From assembly GCF_003967275.1 (NCBI RefSeq), contig NZ_AP018721.1, positions 2,480,001 to 2,544,000 on the forward strand: a stretch of 64,000 bases of DNA, given 5' to 3'. Source of the stretch: Sulfuritortus calidifontis (GTDB lineage: Bacteria > Pseudomonadota > Gammaproteobacteria > Burkholderiales > Thiobacillaceae). The stretch's first letter is position 1, and every line of letters starts with the position of its first letter. Positions 1 to 64,000 of the stretch are shown piece by piece. The notes beneath the pieces are model-generated. The model saw only the letters and a list, made by a program, of their open reading frames with translations, searched no databases and was not told where the DNA came from. A program made the translations under genes and the position numbers.

Positions 1-240
1 ACCGGGCGCCCCCTGCAGGCTCAGGCCGTTACCGATGAGCTGGACGGCGACCGCCCCATGCCGGGCGATGGCCTGCTTCTGGGCATAGCGCAAAAAATTC
101 GCCGCCTCGTCGTAAAAGCCGCGGGCGGCGAAGGTTTCGGTGCTGGTGAAGCGGGACAGCCCGACCGCGGCCAGTATCCCCAGGAGGGCGAGGACACCGA
201 CCAGTTCGATCAGGCTGTAGCCCGATTCACGACCGGTCAC
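1..240 (-). CDS. MshC-like type IV pseudopilin (partial, 3' end outside window)
   Basis: Minor pilin-like protein, cut by the window edge after 80 residues. It begins with GTG at 240; the GTGA overlap with the TGA of the upstream pilin gene fixes this start and implies translational coupling. The N-terminus is a class III signal: a short basic leader, Gly, then YSLIEL with Glu at mature position 5, followed by a hydrophobic helix (VGVLALLGILAAVGL). Position +1 is Tyr instead of the usual Phe. The following segment (FLRYAQKQAIARHGAVAVQL) is typical of GspH/MshC-type pseudopilins. Its place directly after the MshA-like gene fits mshC of MSHA operons, but the C-terminus is not visible. Confidence 0.75.
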   Translation of the reverse strand, partial: MTGRESGYSLIELVGVLALLGILAAVGLSRFTSTETFAARGFYDEAANFLRYAQKQAIARHGAVAVQLIGNGLSLQGAPG

Positions 241-686
241 AAGCAGTTGTCAGCGGAGCCGTTGTAGGTGATGGTCGGCGGGGTGCCCTCGGTATACGTA
301 ATCTGGCAATTTGCAGGATTCTGCGCGCCATTGATCTGGATGATCATTTGAGTGCCACCCGACAAAGTGGTCGTTACATCGTCGGTGGCAGCATTGATGT
401 TTGCGGCAGCGAGGATGCCACCGGAAGCCGCAGGATAACCGCTGACCATGGCCACGTTTGTATCTTCCATCGTGATATTGCCGTTAACGATGTTGCGCGC
501 CAGCGCCTGGGCATGGGCGATGTTCGAGGCAGAGCGCACCGACCCCAGAATGGCCTGGCCTTTAGCGTGTCGAGCATCGCCTTGCAAATTGGCGAAGCGC
601 GGCAGGGCCGCGGCGGCCAGGATGCCGATGATGACGATGACCATGATCAGTTCGACCAGGGTGAAACCGGATTGCTGGGTACGCAT
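237..686 (-). CDS. mshA: MSHA-type major pilin (MshA-like prepilin)
   Basis: Structural subunit of an MSHA-like type IV pilus, assembled at the inner membrane after prepilin peptidase cleavage. The 149-residue product starts MRTQQSG, with cleavage expected before FTLVEL (Glu5 present), and a hydrophobic N-terminal helix follows. The block LPRFANLQGDAR and then RSASNIAHAQALA is characteristic of MshA/MshB pilins. Cys127 and Cys148 near the C-terminus could form the pilin disulfide loop. The start at 686 is preceded by a good ribosome site (GAAGGAG). The same reading frame stays open far upstream across mshG, but that stretch is a shadow, not a fusion. MshA and MshB are hard to tell apart by eye. 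Confidence 0.85.
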   Translation of the reverse strand: MRTQQSGFTLVELIMVIVIIGILAAAALPRFANLQGDARHAKGQAILGSVRSASNIAHAQALARNIVNGNITMEDTNVAMVSGYPAASGGILAAANINAATDDVTTTLSGGTQMIIQINGAQNPANCQITYTEGTPPTITYNGSADNCL

Positions 687-756
687 GTTCTGACTCCTTC
701 CAGAAGTGGTGTTGGCTACCGCCAGGCTGCTGCAAGCAGTTGTAAGTATATCTACG

Positions 757-784
757 TAATCGGCGAAAAAACGAGAAAACTTTA
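757..784 (-). promoter_or_regulatory. Candidate sigma-28 (FliA) promoter for the pilin gene
   Basis: In the 107-bp gap between mshG and the pilin gene, the minus strand reads TAAAGTTT (784-777), 12 nt, then GCCGATTA (764-757). The enterobacterial FliA consensus is TAAAGTTT, N11, GCCGATAA, so the -35 matches 8/8 and the -10 7/8, with a spacer one base long. Transcription would start near 750 and give a leader of about 64 nt. It is a sequence match only. Confidence 0.5.
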
Positions 785-793
785 GGGGGAAGC

Positions 794-2017
794 TCAGCGC
801 CTGAGCATGGTTTTGCCCAAATCCCACAGCGGCAGGAAGACACCCAGGGCGACGATGAGCACCAGGATGCCCATGACCACGATCAGGATGGGCTCGATCT
901 GGTCGGACAGGGCCTTCACCTCGTACTCGACATCGCGTTGGTACATGTCGCCGACCTCGTTCAGAAGACGCTCGATGTCGCCGGTCTCCTCGCCCACCGC
1001 CAGCATCTGCAGCACCACCGGGGTGAAGACGCCAGCGGCGGCGGCCACCCGGGTCAGGCTCTCGCCCCGTTCGACGCCGTCGCGCATCTGCTCGATGCGG
1101 CTGGCGAGATAAACGTTGTCGACCACCCGGGCGACGCTGGTCAGGTTCTGGGTGATGGGCAGGCCGCTGGCATGGCCCACGGCCAGGCTCTTGGCGAAAC
1201 GGGCGAGCGCCGCCTTGTGCACGATCTTGCCGGCGATGGGCAATTTGAGCAGGAGGCGGCTCCAGTGATAGGCCCCGGCCGGGGTGCCGACCCAGAGCCG
1301 GAAACCGATGACGATCAGTACCAGCAGACCCAACAGCAGCGGCCACCAGTGGACCATCCAGTCGGAAGTACCGATCAGGATGCGGGTGAGCAGCGGCAAT
1401 TCGACCTTGGCCTGGGCATAGACCTTGGCGAAGGCCGGAATGACCACGACGTTGATCACCACGATGGCGGCCAGGATGGCGACGACGACGAAGGCCGGAT
1501 AGCGCAGGGCCCCCTTCACCCGCTCGCGCATGTCGATCTCGAACTCGTAGTGGTGATAGAGACGGAGGAAGACCTCCTCCAGCCGGCCGGTGGTCTCCCC
1601 CACCCGCACCATGTTGACGAAGAAATCCGGGAAGACATTGGGGTAGCGGCGCAGACTGACCGACAGCTCGCGGCCGGCCGCCAGGCCTTCCCTGATGCCG
1701 TTGAGCACATTGCGCAGGGCCGGCTTCACCGCGGAATCGGCCAGCGAGGTGAGCGCCCGCAGAATCGGCACCCCGGCCTTGAGCAGGCTGTTCATCTGAC
1801 GCACGAACAACATCAGATCGAGGTCGCTCACCCTGTCGCCGAGCAGCTTGGGCAGGCTGAGCTTGAATTCGCCCGTCGCCTTGGCCGGCCTCACCTCGAC
1901 CGGGATCAGACCTGAGCGCGCAAGCTCGTCGGCCACCGCCTCGGGGCTTGTCCCTTCCTGCCGGCCGGTCAGCAGCTCGCCCCGGCTGTTGCGCGCCTTG
2001 TAGGCGAAGGCCGGCAT
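794..2017 (-). CDS. mshG: MSHA/type IV pilus inner-membrane platform protein MshG (GspF/PilC family)
   Basis: Polytopic platform protein that couples the assembly ATPase to pilin polymerisation. The 407-residue length is normal for the GspF/PilC family. Two T2SSF repeats are visible (about residues 70-190 and 275-395). Hydrophobic segments occur near 175-200, 225-242 and 378-395. The start MPAFAYKARNSRGELLTG is the usual family N-terminus. It lies 6 bp downstream of the mshE stop, so the two are co-transcribed. The gap of about 107 bp to the pilin gene holds a separate candidate promoter. The assignment to MshG rather than PilC or GspF rests on the MSHA-like pilin next door. Confidence 0.88.
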   Translation of the reverse strand: MPAFAYKARNSRGELLTGRQEGTSPEAVADELARSGLIPVEVRPAKATGEFKLSLPKLLGDRVSDLDLMLFVRQMNSLLKAGVPILRALTSLADSAVKPALRNVLNGIREGLAAGRELSVSLRRYPNVFPDFFVNMVRVGETTGRLEEVFLRLYHHYEFEIDMRERVKGALRYPAFVVVAILAAIVVINVVVIPAFAKVYAQAKVELPLLTRILIGTSDWMVHWWPLLLGLLVLIVIGFRLWVGTPAGAYHWSRLLLKLPIAGKIVHKAALARFAKSLAVGHASGLPITQNLTSVARVVDNVYLASRIEQMRDGVERGESLTRVAAAAGVFTPVVLQMLAVGEETGDIERLLNEVGDMYQRDVEYEVKALSDQIEPILIVVMGILVLIVALGVFLPLWDLGKTMLRR

Positions 2018-2023
2018 GCCGGG

Positions 2024-3727
2024 TCAATCCTCGGACTGGTGGGCGGCGCGCATGGCCTCGGCCACGCTGGTGACCCCCTCGACCGCCAGGCGTACGGCTT
2101 CGTCGTGCAAGGTGCGGCCAGCCAGCTTGCGTTTGGCCGCCTCATAGAACAATTTGGTGTTGCCGGAATTGAGCAGGCCGGCCAGGGTGGCGTCGATCTC
2201 GAGGAGCTCGAACACGCCCTGACGGCCCTTGTAGCCGGTGAAGTTGCAATGCGGGCAGCCGCGACCGCGCTTGAACCCCTCCGCGCTCAAGCCCTTGTCC
2301 AGTTCGGGCTTGAGCCAGATCCGTTCGGTCGGCGTGAGCGGCATCACCTCGGCGCACATGGGGCAAAGCTTGCGCACCAGACGCTGGGCCATGATGCCGA
2401 TCAACGAGCTGGCCAAGAGATAAGGCGGCGCCCCCATGTCCATCAGCCGGGCGGCGGCCGAGGCGGCGTCGTTGGTATGCAGGGTGGACAGCACCAGGTG
2501 GCCGGTCAGCGCCGCGCGCAGGGCGATCAGCGCGGTCTCCTGGTCGCGCATCTCGCCGACCAGGATGACGTCCGGGTCTTGCCGCAGGAAGGCGCGCAGG
2601 GCGCGGGCGAAAGTGAGGTCGATCTTCTCGGCCACCTGCACCTGGTTGATGCCGGGCAGGCGGTATTCGACCGGGTCCTCGACGGTGAGGATCTTCACCT
2701 CGGGGCTGTTCAGCTCGGACAGGGCGCCGTAGAGCGTGGTGGTCTTGCCGCTGCCGGTCGGGCCGGTGACCAGGACCAGGCCATTGGGCCGGTGGATCAG
2801 GCGCTGGAAGCGCTCCAGGGTCTCGGCCGGAATGCCCGTGTTCTCCAAAGTCACCTCGCCGCCGCCGGCGAGCAGGCGCATCACCGCCGACTCGCCATAC
2901 TGGACGGGGATGACCGAGAGGCGCACGTCGATCTGCTTCTGCTGCACACGGACCACGAAACGGCCGTCCTGCGGCAGGCGCTTTTCCGCGATGTCCATCT
3001 CGCCCATGAGCTTCAGGCGCTGGATCAGGGCCGGGCCGATGCGGCGGTCGGCCTCGGTCGAGACATGGAGCACACCGTCGATCCGGACCCGGATCTGCAG
3101 CCGGATGTCGGTAGGCTCGATGTGGATGTCGGAGGCGCCGACCTGCAAGGCATCCTCGAAGATGCTTTGCAGCAGCCGCACGACGGGGGCATCCTCGGCC
3201 GCCCCGGTGCTGGCGAGCTGGCTGATGTCGATCGCCTCGCTGCCCAGCTCCTCGGACAGGCTGCGCGCCAACTCGCTGATCTCGTCGGTCCGGCGGTAGA
3301 CGCCGTCGATGAACTGGCCGAGCGCGCTCTCGGTCACCACCGCCAGCTCGACCGTTTTCTTGAGCACCCGGACGATCTCGTCGTAAGCGAAGATGTCGGT
3401 GGGATCGGCCATGGCCACCAGCACGCCGCTGTCGCGGTTCTCCAGCACCACGGCGCGGAAGCGGCGGGCGGTCTGCTCGGGCAGCAGGCGGACGATGTCG
3501 GGCTTGACCTGGATGCGGCGCAGATCGACGAAGGGGATGTTCATCTGGCGGGCGATCGCCATCGAGATCTGCTCCTCGCTGGCGTAACCGTTCTCGACCA
3601 GGACTCGGCCCAGTTTGCGCCCGCTCTGGCGCTGGCGGTCGAGCGCGTCGGCAAGCTGGGCCTGCGAGATCACCTTCTGCGCCACCAGCACATCACCGAG
3701 TCGGATCTTCTCCGGCCGTGCCATCAT
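2024..3727 (-). CDS. mshE: MSHA pilus assembly ATPase MshE (GspE/PilB family)
   Basis: Cytoplasmic hexameric ATPase that powers pilus extension; 567 residues, normal for GspE/PilB. An N-terminal MshEN-like domain (residues 1-150) precedes the secretion ATPase core. Walker A GPTGSGKT is at 322-329, the Walker B region DPDVILVGE at about 384-392, and the His box near TLHTND. A zinc tetracysteine is present as CPMC (455-458) and CPHC (491-494). MshEN domains of this type can bind cyclic di-GMP in studied homologues; whether this one does is not shown. It is the first visible gene of the pilus operon and is divergent from trmL. The ATG at 3727 is preceded by AAAGGGG; a second ATG follows directly. 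Confidence 0.9.
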   Translation of the reverse strand: MMARPEKIRLGDVLVAQKVISQAQLADALDRQRQSGRKLGRVLVENGYASEEQISMAIARQMNIPFVDLRRIQVKPDIVRLLPEQTARRFRAVVLENRDSGVLVAMADPTDIFAYDEIVRVLKKTVELAVVTESALGQFIDGVYRRTDEISELARSLSEELGSEAIDISQLASTGAAEDAPVVRLLQSIFEDALQVGASDIHIEPTDIRLQIRVRIDGVLHVSTEADRRIGPALIQRLKLMGEMDIAEKRLPQDGRFVVRVQQKQIDVRLSVIPVQYGESAVMRLLAGGGEVTLENTGIPAETLERFQRLIHRPNGLVLVTGPTGSGKTTTLYGALSELNSPEVKILTVEDPVEYRLPGINQVQVAEKIDLTFARALRAFLRQDPDVILVGEMRDQETALIALRAALTGHLVLSTLHTNDAASAAARLMDMGAPPYLLASSLIGIMAQRLVRKLCPMCAEVMPLTPTERIWLKPELDKGLSAEGFKRGRGCPHCNFTGYKGRQGVFELLEIDATLAGLLNSGNTKLFYEAAKRKLAGRTLHDEAVRLAVEGVTSVAEAMRAAHQSED

Positions 3728-3753
3728 TCCCCTTTCATGCCAATCTTCGTAAC

Positions 3754-3761
3754 TTATCGGC
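3754..3761 (-). promoter_or_regulatory. Perfect sigma-28 -10 box (GCCGATAA) upstream of mshE
   Basis: In the 55-bp divergent gap between mshE and trmL, the minus strand contains GCCGATAA, identical to the FliA -10 consensus. Transcription would start near 3748, about 20 nt before the mshE ATG, leaving room for the AAAGGGG ribosome site. No TAAA-type -35 is found 15-16 nt upstream (the bases there are CTTG), so the site is half convincing alone. GATAAG with TTGAGC at 15-bp spacing is an alternative, poor sigma-70 reading. Confidence 0.35.
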
Positions 3762-3782
3762 TCAGCGCCGCAAGCTCAAGCG

Positions 3783-4247
3783 ATGTTCGACATTTTGCTG
3801 TTCCAACCCGAGATTCCACCCAACACCGGCAACATCATCCGCCTGGCCGCCAACACCGGCTGCCGGCTGCACCTGATCGAACCCCTGGGCTTCGCCCTGG
3901 AAGACAAGCAGTTGCGGCGGGCAGGCCTCGACTATCACGAATACGCCGACCTGCGATTGCACAAGGACTGGGCCGCGGCGCGGGCCCATTTCGCCGGCAG
4001 GCGCCTGTTCGCCTTCAGCACCCGCGGGCAAACGCTTTACACCGAGGTCGCGTATCAGCCGGGCGACGTGCTGCTGTTCGGGCCGGAGACCCGCGGCCTG
4101 CCATCGGAGGTGTTGGCAAAGATCGCCGAAGAAAACCGCATCCGCCTGCCGATGCGGCCGGGCCAGCGCAGCCTCAACCTGTCCAACGCGGTGGCGGTGA
4201 CGGTGTTCGAGGCCTGGCGCCGGAATGGCTTTGTCGGCGGCGGTTAA
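3783..4247 (+). CDS. trmL: tRNA (cytidine/uridine-34 2'-O)-methyltransferase TrmL
   Basis: SPOUT-family methyltransferase that 2'-O-methylates the wobble base of tRNA-Leu isoacceptors using S-adenosylmethionine. At 154 residues it has the minimal single-domain TrmL/YibK length. Signature segments are the N-terminal PEIPPNTGNIIRLAANTG, the knot loop FGPETRGLP, and the C-terminal MRPGQRSLNLSNAVAV that forms the AdoMet-binding trefoil knot. It is convergent with gpsA, as in many betaproteobacteria, and divergent from mshE. No strong ribosome site is obvious. The identification is secure from these motifs. Confidence 0.95.
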   Translation: MFDILLFQPEIPPNTGNIIRLAANTGCRLHLIEPLGFALEDKQLRRAGLDYHEYADLRLHKDWAAARAHFAGRRLFAFSTRGQTLYTEVAYQPGDVLLFGPETRGLPSEVLAKIAEENRIRLPMRPGQRSLNLSNAVAVTVFEAWRRNGFVGGG

Positions 4248-4275
4248 GGCAGCGCCGCGCAGCGGCACCGCGTCC

Positions 4276-4298
4276 CCCTCTCCCCTGCGGGGAGAGGG
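4276..4298. repeat. Palindromic hairpin repeat downstream of trmL
   Basis: A perfect 10-bp inverted repeat (CCCTCTCCCC / GGGGAGAGGG) with a TGC loop, followed by GGGGTGAGGGG. It lies 29 bp after the trmL stop and could act as a bidirectional hairpin between convergent genes, although no T-run follows. Palindromes of this CCCTCTCCC type occur as dispersed intergenic repeats in many proteobacteria. A degenerate relative may lie near 58535-58570, between ybeY and phoH. Confidence 0.6.
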
Positions 4299-4380
4299 CA
4301 GGGGTGAGGGGGCAAACGCGCCGCACGATAAATACGGGCAGGGTGTCATGCCCTCTGCGGGGCGCGGGCTGCCAGGGGGG

Positions 4381-4559
4381 TAACAGGCCGTTGAAAAACG
4401 TAGCGAGGATGGCCAGATGCAAGGCGCACGGAGCGCAGCGACCGAGAAAACGAACGAAGTGAGTTTCGGCGTAGCCACATATCAAATAGATAGGCGAGGG
4501 AGCGAGCACCGCGCAACGCCGCAGATGGCCCACCGCAGTAGTTTTTCAACGGCCTGTTA
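4381..4559. mobile_element. MITE-like element with 19-bp perfect terminal inverted repeats
   Basis: A 179-bp non-coding element bounded by perfect 19-bp inverted repeats: TAACAGGCCGTTGAAAAAC at 4381-4399 and its reverse complement at 4541-4559. The interior is rich in partial inverted symmetry and has no convincing ORF. The right terminal repeat supplies the TAA stop of gpsA (4559-4557 on the minus strand). No clear target-site duplication is visible; both flanks carry a G-run in inverted orientation. Together with the hairpin repeat it fills the 309-bp gap between trmL and gpsA. Elements with GGCCGTTGAAAAAC ends are familiar from proteobacterial intergenic regions, but I cannot name the family. 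Confidence 0.7.
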
Positions 4560-5546
4560 AACCCCCTCGTCCTTTTGTTCGCGGTTGAGCAGGGCCGCCA
4601 CCGCCTCCTTCGGCGTCAGCTCGGAATCGAGCAGACGGCGCACGGCATCGGCGATGGGCATCTCGATGCTCAGCTCGCCGGCCAGGCGGCAGGCCTCGCG
4701 GGCGGTGGTCACGCCCTCGGCGATATGGCCCAGCTCGCGCAGGATGCCCTCCAGGCTCTGGCCCTGGGCCAGGCGCAGGCCGACTTGGCGGTTGCGCGAG
4801 AGGTCGCCGGTGCAGGTGAGGATGAGATCGCCCAGGCCGGACAGGCCCATGAAGGTCTCCATCCGGCCGCCCAGTTTGAGGCCGAGCCGGGTCATCTCGG
4901 CCAGGCCGCGGGTGACCAGGGCGGCGCGGGCGTTGTGGCCGAAGCCGAGGCCGTCGCTGACCCCGGCGGCGATGGCGATCACGTTCTTCAGGGCCCCGCC
5001 GATCTCGACCCCGATCACGTCGCTGCTGGAATAGAGGCGCAGGGCCGGGGCGTGCAGGTCCTGGGCCGCCCGGCGGGCGAAGGCCTCGTCGGCAGCGGCC
5101 AGGGTCAGGGCCGCCGGCTGGCCGGCCGCCACCTCCTGGGCGAAACTGGGGCCGGACAGCACGCCGGCCGGGCCGCGCCCGGCCCAGGCCTCGGCCAGCA
5201 CCGCATGCGGCAGCTTCATGCTGCCCGCCTCGAAGCCCTTGCACAGCCAGACCAGCGGCAGCCGGCAACGGAGCTCGGCCAATTGCTGGAGCAAGCCGCG
5301 AAAACCCGCGCTCGGCACGGCGGCCACGAGGTAATCGACACCGCGCACCGCCTCGGCAAGATCGCTGGCGAGGCCGAGCGCTTCGGGCAACGCGACATTC
5401 GGCAGATAGCGCTCATTGCACCGGCTCGCCCGCATCGCGGCCAGATGTTCGGGGTTGCGTGCCCAGAGCGTCACCTGGGCCGAGCCGGCCCAGCGCACCG
5501 CCAGCCCGGTGCCCCAGGCACCCGCCCCCAAGACGGCGATCTTCAC
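4557..5546 (-). CDS. gpsA: Glycerol-3-phosphate dehydrogenase [NAD(P)+]
   Basis: Reduces dihydroxyacetone phosphate to sn-glycerol 3-phosphate for phospholipid synthesis, in the cytosol. The 329 residues match the family. The Rossmann motif GAGAWGTGLA is at about 7-16, the catalytic lysine region is GGALKNVIAIAAGVSDGLG, and the substrate loop is GLGDLILTCTGDLSRNRQVG. It sits 21 bp downstream of secB in the order grxC-secB-gpsA, a standard betaproteobacterial arrangement. Oddly, its stop codon lies inside the terminal repeat of the adjacent MITE-like element, so the last residues (EQKDEGV) may have been altered by the insertion. Confidence 0.96.
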   Translation of the reverse strand: MKIAVLGAGAWGTGLAVRWAGSAQVTLWARNPEHLAAMRASRCNERYLPNVALPEALGLASDLAEAVRGVDYLVAAVPSAGFRGLLQQLAELRCRLPLVWLCKGFEAGSMKLPHAVLAEAWAGRGPAGVLSGPSFAQEVAAGQPAALTLAAADEAFARRAAQDLHAPALRLYSSSDVIGVEIGGALKNVIAIAAGVSDGLGFGHNARAALVTRGLAEMTRLGLKLGGRMETFMGLSGLGDLILTCTGDLSRNRQVGLRLAQGQSLEGILRELGHIAEGVTTAREACRLAGELSIEMPIADAVRRLLDSELTPKEAVAALLNREQKDEGV

Positions 5547-5567
5547 CGCGGCTCCGCTATCCGTCGA

Positions 5568-6029
5568 TCAGTTGACCTGCGCCGAGGCCTGGGCCTGCTT
5601 CTGCTGCAGGTAGAGGGCCTCGAAGTTGACCGGCTGCAGGTGGATGGGCGGGAAGCCGGCGCGCACGGTGGCGTCGGCCACCGCCTCGCGGGCGTAGGGG
5701 AACAGGATGTTCGGGCAGGCGATGGCCAGGGTCGGCTCCAAGGCCTCCTGCGGCACGTCCTGGATGCGGAAGATGCCGGCCTGGCGCACCTCGACCAGGA
5801 AATACACCTTGTCCTCGGCCTTGGCGGTGACGGTCACCGTCAGCCGGCACTCGTAGATGCCGGTCTCCAGGGCGTCGATCTGGGTGGCGATCTCCATGTT
5901 GATCTGGGGCGCGCCCTGCTCCAGAAAGACCTGGGGCGCGTTGGGCACCTCGATCGACAGGTCCTTGACGTAGATCTTCTCGATGCTGAAAACCGGGGCG
6001 GCGGCCTGGCCTTGTTCGTTGTCGCTCAT
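5568..6029 (-). CDS. secB: Protein-export chaperone SecB
   Basis: Cytosolic tetrameric chaperone that holds preproteins unfolded and hands them to SecA. The 153-residue length is standard. Typical SecB segments are FSIEKIYVKDLSIEVPNAP near the N-terminus, FLVEVRQAGIF in the core, CPNILFPYAREAVADATVRAGFPP, and a C-terminal tail ending LQQKQAQASAQVN. It is flanked by grxC upstream and gpsA downstream on the same strand, the usual order in beta- and gammaproteobacteria, and is likely in one transcript with both. Confidence 0.97.
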   Translation of the reverse strand: MSDNEQGQAAAPVFSIEKIYVKDLSIEVPNAPQVFLEQGAPQINMEIATQIDALETGIYECRLTVTVTAKAEDKVYFLVEVRQAGIFRIQDVPQEALEPTLAIACPNILFPYAREAVADATVRAGFPPIHLQPVNFEALYLQQKQAQASAQVN

Positions 6030-6104
6030 GATGGTCCTGGAATGAAAAGAAGCGGCCCATTATAGCCGCTTGGTCATGACAGCCCGACCGTCGGCCGGCC
6101 AGTT

Positions 6105-6362
6105 TCAGGCAGCGAGCAGGGGGTCCAGGCCGCCCTCGGCATCGAGCGCCGACAGATCGTCGAAGCCGCCGATATGGCGCTCGCCGATGAAGACCTGGGG
6201 CACCGTGCGCCGGCCGGTGATGCGCATCATCTCTTCCCGTTGCTGGGGGTCGAGATCGACCCGGATCTTCTCGATCTCGGTCACGCCCTTTTTGTTCAAA
6301 AGCTTTTCGGCCATGACGCAGTAGGGGCAGACGCCGGTGCAATACATTTTCACGTGGGGCAT
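6105..6362 (-). CDS. grxC: Glutaredoxin 3 (GrxC)
   Basis: Small dithiol glutaredoxin, 85 residues, which reduces disulfides and glutathione mixed disulfides with glutathione as electron donor. The active site CPYC is at residues 12-15, the cis-proline motif is RTVPQVFIG, and the glutathione-contact segment is GGFDDLSAL. It lies between a rhodanese gene (51 bp upstream) and secB (75 bp downstream), all on the minus strand. The family assignment is clear; the choice of GrxC over other class I glutaredoxins comes from the CPYC motif and the secB neighbour. Confidence 0.95.
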   Translation of the reverse strand: MPHVKMYCTGVCPYCVMAEKLLNKKGVTEIEKIRVDLDPQQREEMMRITGRRTVPQVFIGERHIGGFDDLSALDAEGGLDPLLAA

Positions 6363-6413
6363 AACGGTTCTCTTCTCTTCAGATGGGGAGCGCGGGACGG
6401 GCAGCGTCCCTGC

Positions 6414-6824
6414 CTACTTCCTCTCCTTGGGCAGGCCGGCCCGTTCCCAGGCCATCATGCCACCGTCGAGGTTGTGCACGTTCTGGAAGCCGGCGCGGCG
6501 CAGGGTGCCGCAGGCCATGCCAGAGCGGCTGCCGCTGCGGCAGACCGCGACCACCGGCTTGTCCTTGTACTTCTCCAGCTCGTCCAGCCGCTTGGCCAGG
6601 GCACCCAGCGGGATGTGCTTGGCCTTGGCGATGTGACCGTCGAAGAATTCGGACTGCTCGCGCACGTCGAGCACCAGGGCCTCGTCGTGGTTCATCAGCA
6701 GCACCGCCTCTTGCGGGCCGATCTGCTTGACCCCGCTGAAACGGCGGAAGCTCGGCATCACCAGCATGAAGCCGGACATCACGGCCAGCAGCACCGTCCA
6801 GATATTCTGTTGAATGAATTCCAT
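6414..6824 (-). CDS. Membrane-anchored rhodanese-like sulfurtransferase
   Basis: A 136-residue single-domain rhodanese with an N-terminal membrane anchor (residues about 8-24, IWTVLLAVMSGFMLVMPSF). The catalytic loop CRSGSRSG has its Cys at position 95, and the substrate segment LVLDVREQSEFFDGHI is present. Rhodaneses carry persulfide sulfur on this Cys. This anchored form beside grxC-secB is common in betaproteobacteria and is often annotated YibN-like. The next gene upstream encodes the YgaP-type membrane domain, so together they resemble a split version of the rhodanese-membrane protein YgaP. The donor and acceptor cannot be told from sequence. Confidence 0.88.
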   Translation of the reverse strand: MEFIQQNIWTVLLAVMSGFMLVMPSFRRFSGVKQIGPQEAVLLMNHDEALVLDVREQSEFFDGHIAKAKHIPLGALAKRLDELEKYKDKPVVAVCRSGSRSGMACGTLRRAGFQNVHNLDGGMMAWERAGLPKERK

Positions 6825-6839
6825 GACTGGCGGGCGTCC

Positions 6840-7064
6840 TCAGGAACAGCAGGAGCCGGTTTCCTTGAAGCCCAGCTTCTTGAGCAGGGCCGCCGGCGGG
6901 CATAGCCCGGTGAAGCCGGACTGGAACAGATTGAGGCCGACGAAGGCGGTCAGCCAGAGCCAGGAGACCTGGGTCAGGTCGACCTGGCCGAGGAAATGGG
7001 CCAGGGCCAGGGACAGCAGGGTCATGAAGCCGGCCATGCTGCGGATGATGCGTTCGATGGTCAT
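6840..7064 (-). CDS. YgaP-type transmembrane protein (DUF2892)
   Basis: A 74-residue inner-membrane protein matching the DUF2892/YgaP transmembrane family. It starts MTIERIIRSMAGFMTLLSLALA, has a second hydrophobic helix (SWLWLTAFVGLNLFQSGF), and carries the family motif GFTGLCPPAALLKKLGF. It ends in CCS, giving three cysteines in all. In E. coli YgaP the same membrane domain is fused to a rhodanese; here the rhodanese is the separate gene 15 bp downstream, so a shared role in sulfane-sulfur handling is a reasonable inference. The molecular function of this domain is not established. Confidence 0.85.
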   Translation of the reverse strand: MTIERIIRSMAGFMTLLSLALAHFLGQVDLTQVSWLWLTAFVGLNLFQSGFTGLCPPAALLKKLGFKETGSCCS

Positions 7065-7113
7065 CGGAACACTCCTATTAACGGGTTCAAGAACGGGATT
7101 TTACATGGGGGCG

Positions 7114-7142
7114 GCCCGGCCGGTCTGCAACCCCGGCCGGGC
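7114..7142 (-). terminator. Strong GC hairpin after the RND efflux operon
   Basis: A perfect 10-bp stem (GCCCGGCCGG / CCGGCCGGGC) with a 9-nt loop starts 9 bp after the stop codon of the RND pump on the minus strand. No U-run follows on either strand, so it is either a Rho-assisted terminator or an RNA-stabilising hairpin separating the efflux operon from the DUF2892-rhodanese-grxC-secB-gpsA run. Confidence 0.45.
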
Positions 7143-7150
7143 TGCTCGGC

Positions 7151-10100
7151 TCAGGCCGGTACCCGCCGCTGCCAGAGCAGATAGAACAGCGGGATCACGA
7201 TCAGGGTCAGGGCGGTCGAGGCGAAGGTGCCGAAGATCAGCGACACCGCCAGACCGCCGAACACCGGGTCGGTGATCATGATCGCCGAGCCGGCGATGAT
7301 GGCCAGGGCCGTGAGCAGAATGGGCCTGAAGCGCACCGCGCCCGCCTCCATCACCGCCTCGTCCAGGTCGTACCCCTTGGCGCGGTAGTCGAGGATGAAG
7401 TCGATCAGGAGCAGCGAGTTGCGCACCACGATGCCGGCCAGGGCGATGGCGCCGATCATGGAGGTGGCGGTGAAGGCCTGGCCGGTCGCCCAGTGGCCGG
7501 GGAAGACGCCGATCAGGGTGAGCGGGATGGCGCCCATCACGATCAGCGGCAGCATGAACGACTTGTAATAGGCGGTCAGGGTCAGATAGATCAGGATCAG
7601 GGCGACGATGAAGGCCGAACCCAGGTCGCGGAAGACATCCAGGGTCAGCCGCATCTCGCCGCCCCAGAGCAGGGTGTAGTCCTTGACGTCGCGCGGTTCG
7701 GCCTCGACGAAGCCCATGTTGCCGGTGGCGAAGGCGACGCCGGTCTTCAGCCGGACCTCGTCCAGCATCTGGTCCAGGGCGAGCACGGCATAGACCGGGC
7801 TCGAGGTCAGCATCTCGCCGCCCACGGTCACCATGGAGTGCTGGTCGCGGCCGTAGATCGGCTTGGCCTGCACCACGCGGGTCACCGTCGCCAGCTCGCC
7901 CAGCGGAATCTGCACGCCCTGGGGATTGCTCACCCTGAGCGCCATCAGGGCTTCCGGCGTGGTGCGCAGCGCGCGCGGCAGGCGCACCTTGATCTCGATC
8001 GGCTCGCGGGCGCCGTCTTCGTGCAGGGTGCCGATGGCGAAACCGGAGACATAGTCGCGCAAGAGCTTGGCCACCTGGCCCGGCGCCACCCCGGCCAGCA
8101 TGGCCCGCTCGGCATCGACCTTGACCTCATAGCTGTCGACGTCGGCGGTGACCGAGTCGTCGACGTTGATCAGGCCGTAGATCTGGCCGAAGGCGGCCGA
8201 CACTTCCGTCGCGGCGGCGCGCAGCTTGTCGTAATCCGGGCCATAGAGTTCGGCCAGGATCTGCGAGGGCACCGGCGGCCCCGGCGGGGTCTCGTAGATC
8301 TTCAGCTTGGCCTGGGGATAAGCCTGGCGCACCGGCTTCAGGGCCTTGTCGATCTGGGCCGCGATGTCATGCGAGGAAGCCCAACGGTCATGCTTGTCGA
8401 CCAGATTGACCCGGATCTGGGCCAGATTCTCGCCGCGCTTGACCATGTCGCCGCGAACCAGGGCAGCGAAGTCGATCGGCGCCGGCTGGCCGAGGAAGGC
8501 TTGAAAGTCGACGATGTGGGGATTGGGCGCGATCGCCTCGCCCACGGCGCGCACCACCCGGTCGGTGCCGGCCAGGGCGGTGCCGGCCGGCATGTCGATC
8601 TGCAAGAGCAGGGTGTTGGTGTTGTCGTTGGGCAGCATCTTGAGCTCGACGCCGAATAGCGACAGCGGCCCGTTCATGCCGGCGGGGCGGACGAACTGCC
8701 AGGCCGGCATGACCATGGCCGCGCCCAGCATGGCCAGGACGATGCCGAAGAAGGCGTTGCGCCGGCGGGCATCGTCCATGAACGGCCGCAGCACCGCCAG
8801 ATAGGCCCGGCGCAAGGGGTCGTTGGGTTCGCTGTCCTTTTCCTCCATGCAAGGCCGGTCGGCCATTTCGCGCATAGCCTTGCCCTTGAGCCAGAGATTG
8901 GCCGCCCAGGGCACCACGGCATAGGCGATGAACAGCGAGGCGAGCATGGCCACCGGCACGTTGATCGGGATCGGCCGCATGAACGGGCCCATCATGCCGG
9001 TGACGAAGGCCATGGGGATGAAAGCCAGCATCACGGTCAGGGTGGCCACGTTGGTCGGATTGCCGATCTCGTTGGTCGCCAGGAGCAGTGTGCGTCCGAA
9101 TTCCTCGGCCTTGGCCTTGCCATGATGCAGATGGCGGTGGATGTTCTCGATCACCACGATGGAGTCGTCGACCAGGAGGCCCAGGGCCAGAATGAGGGCG
9201 AACAGGGTGATGCGGTTGATGGTCTGGCCGGTGAAGTAACCCACGGCCAGCACGATGAACAGGATCAGCGGGATGGTCATGGTGACGATACCCGCCTCGC
9301 GCCAGCCGAGGAACCACCACATCAAAAGCACCACGCTGACGATGGCGATGCCCAGGTGCTCGACCAGCAGGTTGACCGCGGCGTTGGCCCGCTCGCCGTC
9401 GTCGCGGGTGACGGTGATCTCGATGCCCTGCGGCACCGCCTGGCGCTTGAGCGCCTCCAGCTTGTCGAGCACGGCGCGCGAGACCACCACCGCATTCTCG
9501 CCCGCTCGCTTGGCGATGGCGATGGTTACCGCAGGCGTTGGACTCTTCGACTTGCCCGCCGCGCCGGCACCGAAGGCGATCCAGGAGGCCTCTTCCGCCT
9601 CGGCCCCGCCGTCCTCGATCCGCGCCACGTCCTTGAGGTAGACCGGCCGACCGTGGGCGACGCCGATCACGATATCGCCCACCTCGCGGGCCGAGCCGAG
9701 GAAACCGTCCAGGCGCAGGGGACGGCTCAGGTTGTCCCTGACCACCTGGCCGAGCGGCGCCGAGACATTGGCCCCGCGCAGCATGCGATCGACCTGCTCC
9801 AGGCTGAGCTGGGCCGCGGCCAGCCGGGCCGGGTCGATCCAGACATTGATGGCGCGGGTGCGGCCGCCGATGACCTGGGTGAAGGAGACGCCGGGCACAT
9901 TGCGCAGATGTTCCAGCAGGCGCGCCGCCACCTCGCGCACCTCGTGGTCGTCGTGCGTGCGCGAGCTCAGGGTGAGGGTGAGGATGGGCACGTCGTCGAC
10001 GTTGATCGGCCGCACCACCGGCTCCATCGCGCCCGGCGGGATCTTGTCCCAGTTCTGCACCAGCTGGTTGTAGAGCTTGACCAGGCTGATCTCCTGGTCC

Positions 10101-10435
10101 TGGCCGACCTTGAACTGCACCGTGACCACGCCGACGTCGTTGGCGGCATAGCCATAGGTGTGGTCGACGCCGGACTGGGCATGCATGATCGCCTCGAGCG
10201 GGCGGACGATCAGGTTGTGGATCTCCTCGGGCGAGGCGCCCGGCTTGGCCACCATGATGTTGGCCGCCGGCACCACGATCTGCGGGTTGTATTCGCGCGG
10301 CGTCAGATACAAGGCCAGGGCCCCGGTCAGGAACAGGGCCAGGATCATCAGCGGCGTGATCTTGGAGGTGAGAAAGGCCCCGGCCAGCTTGCCGGCGATG
10401 TTCATGTCACTGCGTCGGCGGCGGGGTTCATCCAT
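7151..10435 (-). CDS. RND-family efflux permease (AcrB/CzcA superfamily)
   Basis: Inner-membrane proton-driven pump of a tripartite efflux system; 1094 residues. An N-terminal transmembrane helix (about residues 24-46), the TM2-TM6 block (starting near HLGIAIVSVVLLMWW) and the final TM block (FIVALILIYLTLTAYYKSF onward) frame two periplasmic loops. The proton-relay aspartates occur as LLVDDSIVVIENIHRHL. A start at 10435 has GAGGA seven bases upstream; the internal ATG at 10405 lacks a ribosome site. It follows the membrane-fusion gene by 15 bp. Substrate is unknown: the TM4 motif lacks the extra acidic residues of heavy-metal CzcA pumps, so a drug or solvent type is more likely. Confidence 0.92.
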   Translation of the reverse strand: MDEPRRRRSDMNIAGKLAGAFLTSKITPLMILALFLTGALALYLTPREYNPQIVVPAANIMVAKPGASPEEIHNLIVRPLEAIMHAQSGVDHTYGYAANDVGVVTVQFKVGQDQEISLVKLYNQLVQNWDKIPPGAMEPVVRPINVDDVPILTLTLSSRTHDDHEVREVAARLLEHLRNVPGVSFTQVIGGRTRAINVWIDPARLAAAQLSLEQVDRMLRGANVSAPLGQVVRDNLSRPLRLDGFLGSAREVGDIVIGVAHGRPVYLKDVARIEDGGAEAEEASWIAFGAGAAGKSKSPTPAVTIAIAKRAGENAVVVSRAVLDKLEALKRQAVPQGIEITVTRDDGERANAAVNLLVEHLGIAIVSVVLLMWWFLGWREAGIVTMTIPLILFIVLAVGYFTGQTINRITLFALILALGLLVDDSIVVIENIHRHLHHGKAKAEEFGRTLLLATNEIGNPTNVATLTVMLAFIPMAFVTGMMGPFMRPIPINVPVAMLASLFIAYAVVPWAANLWLKGKAMREMADRPCMEEKDSEPNDPLRRAYLAVLRPFMDDARRRNAFFGIVLAMLGAAMVMPAWQFVRPAGMNGPLSLFGVELKMLPNDNTNTLLLQIDMPAGTALAGTDRVVRAVGEAIAPNPHIVDFQAFLGQPAPIDFAALVRGDMVKRGENLAQIRVNLVDKHDRWASSHDIAAQIDKALKPVRQAYPQAKLKIYETPPGPPVPSQILAELYGPDYDKLRAAATEVSAAFGQIYGLINVDDSVTADVDSYEVKVDAERAMLAGVAPGQVAKLLRDYVSGFAIGTLHEDGAREPIEIKVRLPRALRTTPEALMALRVSNPQGVQIPLGELATVTRVVQAKPIYGRDQHSMVTVGGEMLTSSPVYAVLALDQMLDEVRLKTGVAFATGNMGFVEAEPRDVKDYTLLWGGEMRLTLDVFRDLGSAFIVALILIYLTLTAYYKSFMLPLIVMGAIPLTLIGVFPGHWATGQAFTATSMIGAIALAGIVVRNSLLLIDFILDYRAKGYDLDEAVMEAGAVRFRPILLTALAIIAGSAIMITDPVFGGLAVSLIFGTFASTALTLIVIPLFYLLWQRRVPA

Positions 10436-10450
10436 TGTTCAGTCCTCGCC

Positions 10451-11488
10451 TCAGCCCTGCACGCGGTCGCCGGATTCCAGCTTGTCCGCGCCGTTGACGA
10501 CGATGCGCTCGCCGGCCGACAGACCGGCCTGGATCTCGACCTGGCCGTTGTGCTCGGCCCCGGTGCGCACCATGCGGAAATGGGCCATGCCCTGGGCATC
10601 GACCACGAACAGGCCGACGATGCCGGCGCGCTCGACCAGGGCGTTCTTCGGCACCAGCAGGCCGTCGCGCTCGCCCATCTTGAACAGGGCCCGGGCGAAC
10701 AGGCCGCTCTTGAGGCCCGGCGCGGCGATGTCGAGCTTGACCAGGAAGGTGCGGGAGACGGGGTCGGCCGCCGGCGAGATGCGCGCGACCCGGGCCTCGA
10801 CCACGCCGCTCATGCCATCGACCTCGACCGGCACGACATCGCCCGGCTTGATCTGGCGCAGGACCTCCTCCCCGACCTGGGTCTGCACCTGCAGGCGGGC
10901 GGGGTTCTCCACCACCACCACCGGCTGGCCCGGGCTCGCCAGGCTGCCGGCATTGCCCAGCTTCTGGGTGACCACGCCGGCGATGGGCGAGACGACCACG
11001 GCGTAGCGCAGCTGGTTGTTGGCGCTGTCGGCCGCGGCGCGCGCCTGGTCGTAGGCCAGCTTCATCTTCTCGTACTGCTGGCGGCTGACCGCCTCGTCCT
11101 TGTACAGGTTGGCGAAGCGATCGAAATTGGCCTTGGCGTCGGCCAAGGCGGCATTGGCCTGGTCGGCCTGGCTCCTGGCGTCGGTGGCGTCGATGGTGAA
11201 CAGGCGCTGGCCGGCCTTGACCGCCTGGCCCTCGACCACGTCGATGGCCCGGATGTAGCCCATGATGCGCGAGGCCACCGGCACCGATTCCAGCGCGACC
11301 AGGGTCGCCGGCGCCGGATATTGCTCGGCCACCCGGCTTGCCCGGACCACGCCGATCTCGGCCTTCACCGTCTTGCCGGGGGCGGCCTGGCCAGGCTGCT
11401 CGCCTCCGCCGCAACCGACCAGGCTGCCGAACAACAAAGCGGCCAGCAGGCCACCCTGCCATTTGTTCATCGTTGTCGCTTTCATCAT
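10451..11488 (-). CDS. RND efflux periplasmic adaptor (membrane fusion protein, lipoprotein)
   Basis: Periplasmic adaptor that joins the RND pump to the outer-membrane channel; 345 residues, HlyD/AcrA superfamily. It carries a lipoprotein signal with lipobox LVGC near residue 26, so it is probably tethered to the inner membrane. The lipoyl half-motif VEGQAVKAGQRLFTID, an alpha-hairpin (about 90-160, including ARSQADQANAALADAKANF), and a beta-barrel domain (VVVENPARLQVQTQVGEEV) follow in order. The ATGA overlap with the upstream TolC-type gene and the 15-bp gap to the permease show one operon. Confidence 0.92.
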   Translation of the reverse strand: MMKATTMNKWQGGLLAALLFGSLVGCGGGEQPGQAAPGKTVKAEIGVVRASRVAEQYPAPATLVALESVPVASRIMGYIRAIDVVEGQAVKAGQRLFTIDATDARSQADQANAALADAKANFDRFANLYKDEAVSRQQYEKMKLAYDQARAAADSANNQLRYAVVVSPIAGVVTQKLGNAGSLASPGQPVVVVENPARLQVQTQVGEEVLRQIKPGDVVPVEVDGMSGVVEARVARISPAADPVSRTFLVKLDIAAPGLKSGLFARALFKMGERDGLLVPKNALVERAGIVGLFVVDAQGMAHFRMVRTGAEHNGQVEIQAGLSAGERIVVNGADKLESGDRVQG

Positions 11489-12822
11489 GGCTCCACGCTC
11501 AAAACGCCCACCGCCCGCCGCAACTCGGTGCGGGCCGCCACCAGGTCATGGCGGGCCGCCACCAGGTCGGCCCGGGCGCGATCCAGCTGGGCCTGGCCGG
11601 CGAGCAATTCCACCAGATTGATGATGCCGTTCTCATAACGCTTCTTCATCAGCCGCTGGGCCTCCTCGGCCTGGGCCACGGCCGCCTCGCGCGCGGCGAT
11701 GCGCGCCTCGGCCTCCAGGGCCAGGCGCCGGGCCTCGGCCACCTGCAAGGCCACTCCTTCCTCGGCCTGGCGCAGGCGGGCGGCGGCCTCGAGCTCGGCC
11801 GCCCGGGCCTGGTCGACCGCGGCGCCGGTCACCCCGGCATCGAACAGGCGCCAGGACAGGACGCCGGCAACGGTATAGGACGAGGCATCAAAACCCGCAG
11901 TCTTGTCGTTCCACTCCTGGCGACCCATCAGGCTCAGCTGTGGCCGACCGCCGGCGCGCGCCGCCGCGATCCGTGCCCGGGCGGCATCGCGCTCGTGGCG
12001 CAGGGCATTGAGATCAGGATGCTCGGCCCGGGCCTGATCGCGCAGGGCCGCCTCTTCACCGGCCAACCCGGCGGGCATGGTCTCGGCGCCCACCTCGATC
12101 GGCTCGGCCAGCGGACGGCCGATCAGGGTCTTCAGCCGGTCGAGGGCGCCCGATTCCAGGCGCAGCCCCTCGGCCAGCTTGAGCTTGGCCTCTTCCAGGT
12201 TGACCCGGGCCGAGAGCAGATCGCTCTTGATCGCGATGCCCTCGGCATGCAGGCGCTCGGTCGCCCGCAGGGCCTCCTCGGCCGCCTGTTTGGATTGTTG
12301 CGCCACCTTGATATAGGCACGGGCGGTGTGCACCCCCTGGTAGGCCAGGGTGACTTGCTGGATGACCTGCTGGCGGGTCGAGGCATCACCCAGCCGGGCG
12401 GCCTGGGAGCGGGCCTGGGCCTGGTCGATCTGACTGCTGAGCAGGCCGCCGGTATAGAGCGGCACCTGCACCTCGAGCCGGGTATTGAAATTGTCGACGT
12501 CGCCGGGGTGATTCATCGCGGCCGGCTGGAAATCCGCCGCGCTGACCGCGCGCTGGCCAAGCTTGGCGCCGAAGGCGGATAGGGGATCGTTGGTGCGCGA
12601 GGCGCTCATGGCCAAGCCCAGATTGGGCCAGCGGGCGGCCTCGGCCTGGCGCAGGGCGGCCTCGGCCTGGCCGACCCGGGCCTGGCTGACGGCCAGGCTG
12701 GCATTCTGGTTGAGTGCGGCCTCGATGGCCTGGCTGAGGCTGAGCGCTTCGGCCCGGGCCGCTTGCCAACCCAGGGCCGTCACGGCCAGGGCGATCAGGG
12801 TAAACGGTCTGGTCATAGCCAC
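11485..12822 (-). CDS. TolC-family outer-membrane efflux channel
   Basis: Outer-membrane channel of the tripartite pump, 445 residues, with a cleavable signal peptide (cleavage expected after ALGWQAARA). Two OEP repeats of long coiled-coil helices are visible: ALNQNASLAVSQARVGQAEAALRQAE, and later RARIAAARAGGRPQLSLMGRQEW. The C-terminal region KKRYENGIINLVELLAGQAQLDRARADLVAARHDL is the classic TolC helix. It is the first gene of the operon TolC-adaptor-permease. The 395 bp upstream contain a MITE-like element and then an ArsR-type regulator gene in the same orientation. Confidence 0.93.
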   Translation of the reverse strand: MAMTRPFTLIALAVTALGWQAARAEALSLSQAIEAALNQNASLAVSQARVGQAEAALRQAEAARWPNLGLAMSASRTNDPLSAFGAKLGQRAVSAADFQPAAMNHPGDVDNFNTRLEVQVPLYTGGLLSSQIDQAQARSQAARLGDASTRQQVIQQVTLAYQGVHTARAYIKVAQQSKQAAEEALRATERLHAEGIAIKSDLLSARVNLEEAKLKLAEGLRLESGALDRLKTLIGRPLAEPIEVGAETMPAGLAGEEAALRDQARAEHPDLNALRHERDAARARIAAARAGGRPQLSLMGRQEWNDKTAGFDASSYTVAGVLSWRLFDAGVTGAAVDQARAAELEAAARLRQAEEGVALQVAEARRLALEAEARIAAREAAVAQAEEAQRLMKKRYENGIINLVELLAGQAQLDRARADLVAARHDLVAARTELRRAVGVLSVEP

Positions 12823-12912
12823 CTTGTTCTTTTAACGCACGAGGCGCGAATACGCCCGCAAACCTTCTTCAGTATTGCCGATTCAGGACAGGGTGCAACG
12901 GCGCAGCGGGTC

Positions 12913-13184
12913 TTAGAGCCTGTCTCATAAAATCCTATGGGCGCGATGGCGGCGATTTTGACGCAGGCCGCGAAGCGCAACGCGCGGTTTGGTCGTTCCA
13001 AACAAGCGGGGCGCGACAAAGGCCTGTGGCAAAATCGCCCCATCCCGAAGGGTTGCCGTCAGAAACGGCGTCTGCCGCGTTGCGGCGCTTGGCAATGGAA
13101 CGACCATTGCCCGCGCACCACGCCTTGCATCCATCCGTTTCTGACGGCAACGCGCTCCACAGGATTTTATGAGACAGGCTCTTA
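12913..13184. mobile_element. MITE-like element with 21-bp terminal inverted repeats and TTA target duplication
   Basis: A 266-bp non-coding element (12916-13181) with perfect 21-bp inverted ends beginning GAGCCTGTCTCATAAAATCC, flanked by a direct TTA on each side (12913-12915 and 13182-13184). An inner 16-bp inverted repeat (TTGCCGTCAGAAACGG, 13053-13068, and its complement at 13135-13150) makes the right half a second palindrome. Ends starting GAG with a TNA target duplication suggest mobilisation by an IS5-family transposase, but no transposase of that type is in the window. It fills most of the 395-bp gap between the arsR-type gene and the efflux operon. Confidence 0.82.
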
Positions 13185-13217
13185 GCCTAACGGCTCCGGG
13201 GAAGAAACGCCAGCGAC

Positions 13218-13532
13218 TCAGCGCGCGAAGGCGCAGAAGACGTCGCGCATCATGCTGATGAGTTGCAGGGTGCGGGTATCGCCGACGCGGTAGTAGACGC
13301 GATTGGCGTCCTTGCGGGTGCGCAGGACACCCTTGTCGCGCAGGATGGCCAGATGCTGGGAGATGTTGCTTTGGGAGGTGCCTACGCTGTCGACGATTTC
13401 CTGCACGCTGACCTCGCGGTCACCCAAAACGCAAAGAATCTTCAGGCGCAAGGGGTGGGACATGGCCTTCAGGGCACGGGAGGCTTGCTCGATATGCTCG
13501 TCTTTCTGAATCAATTCGCTCGCTTCGCTCAT
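13218..13532 (-). CDS. ArsR-family regulator, candidate persulfide sensor (SqrR/BigR-like)
   Basis: A 104-residue winged-helix repressor of the ArsR family. The helix-turn-helix is VSVQEIVDSVGTSQSNISQHLAIL (about 41-64) and the wing is RTRKDANRVYYRV. Only two cysteines are present: C34 in LKILCVLGD and C100 in MMRDVFCAFAR, 66 residues apart. The same separation links C41/C107 of SqrR and C42/C108 of BigR, which form a tetrasulfide bridge with persulfides; the metal-binding CxC of ArsR/SmtB is absent. It is divergent from gpmI across an AT-rich gap and co-oriented with the RND efflux operon, from which the MITE separates it. Persulfide sensing is inferred. Confidence 0.82.
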   Translation of the reverse strand: MSEASELIQKDEHIEQASRALKAMSHPLRLKILCVLGDREVSVQEIVDSVGTSQSNISQHLAILRDKGVLRTRKDANRVYYRVGDTRTLQLISMMRDVFCAFAR

Positions 13533-13602
13533 GGCTTTTGCTCCGTGCCGCTATCCCTGATTATTTGGCCCTCTGTTTTTACAGTGTAAGCCTATCGCAA
13601 AC

Positions 13603-13618
13603 AGTATTCAAATATACT
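13603..13618. promoter_or_regulatory. Candidate ArsR operator (AGTAT-N6-ATACT)
   Basis: The intergenic region between the arsR-type gene and gpmI is strikingly AT-rich for this genome and contains the dyad AGTAT, TCAAAT, ATACT, 70 bp upstream of the regulator's start. ArsR-family repressors often bind AT-rich dyads in their own promoters. The dyad is short and was found by eye. Confidence 0.35.
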
Positions 13619-13666
13619 AAAATACCTTCCGAAAAAAATGTCAGACCGAGTTAAAAAAATCATCTA

Positions 13667-15250
13667 ATGCCTCCTGCCGTAAAGCCTGTTTTGCTGATCA
13701 TCCTCGATGGCTTCGGTTGTCGGGCCGCCGACCCGTTCAATGCCATCGCCAACGCAAGCAAGCCCAATTGGGACAAATACTGGCAGCAGTTTCCGCATAC
13801 CCTGATTCAGGCCTCCGAGGCCGCCGTCGGCCTGCCCCGCGGCCAGATGGGCAACTCCGAGGTCGGCCATCTCAACATCGGCGCCGGCCGCGTGGTCTAC
13901 CAGGAATTCACCCGCATCGAGCGCTCGATCCAGACCGGCAACTTCTTCGAGAACCCGGCGCTGAAGCACAGCATCGCCGAAGCCAAGGCGCGCGGCACGG
14001 CACTGCATATCCTGGGCCTGCTCTCGGACGGCGGCGTCCACAGCCACGAGCAGCACATCCACGCCATGCTGGAACTGGCCGCCCGGCAGAAACTGGAAAA
14101 GGTCTATCTGCACATCTTCCTCGATGGCCGCGACACTCCGCCCAAGAGCGCCGAGGCCTTCATCAAGCGCCTGCAGGAGAAGACCGAAAAACTGCAGACC
14201 GGCCGCATCGTTTCGGTCATCGGTCGCTATTTCGCCATGGATCGCGACCGCCGCTGGCAGCGGGTGAAGGCCGCCTACGACCTCCTGACCCAGGGCCGCG
14301 CCCCCTACCAGGCCGGCAGCGCGCTCGAAGCGCTGGAGATGGCCTATGCCCGCGGCGAGACCGACGAGTTCGTCAAGGCCACCGCCGTCGTGCCGGCCGG
14401 CAGCCAGCCCGTGCGCATGGAAGACGGCGACGCCATCGCCTTCATGAACTTCCGCTCGGACCGGGCCCGGCAGCTTTGCCGCACCTTCATCGAGCCTGGT
14501 TTCGCCGAATTCGACCGCGAATACGTGCCCCAACTGTCGGATTTCTGCACCCTGACCAGCTACAGCAGCGAATTCGACGTGCCCGTGGCCTTCCCGCCGG
14601 AGCGGATCAAGAACGGCTTCGGCGAATATGTCTCCAGCCTGGGCCTGCACCAGTTGCGCATCGCCGAGACCGAGAAATACCCGCACGTGACCTACTTCTT
14701 CAACGGCGGCCAGGAAACCGTCTATCCCGGCGAGGAACGGGTTCTGGTCAATTCGCCCGACGTCGCCACCTACGACCTCAAGCCCGAGATGAGCGCCTAT
14801 GAGGTGACCGACAAGCTGATCGCCGCCATCGAGAGCCGCAAGTTCGACGCCATCATCTGCAACTATGCCAATGCCGACATGGTTGGCCACACTGGCATCT
14901 ATGACGCCGCCAAGCAGGCGATCGAGGTGATCGACCAGTGCCTGGGTCGCGTGGTCGAGGCCATGCGCGGTATCGGCGGCGAGGTGTTGATCACCGCCGA
15001 CCATGGCAACGCCGAGACCATGCTCGACGTCTTCACCACCCAGGCCCACACCGCCCACACCACCAACCTGGTGCCTTTCCTCTACATCGGCCGCCCGGCC
15101 AAGGTCGCCGACCACGGCGCCCTGGAAGACGTCGCCCCGACCCTGCTCAGGATGATGGGTCTGCCACAGCCGATGGAAATGACCGGCCACCCGCTGATCG
15201 AGTTCGACAGCGAGGCGGCGGCGCCCGCTCCCAGGGCAGCCCAATCCTAG
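13667..15250 (+). CDS. gpmI: 2,3-bisphosphoglycerate-independent phosphoglycerate mutase
   Basis: Cytosolic Mn-dependent mutase interconverting 3- and 2-phosphoglycerate in glycolysis and gluconeogenesis; 527 residues, normal for the family. The alkaline-phosphatase-fold metal site begins with LDGFG (Asp14), the phosphorylated serine is Ser64 in GQMGNSEVGHLNIGAG, and later metal ligands occur in NYANADMVGHTG and ITADHGNAE. It heads a gpmI-envC-ctpA run on the plus strand, an arrangement seen in many proteobacteria. It is divergent from the arsR-type gene. Confidence 0.96.
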   Translation: MPPAVKPVLLIILDGFGCRAADPFNAIANASKPNWDKYWQQFPHTLIQASEAAVGLPRGQMGNSEVGHLNIGAGRVVYQEFTRIERSIQTGNFFENPALKHSIAEAKARGTALHILGLLSDGGVHSHEQHIHAMLELAARQKLEKVYLHIFLDGRDTPPKSAEAFIKRLQEKTEKLQTGRIVSVIGRYFAMDRDRRWQRVKAAYDLLTQGRAPYQAGSALEALEMAYARGETDEFVKATAVVPAGSQPVRMEDGDAIAFMNFRSDRARQLCRTFIEPGFAEFDREYVPQLSDFCTLTSYSSEFDVPVAFPPERIKNGFGEYVSSLGLHQLRIAETEKYPHVTYFFNGGQETVYPGEERVLVNSPDVATYDLKPEMSAYEVTDKLIAAIESRKFDAIICNYANADMVGHTGIYDAAKQAIEVIDQCLGRVVEAMRGIGGEVLITADHGNAETMLDVFTTQAHTAHTTNLVPFLYIGRPAKVADHGALEDVAPTLLRMMGLPQPMEMTGHPLIEFDSEAAAPAPRAAQS

Positions 15251-15252
15251 TG

Positions 15253-16428
15253 GTGACCGTGCGGCTCGGGACCCTCCTCCTCTGCACGCTCTTCGCCACT
15301 ACGGCCCTCGCGGCCACCGACCCCAGGCAGCGCGAACTCAAGGAGCTGCGCGGTCGCATCGACCAGCTCAAGAAAGAGATCGAGCAGGCCAAGGAAGACC
15401 GAGCCGAGGCGGCCGATTCGCTTAAGCAGTCCGAACGCAGGATCAGTGACGTCAACCGCGCCCTGCGCGAACTCGATCAGCGCCAACAGGGCCTGAGCGA
15501 GGAACTCAAGGACATCCAGGGCAATATCCGCCAGACCCAGCGCGGTCTCGACAACCAGCAGGCCCGCCTGGCCGAACTCTTGCGCCAGCACCAGCGGCAG
15601 GGCGATGCCGATGCGCTCAAGTTACTGCTCAGCGGCAAGAGCCCGGGCGAGACGGCGCGCGATCTCGAGTATTACCGCCACATCGGCCGGGCTCGCGCCG
15701 AGCTGATCCGCAACCACCAGGCCAGCCTTGACCGCCTGGATGCCCTGCAGCGCCAAGCCGAAGAACGCAAAGACCGAATCGAGAAGGTGAAGGGCGAGCG
15801 TCTACAGCAGCGCAAGGATCTGGAAAAAGAGAAGAAGGCGCGGCAAGAAGTCTTGACCAGCCTGTCCCAGCAGATTCAGCAACAGCGCAAACAAGTCGCC
15901 AGCCTGGTCCGCGACGAGAAACGCCTGAGCCAGCTGATCGAACGCCTGAGCCGGCTCGCGCTGAAGCCGGCCAAGACCCTGACCGCCCCCGGACGCAAGA
16001 CCAGCCAGGTACCCGACGCCAGCCTGGCCGGTCTCGACTTCGCCAAGCTCAAGGGCCGGCTGGCGCTGCCTGTGGCCGGCACCATCACCGCCCGCTTCGG
16101 CCAGGCCCGCGAAGGCGGCGGGCCGTCCTGGAAGGGCGTCTTCATCCGGGCGCCGGAGGGCCAGGGGGTGCGGGTCGTGGCCAGCGGCCGGGTCGCCTTC
16201 GCCGACTGGCTGCGCGGCTTCGGCAACCTGCTGGTGGTCGACCACGGCGACGGCTTCCTCAGCCTATACAGCAATAATGAAAGTCTGTATAAACAAGTGG
16301 GCGACAGCGTCAGGGCCGGCGACGTGGTGGCCGCGGTCGGCAACACCGGCGGCCAGTCCGAGCACGGCCTGTATTTTGAACTCAGGCACCAGGGCAAACC
16401 CTTCGACCCCTTAAGCTGGGTCCAATAG
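15253..16428 (+). CDS. envC: EnvC-like murein hydrolase activator (degenerate LytM domain)
   Basis: Periplasmic activator of cell-division amidases, about 391 residues. A signal peptide (about RLGTLLLCTLFATTALA) is followed by a long coiled coil (about 35-250) and a C-terminal LytM/M23-fold domain. The M23 zinc ligands are missing: the HxxxD site reads WKGVFI, and the final His motif reads LYFELRH, so it should not be an active peptidase, as for E. coli EnvC. The start is uncertain: GTG at 15250, 15253 or 15259 all work, and 15250 overlaps the gpmI stop. It is translationally coupled or nearly so to gpmI and 23 bp upstream of ctpA. Confidence 0.88.
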   Translation: MTVRLGTLLLCTLFATTALAATDPRQRELKELRGRIDQLKKEIEQAKEDRAEAADSLKQSERRISDVNRALRELDQRQQGLSEELKDIQGNIRQTQRGLDNQQARLAELLRQHQRQGDADALKLLLSGKSPGETARDLEYYRHIGRARAELIRNHQASLDRLDALQRQAEERKDRIEKVKGERLQQRKDLEKEKKARQEVLTSLSQQIQQQRKQVASLVRDEKRLSQLIERLSRLALKPAKTLTAPGRKTSQVPDASLAGLDFAKLKGRLALPVAGTITARFGQAREGGGPSWKGVFIRAPEGQGVRVVASGRVAFADWLRGFGNLLVVDHGDGFLSLYSNNESLYKQVGDSVRAGDVVAAVGNTGGQSEHGLYFELRHQGKPFDPLSWVQ

Positions 16429-16451
16429 CGATCAGTGGGATAGAGCACAGC

Positions 16452-17843
16452 ATGTCCGGCAAGTTGAAACAAATCGGCCTCATCACCATGGGCGCGCTGA
16501 TCGGCGCGGCGCTCACCCTGAACTATTCGGCCATCGCCGAGCGCGAGCCCGAGCCGCTGCCGATCGAGGACCTGCGCGCCTTCTCCGAGATCTTCGGCAA
16601 GATCAAGAGCGATTACGTCGAGCCGGTAGAAGACAAAAAGCTGATCACCGAGGCGATCAACGGCATGCTCTCCGGCCTCGACCCGCACTCGGCCTATCTC
16701 GACGCCGAGGCGTTCAAGGAACTGCAGGTCGGTACCCAAGGCGAATTCGGCGGCCTCGGCATCGAGGTCGGCATGGAAGACGGCTTCGTCAAGGTCGTCT
16801 CGCCGATCGAGGACACCCCCGCCTATCGCGCCGGCCTCAAGAGCGGCGACCTGATCATCAAGCTCGACGACACGCCAGTGAAGGGCATGACCTTGAACGA
16901 AGCGGTCAAACGCATGCGCGGCAAACCCAACACCGATATCGTGCTGACCATCCTGCGCAAGGGCGACAGCAAGCCCCTGGTGATCACCCTCACCCGGGCG
17001 GTGATCAAGATCAAGAGCGTCAAGCACAAGCTGGTCGAGCCGGGCTACGGCTATGTCCGCGTCACCCAGTTCCAGGAACACACCGGCGACAACCTGGTCG
17101 CGGCCCTGAAGGATCTGGAGGCGAGCAACAAGGGCGCGCTCCAGGGCCTGGTGCTCGACCTGCGCAACGATCCAGGCGGCCTGCTCAACACCGCGGTCGG
17201 CGTCGCCGGCGCCTTCCTCAAGCCGGACCAGTTGGTGGTCTACACCGAGGGCCGCACCGAGGAGGCCAAGATGCAGCTCTCGGTTCGGCGCGACCACTAT
17301 CTGCGCGGCGGCGAGGCCGACTATCTGAAGAACCTGCCGGCCTGGACCCGCAGCGTGCCCATGGTCGTCCTGGTCAACGGCGGCTCGGCCTCGGCCTCGG
17401 AGATCGTCGCCGGCGCCCTGCAGGACCACAAGCGCGCCCTGGTCGTCGGCACCCAGAGCTTCGGCAAGGGCTCGGTCCAGACCATTCTGCCGCTCAACAA
17501 CGGCACAGCGATCAAGCTGACCACCGCGCGCTATTTCACGCCAAACGGCCGTTCGATCCAGGCCAAGGGCATCACCCCCGACATCACGGTGGAAGAGGCC
17601 ACGATCAGCGCCAACGAGGCCGGCATGGAATTGCACGAATCGGACCTCGAACGCCACCTTGCCAACGGCCAGGAGCAGACAGCGAAACCGGAAAAACCGA
17701 AGACCGACAAGAAGGATGCCGGCAAGGACAAGAGCGACAAGAAAGCGCCGTTCGATCCGGCCGAGATCGTGTCGAAGCACGACTACCAGTTCAACCAGGC
17801 CTTGATCCTGCTGAAGGGATTGCACCTATTGCAGCAACGCTAG
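16452..17843 (+). CDS. ctpA: C-terminal processing peptidase (S41 family, CtpA/Prc)
   Basis: Periplasmic serine protease that trims C-termini and regulates peptidoglycan hydrolases in studied bacteria. The 463-residue protein has an N-terminal signal or anchor (about 7-28), a PDZ domain (about 95-170, with GGLGIEVGMEDG and GDLIIKLDDTPV), and the S41 catalytic core. The Ser-Lys dyad is Ser314 in NGGSASASE and Lys339 in QSFGKGSVQ, 25 residues apart as in E. coli Tsp. A Lys-rich, low-complexity insert lies at about 415-435. It follows envC by 23 bp, which fits a shared cell-wall role. Confidence 0.94.
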   Translation: MSGKLKQIGLITMGALIGAALTLNYSAIAEREPEPLPIEDLRAFSEIFGKIKSDYVEPVEDKKLITEAINGMLSGLDPHSAYLDAEAFKELQVGTQGEFGGLGIEVGMEDGFVKVVSPIEDTPAYRAGLKSGDLIIKLDDTPVKGMTLNEAVKRMRGKPNTDIVLTILRKGDSKPLVITLTRAVIKIKSVKHKLVEPGYGYVRVTQFQEHTGDNLVAALKDLEASNKGALQGLVLDLRNDPGGLLNTAVGVAGAFLKPDQLVVYTEGRTEEAKMQLSVRRDHYLRGGEADYLKNLPAWTRSVPMVVLVNGGSASASEIVAGALQDHKRALVVGTQSFGKGSVQTILPLNNGTAIKLTTARYFTPNGRSIQAKGITPDITVEEATISANEAGMELHESDLERHLANGQEQTAKPEKPKTDKKDAGKDKSDKKAPFDPAEIVSKHDYQFNQALILLKGLHLLQQR

Positions 17844-17871
17844 CACCGGCTAGCCAGAGACGGAGGGCAGC

Positions 17872-18267
17872 ATGAACACCCCGTTGGAGATCCAGAAGCG
17901 CCGCGAAATCGTGTTCGCACCCTTTCCCACGGGGCAGATCGCCCTGGCCCTGCAGGTGCTCGAAGGACTGCCCGGCCTGAGCGCCCAGCAGATCGACCAC
18001 CAGACCGTCGAGATCGAATACCCGGTCACCGACTACACCCTGGAGGGTCTGCTGACCGGCCTGGAGGCCCAGGGCTTTCACCTCCATTACACCCTGTATA
18101 TCCGGCTCAAGCACGCCTTGGTTTTCTACTGCGAACGCACCCAGCTCGAAAACCTGATCCGACCGACCACGCCGACCAAGCGCTATCAGCCCCACGTCGA
18201 CGCCTGGCAGAAACGGCCGCATGGCGACCACGACGCCACGCCTACCGAATGGCGGCAGTACAAATAA
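17872..18267 (+). CDS. Conserved-looking hypothetical protein
   Basis: A 131-residue soluble protein that I do not recognise. It has a good ribosome site (GACGGAGGG), lies 28 bp after ctpA, and precedes the moeB/thiF-type gene by 37 bp, so it is probably part of the run. The segment GQIALALQVLEGLPGLSAQQID, then TVEIEYPVTDYTLEGLLTGLEAQGFHL resembles the alternating helix/strand pattern of small ferredoxin-like (HMA-type) folds, but no CxxC is present. The C-terminal 30 residues are polar and probably disordered. No signal peptide is seen. Confidence 0.75.
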   Translation: MNTPLEIQKRREIVFAPFPTGQIALALQVLEGLPGLSAQQIDHQTVEIEYPVTDYTLEGLLTGLEAQGFHLHYTLYIRLKHALVFYCERTQLENLIRPTTPTKRYQPHVDAWQKRPHGDHDATPTEWRQYK

Positions 18268-18304
18268 TTAATCTGATCCCGCGCCCGCCGGCTGCACGAC
18301 CGCA

Positions 18305-19054
18305 TTGAACGACAACCAGCTCCTCCATTATTCCCGCCACATCCTGCTGCAGGAGATCGGCGTCGAAGGCCAGGACCGGCTGCTCGGCGCCCATGCCCTG
18401 ATCGTCGGCGCCGGCGGCCTGGGCTCGCCCGCGGCCCTTTACCTGGCCGCCGCCGGTGTCGGCCGCATCACCCTGGCCGACGCCGACCAGGTCGAGTTGA
18501 CCAACCTGCAGCGCCAGATCGCCCACGACATGGCGAGCCTGAACGAGAACAAGGCCGCTTCCGCCGCCCGTCGGATGCGGGCGATGAATCCGGATGCGAT
18601 GATCGAGCCCCTGGCCGAGCGCCTGGCCGGGGCACGGCTGGCGGAGCTGGTCGGCCAGGCCGAGGTGGTGCTCGATTGCAGCGACAACTTCGCCACCCGC
18701 CACGCCATCAACCGCGCCTGCGTGCAGCACAAGAAACCCCTGGTCTCAGGCGCGGCGGTGCGCTTCGACGGCCAGGTCAGCGTGTTCGACCTGCGCCAGG
18801 GCGAGGCACCCTGCTATGCCTGCCTGTTTCCGGAACACGCGGAAGAGTCGGAGATGCGCTGCGCCGAATTCGGCGTATTCGCGCCGCTGGTCGGCGTGGT
18901 CGGCGCCATGCAGGCCGCCGAGGCCTTGAAGCTGCTGATGGGGATCGGCCGCAGCCTGAGCGGCCGCTTGCTGCTCTACAACGCCCTCGATGCCGAGTGG
19001 CGGACGATCAAGCTGAAAAAAGACGGCCAGTGCGCGGTTTGCATGACCAAATAG
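18305..19054 (+). CDS. MoeB/ThiF/HesA-family adenylyltransferase
   Basis: E1-like enzyme that adenylates the C-terminal Gly of a ubiquitin-like sulfur carrier (MoaD or ThiS), for molybdopterin or thiamine synthesis. The 249 residues match MoeB. The nucleotide loop is GAGGLGSP (about 35-42), the Asp/Arg region ADADQVELTNLQRQ follows, the conserved catalytic-type Cys is C186 (MRCAEFGVFAP), and the structural zinc is held by C170/C173 and C243/C246. The only good start is TTG at 18305. It is convergent with the DUF3108 gene (3-bp gap). MoeB versus ThiF cannot be decided from sequence alone. Confidence 0.9.
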   Translation: MNDNQLLHYSRHILLQEIGVEGQDRLLGAHALIVGAGGLGSPAALYLAAAGVGRITLADADQVELTNLQRQIAHDMASLNENKAASAARRMRAMNPDAMIEPLAERLAGARLAELVGQAEVVLDCSDNFATRHAINRACVQHKKPLVSGAAVRFDGQVSVFDLRQGEAPCYACLFPEHAEESEMRCAEFGVFAPLVGVVGAMQAAEALKLLMGIGRSLSGRLLLYNALDAEWRTIKLKKDGQCAVCMTK

Positions 19055-19057
19055 CGT

Positions 19058-19783
19058 TTAGCGCGCCGCCGGTTTTTTCTGGGCCGGGAGGGCAAGCCCC
19101 GACAAGGCCTTGAGCTCGGCCCGATAGCGTTTGCCGTCCTCGGTGTGCTCGATGCGCACCGGCAGATAGGACAGCGCCTTGGCCAGCCACAGGCTGGTTT
19201 CGTAGTCGCCTTCGATCCGCTGCAATTTCACGGTCGGCAGGCGGCCGTAGGGGGTGTCCAAGGTCTCGTTGCCGGCCACGGTCAAATCGTAGGTCTTCAA
19301 CTCGCCGCGGTCGGCGATCTGATAGCTGAAGCGCTTGCGCTGCTTCTGCATGTCGTAGGTCGCCGCCAGTTGATAGAGCAGCCGGTCAAGCACGTCCGGC
19401 TTGATCGCGAGCTGCCAGGCCTCGCCATTGTGGTTGCCATTCGCCTGCTTGGCCTGCCAGTCGAACTGCGCGTTGCTCGATTTCGTCTTCTTGCCCCCAC
19501 TGCGCTGGTATTGATAGTCCAAGGGCTCGAACCGGCCCTTGATGAAGCGAAAGCGGCTCTGCTCGACGATACGGTCCTTCATCAGGATCGCGGCGACGCC
19601 GGTGGCGACCGTCCGGGTCGAATAGAGGTAGTCGCCGCTGGCAAGCTTTTCCAGCTTGCGCTCGGTCTCGCCCAAGGGCATGGATTCAAGACTCAGCTCA
19701 TAGCGGGCGACAAAGCCCTGCGGCGGTGTGGTCGCCCAGGCGGGCAAGGCGCAGAGCATGAAGACGGCGAAGACGATGCGCAT
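19058..19783 (-). CDS. DUF3108 domain-containing periplasmic/secreted protein
   Basis: A 241-residue protein starting at ATG 19783, with a signal peptide (MRIVFAVFMLCALPAWA, cleavage after AWA) and preceded by GAGGGAGG. The body matches the DUF3108 pattern: FVARYELSLESMPLGETERKL, a beta-rich middle with FEPLDYQYQRSGGKK, and the C-terminal SLWLAKALSYLPVRIEHTEDGKRYRAELK. DUF3108 proteins are probably periplasmic beta-barrel-like lipid or substrate binders; the function is unknown. It lies beyond the terminator of gltBD, on the same strand, so it is likely a separate transcript. Confidence 0.85.
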   Translation of the reverse strand: MRIVFAVFMLCALPAWATTPPQGFVARYELSLESMPLGETERKLEKLASGDYLYSTRTVATGVAAILMKDRIVEQSRFRFIKGRFEPLDYQYQRSGGKKTKSSNAQFDWQAKQANGNHNGEAWQLAIKPDVLDRLLYQLAATYDMQKQRKRFSYQIADRGELKTYDLTVAGNETLDTPYGRLPTVKLQRIEGDYETSLWLAKALSYLPVRIEHTEDGKRYRAELKALSGLALPAQKKPAAR

Positions 19784-19823
19784 GGGTTCCTCCCTCGGTT
19801 TATGCACCCCATTGTGCCCAGAA

Positions 19824-19856
19824 AAGACGAACCCCGCACGCGGCGGGGTTCGTCTT
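19824..19856 (-). terminator. Rho-independent terminator after gltD
   Basis: A perfect 14-bp stem (AAGACGAACCCCGC and its complement) with a 5-nt loop, 20 bp beyond the gltD stop. On the minus strand it is followed by a short U-run (UUUUC), making it a textbook intrinsic terminator for gltBD. Confidence 0.85.
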
Positions 19857-19875
19857 GGTCTGATGCAGGTTCTGA

Positions 19876-25738
<5,863 letters not shown>

Positions 25739-25856
25739 TTTGTTTTTAAAAACCCGGAAACTCTGGATAAAGGGCGGAAATTTTATCTGTATCCGCCCGC
25801 CCCGCCAACCTTGGCGCTGGATCGGGTTTTCCGGGGCAGACGGCTAGGCGGATAGC

Positions 25857-28475
25857 TTATTGGCCCGCCCAATGGTCGCGCCGGCACAGGCCGCGCATCT
25901 CGCAGCGGTCGCAGACCGGGCCGGCGCCCTGGGCCGGCAGGGCAGCACCCCCGGCCAGGGCGGCGAACACCGCCTGGAAGCGGGCGGCCTCGGCCGCGGC
26001 CGCCTCGGCCAGCCCCTCCTGCCAGGCCAGAACCGTCACCTTGTCCTCGTCGAGGGTGACGAAGCCGGCCTCGACCGCCTCGGTCAACCAGGCATAGCAA
26101 GGCAGTTGCACATCCTCGCCCGGCCGTTTGAGCTTCGCGCTGAGGCTGGCCTTGGATTGCGTCTTGTAATCGAGCACGGCCAGCCCGTCCGCGGCGCGGT
26201 CGAGCCGATCCAGCCGGCCCTCCAGTCGAATCTCCGCGTCGCCAACCCCCACCGCCAGTGCCGTCTTGGCCTCGGCCTTGGCAAAGCGGTGACCGGCCCG
26301 CTCCCAGGCCAGGGCCCAGTCGAGATAGGCCGCCTGCCGCCGCTGCCAGCGCAGACGCCAGGCCTCGGCCAGATACGACGTCAGCCCGGCCTCGGCGAAG
26401 GCCTCTTCCACGGCGCCGGCCAGGTCGGCCGCCAGGGTCGCCCGATCGAAATCGGCCAACACGGGGTGATCTTCGTGGAACTTCGCCAAAGCGGCGTGGA
26501 TCAAGGTGCCATATTCCCGCTTATCCATTTCCTCCGCCACCTCGTCCAGCTCGTTCAGGCCCAAGAGGTGCCGGGCATAGAAGCGGTAAGGGCAATCGAC
26601 CAGGCTCTGCCAGCCGCTGACGGTCACCCGCTCGGGCAGGCGATCGGCAAGAGGGGCCGGAACCTCGGCCGCAGACAACGCCGTCTCGGCGGCCGGCTCG
26701 ACCAGGGCCGGGGGCGAGCGCTTCAAGCTCACCCCGAAGCAGGCGCGATGATAGAGATCGAGCGTCTCCAGCCAGGGGCTCAGCGCCAGCGGCTCGCCGT
26801 CGCGCTCGGCCTGCCAGGTCGCCGCCACCCGCGGCGTGCGGCCGATCACATCGGCCAGCGCAGCCTGCAGCTCCGACTCCCGCTCGGCCTGGCCGGGCAG
26901 GCCGAGCTCCCGGCGCACCGCCTGGTTGAACAGGCCGGGCGATACCGTCTCCGGCAGGTGGCCGGCATCGGCACCCAGGATCAGCACGGCATTAAATTCA
27001 CGCAGCCGCGCGGCGCGCAAATGGGTGAAGCGGACCGGACTTTCGACCCGGGCATCGACGAAGGTGGCCTGGTCCAGCTGCAGCATCAGCCAACGCCGCC
27101 ATTCGGCGAAGCGATAGGGCGCGGCATCTCCCTGAAGCTCGCCTTGCAACCGCCGCAGCAGGGCGAGCAGTTGGCCGCCGGCCCAGTCCGCCTCGAGCGC
27201 CCGACGCACGCCGAGCTGCTCGAAGGCCCGTAGCAGGCGCTGCTGCCATTCGGCCAGGGGCAGGCGCTGGCCGGTGAACAAGCGGCGCGCCGCCTGCATG
27301 CGCTCGAGCAGGGGTTCGACCCCGGCCAAATTCGCCTGCCTCGCCAGTTGCTGGAAACGCCCCCAACCCTCGACCACCCCGGCCCGGCGCAGGGCCAGCT
27401 CCAGTTCGGCCACGGCCGCCGGCAGGACCTTTGGCGCCAGGTCGGCGAAGACAAAGGGCGACTTCAGGAAATCCAGCAGGTCGCGGTAATAGCAGTCGTC
27501 CTGGAGCAGACCGAACCAGCGGTCGAGCACATGGCTCACCGCCGCGGTGGAAAAGGTCCAGCCGGTCTCGTCCTGGACCAGGATGTCATGACGCTCCAAT
27601 CGGGCGCGCAGGCGACGGGCCGCCACCCGGTCGAGGGCGACGATGCCGATCGCCTCATGGCCCTCGGCCAGCCAGCGACGAATCTGCAGTTCGGCCGCCA
27701 CCGCCACCGCCTCCAGGCTGGCCGCCCCATAGAGGACCAGGTCATCCGTCAGCGGGCCGATGGCCGCAGCCGCCGCCTCACCCCCTACCCAGGCCGCATC
27801 GAGCACGGCCTGCCGTTCCGGATAGGCCAGGGGCAGGGCAAGTCCGCGCACCGGCTGCCGCACCGCATAGCGTTCGAGAAAACCCTGCTCCATGGCCGAG
27901 AGGCCGGGCAGAGGCAAGTGGTAGAGCGGCAGCGCGGCGCGCTCGGCCAGACAGGCCAGGCGCTCCGCATAATCGCGACCACTGTCTGGCCGGCCGCCTT
28001 GCTGCAAGGCATACCAAAGCTCATGCGCCAGTCGGGCCTCGAAACCCAGGGTCGCGTTGAGCCGGCGCCGATAGGCCGCCTCCAGCCGGCTGCGGAATTC
28101 GGCATAGTCGGCGGGCAGGGCAAGCTGGTTGTCGCTCAACTCCCGCATCAAGCCAGCCAGTTCGACGGCGGCCGGCCAGAGCTGCCGCTCCTGCAGGCGG
28201 CCGGTACGGCGGAGGAAACTGTAGATCTCGACCAGGCGCCGGCTGTCCGGCTCGGCCGCAGCACGGCCGGGCACGCCGACGGCCAGCGCCGGCAGGGTCA
28301 ACAAGCGGGGCGGCAGGACGACGCGGCCGGCCAGGGCCGTCTTGAGCCCGGCGAGAAACCCCTGGGCCGCCGCGTAGTGCGGCACCAGCACGGTCAGCGC
28401 GGAGAAGTCGGGCGCCCGCCCTGCCTCGAATTCGAGAAACTCGCGGACGGCGGAGACATAGGCAGCGGTCGGCAT
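25857..28475 (-). CDS. AddB-like PD-(D/E)XK exonuclease/helicase-fold protein
   Basis: An 872-residue protein resembling the AddB subunit of the AddAB recombination nuclease. The C-terminal nuclease has GRLDRLDRAADGLAVLDYKTQ-type motifs (Asp, then DYK) and the four iron-sulfur cysteines of AddB nucleases: one in VDCPYRFYARHLL and three in CDRCEMRGLC near the C-terminus. The N-terminal part has the inactive-helicase look of proteobacterial AddB, without a Walker A. The start at ATG 28475 is preferred over the upstream TTG at 28514. No addA is adjacent: gltB lies downstream and grxD is divergent. A hairpin with a T-run lies 52 bp upstream. Confidence 0.82.
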   Translation of the reverse strand: MPTAAYVSAVREFLEFEAGRAPDFSALTVLVPHYAAAQGFLAGLKTALAGRVVLPPRLLTLPALAVGVPGRAAAEPDSRRLVEIYSFLRRTGRLQERQLWPAAVELAGLMRELSDNQLALPADYAEFRSRLEAAYRRRLNATLGFEARLAHELWYALQQGGRPDSGRDYAERLACLAERAALPLYHLPLPGLSAMEQGFLERYAVRQPVRGLALPLAYPERQAVLDAAWVGGEAAAAAIGPLTDDLVLYGAASLEAVAVAAELQIRRWLAEGHEAIGIVALDRVAARRLRARLERHDILVQDETGWTFSTAAVSHVLDRWFGLLQDDCYYRDLLDFLKSPFVFADLAPKVLPAAVAELELALRRAGVVEGWGRFQQLARQANLAGVEPLLERMQAARRLFTGQRLPLAEWQQRLLRAFEQLGVRRALEADWAGGQLLALLRRLQGELQGDAAPYRFAEWRRWLMLQLDQATFVDARVESPVRFTHLRAARLREFNAVLILGADAGHLPETVSPGLFNQAVRRELGLPGQAERESELQAALADVIGRTPRVAATWQAERDGEPLALSPWLETLDLYHRACFGVSLKRSPPALVEPAAETALSAAEVPAPLADRLPERVTVSGWQSLVDCPYRFYARHLLGLNELDEVAEEMDKREYGTLIHAALAKFHEDHPVLADFDRATLAADLAGAVEEAFAEAGLTSYLAEAWRLRWQRRQAAYLDWALAWERAGHRFAKAEAKTALAVGVGDAEIRLEGRLDRLDRAADGLAVLDYKTQSKASLSAKLKRPGEDVQLPCYAWLTEAVEAGFVTLDEDKVTVLAWQEGLAEAAAAEAARFQAVFAALAGGAALPAQGAGPVCDRCEMRGLCRRDHWAGQ

Positions 28476-28527
28476 GGACGCATTATTGCAGGGCAGCCGC
28501 AACTCGGCAGGCAAAACGAGCGGAGCT

Positions 28528-28671
28528 AAAAAAAACCCCGGCCAGGCCGGGGTGAAGAGAGGAGGGTGTCGGCCAGCCTATACAAGCCCTTGGCCAACAT
28601 GCCTAGCGGTCGCCAGATGGCTCAAAACGACCGCCGGGACTTGGTGGAATGCATGGCATTCCGGAAATTGC
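28528..28671 (-). ncRNA. Candidate small RNA or attenuated leader upstream of the AddB-like gene
   Basis: The 343-bp gap between the AddB-like gene and grxD has no ORF but, on the minus strand, a promoter-like pair, about 140 nt of structured sequence and an intrinsic terminator. Stems seen by eye: GGAATG/CATTCC, GCGGTCG/CGACCGC and GGCCA/TGGCC. A CCCUCCUCUCUUC single-stranded stretch follows, which is complementary to Shine-Dalgarno-type sequence. The terminator has an 8-bp stem ACCCCGGC/GCCGGGGU with a 3-nt loop and a run of seven T's (28546 down to 28528). It could be an independent sRNA or a leader that attenuates the AddB-like gene 52 bp downstream. I do not recognise a known family. Confidence 0.5.
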
Positions 28672-28677
28672 GATATC

Positions 28678-28707
28678 AATGTACGAAATATTAACCGAGC
28701 CTGTCAA
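28678..28707 (-). promoter_or_regulatory. Sigma-70-type promoter for the candidate small RNA
   Basis: On the minus strand TTGACA (28707-28702, 6/6 to consensus), an 18-bp spacer, then TACATT (28683-28678, 4/6). Transcription would begin near 28671. No minus-strand gene other than the AddB-like one lies downstream, and an intrinsic terminator comes first. Confidence 0.55.
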
Positions 28708-28818
28708 ATGGTTATTAGCCCGGGAAACGAGAGAAACGGGCAGGCGTTGCATAGCCCCACTGGCCGCCCATATAATTACCCGACTAAATTAATCAGCTTT
28801 AGCCAGAGGTCGAAACAC

Positions 28819-29133
28819 ATGAGCATCCAAGACGTCATCCACGAACAAGTCACCAGCCACCCGGTCGTGCTCTACATGAAAGGCACGCCGCAATTCCCGC
28901 AGTGCGGCTTCTCGGCCACCGCGGCCCAGATCCTCAAGGCCTGCGGCGTCGGCGATTTCTATTCGGTCAACGTGCTGGAGAATCAGGAGATTCGCGAAGG
29001 CATCAAGCAGTACGCCAACTGGCCGACCATCCCCCAGCTCTACATCAAGGGCCAGTTCGTCGGCGGCGCCGACATCATGCGCGAGATGTTCCAGTCAGGC
29101 GAACTGCAGAAACTGCTGGCCGCCGCACAATAA
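28819..29133 (+). CDS. grxD: Monothiol glutaredoxin GrxD (Grx4)
   Basis: CGFS-type monothiol glutaredoxin, 104 residues, which in studied bacteria transfers or stores 2Fe-2S clusters with glutathione and BolA-type partners. The active site is C29-G-F-S32, the WP motif is ANWPTIPQLYIKG, and the glutathione loop is GGADIMREMF. The start ATG at 28819 is clear. It stands alone: the candidate sRNA lies upstream and the chemotaxis cluster begins 239 bp downstream. That 239-bp gap shows no ORF and only a weak stem (GCTGCCAGT/ACTGGCGGC) just after the stop. Confidence 0.95.
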   Translation: MSIQDVIHEQVTSHPVVLYMKGTPQFPQCGFSATAAQILKACGVGDFYSVNVLENQEIREGIKQYANWPTIPQLYIKGQFVGGADIMREMFQSGELQKLLAAAQ

Positions 29134-29372
29134 GCTACGCTGCCAGTCGATGGCCGTTCTATCAACTGGCGGCACACCTTGCCTTGCATCCATCAATCCG
29201 CCCCGGGCACCAGACACGTTGCCTGGCGAAATCGACGCGGACAGCATATTTCAACGAAATAGCCACTACGTAGCGATACTAGGCAAACGCCCTTACGCCA
29301 GATGCTTGTCAGCCGCCAATCAAACAAAGAAACTTAACGGCTGAAACCAACATCACAGGCGAGGGGCCATTT

Positions 29373-30539
29373 TTGAAATCCATCACAACATCCGGGACGA
29401 CCATCGCCGCGCTCGGATTGGCCGCGCTGGGCGCGGCCGCCTGGTTCATCGAGGTGCCGCTCTGGCGCGTTCTGGTCATTGCTGCCATCGGCCTGGCAGG
29501 CATTTTCTGGCTGCGCCGCAGCGCGACCTCGTCACGCGAGGAAACCGCCGCCGGCTCTCCGGTCGTCGACGACACCGAGGCCCAGGCCCTGGTCCACAGC
29601 CTGAATGCCGAATTCAGCGCCCTCTGCCAGGCCAGCACCGATGAACTGAACCGCGTCAGCGTCCTGCTCGCCGAGGCGATCGAGCGGCTGATCAACAACT
29701 TCAGCGGCATCAACCGGCTGGTCCGGAGCCAGCACGAGCTGACGCTGTCGATCACCCAGAGCACCACCGAGGGGCCGGACAACAAGATCGATTTCCACGC
29801 CTTCATCCAGAACACCTCGAACACCCTCGAGTCCTTCGTCGACAACACCCTGAACACCAGCAAGCTGGCCATGGGCCTGGTCGAGACCATGGATTCGATC
29901 AGCAATCAGGTGGCCTATATGCAGGGCATCCTGGGCGAGATCGAGGGCATCGCCAAGCAGACCAACCTGCTCGCGCTAAACGCCTCGATCGAGGCGGCGC
30001 GGGCCGGCGAGGCAGGCCGCGGCTTCGCCGTGGTGGCCGACGAGGTGCGCAACCTGTCCCTGCGCACCAACCAGTTCAGCCACGAGATCCGCGACCGCAT
30101 GGCCCAGGTCGAAAACTCCCTGGCCGGCGCGCACGAGGCCATCTATGCCGTCGCCTCGACCGACATGAACTTCGCCCTGCAGTCGAAACAGACCGTGCAG
30201 GACACCCTGCACCATGTCGAGGCGATGAGCTCGAACACCGCAGACGCGGCCGAACGGATCCACCGGCATGCCGATGAGGTCGCCACCTTGGTCAACGATG
30301 CCGTCACCGCCCTGCAGTTCCAGGACATGACCAGCCAGCTGCTCGCCCATACCCTGGGCCGCATCCACACCATTCAGGAAATGGCCCTGAGTGCCGATGA
30401 AGCTGTACGCAACGTCGGCAATCCCGAGGCCTTCCACAACGCCCGCAACCGCGCCTACGAAGCCCTGGAGCGCAATCGCGCCCGGCTCAACCCGGTCAGC
30501 CAGGGCAGCATGGACTCGGGCGAGGTCGAACTGTTCTAA
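29373..30539 (+). CDS. Short membrane MCP with a CheZ-like DxxxQ motif
   Basis: A 388-residue chemoreceptor-like protein that opens the chemotaxis cluster. Two hydrophobic segments (about 10-26 and 30-47) leave almost no periplasmic sensor. The signalling hairpin is present ([20 protein letters not shown], about 193-212, then [14 protein letters not shown]) but no HAMP is obvious. Near the C-terminus LQFQDMTSQ places Asp318 and Gln322 in the DxxxQ spacing of the CheZ phosphatase (Asp143/Gln147, FQDLTGQ). The tail ends GEVELF, like CheD here. The start is TTG at 29373 with a GAGGGG site. No cheZ is in the cluster, so a receptor with phosphatase function is a plausible but unproven reading. Confidence 0.8.
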
Positions 30540-30544
30540 AGCCA

Positions 30545-31392
30545 AAAAGTTAGGTAATACCTAACCAAACTGGACCAAATCTGGAAGGATTTGGTCATGA
30601 AGAAATGCCCTGGTTGTGGCTACAGTCGACTGTATCAGTTGGCTGATGGCCGCCACAAATGCAAACGCTGCGGCCATCGCTTTCGCTGGCGTAGCGCGTG
30701 GTCGGCCAGCCGGCTGAGCGACGCCACCAAGCACGAACTGCTGCGTCGCTTCGTTTGGGGCGTGCCGGTTTACCGGCAGCGCTTCGGCGCCTTGGCCAGT
30801 GCGCCGGCGATCGAACGCTTTTACCGGCTGGTGCGTGCTTGCATGGCGTGGGCGGAGGAGTTCCGAGAACCCTTTGCCGGGGCGGTCGAATGCGACGAGA
30901 CCACATTTGGCGGGGCTCGGCACGGCAAACGGGGCTGGGGTGCGGTCGGCAAAGTGATCGTGTTTGGCATCGTCAAGCGCAACGGCCAAGTCAAGGCGAT
31001 GCCGATCGCGGCTCACAGCCGGGCAGAGGTGATGCGCCACATCCAGGCCCATACCCGGGAGGGCGCGTTGTACTACACCGACGAGTGGCAAGCTTACGCG
31101 ACACTGAAGCTGCGGGGTGAGCACGTGGTGATCCGCAAGGAGAAAGGCAAGCCGGTGGGGCGGGACCATATCAACGGCATCGAGGGCTTCTGGAGCTATG
31201 CCAAGAACTGGTTGTATCCTTACCGGGGAGTGCCTCGCAAATACTTCCATCTTTACCTTGGGGAAGTTTGTTACCGTTTCAACCACCGGACTGATGACCT
31301 GAAACCCTTGCTGGTCAAGCTTCTCAAGACCACCAGCATCCAGGATATCAGCCCAAAATTGGTCCAGATTCGTTAGGAATTACCAAAAGTTA
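30545..31392. mobile_element. IS1595-family (ISXO2-like) insertion sequence with 8-bp target duplication
   Basis: The element spans 30553-31384 (832 bp). The ends are imperfect inverted repeats of about 32 bp (GGTAATACCTAACCAAACTG against GGTAATTCCTAACGAATCTG). A perfect direct repeat AAAAGTTA flanks it (30545-30552 and 31385-31392); 8-bp duplications are normal for this family. It contains one intact transposase gene. The preserved duplication suggests a fairly recent insertion. Without it, the short MCP and cheY would be 29 bp apart. Confidence 0.95.
30597..31376 (+). CDS. IS1595-family transposase (ISXO2-like)
   Basis: A 259-residue transposase filling the insertion sequence. An N-terminal zinc ribbon is present (CPGCGYSRLYQL, then CKRCG). 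The DDE-type core shows VECDETTFGG, ALYYTDEWQAY and HINGIEGFWSYAKNWLYPYRG, the pattern of the ISXO2-like DDE domain. The ATG at 30597 is preferred over the TTG at 30591. No frameshift or stop is seen, so it may be active. The last codons run into the right terminal repeat. Confidence 0.94.
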   Translation: MKKCPGCGYSRLYQLADGRHKCKRCGHRFRWRSAWSASRLSDATKHELLRRFVWGVPVYRQRFGALASAPAIERFYRLVRACMAWAEEFREPFAGAVECDETTFGGARHGKRGWGAVGKVIVFGIVKRNGQVKAMPIAAHSRAEVMRHIQAHTREGALYYTDEWQAYATLKLRGEHVVIRKEKGKPVGRDHINGIEGFWSYAKNWLYPYRGVPRKYFHLYLGEVCYRFNHRTDDLKPLLVKLLKTTSIQDISPKLVQIR

Positions 31393-31408
31393 TAGAGAGA
31401 GGTGAGCC

Positions 31409-31774
31409 ATGGGCAAAGTCGTACTGACCGTTGACGATTCCGCATCCATTCGCCAGATGGTGTCGTTCACGCTGAAAAGCGCCGGCTACGAAGTGGTCGA
31501 GGCCGTCGACGGCGAGGACGGCCTGAACAAGGCCAAAACCAAGGCCGCCGACCTGGTGCTGACCGACCAGAACATGCCGAAGATGGACGGCATCACCCTG
31601 ATCAAGACCCTGCGCGGCCTGCCCCAGTACAAATCGACGCCCATCCTGGTGCTGACCACCGAGTCGTCCGACGCCATGAAAACGGCCGGCCGTTCGGCCG
31701 GCGCCACCGGCTGGCTGGTCAAGCCCTTCGACCCGCAAAAGCTGCTGGACGTCGTGAAAAAAGTGATCGGCTGA
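31409..31774 (+). CDS. cheY: Chemotaxis response regulator CheY
   Basis: Single-domain receiver of 121 residues that is phosphorylated by CheA and signals to the motor. The acidic pair is Asp9/Asp10, the phosphoacceptor is Asp53 (LTDQNMPKMDG), Thr in LVLTTESSD and Lys in WLVKPFDP complete the active site. It is preceded by a good ribosome site (GAGAGAGGTGAG). It now lies 24 bp after the IS end; originally it was closely linked to the short MCP gene. CheA follows 39 bp downstream. Confidence 0.93.
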   Translation: MGKVVLTVDDSASIRQMVSFTLKSAGYEVVEAVDGEDGLNKAKTKAADLVLTDQNMPKMDGITLIKTLRGLPQYKSTPILVLTTESSDAMKTAGRSAGATGWLVKPFDPQKLLDVVKKVIG

Positions 31775-31813
31775 GTTCGCGCCCAACAAAATTCACTGGC
31801 AGGGAGGACGGCG

Positions 31814-34144
31814 ATGGCCATCGACATGAGCCAGTTCTACCAGGTCTTCTTCGAAGAGGCGAAGGAGCATCTGGACAATATGGAAAGCCTGCTGCTCGCG
31901 CTCGACGTGGACGCCCCTTCGCTCGACGACCTCAACGCCATCTTCCGGGCCGCCCACTCGATCAAAGGCGGCAGCGGCACCTTCGGCTTCACCGACATGA
32001 CCGAGGTGACCCATGTCCTGGAGACCCTGCTCGACCGCCTGCGCAAGGGCGAACTGCAACCGACCACGGAGATGGTCGACGCCTTCCTGACTGCCGGCGA
32101 TGTGCTGCGGGCGCAACTGGAACACCATCAGGGCGGCCCCGAGGCCGATCCGGCGGCCATCGCAGACGTCTGTCAGCGACTCGAACACCTGGCCAGCGAC
32201 GAAACGCCCGCCGCCAGCGAAACCGCATCCAGCCCCATGGCGGCCGCACATCCGGTCTGCCACTACCGCATCGAATGCCCGCTCGCCCTTGAGCTGGCAG
32301 GCAACGAGCAGGCCATCGACAACCTGATCGCCGGCCTGGGCGAACTGGCCGCGATCGAGGTGGAGCATCGCCCGACCCCCGCCGATCCCCGCCTGGTTGC
32401 GCTGCTGACCACCGACAAGCAGCCGGCCGAATTGCGCGATGCCCTGGACTTCTACGCCTCCGGCGACGATATCGCCATTCACCCGGTCGACGCTGCGGCA
32501 ACCGCTGCCGAGGACGAGGGCTACGGCTTCTTCGTGGAGATCGCCAACGAGCCGGCCGGCGCCGGCGAAGGATTTAGTACCAGCGTAACGCCGGCTGCGC
32601 CGGCATTAGCCTCCACTGAAACTGAAGGTTTTGGTTTCTTCGACGAGGCGCCCGGCGCACCGGCGAGCGCAACCGCCACCGAGGGTTACGGCTTCTTCGA
32701 CGCCGCGCCGGGCGCCCCGGCCAATGCGCCGGCTGCTGTCCACGAAGAGGCAGGCTTCGGCCTGTTTCTCGATGCCCCCGGTGCCGGCGGTGCGTCCGCC
32801 AGCCCGGCGCCGGCCGCACCGGCTACCGCACCTGCCGCGCCGCCAGCCAGCCAGGCCGGCCGCCGCGCCAGCGACAACCCAAGCGTGGAGGTGGCCAAGA
32901 CCGGCCGGCGCGAGGCCGACAAGACCAGCACGACCAGCAGCGCCGAATCCAGCATCCGGGTTTCGGTCGAAAAGGTCGACCAGCTGATCAACCTGGTCGG
33001 CGAGCTGGTGATCACCCAGGCCATGCTAGCCCAGTCGACCCAGCATCTGGACCCGGTCGAGGCCGAGCGCATCCTGGCCGGCATCGACCTGCTCGCGCGC
33101 AACACCCGCGACCTGCAGGAATCGGTGATGTCGATCCGCATGCTGCCGATGAGCACGGTCTTCTCCCGCTTCCCGCGGGTGGTGCGCGATCTGGCCGGCA
33201 AGCTGGGCAAACAGGTTGAACTCAAGACCCTGGGCGAGAACACCGAGCTGGACAAGGGCTTGATCGAAAAGATCGCCGACCCGCTGACCCACCTGGTGCG
33301 CAACAGCCTGGACCACGGCATCGAGACACCGGAAAAACGTCTGGCCGCCGGCAAGCCGGCCAAGGGCACCATCACCCTCAAGGCCGCGCATCAGGGCGGC
33401 AATATCATCATCGAGGTCATCGACGACGGCGCCGGCCTCAATCGCGAGCGCATCCTGAACAAGGCGAAGGAGCGCGGTCTGGCGGTGCACGATAACATGC
33501 CCGACCAGGAGGTCTGGCAGCTCATCTTCGCCCCCGGCTTCTCCACCGCCGAACAGATCACCGATGTCTCCGGCCGCGGTGTCGGCATGGACGTGGTCAA
33601 GCGCAACATCGAGGGCATGGGCGGCAAGGTCGAACTGCACTCGGCCGAGGGCTTCGGCACCCGCACCGTGATCGGTCTGCCACTGACCCTGGCCATCCTC
33701 GACGGCATGTCGGTCGGGGTCGGCGACGAGACCTACATCGTGCCGCTCACCCTTGTGATCGAGTCGCTGCAACCGGCCGCCGACGACATCAAGACCATCG
33801 CCGGCGAAGGCCGCGTGGTGCACATCCGCGGCGAATACCTGCCGCTGATCCCGCTCGGCGCCGTGTTCAACCTGGAGCGCGCGCTGGACGACCCGACCCG
33901 CGGCATCGTCATGGTGGTCGAGGTCGAAAACGGCAAGGCGGCGCTGTTCGTCGACGAGCTGCTGGGCCAGCACCAGGTGGTGATCAAGAGCCTGGAGAGC
34001 AACTACCGCAAGGTGCCCGGCGTTTCCGGCGCCACCATCATGGGCGATGGCCGGGTCGCGCTGATCCTGGACATCGCCGCCGTCGCCCGCATGGGCTTGC
34101 AGATCAACCGCAGGAAATACGGCCAGAACCAGCTGGCCGCCTAA
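31814..34144 (+). CDS. cheA: Chemotaxis histidine kinase CheA
   Basis: Core kinase of the chemotaxis array; 776 residues. The P1 Hpt domain has the phosphorylated His48 ([15 protein letters not shown]). A P2-like region (about 150-225) is followed by a low-complexity linker with four copies of a (E/A)G(Y/F)G(F/L)F motif at 235-240, 271-276, 290-295 and 313-318, the last three each followed by an (A)PGA run. Dimerisation ([18 protein letters not shown]), the HATPase domain (N-box [21 protein letters not shown]) and the CheW-like P5 end the protein. It is tightly spaced with cheY upstream and cheW downstream. Confidence 0.95.
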
Positions 34145-34158
34145 ATCGGGGAAGCGCT

Positions 34159-34644
34159 ATGGAACAGATGGAACAGAGCATGGCCGCCGCCTCGGGCGAA
34201 TACCTCACCTTCGTCCTGGGCAAGGAAGAGTACGGCATCGACATCCTCAAGGTGCAGGAGATTCGCGGCTACGAGGCGCCGACCACCATCGCCAATGCCC
34301 CGGCCTTCCTCAAGGGCGTGATCAATCTGCGCGGCGTCATCGTCCCGATCATCGACCTGCGGATCAAGTTCAACCTGGGCGAGCCGACCTATGACCAGTT
34401 CACCGTGGTCATCATCCTCAATGTGGCCAACCGCATCGTCGGCATCGTGGTCGACGGTGTCTCCGACGTCATCCAGCTGAACAGTGACACCCTGCGTCCC
34501 GCGCCGGACTTCAGCTCCACCCTGGATGCCCGCTACATTATCGGCCTCGGCACCCTCGATCAGCGAATGATCATCGTGGTCGACATCGAAAAGCTCATGA
34601 CCAGCCAGGACATGGCCCTGGTCGAAGAAGCCGCTGCGAGCTGA
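34159..34644 (+). CDS. cheW: Chemotaxis adaptor CheW
   Basis: Scaffold protein joining receptors to CheA, 161 residues, single CheW domain. Conserved segments are [51 protein letters not shown] (several beta-strands), then [13 protein letters not shown] and [21 protein letters not shown]. It starts 14 bp after cheA and is followed 13 bp later by the first large MCP gene, so it is clearly part of the operon. Confidence 0.95.
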
Positions 34645-34657
34645 GCAGGAGACCGCG

Positions 34658-37000
34658 ATGCGCACCAATCTTCCTGTCACCAACGTCGAGCACAAGCTGC
34701 GCCCCGGCGAATTCATCGTCTCCACGACCGACCGCAAGGGCCTGATCACCTACGTCAACCCGACCTTCGTCGAGATCAGCGGCTTCACCGAACAGGAACT
34801 GATCGGCGCCCCGCACAACATCGTGCGTCACCCGGACATGCCGCCCCCGGCCTTCGCCGACCTCTGGACCACCCTGGAGAAAGGCAAGCCCTGGAGCGGA
34901 CTGGTCAAGAACCGCTGCAAGAACGGCGATTACTATTGGGTGCGAGCCAACGCCGCCCCCATCTGGCAGGGCGACAGCATCGCCGGCTACATCTCGGTGC
35001 GCACCGCCCCGAGCGATGCCGAGATCGCCGCGGCCGAGGCCATCTACCGCGCCGTGCGCGATGGCCGCGCCGGCAAGGTCATGGTCCTGGAAGGCGCCGT
35101 GGTCTCCGCCCGCGTCCCGGCCGTGATCTGGCGGCGGATCACCACCTCCTCGCTGAAGGCACGCCTGATCGCGCTCATCGCCATCACCGGCGGCCTGCCC
35201 TTGCTGTCCAGCCTGCTGCTGGATGGCATGACCGCCATCGCCCTGAACGCCATCAGCCTGGCCGCAGGCGCCTTGATCGGCATCTGGGCCTATCGCGACG
35301 TGAGCCGACCCCTGGCCAAGGCGGTCAAGGACATGACCCAGATCTCCCAGGGCCACATGGACGTCGCCACCCTGGCCGGCGCCGACAACGAGGTCGGCCA
35401 CGCGCTGTCGGCGCTCAAGGCCCTGCACATCCGGGTCGGCTTCGACCTGGCCGAAACCAAGCGGGTGGCGGAGGAGGCGCTTCGGATCAAGATTGGTCTG
35501 GACAACGTGAGCACCGGGGTGATGATTGCCGACACCGAGCGCAAGATCATCTACGTGAACAAGTCGGTGGTCGACATCCTGTCCCGCGCCGAGGACGACA
35601 TCAAGAAGCAGCTGCCCAACTTCTCGGCCAAGACCCTGGTCGGCACCAACATCGACGTGTTCCACAAGAACCCGGCCCACCAAGCCCAGCTACTGGCCAA
35701 CCTGAACGGCACCCACAGCGCGGCGCTGACCATCGGTCCGCGCAGCATGGTGGTGCGCGCCAGCCCGGTGATCAACGAGCGCGGCCAGCGCCTGGGCGCC
35801 GTGGCCGAGTGGACCGACCGCACGGCCGAAGTGGCGGTGGAGAAGGAAGTGGCCGAGCTGGTCAACGCCGCCGCGGCCGGCGACTTCAGCCGCCGGCTGA
35901 ACCCGGCCGGCAAGGAAGGCTTCTTCCTGCAACTGGCCGAGGGCATCAACAAGCTGGTCGAGACCTCCGAGCGCGGCATGAACGACGTGGCCGAGGTGCT
36001 CAAGGCCCTGTCCGAAGGCGACCTGACCCGCCAGATGGAAGGCGACTACGAAGGCCTGTTCGCCGAGCTCAAGGACAGCGCCAACACCACCAGCTCGCGC
36101 CTGCGCGAGATCGTCGGCCAGATTCGCGAGGCGACCGACGCCATCAACACCGCCGCCCGCGAGATCGCCACCGGCAACGCCGACCTCTCGAGCCGGACCG
36201 AGAGCCAGGCCTCTTCTCTGGAGGAGACCGCCTCCAGCATGGACGAGCTGACCAGCACGGTGAAACAGAACGCCGACAACGCCCGCCAGGCCAACCAGCT
36301 GGCCCAGGGTGCCTCCGACATCGCGGTCAAGGGCGGCGAGATGGTGGGCGAGGTGGTGCAGACCATGAGCGCGATCTCCGAGAGCTCGAGCAAGATCGCC
36401 GACATCATCAGCGTGATCGACGGCATCGCCTTCCAGACCAACATCCTGGCGCTGAACGCGGCGGTGGAGGCGGCCCGGGCCGGCGAACAGGGTCGCGGCT
36501 TCGCCGTGGTCGCCGGCGAGGTGCGCAATCTGGCCCAGAGGAGTGCGGCCGCCGCCAAGGAGATCAAGCAGCTGATCAACGACTCGGTGGACAAGGTCGA
36601 TGCCGGCTACAAGGTGGTCGAGCAGGCCGGCAACACCATGCAGGAGATCGTGCAGTCGGTGAAGCGGGTGACCGACATCATGGCCGAGATCAACGCGGCC
36701 TCGACCGAGCAGAGCCAGGGCATCGAGCAGGTCAATGCGGCGGTGGCCCAGATGGACGAGATGACCCAGCAGAACGCCGCCCTGGTCGAGCAGGCGGCCG
36801 CTGCCGCCGAGTCCTTGCAGGACCAGGCCGACGGCCTGGCCCAGGCGGTGGCGGTGTTCAAGGTCGGCGGCGGTGCCGGCAGCCTGGCCGCCCCGCGTCA
36901 GGCCGTGACCCGGGCGCCCCAGCCGTCCCGCCCCGCGCCCAGGCCGGCCTCCCGTCCCGCCACGGCCGCCACCGACGAGGATGAATGGCAGGAGTTCTGA
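34658..37000 (+). CDS. Aer-like PAS-containing methyl-accepting chemotaxis protein
   Basis: A 780-residue receptor without a periplasmic domain. An N-terminal PAS (about 15-120) with the Aer-type motif RHPDMP precedes a hydrophobic hairpin (about 169-213), a HAMP-like helix, a second PAS (about 280-385) and the MCP signalling hairpin ([23 protein letters not shown]). The first PAS is of the redox/FAD type in Aer, so energy taxis is possible. The tail ends DEDEWQEF: a WxxF tether for CheR/CheB. From residue 273 to the end it is identical or nearly so to the next MCP. It follows cheW by 13 bp. Confidence 0.92.
35474..37000 (+). repeat. 1527-bp repeat, copy 1 (3' part of first large MCP gene)
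   Basis: First copy of a direct repeat whose second copy is at 38368-39894 (constant offset 2894 bp). It encodes the second PAS, HAMP region, signalling domain and tether. I see one base difference (C in copy 1, T in copy 2, near the 5' end of the repeat) and no indels. Homology stops exactly after the TGA stop codon. Confidence 0.93.
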
Positions 37001-37086
37001 ACATGCCCGACAACCGGAAACCCGAATATCGCTCGCCCTGCCGCATGACACGGGCCGGGCAAATCGCTTAAACCGAGGAGGAAACC

Positions 37087-39894
37087 ATGCGCGTCAACAT
37101 GCCAGTCACCGGAAGGGAATATGTCCTGCGCGACGATCACATGATCGTGTCCAAGACCGACACGCGCGGCATCATCACCTACATCAACAAGGACTTCCTC
37201 GAAGTTTCCGGCTTCACCGAAGAAGAGCTGATCGGTGCGCCGCACAACATCGTGCGCCACCCGGACATGCCGCCCGAGGCCTTCGCCGACCTCTGGGAGA
37301 CCCTGCAGAAGGGCATGCCCTGGACCGCCATGGTCAAGAACCGTTGCAAGAACGGCGACCACTATTGGGTGCTGGCCAACGCCGCGCCGATCCGCGAAGG
37401 CGGCCAGGTGGTCGGCTACATGTCGGTACGCAGCAAGCCCACCCCGCAGCAGATCGAAGCGGCCAGCCGTATCTACGCCTCGATCAAGGCCGGCGAAAAA
37501 ACCTGGAAGGTGGTGCACGGCCGGGTCGAGAAGAACACCCCGCTGTCCAGGCTCAAGCTGCTCAAGAACATCAGCATCAAGGGCCGCCTGGCCAGCATGG
37601 TCGGTCTGGCCAGTCTGCTGTTGCTCGCGGTCGGCGGCCTCGGCCTGTTCGGCCTCAACCAGTCAAACGAGGATCTGCGCGGTGTCTATGAGGACCACAC
37701 CATCGCCCTCGGCCAACTCGATCGAATCACGCGCAACCTGGTCAACAACCGGCTGAACATGGCCGAGACCCTGCTCGACCCCAGCCCCGAGAGCGTCCGC
37801 AGTCACCTGGCCGACACCGAAAAGCGGATCGATGAGATCAACAAAACCTGGGAGGCCTACATGGCCGTCGACCGGCCACCGGAGGAGAGGACCGCGGCCG
37901 AGCAGTTCGCCGCCGATCGGACACGTTTCGTCAAGGAAGGCCTGCGGCCGACCATGGAAGCCCTGCGCGCAGGCCAGATCAACGAAGCGCGCCAGCTCTA
38001 TGGCAAGCTCGACGAGCTATTCAAACCGGTACGCAAGAGCATCAATGGCCTGATCGACCGGCAGCTCGAAGCTGCCAACGCCGCCCATGAGGCCTCCGGC
38101 GAGCGCTATGCCACGATCCGAAACCTGAGCATCGCCGCCATCGTCCTAGGCTTGACCTTGCTGGTCGCCATGGGCGCGATCCTGATCCGCGTCATCACCC
38201 GGCCGCTCAACCGCGCAGTCGAGGTGTTCAACAACATCTCCGGCGGCAACTACAAGAACCATATCGAGATCGAGCACGAGGACGAGGTCGGCAGCGTGCT
38301 CAACGCCCTGCGTTCGATGCAGACCAAGATGGGCTTCGACGTGGCCGAGACCCAGCGCGTCGCCGACGAGGCGCTTCGGATCAAGATTGGTCTGGACAAC
38401 GTGAGCACTGGGGTGATGATTGCCGACACCGAGCGCAAGATCATCTACGTGAACAAGTCGGTGGTCGACATCCTGTCCCGCGCCGAGGACGACATCAAGA
38501 AGCAGCTGCCCAACTTCTCGGCCAAGACCCTGGTCGGCACCAACATCGACGTGTTCCACAAGAACCCGGCCCACCAAGCCCAGCTACTGGCCAACCTGAA
38601 CGGCACCCACAGCGCGGCGCTGACCATCGGTCCGCGCAGCATGGTGGTGCGCGCCAGCCCGGTGATCAACGAGCGCGGCCAGCGCCTGGGCGCCGTGGCC
38701 GAGTGGACCGACCGCACGGCCGAAGTGGCGGTGGAGAAGGAAGTGGCCGAGCTGGTCAACGCCGCCGCGGCCGGCGACTTCAGCCGCCGGCTGAACCCGG
38801 CCGGCAAGGAAGGCTTCTTCCTGCAACTGGCCGAGGGCATCAACAAGCTGGTCGAGACCTCCGAGCGCGGCATGAACGACGTGGCCGAGGTGCTCAAGGC
38901 CCTGTCCGAAGGCGACCTGACCCGCCAGATGGAAGGCGACTACGAAGGCCTGTTCGCCGAGCTCAAGGACAGCGCCAACACCACCAGCTCGCGCCTGCGC
39001 GAGATCGTCGGCCAGATTCGCGAGGCGACCGACGCCATCAACACCGCCGCCCGCGAGATCGCCACCGGCAACGCCGACCTCTCGAGCCGGACCGAGAGCC
39101 AGGCCTCTTCTCTGGAGGAGACCGCCTCCAGCATGGACGAGCTGACCAGCACGGTGAAACAGAACGCCGACAACGCCCGCCAGGCCAACCAGCTGGCCCA
39201 GGGTGCCTCCGACATCGCGGTCAAGGGCGGCGAGATGGTGGGCGAGGTGGTGCAGACCATGAGCGCGATCTCCGAGAGCTCGAGCAAGATCGCCGACATC
39301 ATCAGCGTGATCGACGGCATCGCCTTCCAGACCAACATCCTGGCGCTGAACGCGGCGGTGGAGGCGGCCCGGGCCGGCGAACAGGGTCGCGGCTTCGCCG
39401 TGGTCGCCGGCGAGGTGCGCAATCTGGCCCAGAGGAGTGCGGCCGCCGCCAAGGAGATCAAGCAGCTGATCAACGACTCGGTGGACAAGGTCGATGCCGG
39501 CTACAAGGTGGTCGAGCAGGCCGGCAACACCATGCAGGAGATCGTGCAGTCGGTGAAGCGGGTGACCGACATCATGGCCGAGATCAACGCGGCCTCGACC
39601 GAGCAGAGCCAGGGCATCGAGCAGGTCAATGCGGCGGTGGCCCAGATGGACGAGATGACCCAGCAGAACGCCGCCCTGGTCGAGCAGGCGGCCGCTGCCG
39701 CCGAGTCCTTGCAGGACCAGGCCGACGGCCTGGCCCAGGCGGTGGCGGTGTTCAAGGTCGGCGGCGGTGCCGGCAGCCTGGCCGCCCCGCGTCAGGCCGT
39801 GACCCGGGCGCCCCAGCCGTCCCGCCCCGCGCCCAGGCCGGCCTCCCGTCCCGCCACGGCCGCCACCGACGAGGATGAATGGCAGGAGTTCTGA
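37087..39894 (+). CDS. Transmembrane PAS/four-helix-bundle methyl-accepting chemotaxis protein
   Basis: A 935-residue receptor. An Aer-like N-terminal PAS (about 15-120) is followed by TM1 (about 167-190), a periplasmic helical bundle of about 155 residues (191-345), TM2 (346-369), HAMP, a second PAS and the MCP signalling domain with a WxxF tether at the C-terminus (EDEWQEF). Residues 428-935 match residues 273-780 of the preceding MCP. The cytoplasmic PAS before a periplasmic sensor gives it two possible sensing sites. The ribosome site is strong (GAGGAGG), 86 bp after the previous stop. Confidence 0.92.
38368..39894 (+). repeat. 1527-bp repeat, copy 2 (3' part of second large MCP gene)
   Basis: Second copy of the direct repeat starting at 35474. 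The 5' portions of the two genes are clearly homologous in the first PAS (both have [15 protein letters not shown]) but well diverged, whereas this half is essentially identical, including synonymous sites. That contrast points to recent gene conversion or a partial duplication. Confidence 0.93.
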
Positions 39895-39911
39895 GCTAGC
39901 CGCACCCAGTC

Positions 39912-39941
39912 GCTGTCGGGCCAAGGCCTTGGCCCGACAGC
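39912..39941. repeat. 30-bp perfect palindrome between the MCP block and cheR
   Basis: A perfect, loop-free inverted repeat centred at 39926/39927; its left half is GCTGTCGGGCCAAGG. In RNA it forms a 13-bp stem with a 4-nt loop. No T-run follows. It lies 17 bp after the MCP stop and 39 bp before cheR, so it could be a processing or attenuation hairpin, or a symmetric protein-binding site. Confidence 0.75.
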
Positions 39942-39979
39942 TCGTATCGATTCGAACCTATTGCTAGCGAAGCTAAGCC

Positions 39980-40846
39980 ATGGCGATCAGCAATTTCCCC
40001 GGCAACCGGGCAGACCGCGAGTTCGATTTCACCCAGCGCGACTTCGAAGAGGTGCGCAAGCTGATCTATGCGCATGCCGGCATCAGCCTGTCGGATGCCA
40101 AGGTCGACATGGTCTACAGCCGCCTCGCCCGCCGGTTGCGGGCGACCGGCCTGACCACCTTCCAGGATTATCTGGCGCTGCTCAGGGGCAACGACGAGGC
40201 CGAATGGGAGGCCTTCGTCAATTCCCTGACCACCAACCTCACCTCGTTCTTCCGTGAGGCACACCACTTCACCATCCTCAAGGATTTCCTCAAGCAGCGG
40301 CGCGAGCGCCCGATCAACATCTGGTGCTGCGCCTCGTCGACCGGCGAGGAGCCCTATTCGATCGCGATGACCGCGATCGAGAGTCTCGGCGACGGCGCCG
40401 GCACGGCGGTCAAGATCCAGGCCTCCGACCTCGACACCAACGTCCTGCGCAAGGCCCAGGATGGCATCTATCCGATCGATCGGATCAGCAAGCTGTCCGA
40501 GGCCCAGCAGCGTCGTTTCTTCCTCAAGGGCACCGGCGGCAAGGAAGGCATGGCCCGGGTGCGGCCGGAGCTGCAGGGCATGATCAACTATTTCCGGCTC
40601 AACCTGCTGGACAAGCACTGGTCGGTGAAAGGCCCGCTGGATGCCATCTTCTGCCGCAACGTCATGATCTATTTCGACAAGCCGACCCAGTACAAGATCC
40701 TGCAGCAGATGAAGCCGCTCTTGAAGCCGGACGGCCTGCTCTTCCTCGGCCACTCCGAGGCGCTCTACCACGCCTCCGACTTGTTCCGCCTGCGCGGCCA
40801 GACCGTCTACGTCCACGCCGAGGCCGCCGGGAAGGGGCACAAATGA
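39980..40846 (+). CDS. cheR: Chemotaxis glutamate O-methyltransferase CheR
   Basis: S-adenosylmethionine-dependent methyltransferase that methylates MCP glutamates for adaptation; 288 residues. An N-terminal helical domain (about 15-85) precedes the Rossmann core with WCCASSTGEEPYSIAM (AdoMet motif I), ASDLDTNVLRKAQ, and IFCRNVMIYFD. CheR beta-subdomain contacts with WxxF tethers are plausible given the receptors encoded upstream. Its TGA overlaps the cheD start (ATGA). Confidence 0.95.
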   Translation: MAISNFPGNRADREFDFTQRDFEEVRKLIYAHAGISLSDAKVDMVYSRLARRLRATGLTTFQDYLALLRGNDEAEWEAFVNSLTTNLTSFFREAHHFTILKDFLKQRRERPINIWCCASSTGEEPYSIAMTAIESLGDGAGTAVKIQASDLDTNVLRKAQDGIYPIDRISKLSEAQQRRFFLKGTGGKEGMARVRPELQGMINYFRLNLLDKHWSVKGPLDAIFCRNVMIYFDKPTQYKILQQMKPLLKPDGLLFLGHSEALYHASDLFRLRGQTVYVHAEAAGKGHK

Positions 40847-41451
40847 GCCACCCGGCCTACGAGGAAGTCCTCGCCCCGACCCAGTATTACGACCGCAATT
40901 TCCAGATCGAGGCGGCCAAGATCCTGCCCGGCGAGTACTACGTGACCGGCCGCGACATGCTGCTGGTGACGGTGCTCGGCTCCTGCGTGGCGGCCTGCGT
41001 GCGCGACCCGAAGACCGGCATCGGCGGCATGAACCATTTCATGCTGCCCGAAAGCGGCGATGCCGCCAACGTGTTGTCATCCTCCGCCCGCTATGGCGGC
41101 TACGCCATGGAGATGCTGATCAACCAGCTGATCAAGCTGGGCGCCAGCCGCAGCCGGCTCGAGGCCAAGGTCTTTGGTGGCGCCGCCGTGCTGCGCGGCT
41201 TCACCACGGTCAACGTCGGCGAAAGCAACAGCGATTTCGTGCTCGACTACCTGAGCAATGAAAAGATTCGCGTCGTCTCCCAGGACCTGCGCGGCCTCTA
41301 CCCGCGCAAGGTCTATTTCTTCCCCGCCAGCGGCCGGGTGCTGGTCAAGACCCTGAAGACCGTGCACAACAACACCATTGTCGAGCGCGAGAAGGAATAC
41401 GGCAGCCGCCTCAAGTCGTCCACCATCGCCGGCGACGTGGAGCTGTTCTGA
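40843..41451 (+). CDS. cheD: Chemoreceptor glutamine deamidase CheD
   Basis: Deamidates receptor glutamines and assists adaptation; 202 residues from ATG 40843, which overlaps the cheR stop. The catalytic region is TVLGSCVAACVRDPKTGIGGMNHFMLP, with the Cys and His of the CheD family, followed by ARYGGYAMEMLINQLIKLGA and VFGGAAVL. The C-terminus ends AGDVELF, nearly the same as the GEVELF end of the short MCP at the head of the cluster. No cheC is present, although CheC is the CheD partner in Bacillus. Confidence 0.94.
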   Translation: MSHPAYEEVLAPTQYYDRNFQIEAAKILPGEYYVTGRDMLLVTVLGSCVAACVRDPKTGIGGMNHFMLPESGDAANVLSSSARYGGYAMEMLINQLIKLGASRSRLEAKVFGGAAVLRGFTTVNVGESNSDFVLDYLSNEKIRVVSQDLRGLYPRKVYFFPASGRVLVKTLKTVHNNTIVEREKEYGSRLKSSTIAGDVELF

Positions 41452-41498
41452 TGCCGCAGCCCATCCTGTCGCCACGCCGGCCCTGAACGAACCCAGCC

Positions 41499-42548
41499 AT
41501 GTTCAAAATCAAAGTCCTCATCATCGACGACTCCGCGCTGATCCGCAGTGTGCTCAAGGAGCTGATCAACAGCCAGCCCGACATGGAGGTAGTCGGTGTC
41601 GCGCCCGATCCCTACGCCGCGCGCGAGCTGATCAAAGAGACCAATCCCGACGTGCTCACCCTCGATGTCGAGATGCCGAAGATGAATGGCCTCGAGTTTC
41701 TCGAGAAACTGATGCGCCTGCGGCCGATGCCGGTGGTGATGATCTCGACCCTGACCGAGGAAGGCTCCAACGTCACCCTCAAGGCCCTGGAACTGGGCGC
41801 GGTGGATTTCATCACCAAACCCAAGCTGGGCGTGACCGAGGGCATGCAGACGCTGACCGACGACATCGTCGGTCGCATCCGCATCGCGGCGCAGGCCCGC
41901 ATCCGCCGGCACAGCGCCAGCACCGTGGCGCCGAATCGGCCGCAGCCGATCAGCGGCCACATCCTGCATACCACGGAGAAGGTAATCTTCATCGGTTCCT
42001 CGACCGGCGGCACCGAGGCGCTGAAGGAGGTGCTGACCCGGATGCCGGCCGATGCCCCGGCGATCATGATGACCCAGCACATGCCGGAGACCTTCACCCA
42101 GTCCTTCGCCCAGCGATTGAACAGCCTGTCGGCCATGACCGTGAAAGAGGCCGTGCATAACGAACGGATCATGCCCGGCCATGCCTACCTGGCGCCGGGT
42201 CACTCGCATCTCCTGGTCCGCCGCAGCGGCGCCTACTACTACGCCGAGCTGTCGCAGGCGGCACCGGTCAACCGCCACCGGCCCTCGGTCGACGTCCTGT
42301 TCAACAGCGCCGCCCAGGCGGTCGGCGCCAACGCCATCGGCGTCATGCTCACCGGCATGGGCCGCGACGGCGCAGCGGGCATGCTGGCCATGCGCGAGGC
42401 CGGGGCCTACACCATCGCCCAGGACGAAGCGAGCTGTGTGGTCTACGGCATGCCCAAGGCGGCGGTGGAGGTCGGCGCCGTGCAGGAAGTGGCGCCGCTA
42501 CAGAACATCGCCGGGCGCATCCTCGACCGGCTGGCGCAGCGTGGCTGA
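41499..42548 (+). CDS. cheB: Chemotaxis methylesterase/glutaminase CheB
   Basis: Response-regulator methylesterase, 349 residues. The receiver domain has Asp10/Asp11 and phosphoacceptor Asp56 ([16 protein letters not shown]). After a linker (about 125-155) the catalytic domain shows [11 protein letters not shown] (nucleophile Ser in SSTGG), [17 protein letters not shown] and [13 protein letters not shown] (catalytic Asp). It starts 47 bp after cheD and completes the adaptation set CheR-CheD-CheB. Confidence 0.95.
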
Positions 42549-42643
42549 GCATCCGCCCGAGGCCCTGCCAAGCGCGCGCAGGCACGCTATCATGCAAATT
42601 GATACCTTTTTCCGCAGTACCGTCAGTGATCGAAGGGGAGACC

Positions 42644-42952
42644 ATGCAAATCAGCAGCCGCAGCACCGACAACCAGACCACCCTGTCGCTCCAGGGTCGC
42701 TTCGATTTCCACACCCACCGGGACTTCCGGGGCGCCTACGAACAGGCCCTGGAAGATGCCGCCACCCGCGAGATCGTCATCGACCTCGGCGGCGTCGACT
42801 ACCTCGACAGCTCGGCCCTGGGCATGCTGTTGCTCTTGCGCGAGCGGGCCGAGAGCCTGGGCAAGACCGTGTCCCTGAGCAAGATGCAGGGCACGGTCAA
42901 GCAAGTCCTCGACGTCGCCAATTTCGACAAGATCTTCGTCATGAAGCCTTGA
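42644..42952 (+). CDS. STAS-domain anti-sigma-factor antagonist
   Basis: A 102-residue single STAS domain, SpoIIAA/RsbV type. Start ATG 42644 has a strong ribosome site (AAGGGGAG). The core signature VIDLGGVDYLDSSALGMLLLLRERA contains the phosphorylatable Ser of the DSS motif (Ser60 or Ser61). It ends 13 bp before the REC-PP2C-HATPase gene, whose domains are the expected kinase and phosphatase for this serine. Where the output acts (sigma factor, diguanylate cyclase or other) cannot be seen in the window. Confidence 0.9.
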   Translation: MQISSRSTDNQTTLSLQGRFDFHTHRDFRGAYEQALEDAATREIVIDLGGVDYLDSSALGMLLLLRERAESLGKTVSLSKMQGTVKQVLDVANFDKIFVMKP

Positions 42953-42965
42953 GCCGGACGCCTCG

Positions 42966-44666
42966 ATGCGACCGCTCAAGGTCCTGATCGTCGACGACAC
43001 CCTGGCCAACGCCAAGCTGGTCGAGACTGTCGTCAACCGCCTGGGCCACACCTCGATCCTGGCCGAAAACGGCCAGCGCGCCCTCGATCTGTTCGAATCC
43101 GAGCAGCCCGACCTGGTGCTGATGGACGTGATGATGCCGGTGATGGATGGCATCACCGCCACCCAGGCCCTGCGTGCCCGCCTGCGCAGCCTCAATAGAT
43201 GGGTGCCGATCCTCCTGCTGTCAGCCCTCGACGACATCAGCGACATCGTGCGCGGCCTCGAGGCCGGCGCCGACGACTATGTGGTCAAGCCGGTCAACAT
43301 CCAGCTGCTCAAGGCCAAGCTGCAGAACTTCACCCACCAGGTCGAGATGCAGGAACAGATCCTGCGGCACACGGCCGAACTGGAACACTGGCACGCCATG
43401 GCCCAGCAGCAGTCCGAGCTGGGCAGCCACATCATGGACCGCCTGATCAACGCCGGCGGCGTCAGCAACGCCCTGGTCAGCCAGTTCAACATCCCGGCCG
43501 ACACCTTCAGCGGCGACCTGATCTGCGCCGCGCGCACACCGGACGACATCACCCATCTGCTGCTGGCCGACGCCACCGGCCACGGTCTGCCGGCGGCGCT
43601 GAGCGCCATCCCCATCGCCGGCGCCTTCTATCGGATGACCGAAAAGGGCTTCCCGATCTCCAGTATCGCCCGCGAGATGAATACCAAGCTGCGCCAGTTT
43701 CTGCCGGCCGACCGCTTCGTCGCCGCCACCCTGGCCGCGATCGACGTCAAGGACCAGGTGATCGAGGTCTGGAACGGTGGCAATCCCAGCGCCCTGCTGA
43801 TCGGCGCGAGTGGCAATCTGCTCAAGGACTGGCCTTCGCAGCACCCGCCGCTCGGCGTGCTGCCCGAGGCGGCGTTCTCCGAACTGGTCGAGACCATCAG
43901 CTACAAGGAAGACTGCAACCTGTTGATCTGTTCCGACGGCCTCTGGGAAGCGGAAAGTCCCAGCGGCCAGCGCATCGACCGCGGGCGCATCCTCGACCTG
44001 TTCGCCGCGACCGACAAGGATCAACACCTGACAGGCCTGCAGTCACTGGTGCAAAACCACTTGGCCGGGGCTCCCGCCCTGGACGACATCTCCGGCCTGC
44101 TGGCCTGGATTCCCATCGAGCGCCGGGCCGTGCCGCGCGTCGAGGGCGGCCAGGCAAAGCCCCATCTCTCGCACAAGGGCGAATGGCACCTGGCCATCTC
44201 CTACTGGGCTGACGAATTGAAATACCTCGACGTCGTGCCCGACCTGCTGGACCTGATCTGCCAGGTCCAGGTGTTGAAGCCGCACAAGAGTTCGCTGTTC
44301 ATCGTCCTCTCAGAGCTGTTCAACAACGCCCTCGATCACGGCTTGCTCGGGCTCGACTCCAAGCTGAAGGCGAGCGGCGACTTCGAACAATACATGCAAC
44401 AACGGGAGGCCAGGCTGACTGAGTTGGATGACGGCCGGATCGACATCAGCTTCTGGCTGCACAACAGCGACGACGCGACTGTGCTCGATATCAAGCTGAC
44501 CGACAGTGGCGACGGCTTCGATTACGAGCGGTATCTGGATGAAGAAAGCCTGCTCAGACAGACCGCGCTGCCGCACGGCCGTGGCCTGGCCCTGGTCCGC
44601 AGCCTGTGCAGCCAGCTGCGCTATGCCGGCAGCGGCAACCAGGTGATCGCCCGCTACGTTTTGTAA
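42966..44666 (+). CDS. REC-PP2C-HATPase partner-switching response regulator
   Basis: A 566-residue protein with three modules. The receiver (1-120) has Asp10/Asp11 and phosphoacceptor Asp54. A short coiled coil (about 125-150) leads to a SpoIIE/RsbU-type PP2C phosphatase (about 170-385; FSGDLICAART, LLADATGHGLPAALSA, LICSDGLWEAES). The C-terminal RsbW-like GHKL kinase (about 425-565) has the N-box LSELFNNALDHGLLG, then KLTDSGDGFD and GRGLALVRSLC. The same layout occurs in HsbR of Pseudomonas and CrsR of Shewanella, which switch anti-sigma antagonists. The neighbouring STAS protein is the likely substrate; CheA could phosphorylate the receiver. Confidence 0.9.
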   Translation: MRPLKVLIVDDTLANAKLVETVVNRLGHTSILAENGQRALDLFESEQPDLVLMDVMMPVMDGITATQALRARLRSLNRWVPILLLSALDDISDIVRGLEAGADDYVVKPVNIQLLKAKLQNFTHQVEMQEQILRHTAELEHWHAMAQQQSELGSHIMDRLINAGGVSNALVSQFNIPADTFSGDLICAARTPDDITHLLLADATGHGLPAALSAIPIAGAFYRMTEKGFPISSIAREMNTKLRQFLPADRFVAATLAAIDVKDQVIEVWNGGNPSALLIGASGNLLKDWPSQHPPLGVLPEAAFSELVETISYKEDCNLLICSDGLWEAESPSGQRIDRGRILDLFAATDKDQHLTGLQSLVQNHLAGAPALDDISGLLAWIPIERRAVPRVEGGQAKPHLSHKGEWHLAISYWADELKYLDVVPDLLDLICQVQVLKPHKSSLFIVLSELFNNALDHGLLGLDSKLKASGDFEQYMQQREARLTELDDGRIDISFWLHNSDDATVLDIKLTDSGDGFDYERYLDEESLLRQTALPHGRGLALVRSLCSQLRYAGSGNQVIARYVL

Positions 44667-44677
44667 TCCGGCAAGGA

Positions 44678-46399
44678 TCAGCCGTTCAGGCGCTCGAGCA
44701 GGGCCTGGATGCGCAGCGGGTCGCCGGCCTTGAGCAGCTTGGTCGCCTGCGGCGTCAACTCGCCGACATGGCTGCGCAGGACCTGCTGCTTGACCGAGAG
44801 CAGGTGGGCCGGATGCATGGAGAAACTGCGCAGGCCCAGGCCCAGCAGCAGCCGGGTCAGTTTCGGGTCGCCCGCCATCTCGCCGCAGACCGAGACCGAC
44901 TTCTTCAAGCGCCGGCCGACCGCCAGGGTGTGGCGGATCAACTGGATCACCCCCGGATGCAAGGGATCATAAAGGTGGGCCACCGCGTCGTCGGTGCGGT
45001 CGATCGCCAGGGTGTACTGAATCAGGTCGTTGGTGCCGATGGAGAGGAAATCCAGTTTCTTGGCGAACCACTCGGCCGCCAGGGCGGCGGCAGGGATCTC
45101 GATCATGCCGCCGACCGGGATGGCCTCATCGAACAAATGCCCGTCCTGGCGCAGGCTGTCCTTGGCCTGCTCGATCAGGGCCAGGGCCTGGTCGAGTTCG
45201 GCCAGGCTGGCCAGCATGGGGATCAGGATGCGTGCCCGACCGTAATGACTGGCGCGCAGGATGGCGCGCAGCTGGGTCAGGAACAGCTGCGGCTCGGACA
45301 GGCAGAGCCGGATTGCGCGCAGGCCCAGGGCCGGGTTGACGCTGGCCTGCGGCAGCCAGGCCAGCGACTTGTCGGCGCCGACGTCGAGGGTACGGATCAC
45401 CACCGGCCGACCCTTGGTCGCCTCGACCACATGGCGGTAGGCCTCGAACTGCTCCTCTTCCGACGGCAGGTCGGCCCGGTTGAGGAAGAGGAATTCGCTG
45501 CGGAACAGGCCGATGCCGGCCGCCTTCTCCTCCATCGCCTCATGCACGTCCTGCGGCATGTCGATGTTGGCCAAGAGCTCCACCTCGATGCCGTCGAGCG
45601 TGGTCGACGGACTGGTCTTCAGCCGCTTGAGCTTCTGCTGTTCCAGCCGCCACTGGTTGTGGCGTAGCCGGTATTCCTCGAGGACGGTGTTGTCGGGATC
45701 GACGATGACCACGCCGGCCACGCCGTCGACGATCAGCATGTCGCCTTCGTTGATCAGGCCGCGGGCGTTGTGCAGCGCCATGACCGAGGGCAGGTTCAGG
45801 CTGCGTGCGAGGATGGCGGTGTGCGAGGTGCTGCCGCCCAGATCGGTGATGAAGGCGGCGAAGGTCTGCCGCTTGAACAGCACCATGTCGGCCGGCGACA
45901 GGTCGTGGGCGACCAGCACCGAAGGCTCGTCGGCCAGCTTGAGCGGGGCATGGCCGGGATGCCCCATCAGGGCCTTGAGGATCTTGTCGGCCACCTGCCG
46001 CACGTCGTGCTTGCGCTCGCGCAGGTAGGCGTCCTCGATCGCCTCGAACTGGCCGATCAGGGCCTCGGTCTGCTGGGCCAGCGCCCATTCGGCATTGCAG
46101 CGGGTGTCCTGGATCAGCTGCTTGGGCACCTCGGCGATCATGGAGTCGTCGAGAAACATCAGATGCAGGTCGAGAAAGGCCGCCAGCTCAGCCGGCGCAC
46201 CTTCCGGGATGTGGTCGCGGGTCGACAGCATCTCGGCCCGCACCTGCTCGATCGCCTCGGCGAAACGGGCGATCTCCTCGGCCAGATGCTCCTCGCGCAG
46301 CACATAGTGCGGCACCTCCAGCCGGGCATGGGAATACAACTGGGCACGGCCGATGGCATAGCCGCCGGAGACGCCGATACCGTGCAGGGTGAAGCTCAT
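44678..46399 (-). CDS. ptsI: Phosphoenolpyruvate-protein phosphotransferase (PTS enzyme I)
   Basis: First enzyme of the phosphotransferase system; takes phosphate from PEP and passes it to HPr. The 573 residues are standard. The phosphorylated His193 lies in GGSTSHTAILARSLNLPSV; the PEP-binding TIM-barrel shows FRSEFLFLNR and GIMIEIPAAAL-type sequence (here GGMIEIPAAALAAEWFAKKLDFLSIGTNDL), with the catalytic Cys in SVCGEMAGD. It is convergent with the partner-switching gene and is the third gene of an EIIA-HPr-EI set without a sugar permease, typical of betaproteobacteria, where the set is thought to be regulatory. Confidence 0.96.
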   Translation of the reverse strand: MSFTLHGIGVSGGYAIGRAQLYSHARLEVPHYVLREEHLAEEIARFAEAIEQVRAEMLSTRDHIPEGAPAELAAFLDLHLMFLDDSMIAEVPKQLIQDTRCNAEWALAQQTEALIGQFEAIEDAYLRERKHDVRQVADKILKALMGHPGHAPLKLADEPSVLVAHDLSPADMVLFKRQTFAAFITDLGGSTSHTAILARSLNLPSVMALHNARGLINEGDMLIVDGVAGVVIVDPDNTVLEEYRLRHNQWRLEQQKLKRLKTSPSTTLDGIEVELLANIDMPQDVHEAMEEKAAGIGLFRSEFLFLNRADLPSEEEQFEAYRHVVEATKGRPVVIRTLDVGADKSLAWLPQASVNPALGLRAIRLCLSEPQLFLTQLRAILRASHYGRARILIPMLASLAELDQALALIEQAKDSLRQDGHLFDEAIPVGGMIEIPAAALAAEWFAKKLDFLSIGTNDLIQYTLAIDRTDDAVAHLYDPLHPGVIQLIRHTLAVGRRLKKSVSVCGEMAGDPKLTRLLLGLGLRSFSMHPAHLLSVKQQVLRSHVGELTPQATKLLKAGDPLRIQALLERLNG

Positions 46400-46400
46400 G

Positions 46401-46483
46401 ACGCGTGAGGCGTGAGGGGTGAGGCGTGAGGAGCAAATGCCCGGAGTGTTTTTCGCCTGACGCCTAACACCTCACGCCTCACC
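46401..46483. repeat. GTGAGGC-type inverted repeat between ptsH and ptsI
   Basis: The 88-bp gap between ptsH and ptsI is filled by short repeats of CGTGAGG/GGTGAGG (46403-46431) facing their complements at 46460-46483. The best arms are 14 bp and perfect: GGTGAGGCGTGAGG (46418-46431) and CCTCACGCCTCACC (46470-46483). They form a strong hairpin in the ptsH-ptsI mRNA and may set the ratio of the two products. It looks like a dispersed palindromic repeat, but there is only one copy here. Confidence 0.75.
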
Positions 46484-46487
46484 ATGA

Positions 46488-46757
46488 TCACTCCCCCTCG
46501 CCGAATTTGTCCGCGATCAACGCGACCAGGGCATCGGTAGCCTCGGCCTCGTCCGGGCCGTGCACCTCCAGCTTGAGCCGGCTGCCCTTGGCCGCGGCCA
46601 GCATCATCACGCCCATGATGCTCTTGGCGTTGACCCGGCGACTCTCGCGCGAGAGCCAGACCTCGGATTGGAACTGGCCGGCCAGGCGGGTCAGCTTGGC
46701 CGAGGCCCGGGCATGCAGGCCCAGCTTGTTGATGATGTCGACTTCGCGTTCAACCAT
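46488..46757 (-). CDS. ptsH: Phosphocarrier protein HPr
   Basis: HPr-type phosphocarrier, 89 residues. The phosphorylated His15 is in KLGLHARASAKL, and Ser46 lies in NAKSIMGVMMLAA, the residue phosphorylated by HPr kinase in regulatory PTS systems. hprK is not in the window. The gene overlaps the upstream EIIA gene by 8 bp, and ptsI follows after an 88-bp repeat-filled gap. Confidence 0.95.
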   Translation of the reverse strand: MVEREVDIINKLGLHARASAKLTRLAGQFQSEVWLSRESRRVNAKSIMGVMMLAAAKGSRLKLEVHGPDEAEATDALVALIADKFGEGE

Positions 46758-47145
46758 GGCAGTGGGTCACGTGGAAGGTGCCGTCGCGGCCGCCCTGCAG
46801 GGCGCGCTCGATCAAGGTGGGCAGGGGCTCGTGCCGATAGGTCAGCACCTTGAGCAGCATGGGCAGGTTGACCCCGGCCACCAGTTCGATCCGGCCCGGC
46901 TCGATCAGGCTGCACAGCATGTTGCAGGGGGTGGCGCCGTAGATGTCGGCCATCACCAGCACACCGTCGCCGGTGTCGAGCTCGGCCAGCTGGGCGCGGG
47001 CGACGGCGACGATCTCGGTGGTGTTGGAGCAATCGTGGATGTCCAGCGGCAGCAGCTTGGCGGGTCGACCACCGAGGACATAGGTGGCGCATTCGATGAG
47101 GCTTTCGCCCAAGGTGCCGTGGGCGACGATGAGAAGACCGATCAT
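46750..47145 (-). CDS. PTS mannose/fructose-family EIIA protein (ManX-like)
   Basis: A 131-residue EIIA of the mannose family. The start ATG 47145 gives MIGLLIVAHGTLGESL, with the phosphorylated His9; GDGVLVMADIYGATPCNML is the second family signature. There is no EIIB/C/D gene nearby, so it is probably a regulatory phosphate sink, as proposed for other betaproteobacteria with this EIIA-HPr-EI set. The longer open frame upstream of 47145 is not supported by family alignment. It overlaps ptsH by 8 bp and is divergent from the DJ-1 family gene. Confidence 0.92.
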   Translation of the reverse strand: MIGLLIVAHGTLGESLIECATYVLGGRPAKLLPLDIHDCSNTTEIVAVARAQLAELDTGDGVLVMADIYGATPCNMLCSLIEPGRIELVAGVNLPMLLKVLTYRHEPLPTLIERALQGGRDGTFHVTHCHG

Positions 47146-47199
47146 GTAGACTGTGCCGTGTCGTGCGAATTTCGGCGCTATTTTACCCTTGCCCAGCCC

Positions 47200-47913
47200 A
47201 TGGCCCGCATCCTTTTTGTACTTAGCTCGGCTAGTGCATTGCACCTAAGTGACGGCCGCGATATCGCCACCGGTTTCTGGGCCCAGGAGTTCATCCCGCC
47301 CTTCGAGGCCTTCCGCCAGGCCGGCCACAAAGTCGACATCGCCACCCCGGAAGGCCGGCCGGCGGTGCTCGACGCCCTCTGCCTCGCCCCCGAGTTTCAC
47401 CAGGACGACCCCGGCCGCCCTGCGCGGCTGCAGGCCGCCCTGGCCGCCCTGCCCGACTGGCAGGCGCCGCTCGCAGCAACGGCCGTCAACGCCGAGGATT
47501 ACGCGGCGATCTTTTTCCCCGGCGGCCATGGCCCGGTGGTCGATCTGGCCGGGGATGCGGCGGTCGGCCGTCTGGTCGCGGCCATCCATGGCGCCGGCGG
47601 CCTCATCGGCGCCATCTGTCACGGCCCCGCCGGGCTGTTGCCGGCGCGCGCGGCTGGCCGCTGGCCCTTCGCCGGCTACCGCATGACCTGCTTCTCGCCC
47701 GAGGAAGAACGCGAGGCCGGCCTGGCCGAGCGCCTGCCCTGGCTGCTGGCCGAGCGCCTGGCCGCCCTGGGCGGGCAGCTCACCTTCGCCCCGCCCGGCC
47801 AGGCCCATGTCGTGGTCGACCGGCGCCTCATCACCGGCCAGAACCCGGCCTCGGCGCCGGGCCTGGCCCAAGCCATGCTGAATGCGCTGACCACGCGCGG
47901 TGCGGGGTTATAA
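47200..47913 (+). CDS. DJ-1/PfpI-family class I glutamine amidotransferase-like protein
   Basis: A 237-residue cytosolic protein of the DJ-1/PfpI superfamily, closest in look to Hsp31/glyoxalase III-like members. Signatures are YAAIFFPGGHGPVVDLAGD and the nucleophile elbow GAICHGPAGLL with its Cys. The segment GFWAQEFIPPFEAFRQAGHKVDIATPEG is the usual N-terminal part. Start ATG 47200 is chosen by homology-like length; the frame is open further upstream but lies over the divergent EIIA. Possible roles include methylglyoxal handling or protein repair; the sequence does not decide. Confidence 0.88.
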   Translation: MARILFVLSSASALHLSDGRDIATGFWAQEFIPPFEAFRQAGHKVDIATPEGRPAVLDALCLAPEFHQDDPGRPARLQAALAALPDWQAPLAATAVNAEDYAAIFFPGGHGPVVDLAGDAAVGRLVAAIHGAGGLIGAICHGPAGLLPARAAGRWPFAGYRMTCFSPEEEREAGLAERLPWLLAERLAALGGQLTFAPPGQAHVVVDRRLITGQNPASAPGLAQAMLNALTTRGAGL

Positions 47914-47963
47914 AAGCCGCGCCGGCCAAGTAAAATCACGACTTTAAGCGCGCCCGAGAAGGC

Positions 47964-47996
47964 GCGGAGCGGCAGTCGAGTATCGCCCCGCTCCGC
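47964..47996. repeat. Hairpin just upstream of the FAD/Fe-S oxidoreductase start
   Basis: A 9-bp perfect stem (GCGGAGCGG / CCGCTCCGC) with a 15-nt loop ends 9 nt before the ATG at 48006. No Shine-Dalgarno sequence is visible between it and the ATG, so it could affect translation initiation or be a terminator-like stem after the DJ-1 family gene. Confidence 0.5.
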
Positions 47997-48005
47997 ACTG
48001 ACCCC

Positions 48006-51000
48006 ATGACCGAACGCATCCGCGAGATCCCCTACAACTACACCTCCTTCTCCGACCGGGAGATCATCCGCCGCCTGCTCGGCGCCGAAGGCTGGGGCCT
48101 GATCGAGGAACTGCGCGGCGAGCGCCGCACCGGCCGCTCGGCCCGGATGCTGTTCGAGGTGCTGGGCGACATCTGGGTGGTCTCGCGCAACCCCTACCTG
48201 GAAGATGACCTGCTGGCCAACCCCAAGCGGCGCGCCCTCTTGGTCGCCGCCCTGCGTCACCGCCTGAACGAGATCGAGAAGCGGCGCCAGGGCAACGCCA
48301 AGGTCGGCCGCGTCCTGGAACTGGCCAATCGCGCGGTCGACGCCTTCGAGGCCGGCTTCGAAGAAACCGCGAAGCTCCGGCGCGAACTGACCCGCCGCCT
48401 GGCCCGCCACACCCGGCGCGACAACATCGGCTTCGACGGCCTGGCGCGGGTCTCCCACGTCACCGACGCCACCGACTGGCGCGTGGAATACCCCTTCGTG
48501 GTGCTGACGCCGGATGCGGCCGAGGAGGTTCCGGCCTTGGTGCGCGAACTGGCCGAACTCGACTTCACCGTCATCCCGCGCGGCGGCGGCACCGGCTACA
48601 CCGGCGGCGCGGTGCCGCTGTCGCGCCGCTCGGCCGTGATCAACACCGAGAAGTTCGACCACCTCTCGCCGGTGGAATACCGCATCCTGCCCGGTCACAC
48701 GGCGGCCACCGCGGTGATCACCTGCGGCGCCGGCGTGGTCACCCGCCGGGTGATGGAGGCGGCCGAGCGCGCCGGCCTGGTGTTCGCGGTCGATCCGACC
48801 TCGGCCGACGCCTCGTGCATCGGTGGCAACGTGGCCATGAACGCCGGGGGCAAGAAGGCGGTGCTCTGGGGCACGGCGGTGGACAACCTGGTGTCCTGGA
48901 AGATGGTGACGCCGCAGGCCGACTGGCTGGAGGTGGTTCGGCTCGACCACAACCTGGGCAAGATCCACGATGCCGAGACCGCCCGCTTCGAACTGCGCCG
49001 CCTCGATGCCGCCGGCCGACCCAAGGGCGCCCCCGAGATCCTGGCGATCCCGGGCAGCCAGTTCCGCAAGCAGGGCCTGGGCAAGGACGTCACCGACAAA
49101 TTCCTCGCCGGCCTGCCCGGCATCCAGAAGGAAGGCTGCGACGGCCTGATCACCGAGGCGACCTTCATCCTGCACCGCCTGCCCGGCCATGCCCGCACGG
49201 TCTGCCTGGAATTCTTCGGCACCGCGCACGAGGCGGTGCCGGCCATCGTCGAGATCAAGCGTCACCTCGATGCCAAGCCCGGCGGCGTGCTGCTGGCCGG
49301 CCTGGAACACCTGGACGCCCGCTACGTGAAGGCGGTGGGCTATGCGACCAAGGCCAACCGGCCCGGTCGGCCGAACATGGTGCTGCTGGCCGACCTGGTC
49401 GGCGACAACGAGGCCGCCGTGGCCGAGGCCGCCAGCCGCATCGTGCAGATCGCCAACAATCGCGGCGGCGAGGGCTTCATCGCGGTCAGCGCCGAGACCC
49501 GGCGCAAGTTCTGGCTCGACCGCGCCCGCACCGCCGCCATCGCCGCCCACACCAACGCCTTCAAGATCAACGAGGACGTGGTCATCCCGCTCGACCGCAT
49601 GGCCGACTACACCGACGGCGTCGAGCGCATCAACATCGAACTGTCGATCAAGAACAAGCTGGCCCTGCTCGACGAGTTGGAGCCCTTCCTGCGCGGCCCG
49701 CTGCCGCTGGCCGAAGACGAGGACACGATCGCCGACCCGGAGCACACCGAGGAACGCCGCCGCCGCGCACTGGCGCTGATCGCCAGCGTGCGCGCCCGCT
49801 GGCAAGGCTTGCTCGATCGGCTGGCCGACGCTGCCGTGTTCCGCCAGCTGCAACTCAAGGAAGAGCGCGTCTCCTGGAAGCGCGAGGTGCGCAACGAGCT
49901 GCGCCAGATCTTCACCGGGCGCGAATACGCGCCGGTGCTGGCCGAATGCGAGGCCATCCACCGGCGCGTGCTCAAGGGCCGGGTCTTCGTCGCCCTGCAC
50001 ATGCATGCCGGCGACGGCAACGTGCACACCAATATCCCGGTCAATTCCGACGACTACGCCATGCTGCAGACCGCCAACGCGGCGGTGCACCGGATCATGC
50101 AATTGGCGCTCGATCTCGGCGGCGTCATCTCGGGCGAACACGGCATTGGCATCACCAAGCTCGAATTCCTCACCGACGAAGCGCTGTCCGCCTTCGCCGC
50201 CTACAAGCACAAGGTCGATCCCGAAGGCCGGTTCAATGCCGGCAAGCTGGCGCCCGGCGCCGACCTCGCCAACGCCTACACGCCGTCGTTCTCCCTGCTC
50301 GAACTGGAATCGCTGATCATGGAGCAGTCGGAGATCGGCGCCATCGCCGACTCGATCAAGGACTGCCTGCGCTGCGGCAAATGCAAGCCGGTGTGCAATA
50401 CCCACGTGCCGCGCGCCAATCTGCTCTATTCCCCGCGCAACAAGATCCTCGGCACCTCGCTCCTGATCGAGGCCTTCCTGTACGAGGAGCAGACCCGGCG
50501 CGGCATCTCGCTCAAGCATTTCGACGAGTTCAACGACGTCGCCGACCACTGCACGGTCTGCCACAAGTGCAAGAATCCCTGCCCGGTCGACATCGACTTC
50601 GGCGACGTCTCGGTCGCCATGCGCAACTTCCTGCGCGAGCAGGGCAAGAAGCGCTTCAGCCCCGGCTCGGCCCTGGCCCTGTTCTTCCTCAACGCCACCT
50701 CGGAGCGGGTGATCGACCTCACCCGCAAGGCGGCCATCGAGTGGGGCTACCAGGCCCAGCGCCTGGGCCACGCCGTGGTCAAGCGGCTCGGCCTGGGGCG
50801 CAGCGAGCTGCGCCGGCCGCCCGCCTCGGTCGGCCCGGCCAAGCCGGTGACCCAGGTCATCCACTTCCTCAACCGGCCGCTGCCCGACAAGCTGCCGAGC
50901 AAGACCGCGCGCGCCCTGCTCGGCCTGACCGACCCCAAGGTGGTGCCCATCCTGCGCGACCCGGCCAAGGTGGGCGAGGAGGCCGAGGCGGTGTTCTACT

Positions 51001-51767
51001 TCCCCGGCTGCGGCTCCGAGCGCCTGTTCTCGCAAGTGGGCCTGGCCACCCTGGCCTGGCTCTACGAGCTGGGCGTGCAGACCGTGCTGCCGCCGGGCCA
51101 GCTCTGCTGCGGCTACCCGCAGACCGCCAGCGGCCGGCGCGACCAGGGCGAGGCGATCACCACCGCGAACCGGGTGCTGTTCCACCGCATCGCCAACACC
51201 CTGAACTACCTCGACATCAAGACGGTGATCGTCTCCTGCGGCACCTGCCTCGACCAGTTGAAGGACTACCAGTTCGAGAAGATCTTCCCCGGCTGTCGCC
51301 TGCTCGACATCCACGAGTACCTGTACGAAAAAGGCATAAAGCTGGAAGGCGTGACCGGCATGAAGTACATGTTCCACGACCCCTGCCACAGCCCGATGAA
51401 GCAGCACAACCCGATCGCCACGGCCAAGGCCCTGCTCGGCGCCGAGGTGAAGCTGTCGGAACGCTGCTGCGGCGAGGCCGGCAGCTTCGCCGCCGCGCGG
51501 CCCGACATCGCCACCCAGGTGCGCTTCCGCAAGGCCGAGGAGATCCAGCGCGTCGCCGGCGAACTGCGCGGCGGCAGCGAAGCCCCGGTCAAGCTGCTCA
51601 CCGCCTGCCCATCCTGTCTGCAAGGCCTTTCCCGCTACGAGGCGGAGGCCGGGGTCGAGGCCGACTACCTGATCATCGAGATGGCGCGCCACCATTTCGG
51701 TGAAGAATGGCTGCAGGGCTTCATCGAACGGGCGAATCAAGGCGGGATTGAACGGGTACTGCTGTAA
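48006..51767 (+). CDS. Large FAD-linked oxidase/iron-sulfur (DUF3683, GlcD-GlcF-like) fusion
   Basis: A 1253-residue flavoprotein, seemingly a D-2-hydroxyacid dehydrogenase with its electron-transfer partner fused. In order: an N-terminal DUF3683 region (about 1-155), a FAD-binding PCMH-type domain ([29 protein letters not shown]), an FAD-oxidase C domain ([28 protein letters not shown]), two 4Fe-4S motifs ([25 protein letters not shown]) and CCG domains ([28 protein letters not shown]). Fusions like this are common in betaproteobacteria and usually annotated D-lactate or glycolate oxidase-like. Substrate is unproven. Confidence 0.9.
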
Positions 51768-51813
51768 CCCAGTTTGCCATTCCCGCCTTCGCAGGCGTGG
51801 CAGGGCGGGCGCT

Positions 51814-52401
51814 TTATGGCGCCACTGCTCGCATCAGCAGCGGCCACTGGCCATCCCATTGCGCGGTCGGGTTCTGCTTGAAGCCGCCCTTGACGAACTG
51901 ATGCCAGCGGCCGTGGACGAAGCTCAGGCAGAGATTGGCCGCGGCATTGGCATCGACCCCCTCGGCCAGGTCGTTCTGGCTGGCGGCGATGCGCAGGGCC
52001 TGGCGCAGGCTGGCCTCCAGGCGATCGAACAACTGGTTCATCCGCGCCTGCAGGCGCTCGTTTTCATTGACCAGGGCCTCGCCGGTGAGCACCCGGGTCA
52101 TGCCCGGGTTCTTCTCGGCGAAACCGAGCAGCAGGGCGAGCATGCCGCGCACCTGCTCCAGGCCGCGAGTCTCCTCGGTGGACAGCTTGTTGATCAGCCC
52201 GAACAGGGTGGACTCGATGAATTCGATCAGGCCCTCGTACATCTGGGCCTTGCTCGCGAAGTGACGGTAGAGCGCGGCCTCGGACACCTCGAGCCGGGCC
52301 GCCAGGGCGGCGGTGGTGACCTTTTCCGCCTGCGGGCTCTCCAGCATCTCGGCCAGAACCTGCAGGATTTGCAGCTTGCGTTCTCCCGGTTTGCTCGCCA
52401 T
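51814..52401 (-). CDS. slmA: Nucleoid occlusion factor SlmA (TetR family)
   Basis: A 195-residue TetR-fold protein close to E. coli SlmA, which binds DNA and blocks FtsZ assembly over the nucleoid. Shared SlmA features are ILQVLAEMLESPQAEKVTTAALAARLEVSEAALYRHFASK (helix-turn-helix), LIEFIESTLFGLINKL, LLLGFAEKNPGMTRVLTGEALV and the C-terminal FKQNPTAQWDGQWPLL. The start overlaps the DUF4936 stop by one base, so the two are co-expressed. It is convergent with the oxidoreductase gene. Confidence 0.9.
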   Translation of the reverse strand: MASKPGERKLQILQVLAEMLESPQAEKVTTAALAARLEVSEAALYRHFASKAQMYEGLIEFIESTLFGLINKLSTEETRGLEQVRGMLALLLGFAEKNPGMTRVLTGEALVNENERLQARMNQLFDRLEASLRQALRIAASQNDLAEGVDANAAANLCLSFVHGRWHQFVKGGFKQNPTAQWDGQWPLLMRAVAP

Positions 52402-52718
52402 CAGATCTCCTTAACAGCACAGGCCGGCACCGCAGCGCCGGGCGACTCGACAAAACACTCGACATGGCGGCGATCGGCCAGCCGCACCTCGATATCGAAT
52501 TGGTCGACCAATGCCTGCAGTACGCGCTCAAAAGCAGCCGGCTCGGCCACGGCCTCGTAGACCTCCATCCAGGTAGCCGGCGCATCGCGCCGCTTCAGCA
52601 AGCGGCCAGCCACGCCGGTACGGCAGGCCAAACGCGCCTGCATGCCGCGTACTGCCTGTTCCAACTCGCGGTCGTCGGCGTCCGCCACCCGGTACCAGAC
52701 GTAATAACCTACGCTCAC
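52401..52718 (-). CDS. DUF4936-family protein
   Basis: A 105-residue protein of the DUF4936 type. It starts MSVGYYVWYRVADADDRELEQAVRGMQARL and has the conserved pattern TGVAGRLLKRRDAPATWMEVYEAV, suggesting a dimeric alpha/beta (stress-response or antibiotic-monooxygenase-like) fold. Function unknown. It is translationally coupled on both sides: a 4-bp overlap with ygfZ upstream and a one-base overlap with slmA downstream. Confidence 0.82.
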   Translation of the reverse strand: MSVGYYVWYRVADADDRELEQAVRGMQARLACRTGVAGRLLKRRDAPATWMEVYEAVAEPAAFERVLQALVDQFDIEVRLADRRHVECFVESPGAAVPACAVKEI

Positions 52719-53737
52719 AGGCTGTAGGGCAAAGGCTCGAACCTAAGCTGGGGACCGTCGGGCCGCTGCCAGCGCACCTCACCGGCCTCGAAGCTGGACA
52801 CCTGCATCACCGCAAGCACATCGCTGCCGCCCTCGGGCGCCGGTGCTGCATTGGCGATGACACCGCAGGCCTGACCCGGCAGGTCGGGACTGAACAGTTC
52901 GTCGCCGGGCCGGACGGCAGCCTCGACATGGGCCAGATAGGTGCGGCGCTTGATCTTGCCCAGGTACTGGGTACGGGCGACGATCTCCTGGCCGGGGTAA
53001 CAGCCCTTCTGGAAGCTGATGCCGTGCAGCACTTCCATGTTGAGCATCTGGGGCACGAACTGGTCCTGGGTCGGGGCCAGCACCATGGCCACGCCGGCCC
53101 GGATCATCAGCCAGTCCCAGGCGGGCGCGCCGACCGGGCGCGCCTCGGTGGTCAGCGCCTGCCAGACGCGCTGGGCGTGGTCGGGCTGGACGAAAAGGTC
53201 GAAGCGGTTGTCGCCCAGTTGCACGGCGAAGGCCGAATCGGTGTGCAGCACGCTCATCATGCCCTGGGGCGCGGCCCCGATCGCGGCGACCAGCGCTTCA
53301 CGGGCGCCGATGCCGTTGAGACCGAGTCGCACCCACTCTGGACCGGCGTCACGGGCCTTGACCTTCGAGCGCAGGATGAACATCGACAGCTTCTTCTGCA
53401 CGGCCTCGCGCACGGCCTCGGGCAGCATGAGCAGGACGCCGGCATCGCGGCGGAAGACCAGGAAGTTGGCGAGCAACCGGCCCTTGGCGGTGCAATAGCC
53501 GGCGAACAGGGCCGCCTCGGGTTTGAGGCCGCGCATGTCGTTGGTCAACTGGCCGTGGAGGAAGGTTTGGGTATCCTCGCCCTCGAAACCGATCAGACCG
53601 TAATGCGAGAGGTCGGCCACCACCAGTCCGTCACGCGCGGTGCGCAGTTCTTCGGCCGGGGCGCCAAAATGCTTGACGGCGCCGCCCTCGATCGCGGCGC
53701 CTTGCGTTTGCAAGTATTCACTCCAAGCGTGGATCAT
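52715..53737 (-). CDS. ygfZ: Folate-binding protein YgfZ (Fe-S cluster maintenance)
   Basis: A 340-residue GcvT-fold protein. The family signature KGCYPGQEIVARTQYLG is present, with the conserved Cys. YgfZ helps maintain Fe-S enzymes, including MiaB, in a tetrahydrofolate-dependent way in E. coli; miaB is on the same strand 6 kb upstream. The first gene of the ygfZ-DUF4936-slmA operon. The start ATG 53737 gives MIHAWSEYLQTQGA, the usual N-terminus. Confidence 0.93.
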   Translation of the reverse strand: MIHAWSEYLQTQGAAIEGGAVKHFGAPAEELRTARDGLVVADLSHYGLIGFEGEDTQTFLHGQLTNDMRGLKPEAALFAGYCTAKGRLLANFLVFRRDAGVLLMLPEAVREAVQKKLSMFILRSKVKARDAGPEWVRLGLNGIGAREALVAAIGAAPQGMMSVLHTDSAFAVQLGDNRFDLFVQPDHAQRVWQALTTEARPVGAPAWDWLMIRAGVAMVLAPTQDQFVPQMLNMEVLHGISFQKGCYPGQEIVARTQYLGKIKRRTYLAHVEAAVRPGDELFSPDLPGQACGVIANAAPAPEGGSDVLAVMQVSSFEAGEVRWQRPDGPQLRFEPLPYSL

Positions 53738-53818
53738 GATTCATGCGGCATTCAGGATAACGAACAGCCGGTAAGGTAAAGGCAGCGGCGGCAAAAGACA
53801 AGCGATCGAGCCAGCCGC

Positions 53819-56068
53819 TCAGCCCTCTTGCGGGCAATATCTTTCGACCGCGGCGTACAGTTCGTCAGCACGGAAGGGCTTGGCCATGAAGGCGTCCATG
53901 CCCAGGGCGAGACAGCGCTCGCGATCGGTGGTCAAGGCGCTGGCGGTCACTGCGACGATGGGCGTGCGTCGGCCGCTGCCGCGCTCCATCTCCCGGATGC
54001 GGACGGTCGTTTCATAGCCATCGAGCCCGGGCATCTGCAGGTCCATCAGGATCAGGTCGAACTGCCGGCCCTGCTGCAGCAGGGCCAGGGCCTGCTCACC
54101 ATCCTGCGCCAGGGTGACGCCGTAACCCCGCTTCTCCAGCAGGGCCTGGACCAGTTTCTGGTTGACCGGCACGTCCTCCACCAACATCACCTGGCAGGTT
54201 GCCGCCACGGCCTGGGCGGACCGCTCGGGCGTCTCCGTCTCCGGCGCGGGGGGCGCACCCGCCACCGCCAGTTCCACCGTGAAATGGAAGGTGCTGCCCT
54301 GACCCAGAACGCTTTCGGCCCAGATGCGGCCGCCCATCATCTCGGCCAGGCGGCCGCAGATCGACAGGCCGAGGCCGGTACCGCCGAAACGGCGGGTCAT
54401 CGAGGCGTCGACCTGGGAGAAGGCCTTGAAGATGCTGTCGAGCTGCTCGGCCGGGATGCCGATGCCGGTATCGCTGACCGCCAGATGCAGGCGCACGCCA
54501 TGCTCCAGGTGCTGGTCGACCGTGACCTGGACCTTCACCCCGCCCCGCTCGGTGAACTTGAGGGCATTGCCCAGCAGGTTGAGCAGGATCTGTCGCAACC
54601 GGGCGGGATCGCCGACCAGGAACTGAGGCACGTCGGCTGCGATGTTCCACTCGAGCGCCAGACCCTTGTCCTTGGCCTGGATCGCCAAGGTGCGCACGGC
54701 GCCGCTGACCACGCTCTCAAGCTCGAAGGTGATGTGCTCCAGCTCCAGCCGGCCGGCTTCGATCTTGGAAAAATCGAGGATGTCGTTGAGCACCGTGAGC
54801 AGGGCCTCGGCCGAGCTCTTGACGATATTGAGATAGTCGCGCTGCTCTTCAGTCAGTTCGCTGTCCAGTGCCAGCTCGGTCATGCCCAGGATGCCGTTCA
54901 TCGGCGTGCGGATCTCGTGGCTCATATTGGCGAGGAACTCGCTCTTGGCCCGGTTCGCCGTCTCGGCTGCATCCTTCGCCATGTGCAGTGCCCGGGCCAT
55001 GGCCTTTCTTTCGCTGATGTCGTGGCCGATATTGATCTCGCCGATGCGCTTGCCGTCGGCATCGAACAGGGGCGATGCGGAGATCGAGACATCGAGCAGG
55101 CGGGCATCGCGGGTCAGCAGTTGGCTCTCGAAGCGGGTACCGGCGATGGCGTGGCGCACACGGTCGAGCCACTGGGCCAGCTCGCCCTGACGCGAATCCG
55201 GCAACAGGAAGCCGACTGAGCGTCCCATCACCTCCTGTGCCGGATAGCCGTACAGTCGCTCGGCACCCTGGTTCCAGCTGAGGACATGGCCTTCCAGGTC
55301 AAGGGTGAGGATGGCGTCGTCCGATTGCTCGACCACCAAAGCGAGCCGGCGATTGGTCTGCTCGCTGACCCGGACCTTGGCCAGCAACTCCTCGATACTG
55401 GCCGCCATCTGGTTGAACGCAGCAGCCGTGCTGGCGATCTCGGGCGGGCCGGCCACCGTCGCCCGTTCCGACAGCTCGCCGTCGCCGAAGCGCTTCACCG
55501 TTTGCGCGAGTCCAGTCAACGGCTTCAGCCCCTGACGCAGCATCATGCCCAGCAACACGACCAGACCGATGAGGAAAACCAGCGATGCGATGAGGGCTTG
55601 CCGGCTGACCTGCCAGGCGTTTTCCACCACCATCGCCAGGGAAGGTTCGATCAGCAGTTCGGCATAGGTGATGCCGCCCAGGGTGATGGTCGATTGATAG
55701 GAGGCGATCTCCTCGTTGAGCAGCCCGGTGAACCAGGCCGGCGCGGAGATCACCGTGTCCGCGCCCTTGCCGCGGGTCTGCGCGATGACCTGATAGGGCA
55801 CGGCCTGGTAGACCACGATCCGGGCCAGGCCGCGGTAGCGGCCGACGCTGTCCAGCGTCTGCTGCACGGTCTCGATGTCGCCGACGACCAGGGTCTGACG
55901 CAACACCGGCAACAGCGCGGCCGCCACCGAGCGGATGTTATCCTCGGCCGCCTGTCGCTCGCTCTCGACTTGGCTGCGCACCTGGAACAGCAAACCGGCC
56001 AGCGTCACCAAGAGCAGCCCCAGGCTGGTCAGCCAAAGCACACGGGCGGATAGGCTCAACTTAGGCAT
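53819..56068 (-). CDS. Hybrid sensor histidine kinase (HAMP-PAS-HisKA-HATPase-REC)
   Basis: A 749-residue membrane kinase. TM1 (about 10-30) and TM2 (about 158-177) bracket a periplasmic domain of about 125 residues. HAMP (about 178-235), PAS (about 240-355), HisKA with His384 in [16 protein letters not shown], HATPase ([25 protein letters not shown]) and a C-terminal receiver ([15 protein letters not shown]) follow. There is no separate DNA-binding regulator beside it, so it should signal by phosphorelay. It lies 30 bp downstream of a PhnD-like binding protein gene, which probably feeds its periplasmic sensor. Confidence 0.93.
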
Positions 56069-56098
56069 AAGCGGCCGCGAGGCTGCGCCGGATTGGAA

Positions 56099-56908
56099 TC
56101 ACTGTCCCATCTGACGGTAGACCCGACGGACATTGTCATAGTCCTTGTCGGTAGCCGGCTCGAAGCCAGGTAACTGGCTTCTGGCCAGGATGGCCCTGGC
56201 CTTGGGGTCGTGCGCCATCCCGGTCAGGGCCTTCTGAATCTCCTGCACCTTGGCCTTGGCCACCCGCGGATGCACCACGATGGCCAAGTCGTAATAGGGT
56301 TCGGAGGTATAGAGGCTGCGGAACTTGAGATTCTTGCGCTCGGCATATTGCTCGAGCGAGCGGGAATTGGCCGCGACGGCATCGGCCAGGCCGGCCACCG
56401 CCTGGGCCATGGCGCCCTCCTGATTGCCGGCAAAGACCTCGGCCTCCTTGATGCCGGCACCGATCAGGGCGACCTTGGGCACGGCATAGGCCATGAAGGC
56501 CTCCTGCGAAGGATAGGCCACCCGCTTGCCGTTCAGTTGCGCCAGCGTCTTGATCGGACTGTCCTCCAACACGGCGATGGTGCCATGCACCGGCTTGCTG
56601 CCGAGCCGGGCGATCACCTTGTAGACGCCGTCATATTCCTTCTGGAAATTGTGGTTGGTGAAGATCAGGTCGAATTCGCCGCGCCCCATCATGGCGTCGG
56701 TTTCCAGCACGGTCGTGCCCATCTTCAATTGGAAGCTCAGGCCGGTCGCCTCGCCCAGATATTGCAGCACGGGGTTCCAGCGCTCGGCGGTCAGCTGCGG
56801 ACTTTGCTGGTTGAGCACGCCGAACACCAGCGGCCCGGACTGCGCCCAAGCCAGGCCAGCCGCCACATACAGTCCGGCCGCCACGACGATTCGCTGCACA
56901 AACCCCAT
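56099..56908 (-). CDS. PhnD/SsuA-like periplasmic binding protein
   Basis: A 269-residue periplasmic substrate-binding protein of the phosphate/phosphite/phosphonate (PhnD-like) family. The start ATG 56908 has GGAGGA upstream and a signal peptide MGFVQRIVVAAGLYVAAGLAWA; the frame is open further but that is not needed. Family features are PLVFGVLNQQSP, GRGEFDLIFTNHNFQKEY, and YPSQEAFMAYAVPKVALIGAG. There are no ABC permease or ATPase genes nearby, and the next gene is a histidine kinase with a periplasmic domain. It may serve as a sensor ligand-carrier rather than as a transporter component. Ligand unknown. Confidence 0.88.
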   Translation of the reverse strand: MGFVQRIVVAAGLYVAAGLAWAQSGPLVFGVLNQQSPQLTAERWNPVLQYLGEATGLSFQLKMGTTVLETDAMMGRGEFDLIFTNHNFQKEYDGVYKVIARLGSKPVHGTIAVLEDSPIKTLAQLNGKRVAYPSQEAFMAYAVPKVALIGAGIKEAEVFAGNQEGAMAQAVAGLADAVAANSRSLEQYAERKNLKFRSLYTSEPYYDLAIVVHPRVAKAKVQEIQKALTGMAHDPKARAILARSQLPGFEPATDKDYDNVRRVYRQMGQ

Positions 56909-57015
56909 TCTGCCGTCCTCCTGAGCTGTTTTTCGCCCGATTTCCGCCAATAGTATCGGTTCCGAGCTGGCAAGTTAAGCCTTTGATTCAGTATGGCCGC
57001 CGGCGGCCAACTGCC

Positions 57016-57219
57016 TCACGTCCCCGGCGGACGACAGCCTTCTCGGCAGGCCAGGATGGAGAAGTGGCGCAAGTACCACCAAAGCAGGAGCGGCAAGGCC
57101 AGGACCAAGGCCCACTGCCACCATGTCTGCGGCGCCTGCCCGTCCTGCAGCCAGTGGACGAGCAGGCTCAGCGCCGGAAACAGAGGGAGCAGCAGAAGGA
57201 ACAGCAGAACCGCGCGCAT
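57016..57219 (-). CDS. Small two-helix membrane protein (unknown)
   Basis: A 67-residue ORF that begins 2 bp after the corC stop. It is highly hydrophobic, with two predicted helices (about 3-22, AVLLFLLLLPLFPALSLLVHW, and 33-50, TWWQWALVLALPLLLWWYL), and a short polar tail with one Cys pair. Its position right behind corC is where lnt (apolipoprotein N-acyltransferase) sits in many proteobacteria; this is not Lnt. I do not recognise it. Coupled spacing and membrane character support a real gene, but the GC-rich context allows spurious ORFs. Confidence 0.5.
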   Translation of the reverse strand: MRAVLLFLLLLPLFPALSLLVHWLQDGQAPQTWWQWALVLALPLLLWWYLRHFSILACREGCRPPGT

Positions 57220-57221
57220 GC

Positions 57222-58061
57222 TTAGAGCAGCGAGGCCTGCGGCAGCTGTTCGACCAGCAGGGTATGCAGCCGCCGGCTGTCGGCGCGCAGGACATGGAAG
57301 CGGAAGCCGTCGATCTCGACCGACTCGCCCCGCTTGGGCAGGCGGCCGAAGCGATTGGTCACCAGGCCGCCAACGGTGTCGAACTCCTCTTCCGACAGGT
57401 GGGCGCCCAGGGTCTCGTTGAAGTCGGCGATCTCGGTCTGGGCCTTGACCCGCCAGCCGCCGCTCCTGTCGCGCAGGATGTTGGCCTCGGCCTCGTCGTA
57501 GTCGTATTCGTCCTCGATATCGCCGACGATCTGTTCGAGCACGTCCTCGATGGTGACCATGCCGGAGACACCGCCGTATTCGTCGACCACGATGGCGATG
57601 TGGTTGCGCGAGGCGCGGAACTCGCGCAGCAGCACGTTGAGCCGTTTCGACTCGGGCACGAAAATGGCCGGCCGCAGCCAGTCGCGCAGGTTCACCGCCT
57701 CGCCGGCACAGATACGCAGCAGATCCTTGGCCAGCAGGATGCCGACCACGTCGTCGCGCTCGGCATCGACGGCGGGGAAACGGGAGTGGGCCGCCTCGAT
57801 GACGAAGGGCAGGATCTTCTCGGGCGGATCGTTGATGTCGACCACGTCCATCTGGGCGCGCGGGATCATGATCTCGCGCACCTGGCGCTCGGACACCTGG
57901 AGCACGCCCTCGATCATGGTCAGGGCGTCGGCATCGAGCAGGTTGTGGTCGTAGGCGGCGTGCAGGACTTCCAGCAGCTGCTCGCGGTCTTCCGGCTCGC
58001 GCAGGAGCCAGGAGGTCAGGCGTTCGATAAGACTAGGTCGGGGACTACTGTCGTCGCTCAT
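57222..58061 (-). CDS. corC: CorC/HlyC-family CBS-domain transport-associated protein
   Basis: A 279-residue cytosolic protein with a CBS pair (about 65-190; VREIMIPRAQMDVVDIND and VDEYGGVSGMVTIEDVLEQIVGDIEDEYD) and a C-terminal CorC_HlyC domain (about 195-275; FNETLGAHLSEEEFDTVGGLV). E. coli CorC is linked to magnesium/cobalt efflux. It lacks the transmembrane DUF21 domain of longer relatives. Its start overlaps the ybeY stop (ATGA). The position after phoH-ybeY is standard. Confidence 0.93.
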   Translation of the reverse strand: MSDDSSPRPSLIERLTSWLLREPEDREQLLEVLHAAYDHNLLDADALTMIEGVLQVSERQVREIMIPRAQMDVVDINDPPEKILPFVIEAAHSRFPAVDAERDDVVGILLAKDLLRICAGEAVNLRDWLRPAIFVPESKRLNVLLREFRASRNHIAIVVDEYGGVSGMVTIEDVLEQIVGDIEDEYDYDEAEANILRDRSGGWRVKAQTEIADFNETLGAHLSEEEFDTVGGLVTNRFGRLPKRGESVEIDGFRFHVLRADSRRLHTLLVEQLPQASLL

Positions 58062-58531
58062 CGGTAGGGATCGGGGTAACCCAATGATTGAATGATAAAG
58101 CTTTCCAGGGCTTCCATGACAGTGGCGTCCCGGTCGACCTCATGGTCATAGCCCTGCAAATGCAGGAAACCGTGCACGATCAGATGGGCATAGTGGGCCG
58201 GCAAAGACTTTTTCTGTTCCCTGGCCTCGCGCGCCACCACCGGTGCGCAGAGCACGATGTCGCCGGTCAATGTACTTGTCTCGGGGTCTTCACCGTAGAC
58301 GAAGGTGAGCACGTTGGTGGCATAGTCCTTGCCGCGGAAATCGCGGTTGAGCGCGCGCCCCTCGGCCTCGCCGACGATGCGCAGCGTGGCCTGGATGTCC
58401 CGTTGGAGCGCGGCGACGGCCCAACGCCGCAGCTCGGCCCGCGTCGGCAGGGTCTTGTTGCCGACCGCGAACTGCACGGCCAGGCTCAGCCTGGGCCTGG
58501 CCGGCCTGTTCGCCGCCTTGGCGCTTGGCAT
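58058..58531 (-). CDS. ybeY: Endoribonuclease YbeY (rRNA maturation)
   Basis: A 157-residue zinc RNase for 16S rRNA 3'-end maturation and ribosome quality control. The metal-binding motif is HLIVHGFLHLQGYDH (three His in the HxxxHxxxxxH pattern). The family segment RDFRGKDYATNVLTF precedes it. The N-terminal 15 residues (MPSAKAANRPARPR) are not family-conserved, so the true start may be downstream, for example at a GTG. It overlaps corC by 4 bp and lies 11 bp after phoH. Confidence 0.93.
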   Translation of the reverse strand: MPSAKAANRPARPRLSLAVQFAVGNKTLPTRAELRRWAVAALQRDIQATLRIVGEAEGRALNRDFRGKDYATNVLTFVYGEDPETSTLTGDIVLCAPVVAREAREQKKSLPAHYAHLIVHGFLHLQGYDHEVDRDATVMEALESFIIQSLGYPDPYR

Positions 58532-58542
58532 GGCCTTCTCCC

Positions 58543-59514
58543 TTAACCCTCTCCCGGCGGCGGGAGCGGGGAACGTTGTGGCTGCGCGCCTGAGGCATAG
58601 GCGTCGTAGGCGTCGATGATGCGCGCCACCAGCGGGTGGCGCACGACGTCCTCGTTGCCAAATTCGGTGAAGGCGATACCGCGCACCTCGCGCAGCGCCG
58701 CCCGGGCCTCGACCAGGCCGCTCTTCTGGCCGCGGGCGAGGTCGATCTGGGTGACATCGCCGGTGACCACGGTCTTGGAACCGAAACCGATGCGGGTCAG
58801 AAACATCTTCATCTGCTCCGGCGTGGTGTTCTGCGCCTCGTCCAGGATGATGAAGGCATGGTTCAGGGTACGGCCGCGCATGAAGGCGAGCGGCGCCACC
58901 TCGATCACACCCTTCTCGAACAGCCGGGTCACCTTGTCGAAGCCCATCAGATCGTAGAGCGCGTCGTAGAGCGGGCGCAGATAGGGGTCGACCTTCTGTA
59001 CCAGATCGCCCGGCAGGAAGCCCAGGCGCTCGCCGGCCTCCACCGCCGGCCGCACCAGGACCAGGCGCTTGACCAGGTCGCGCTCCAGGGCGTCGACCGC
59101 GCCGGCCACGGCCAGATAGGTCTTGCCGGTACCGGCCGGGCCGATGCCGAAGGTGACGTCGAACTCCTGGATCTGGCGGATGTAGTCGTTCTGCCGCGGC
59201 GTGCGGCCGTGCAGGCCGGCGCGCCGGGTCATCAACACCGGCATGTCGTCCTGTGGTTCGATCGAGTGGCCAACCTCGACCAGGGCGAGCTGGATGTCAT
59301 CGAGGTCCAGCGGCTTGCGCGCGCGCTGATAGAAGTCCTGGAGCAGGCGTGCCGCCTGTTCCACCTTGTCCTGGGCGCCGTCCAGGCGGAAGGTCTCGCC
59401 CCGGCGGGCGATGCGAATGTTGAGCGCGACCTCGATCTGGCGCAGGTTCTCGTCCAGCACCCCGCACAGATTGGCCAGGTGGGTGTTGTCGACGTCGGCG
59501 AAAGTGACTTCCAT
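58543..59514 (-). CDS. ybeZ: PhoH-like ATPase (YbeZ)
   Basis: A 323-residue PhoH-domain ATPase; YbeZ partners YbeY in E. coli. An N-terminal KH-like region (about 1-60) precedes the core with Walker A GPAGTGKT at 125-132 and Walker [11 protein letters not shown]. The C-terminal [22 protein letters not shown]-type end (here [17 protein letters not shown]) is typical. It overlaps miaB by one base and precedes ybeY. The last residues ([12 protein letters not shown]) extend into a GC-rich palindromic stretch and may be non-native. Confidence 0.92.
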
Positions 59515-60854
59515 CAGGCGCTCTCGGCCATCAGCACCACCTCGCCGCGCAGGCTGTTGGGATAGGCCCGGATGATGCGGACATCGACGAAATGGCCGAT
59601 CAGGCGGGCGTTGCCGGGGAAATTGACGATGCGGTTGTTGTCGGTGCGGCCTGACAGCTCGTTCGGGTCTTTCTTGGACGGGCCCTCGACCAGCACCCGC
59701 TGCAGCGTGCCGACCATGGCCTCGCTGTTGGCCTGGGCCTGCTTGTCCAGCTGGGCCTGCAGGCGGTACAGACGCTGCAGCTTCGCTTCCTGGGGGACGT
59801 TGTCGGCCAGGCTCGCCGCCGGCGTGCCGGGGCGCGGGCTGTAGACGAAGCTGAACGAGCCGTCGAAGCCCAGTTCCTCCACCAGCTTCATGGTCGCCTC
59901 GAAATCGGCCTCGGTCTCGCCGGGGAAGCCGACGATGAAGTCCGAGGCCAGGGAGAGATCGGGCCGCACCGCGCGCAGCTTGCGCACGATGGATTTGTAT
60001 TCCAGAACCGTATAACCGCGCTTCATCGCCATCAGCACCCGGTCGGAACCGGATTGCACCGGCAGATGCAGATGCGACACCAGCTTGGGCAGCTTGGCAT
60101 AGGCCTCGATCAGCCGCGGGGTGAACTCGCGCGGGTGCGAGGTGGTATAGCGGATGCGCTCGATGCCGGGAATCTCGGCGACATATTCCAGGAGCAGGGC
60201 GAAGTCGGCCGGCTCGCCGTCGGGCATGGCGCCGCGATAGGCGTTGACGTTCTGGCCCAGGAGGGTGACCTCCTTCACGCCCTGCTCGGCCAGGCCGGCC
60301 ACCTCGGCCAGCACGTCCTCCAGCGGGCGGGAGACCTCCTCGCCCCGGGTATAGGGCACCACGCAGAAGGTGCAGTACTTGCTGCAGCCTTCCATCACCG
60401 AGACGAAGGCGCTGGCGCCCTCGACCCGGGCCGGCGGCAGGTGGTCGAATTTCTCGATCTCGGGAAAGGAGATGTCGACCTGGGGGCGGCCGGTCTCGCC
60501 GCGCTTGGCCATCATCTGCGGCAGCCGGTGCAGGGTCTGGGGGCCGAACACCAGATCGACATAGGGCGCCCGCTCGACGATGGCCGCCCCTTCCTGGCTG
60601 GCCACGCAGCCGCCCACCCCGATCACCAGATCGGGCTTGGCCTGCTTCAGGTGCTTGACCCGGCCGAGGTCGTGGAACACCTTCTCCTGCGCCTTCTCGC
60701 GCACCGAGCAGGTGTTGAACAGGATGACGTCGGCCTCTTCCGGGTTGTCGGTGGTCTCGAAGCCCTCGGCCGCGCCGAGCACGTCCGCCATCTTGGCCGA
60801 ATCGTACTCGTTCATCTGGCAGCCGAAGGTCTTGATGAAAACTTTGCGGGGCAT
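59514..60854 (-). CDS. miaB: tRNA-2-methylthio-N6-dimethylallyladenosine synthase MiaB
   Basis: Radical-SAM methylthiotransferase that adds 2-methylthio to i6A37 of tRNAs; 446 residues. The N-terminal auxiliary 4Fe-4S cysteines are C12, C49 and C83. The radical-SAM CxxxCxxC is C157, C161, C164 in [18 protein letters not shown]-terminal TRAM domain (about 375-440) completes the protein. It is followed by ybeZ with a one-base overlap, and a tRNA-Met gene lies 70 bp upstream on the same strand. Confidence 0.96.
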
Positions 60855-60924
60855 GAGGGGCTACAGGGGCAAAAACCTAATTGTAGCTTGGGGGAATATT
60901 CGGGAAATCAAGGAAATAGGGGTA

Positions 60925-61001
60925 TGGTGGTGATGGGCGGACTTGAACCGCCGACCTACGGATTATGAATCCGTCGCTCTAACCGGCTGAGCTACATCAC
61001 C
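60925..61001 (-). tRNA. tRNA-Met (anticodon CAT)
   Basis: A full cloverleaf on the minus strand: acceptor GGTGATG/CATCACC, D-arm with AGCTCAG and GGTTAGAGC, anticodon stem ACGGATT/AATCCGT around CAT, and T-arm GGCGGTTCAAGTCCGCC. The CCA end is encoded, with A as discriminator. The overall form is of an elongator Met tRNA. A tRNA-Ile2 gene (CAT modified to lysidine) cannot be fully excluded from sequence, but the D-arm and acceptor fit elongator Met. Confidence 0.95.
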
Positions 61002-61051
61002 ACGCCGGAAAACACGGTCTTTCGGCCAGACAGCCGCCAAAAGAGCCCGCG

Positions 61052-61081
61052 ATTATCCTTGGCCAGGGCTTTTTATGTCAA
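61052..61081 (-). promoter_or_regulatory. Sigma-70 promoter of the tRNA-Met gene
   Basis: On the minus strand TTGACA (61081-61076, 6/6) and GATAAT (61057-61052, 5/6), spaced 18 bp. Transcription would start near 61045, about 44 nt before the tRNA. It may also serve miaB-phoH-ybeY-corC downstream, as no terminator is visible after the tRNA. Confidence 0.75.
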
Positions 61082-61185
61082 GGATTACAACGGTTTGCCA
61101 TTAATGGTCGAGTTCGCCCTTGCGGGGCGGGGCGGATTGGCTATGGTAGTGGTACGGCGTCATACAACAAGTGGGAGTCACCGCC

Positions 61186-61515
61186 ATGAACGCGAGCCGT
61201 CAAGAAATCAGTGAAACCCTGGAAGCCGCTGTTGAGCTACTTACCGCCATCCGCCTGAGTCAAAGCGCCTGCCAGCGCCTGCAAAACCTGGCGCATGGCG
61301 ACGGATACGCGGAAGCGCACGACATCTGCACACATCTGCATCAAGTCCGGCAGGAGACGGAGCGGCTGCAGGAATCGCTCGATGCCGTACTGGGACAGGC
61401 GGAATCCATTGCCGGCAGCCTGGCCCCGCCGCCACAGCCAGCGCCCAAACCCGCGCCCAAGCGGGCCAAGGCCCAGCGTAGTCACCCTTCTCATTACAAC
61501 TACAACGCCCACTAG
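61186..61515 (+). CDS. Small hypothetical protein with Pro/Ala/Lys-rich tail
   Basis: A 109-residue protein from ATG 61186, with GGAG eight bases upstream; the earlier GTG at 61171 overlaps that ribosome site and is less likely. Residues 1-75 are predicted helical and amphipathic (ISETLEAAVELLTAIRLSQSA; LHQVRQETERLQESLDAVL). The tail is rich in Pro, Ala and Lys (PPPQPAPKPAPKRAKAQ) and ends in HYNYNAH. I do not recognise it. It lies alone between the tRNA and ctaA, overlapping the ctaA stop by 4 bp in convergent orientation. Confidence 0.65.
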   Translation: MNASRQEISETLEAAVELLTAIRLSQSACQRLQNLAHGDGYAEAHDICTHLHQVRQETERLQESLDAVLGQAESIAGSLAPPPQPAPKPAPKRAKAQRSHPSHYNYNAH

Positions 61516-62594
61516 GCCGCCATGGGCCAGCTGCCCTGCTCGCGCCGGCTGCGATAGAGCAGCCAGACCAGGGTGAGCACCAGCAGGGCGGCGCCGCCGT
61601 TGTGGGCAAGCGCGGCAATCAGGGGCCAGCCGAGCACGATATTGGACAGCCCGGTGGAAAACTGCAGGACGAGCAGGGCCCAGAGGGCACGGGAGAACTT
61701 GCGCAGCGAAGGCAGGCGGCCCAGCTTGAGCGCCAGCCAGGCCAGATAGGCCAGGACCACGACGGCGAAGGCGCGATGCAACCAATGGATGGCGACCAGG
61801 GATTGCCGGTCGAGCAGCTCGCCGCCGGCCGTGTGGCCGAGTTCGCGCCATAGGCTGAGGCCGTCGGCGAAATTCATCTCCGGCAGCCAGCTGCCGTTGC
61901 ACTGAGGGAAGCCCTGGCAAGCCAGTACGGCATAGTTGGTGCTCACCCAGCCACCCAGGGCGATCTGGGCCACCAGCAAGCCAAAACCTAACAGCAAGGC
62001 CGATTGCAGGCGGCGCAGGGCGGCCAGGTCGTTCCGGCCGGGCGCAGCCGTGCGCTCGGCCGCCAGCCAGGCGAGCGCGGCCAGCAGGGCCATGCCGAGC
62101 AGGAGATGGAGGGTCACCATCAGCGGCATCAGCTTCAGGGTCACCGTCCAGGCACCGAAGGCACCCTGCACGCAGACCAGGGCCAGCAAGCCGGTGGCCG
62201 CCCACGGTGAATGGCCCAATGTGCGGCGCCGGGTCCAGGCCAACAGGGTCAGGGTCAGGATCAGGGCGCCCACCGCCATGGCGAAATAGCGGTGGAGCAT
62301 CTCGATCCAGGCCTTCATCTCGGTCACCGGGCCGTGGGGCATGGCCGCCTCGGCCGCCGCGATGTCCGCCCCGGCATGAATCGGGTTGGAGGTGCCATAG
62401 CAGCCGGGCCAGTCCGGGCAACCCAGGCCGGAATCAGTCAGCCGGGTGAAGCTGCCGAACAGGATGAGGTCGAACACCAGGAAGGTGGTGATCCAGACCA
62501 GCTTGCGGTATTTGTCGGAGTCGCCGCTGACCCAGGCATAGCTCAGGGGCAGCAGGGCGATGAGCAGGCCGATGGCCAGCAGCTGGGCGATCAC
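61512..62594 (-). CDS. ctaA: Heme A synthase (CtaA/COX15)
   Basis: Inner-membrane oxygenase converting heme O to heme A for aa3-type cytochrome oxidase. From GTG 62594 the product has 360 residues and about eight transmembrane helices. Conserved histidines occur in WIEMLHRYFAMAVG, HLLLGMALL and IHWLHRAFAVVV. Family segments SGLGCPDWPGCYG near the N-terminus and GFPQCNGSWLPE in the second half are present. The GTG overlaps the gluQ stop (GTGA). The open frame runs upstream to 62660, but that part lies inside gluQ. ctaB and other oxidase genes are not in the window. Confidence 0.92.
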   Translation of the reverse strand: MIAQLLAIGLLIALLPLSYAWVSGDSDKYRKLVWITTFLVFDLILFGSFTRLTDSGLGCPDWPGCYGTSNPIHAGADIAAAEAAMPHGPVTEMKAWIEMLHRYFAMAVGALILTLTLLAWTRRRTLGHSPWAATGLLALVCVQGAFGAWTVTLKLMPLMVTLHLLLGMALLAALAWLAAERTAAPGRNDLAALRRLQSALLLGFGLLVAQIALGGWVSTNYAVLACQGFPQCNGSWLPEMNFADGLSLWRELGHTAGGELLDRQSLVAIHWLHRAFAVVVLAYLAWLALKLGRLPSLRKFSRALWALLVLQFSTGLSNIVLGWPLIAALAHNGGAALLVLTLVWLLYRSRREQGSWPMAA

Positions 62595-63494
62595 GCAATC
62601 TCCAAAGCTGTTTGATGGAACGGCCGGCGACCGCGCAAGGGCAGGCCGGCACCGGGCCAAAGCTCGCGGGCCTGGGCCCAGAACTCGTCAAGGTTGCCGA
62701 CCGGCCTCACCTCACCGATGCCGAGGAAACCCAGGGCCGCCAGCAAGGCGGGCAGCGGCCGCCGCGCGTCGATCGGTGCGGCCAGGGTCTGCTTCGACAG
62801 CTTGTCGCCGGCGGCGTCGAGCACCACCGGCAGGTGCAGGTAGCGCGGCGTCGACAGGCCGAGGTATTCCTGCAGGGCGATCTGGCGCGGGGTCGAGGTC
62901 AACAGATCGGCGCCGCGCACGATGTCGGTGATGGCCTGCTCGGCGTCGTCCACCACCACCGCCAGTTGATAGGCATATACCCCGTCGGCCCGCTTGAGCA
63001 CGAAGTCGCCCGACTCCGCCTGCAGGTTGCAGGCCACCCGGCCTTGCCAGGCATCATTGAAGGCGATGCGCCGGGCCGGCGCGATCAGGCGCAGCGCGGC
63101 CGGCTCGGAGAAGGGCGGCCGGTCGCGGCAGGCGCCGCTGTAGACCAGGCCGTCGATGCCGCGCTTGGCCGTCTCGGCGAGCTGCTTGCGGCTGCAGCGG
63201 CAGGCATAGACCAGGCCCTGCGCCTGCAACCGCTCCAGCGCCGCCTGATAGGCCTCGCCGCGCCGGCTTTGATACATCACCTCGCCGTCCCACTCGAAAC
63301 CATAGGCCTCCAGCGCCCGCAGGATGGCATCGGCCGCGCCGGCCATCACGCGCGGGGTGTCGACGTCCTCCATGCGCAGCAGCCATTCACCTTCGTGGCT
63401 GCGGGCATCGAGATAGCTGCCGAGCGCGGCGACGAGAGAGCCGAAATGCAGGGGGCCGGTCGGCGAGGGGGCGAAGCGGCCGCGATAGCCGCGC

Positions 63495-63514
<20 letters not shown>
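62591..63514 (-). CDS. gluQ: Glutamyl-Q tRNA(Asp) synthetase
   Basis: GluRS-like enzyme without an anticodon-binding domain that glutamylates queuosine at position 34 of tRNA-Asp; 307 residues from ATG 63514. The ATP-binding HIGH-like motif is [15 protein letters not shown], the KMSKS-like motif is DKLSKQ, and zinc ligands are in [10 protein letters not shown] and YSGACRDR. The C-terminal truncation relative to GluRS is typical. It overlaps msbA by 20 bp and ctaA by 4 bp. Confidence 0.94.

Positions 63515-64000
<486 letters not shown>

Follow-up and report, generated by a model that had tools for sequence, protein, structure and literature searches.

The window that we analysed, a stretch of 64,000 nucleotides from Sulfuritortus calidifontis, holds a chemosensory gene cluster of the F7 type, the lineage that gave rise to the chemotaxis system of E. 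coli, and every gene named below for this cluster lies on the forward strand. The gene under study (29373-30539, TTG start) encodes a chemoreceptor of 388 amino acids and is followed by an IS1595-type insertion, cheY (31409-31774), cheA (31814-34144), cheW (34159-34644), two PAS receptor genes (34658-37000 and 37087-39894), cheR (39980-40846), cheD (40843-41451), cheB (41499-42548) and a gene for an RsbU-like protein (42966-44666), in which Pfam recognises a receiver, a SpoIIE (PP2C) phosphatase and a HATPase domain and which is a possible second output or receiver; cheW, cheR and cheB were labelled from their sequence and position. The succession cheY-cheA-cheW-aer2/mcp-cheR-cheD-cheB matches the F7 order given by Ortega et al. 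(PMC7184735). The first PAS receptor carries an EWQEF tether and occupies the Aer2-like position, while the second combines PAS with TarH; the two are identical over their C-terminal halves, for more than 500 residues, which suggests a recent duplication or gene conversion. Upstream of the receptor gene lies a monothiol glutaredoxin gene (28474-29133) that is kept in many loci of Hydrogenophilaceae and Thiobacillaceae.

The insertion between the receptor gene and cheY, recognised by its terminal inverted repeats and by the Pfam family DDE_Tnp_IS1595, measures 832 bp (30553-31384), with repeats at 30553-30580 and 31357-31384 and a transposase gene at 30591-31376. It is flanked by an 8-bp target duplication, AAAAGTTA, at 30545-30552 and 31385-31392. 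Removal of the element and of one copy of the duplication leaves 29 bp between the stop codon of the receptor gene and the ATG of cheY, and given the duplications and this empty site the reconstruction of the original spacing is exact, as the initial annotation had proposed when it put the two genes about 29 bp apart. The element now lies between the receptor gene and cheY-cheA, where it may exert a polar effect on the operon.

The receptor matches Pfam MCPsignal (PF00015, E=2e-29), and its AlphaFold2 model, a monomer built with 109 homologues as input (mean pLDDT 82.5), shows helices at residues 3-25 and 30-50, a further helix at 67-131, a loop, a hairpin at 141-346 and, after residue 346, a short helix with a loose tail; a Foldseek search with this model returned chemoreceptors. 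Since the first two helices, which are hydrophobic in sequence, are joined by about four residues, they form a membrane anchor (residues 3-50, 29379-29522) with almost no periplasmic part. The anchor, the signalling hairpin and the near lack of a periplasmic domain that had been read from the sequence at the outset are thus all borne out. Within this framework, the helix of residues 67-131 (29571-29765) is common to the stand-alone proteins described below, the MCP signalling hairpin proper (residues ~141-290, 29793-30242) is missing from them, and the sequence LQFQDMTSQ (30312-30338), translated exactly as first annotated, places Asp318 (30324-30326) and Gln322 (30336-30338) near the C-terminus, which ends in GEVELF (30519-30536). 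By position and sequence we assign the protein as the McpA/CttP-like receptor of the F7 cluster. As described in PMC7184735, McpA-like F7 receptors such as PA0180 (McpA/CttP) of Pseudomonas aeruginosa and VCA1088 of Vibrio cholerae have in common with the 388-residue protein an MCP hairpin, a transmembrane anchor, a conserved C-terminus, location in an F7 cluster and the lack of a CheR-binding pentapeptide; the conserved GEVELF end likewise holds no [HFYW]-x2-[HFYW] pentapeptide. That work calls the C-terminus highly conserved and its role "important yet unclear"; its cryo-electron tomography shows that the F7 array does not need McpA-like receptors, and association of these receptors with the F6 array is also reported there. 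In the open-access literature that we searched, McpA/CttP was not found joined to a CheZ motif, a DxxxQ site, a separable module or stand-alone forms.

Homologues of the receptor were found at E<1e-50 in 48 of 200 genomes of the order Burkholderiales and a C-terminal profile detected them in 82 of the 369 genomes sampled from the class, counts that rest on drawn samples and are not a census; public genomes, among them Pseudomonas nitroreducens and Azospira, hold 546 or more stretches with a homologue. The layout recurs in a Vibrio record (THAF191d), where the motif reads LQFTDIIVQ and the tail GEVELF. Almost every betaproteobacterial locus has cheY and then cheA directly downstream of the receptor gene, and in gammaproteobacteria mcpA often stands after cheB or ahead of STAS and RsbU-like genes, an association with STAS and RsbU-like genes that PMC7184735 also describes for F7 stage 1. 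Fewer than two recognisable che genes were in reach at 28 of the 60 gammaproteobacterial loci examined, some of which adjoin STAS or RsbU genes instead; such absences of neighbours hold for the stretch examined, and some clusters end at contig edges. Examples of gammaproteobacterial mcpA genes that stand apart from recognisable F7 che genes are L216 and L218, followed by a STAS-like gene, and L200, L204, L206, L207, L225, L226, L243 and L247, followed by an RsbU-like gene.

Leaving aside the hairpin tip, the part that binds CheA and CheW in receptors generally, four columns alone never vary across 168 full-length members of the family, namely Gln315, Asp318, Gln322 and the terminal Phe388, and inspection of the exceptions listed among 173 unique family hits found Asp and Gln kept in every one. 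The residue before the aspartate varies (Q, E, G or D), as do the three residues between Asp and Gln, and most of an F-[QEGH]-D-[LIM] context is kept; fixed D and Q in variable surroundings are what a catalytic pair shows, and a rigid repeat does not. The strict motif occurs in one of 1313 ORFs that are neither McpA nor CheZ, and at +90 to +140 from the hairpin tip in none of 74 other MCPs.

The catalytic residues of E. coli CheZ (PF04344; structure 1KMI), Asp143 and Gln147, sit in FQD[LI]TGQ. The CheZ profile scores the receptor at 16.3 bits over residues 269-336, below the curated cut-off of 30.7. Aligned profile to profile with hhalign, the two motifs fall in register across ~65 columns at E-values between 7e-5 and 4e-4, where an Aer2 control gives 0.06, and with the nine motif residues masked the E-value rises to 0.04-0.05, the level of the control; because masking removes the signal, we reject full homology of the McpA base to CheZ. 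The proposed kinship with CheZ thus stands for the register of the motif, and nothing is detectable beyond its nine residues. Outside the motif the hydrophobicity patterns agree best at register 0 (r=0.59, 29 shifts), the hydrophobic face switches at the motif in both proteins, and a similar number of residues separates Asp from the C-terminus (for the most part 66-81 in McpA, 70-86 in CheZ). The McpA module and CheZ therefore have in common FQD[LIM]xxQ, the spacing and helical phase of D and Q, the C-terminal distance and linkage to cheY, whereas the module falls below the Pfam cut-off, forms part of either a membrane receptor or a smaller free protein, and ends in a GD[IV]ELF tail in place of the C-terminal CheY-binding helix of CheZ (VDDLLxSLGF), which is absent from the McpA family. 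Foldseek found no match to the CheZ fold for the monomer model of the receptor or for that of a stand-alone relative, the latter being weak (pLDDT 65) and returning nothing at E<0.001. That a CheY phosphatase can be cryptic has a precedent in CheT of Sinorhizobium meliloti, a DxxxQ protein without sequence relation to CheZ that its description (PMC12654446) reports as an active phosphatase of one of two CheYs; that description also sets it apart, as an alphaproteobacterial, CheR-binding protein with a CheZ-like predicted fold.

The initial annotation had spoken of a cluster without cheZ, cheC or cheX. Among the cluster proteins scanned, CheC, CheX and FliY gave no match, and the F7 cluster is indeed without cheZ, but the betaproteobacterial genome (2.72 Mb, single contig), which has Hydrogenophilaceae as its closest named relatives, carries two CheZ-family genes elsewhere, so that the cluster lacks cheZ and the organism has it; the view that the organism has no CheZ is rejected. 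One of the two encodes a canonical CheZ (253 bits); its neighbours are a cheY, whose product is 37% identical to the CheY of the F7 cluster, and a second cheA. The other (L002, G000:C1:279600-280070) is a 175-residue relative with FQDLVGQ and the C-terminus SQDDIDDLFG; it adjoins thioredoxin and molybdopterin-oxidoreductase-like genes and has relatives in two further genomes (G043, G088). Of the 82 genomes with the McpA family that were checked, 79 have cheZ, namely 32 of 32 betaproteobacterial and 47 of 50 mostly gammaproteobacterial ones; the three that do not are G267, G281 and G443, and the last two are also without FliM. According to PMC7184735, clusters of F7 stages 1-2 have cheY and no cheZ, which occurs there only with F6.

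The main new result, read from sequence, is a set of stand-alone relatives of the module in F7 clusters that would be counted as devoid of McpA. They are proteins of 150-210 amino acids without the signalling hairpin and usually without the anchor, they keep D, Q and the tail, and most of them are encoded directly upstream of the F7 cheY. When their profile is aligned with that of McpA (hhalign, E=2.1e-27), both ends align and the whole signalling hairpin appears as a clean gap. In two gammaproteobacterial genomes, proteins of ~190 residues ending in GEIELF and GDVTLF stand at the mcpA position with neither MCP hairpin nor anchor (L246, which is the same locus as L348, and L249); origin by frameshift or truncation was rejected for both, as the upstream genes end in their own stop codons and the short form is conserved through a whole genus. 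Three loci (L081, L106, L116) were left out as they are likely to be broken or cut receptors. Within the genus to which G015 belongs, 37-38 sampled genomes carry the free form at ~47-60% identity. Further free forms lie just upstream of cheY in L330, L331, L332, L333, L335, L336, L340 and the L341 group, that of L340 with a membrane-like N-terminus. Over 29 aligned free forms the invariant residues are A53, L57, Q116, F117, D119, Q123, G186 and F191, and in L332, outside this alignment, the motif reads LQSHDLVNQ, so that the Phe is lost with D and Q kept. Fifteen more F7 cheY loci (63-81% identity), drawn from genomes without a strict McpA match, have a stand-alone protein or a full receptor directly upstream in 11 cases, the other four being L349, L350, L359 and L362. 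At five F7 cheY loci (L378, L380, L381, L382, L329) neither immediate neighbour of cheY is a DxxxQ gene, and two of these five, in G111 (L349/L378) and G054 (L350/L380), have CheZ-CheY6 in or beside the F7 cluster; a further locus (L334) showed no F7 cheY and no DxxxQ gene beside its cheY6-cheZ. On the CheA tree the free form needs six changes, at least five of them forced by supported branches, and a single clade is rejected. The hairpin-less relatives and these repeated changes together make the DxxxQ module a unit of its own.

None of the stand-alone proteins matches Pfam or NCBIfam above cut-off, and one from a Comamonadaceae plasmid (UST52441.1; LQSEDALVQ, tail GSIDLF) is annotated as a hypothetical protein. 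A tblastn search of plasmids with one stand-alone query gave no match. In a Comamonadaceae plasmid F7 cluster (L393), a 158-residue hypothetical protein is encoded at 4899-5375, between two receiver genes.

The tail of the receptor points to a second relationship. The pattern [DE]-[VI]-[DE]-L-F-stop occurs twice in the whole genome, in the receptor (30519-30539) and in the CheD of the same cluster (41431-41451), which ends in GDVELF, and in McpA-family loci 35 of 39 distinct CheD ends are of the GD[VI]ELF type; aberrant CheD ends (L198, L205) co-occur with receptors of aberrant ends. Because the tail of CheD persists in most F7 clusters that have no full McpA, we reject McpA itself as the partner of the tail. 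From the sequences, receptor and CheD are likely to have a common docking partner, and one may guess at the F7 CheY as a candidate. A comparable arrangement is found beside a second class of CheY (46-54% identity), where a receptor with LQFQDRVSQ or LQFQDRVGQ is encoded directly upstream of cheY (L364-L368, L370, L372, L375, L376), with cheA-cheW-cheR-cheD-cheB clusters of its own (L384-L389). Like McpA, these receptors join an MCP region, a DxxxQ helix and a short tail ending in Phe; they differ in the class of CheY and CheA and in the tail, S[DE]ITFF or similar. The arrangement of receptor, DxxxQ and tail is therefore not limited to F7.

Since residues of the kind that switch CheY off are invariant and the module is kept beside cheY after loss of the sensor, it is a strong candidate for the off switch of F7. 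We consider that the McpA base, built into a receptor or free, is predicted to be a dedicated DxxxQ phosphatase for F7 CheY-P, a reading to which we give a probability of roughly 0.6. In CheZ the glutamine (Gln147) positions a water molecule and the acidic residue pairs with the active-site lysine of CheY (PMC3035606), and the F7 CheY keeps the equivalents of N59, E89 and this lysine, K109; its alpha4 surface is altered, K92 being replaced by D or E (D at position 92 in the window). Applied to the McpA base, the CheZ mechanism would pair Asp318 with the active-site lysine of phosphorylated F7 CheY and have Gln322 place a water molecule at the aspartyl phosphate. The module would consist of the N-terminal helix and a C-terminal helix with L-Q-F-Q-D-x-x-x-Q, followed by a linker and the GD[IV]ELF tail, which might hold CheY or another partner. 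F7 CheA would make CheY-P, and the protein encoded beside cheY, not the CheZ of F6, would switch it off. In the receptor form the module would be joined to the membrane and to the CheA/CheW-binding hairpin, which might localise or gate it, and in other lineages it would act as a free protein of 150-210 residues. Were the hairpin to gate the phosphatase, one receptor dimer could control both the making of CheY-P, through CheA, and its breaking. Catalysis, F7 CheY-P as substrate and control by the hairpin are what we infer from these analogies. The proposal that a receptor doubles as the CheY phosphatase hence retains its invariant CheZ-type site, its cheY directly downstream and its cluster without cheZ, to which the free-standing modules are added, and loses the argument from the absence of CheZ. 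In favour of a phosphatase also speak the cheZ-less F7 clusters of stages 1-2, the three family genomes that have no cheZ, and L334, where neither an F7 cheY nor an adjoining DxxxQ gene is seen. Against it weigh the loss of the CheZ signal on masking, the want of a CheZ fold match for either model, the missing CheY-binding helix, a tail common to CheD, which is no phosphatase, the coexistence of CheZ in most McpA-family genomes, the five F7 cheY loci with no DxxxQ neighbour, and the gammaproteobacterial loci with few che genes in reach.

The module could serve as a phosphatase or binding site for a receiver other than F7 CheY, such as that of the RsbU-like receiver-PP2C protein, which is the main alternative substrate, CheB or the motor CheY of F6. 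The RsbU-like protein of the window does have a receiver domain, STAS and RsbU-like genes often come after mcpA in gammaproteobacteria, and the reported association of McpA with the F6 array (PMC7184735) would suit the motor CheY; we nevertheless regard this as unlikely, as the conserved neighbour in betaproteobacteria is cheY and not rsbU, and F7 clusters with a stand-alone protein, such as L331, L335 and L336, gave no RsbU-like hit in the stretch examined. The invariant site and the tail in common with CheD would also suit non-catalytic binding of CheY-P, the module being a sink or a scaffold that brings F7 CheY to the receptor or to CheD. Simple docking would not demand the retention of the two catalytic-type residues together with most of their F-[QEGH]-D-[LIM] surroundings, and CheT, likewise a DxxxQ protein, is reported to be an active phosphatase (PMC12654446), which together make this account rather improbable.

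A purely structural or adaptational role in the receptor, as a helix break, a trimer contact or part of a methylation region with no link to CheY, can appeal to the stand-alone model (pLDDT 65), where the helix breaks at the Gln just before the motif, and to the switch of the amphipathic face there. It does not account for the persistence of D, Q and tail through repeated loss of the signalling hairpin, nor for the absence of the motif at the matching place in all 74 other receptors, and we hold it to be very improbable. That an ordinary short chemoreceptor merely resembles CheZ by chance, for which the confinement of the likeness to nine residues might speak, has a negligible probability and is rejected as regards the motif, given its conservation in 168 of 168 sequences and the background counts in ORFs and MCPs.

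If the McpA base is indeed a phosphatase, this would explain the role of McpA-like receptors and the conservation of their C-terminus, and it would supply the missing off switch of early F7 clusters, which have cheY without cheZ; published work leaves open what F7 served before it took over the motor. It is tempting to go further and to suppose a new family of DxxxQ response-regulator phosphatases, in receptor-base and free-standing formats, that ends the output of F7 and of one or more other systems, the latter through the LQFQDRVSQ receptors, a suggestion that we regard as possible and advance tentatively. With the stand-alone proteins, unrecognised by Pfam and NCBIfam, the phosphatase idea can be tested directly on small proteins, and the distance of the module from known families, together with the tail that it has in common with CheD, offers a route to the output partner of F7.
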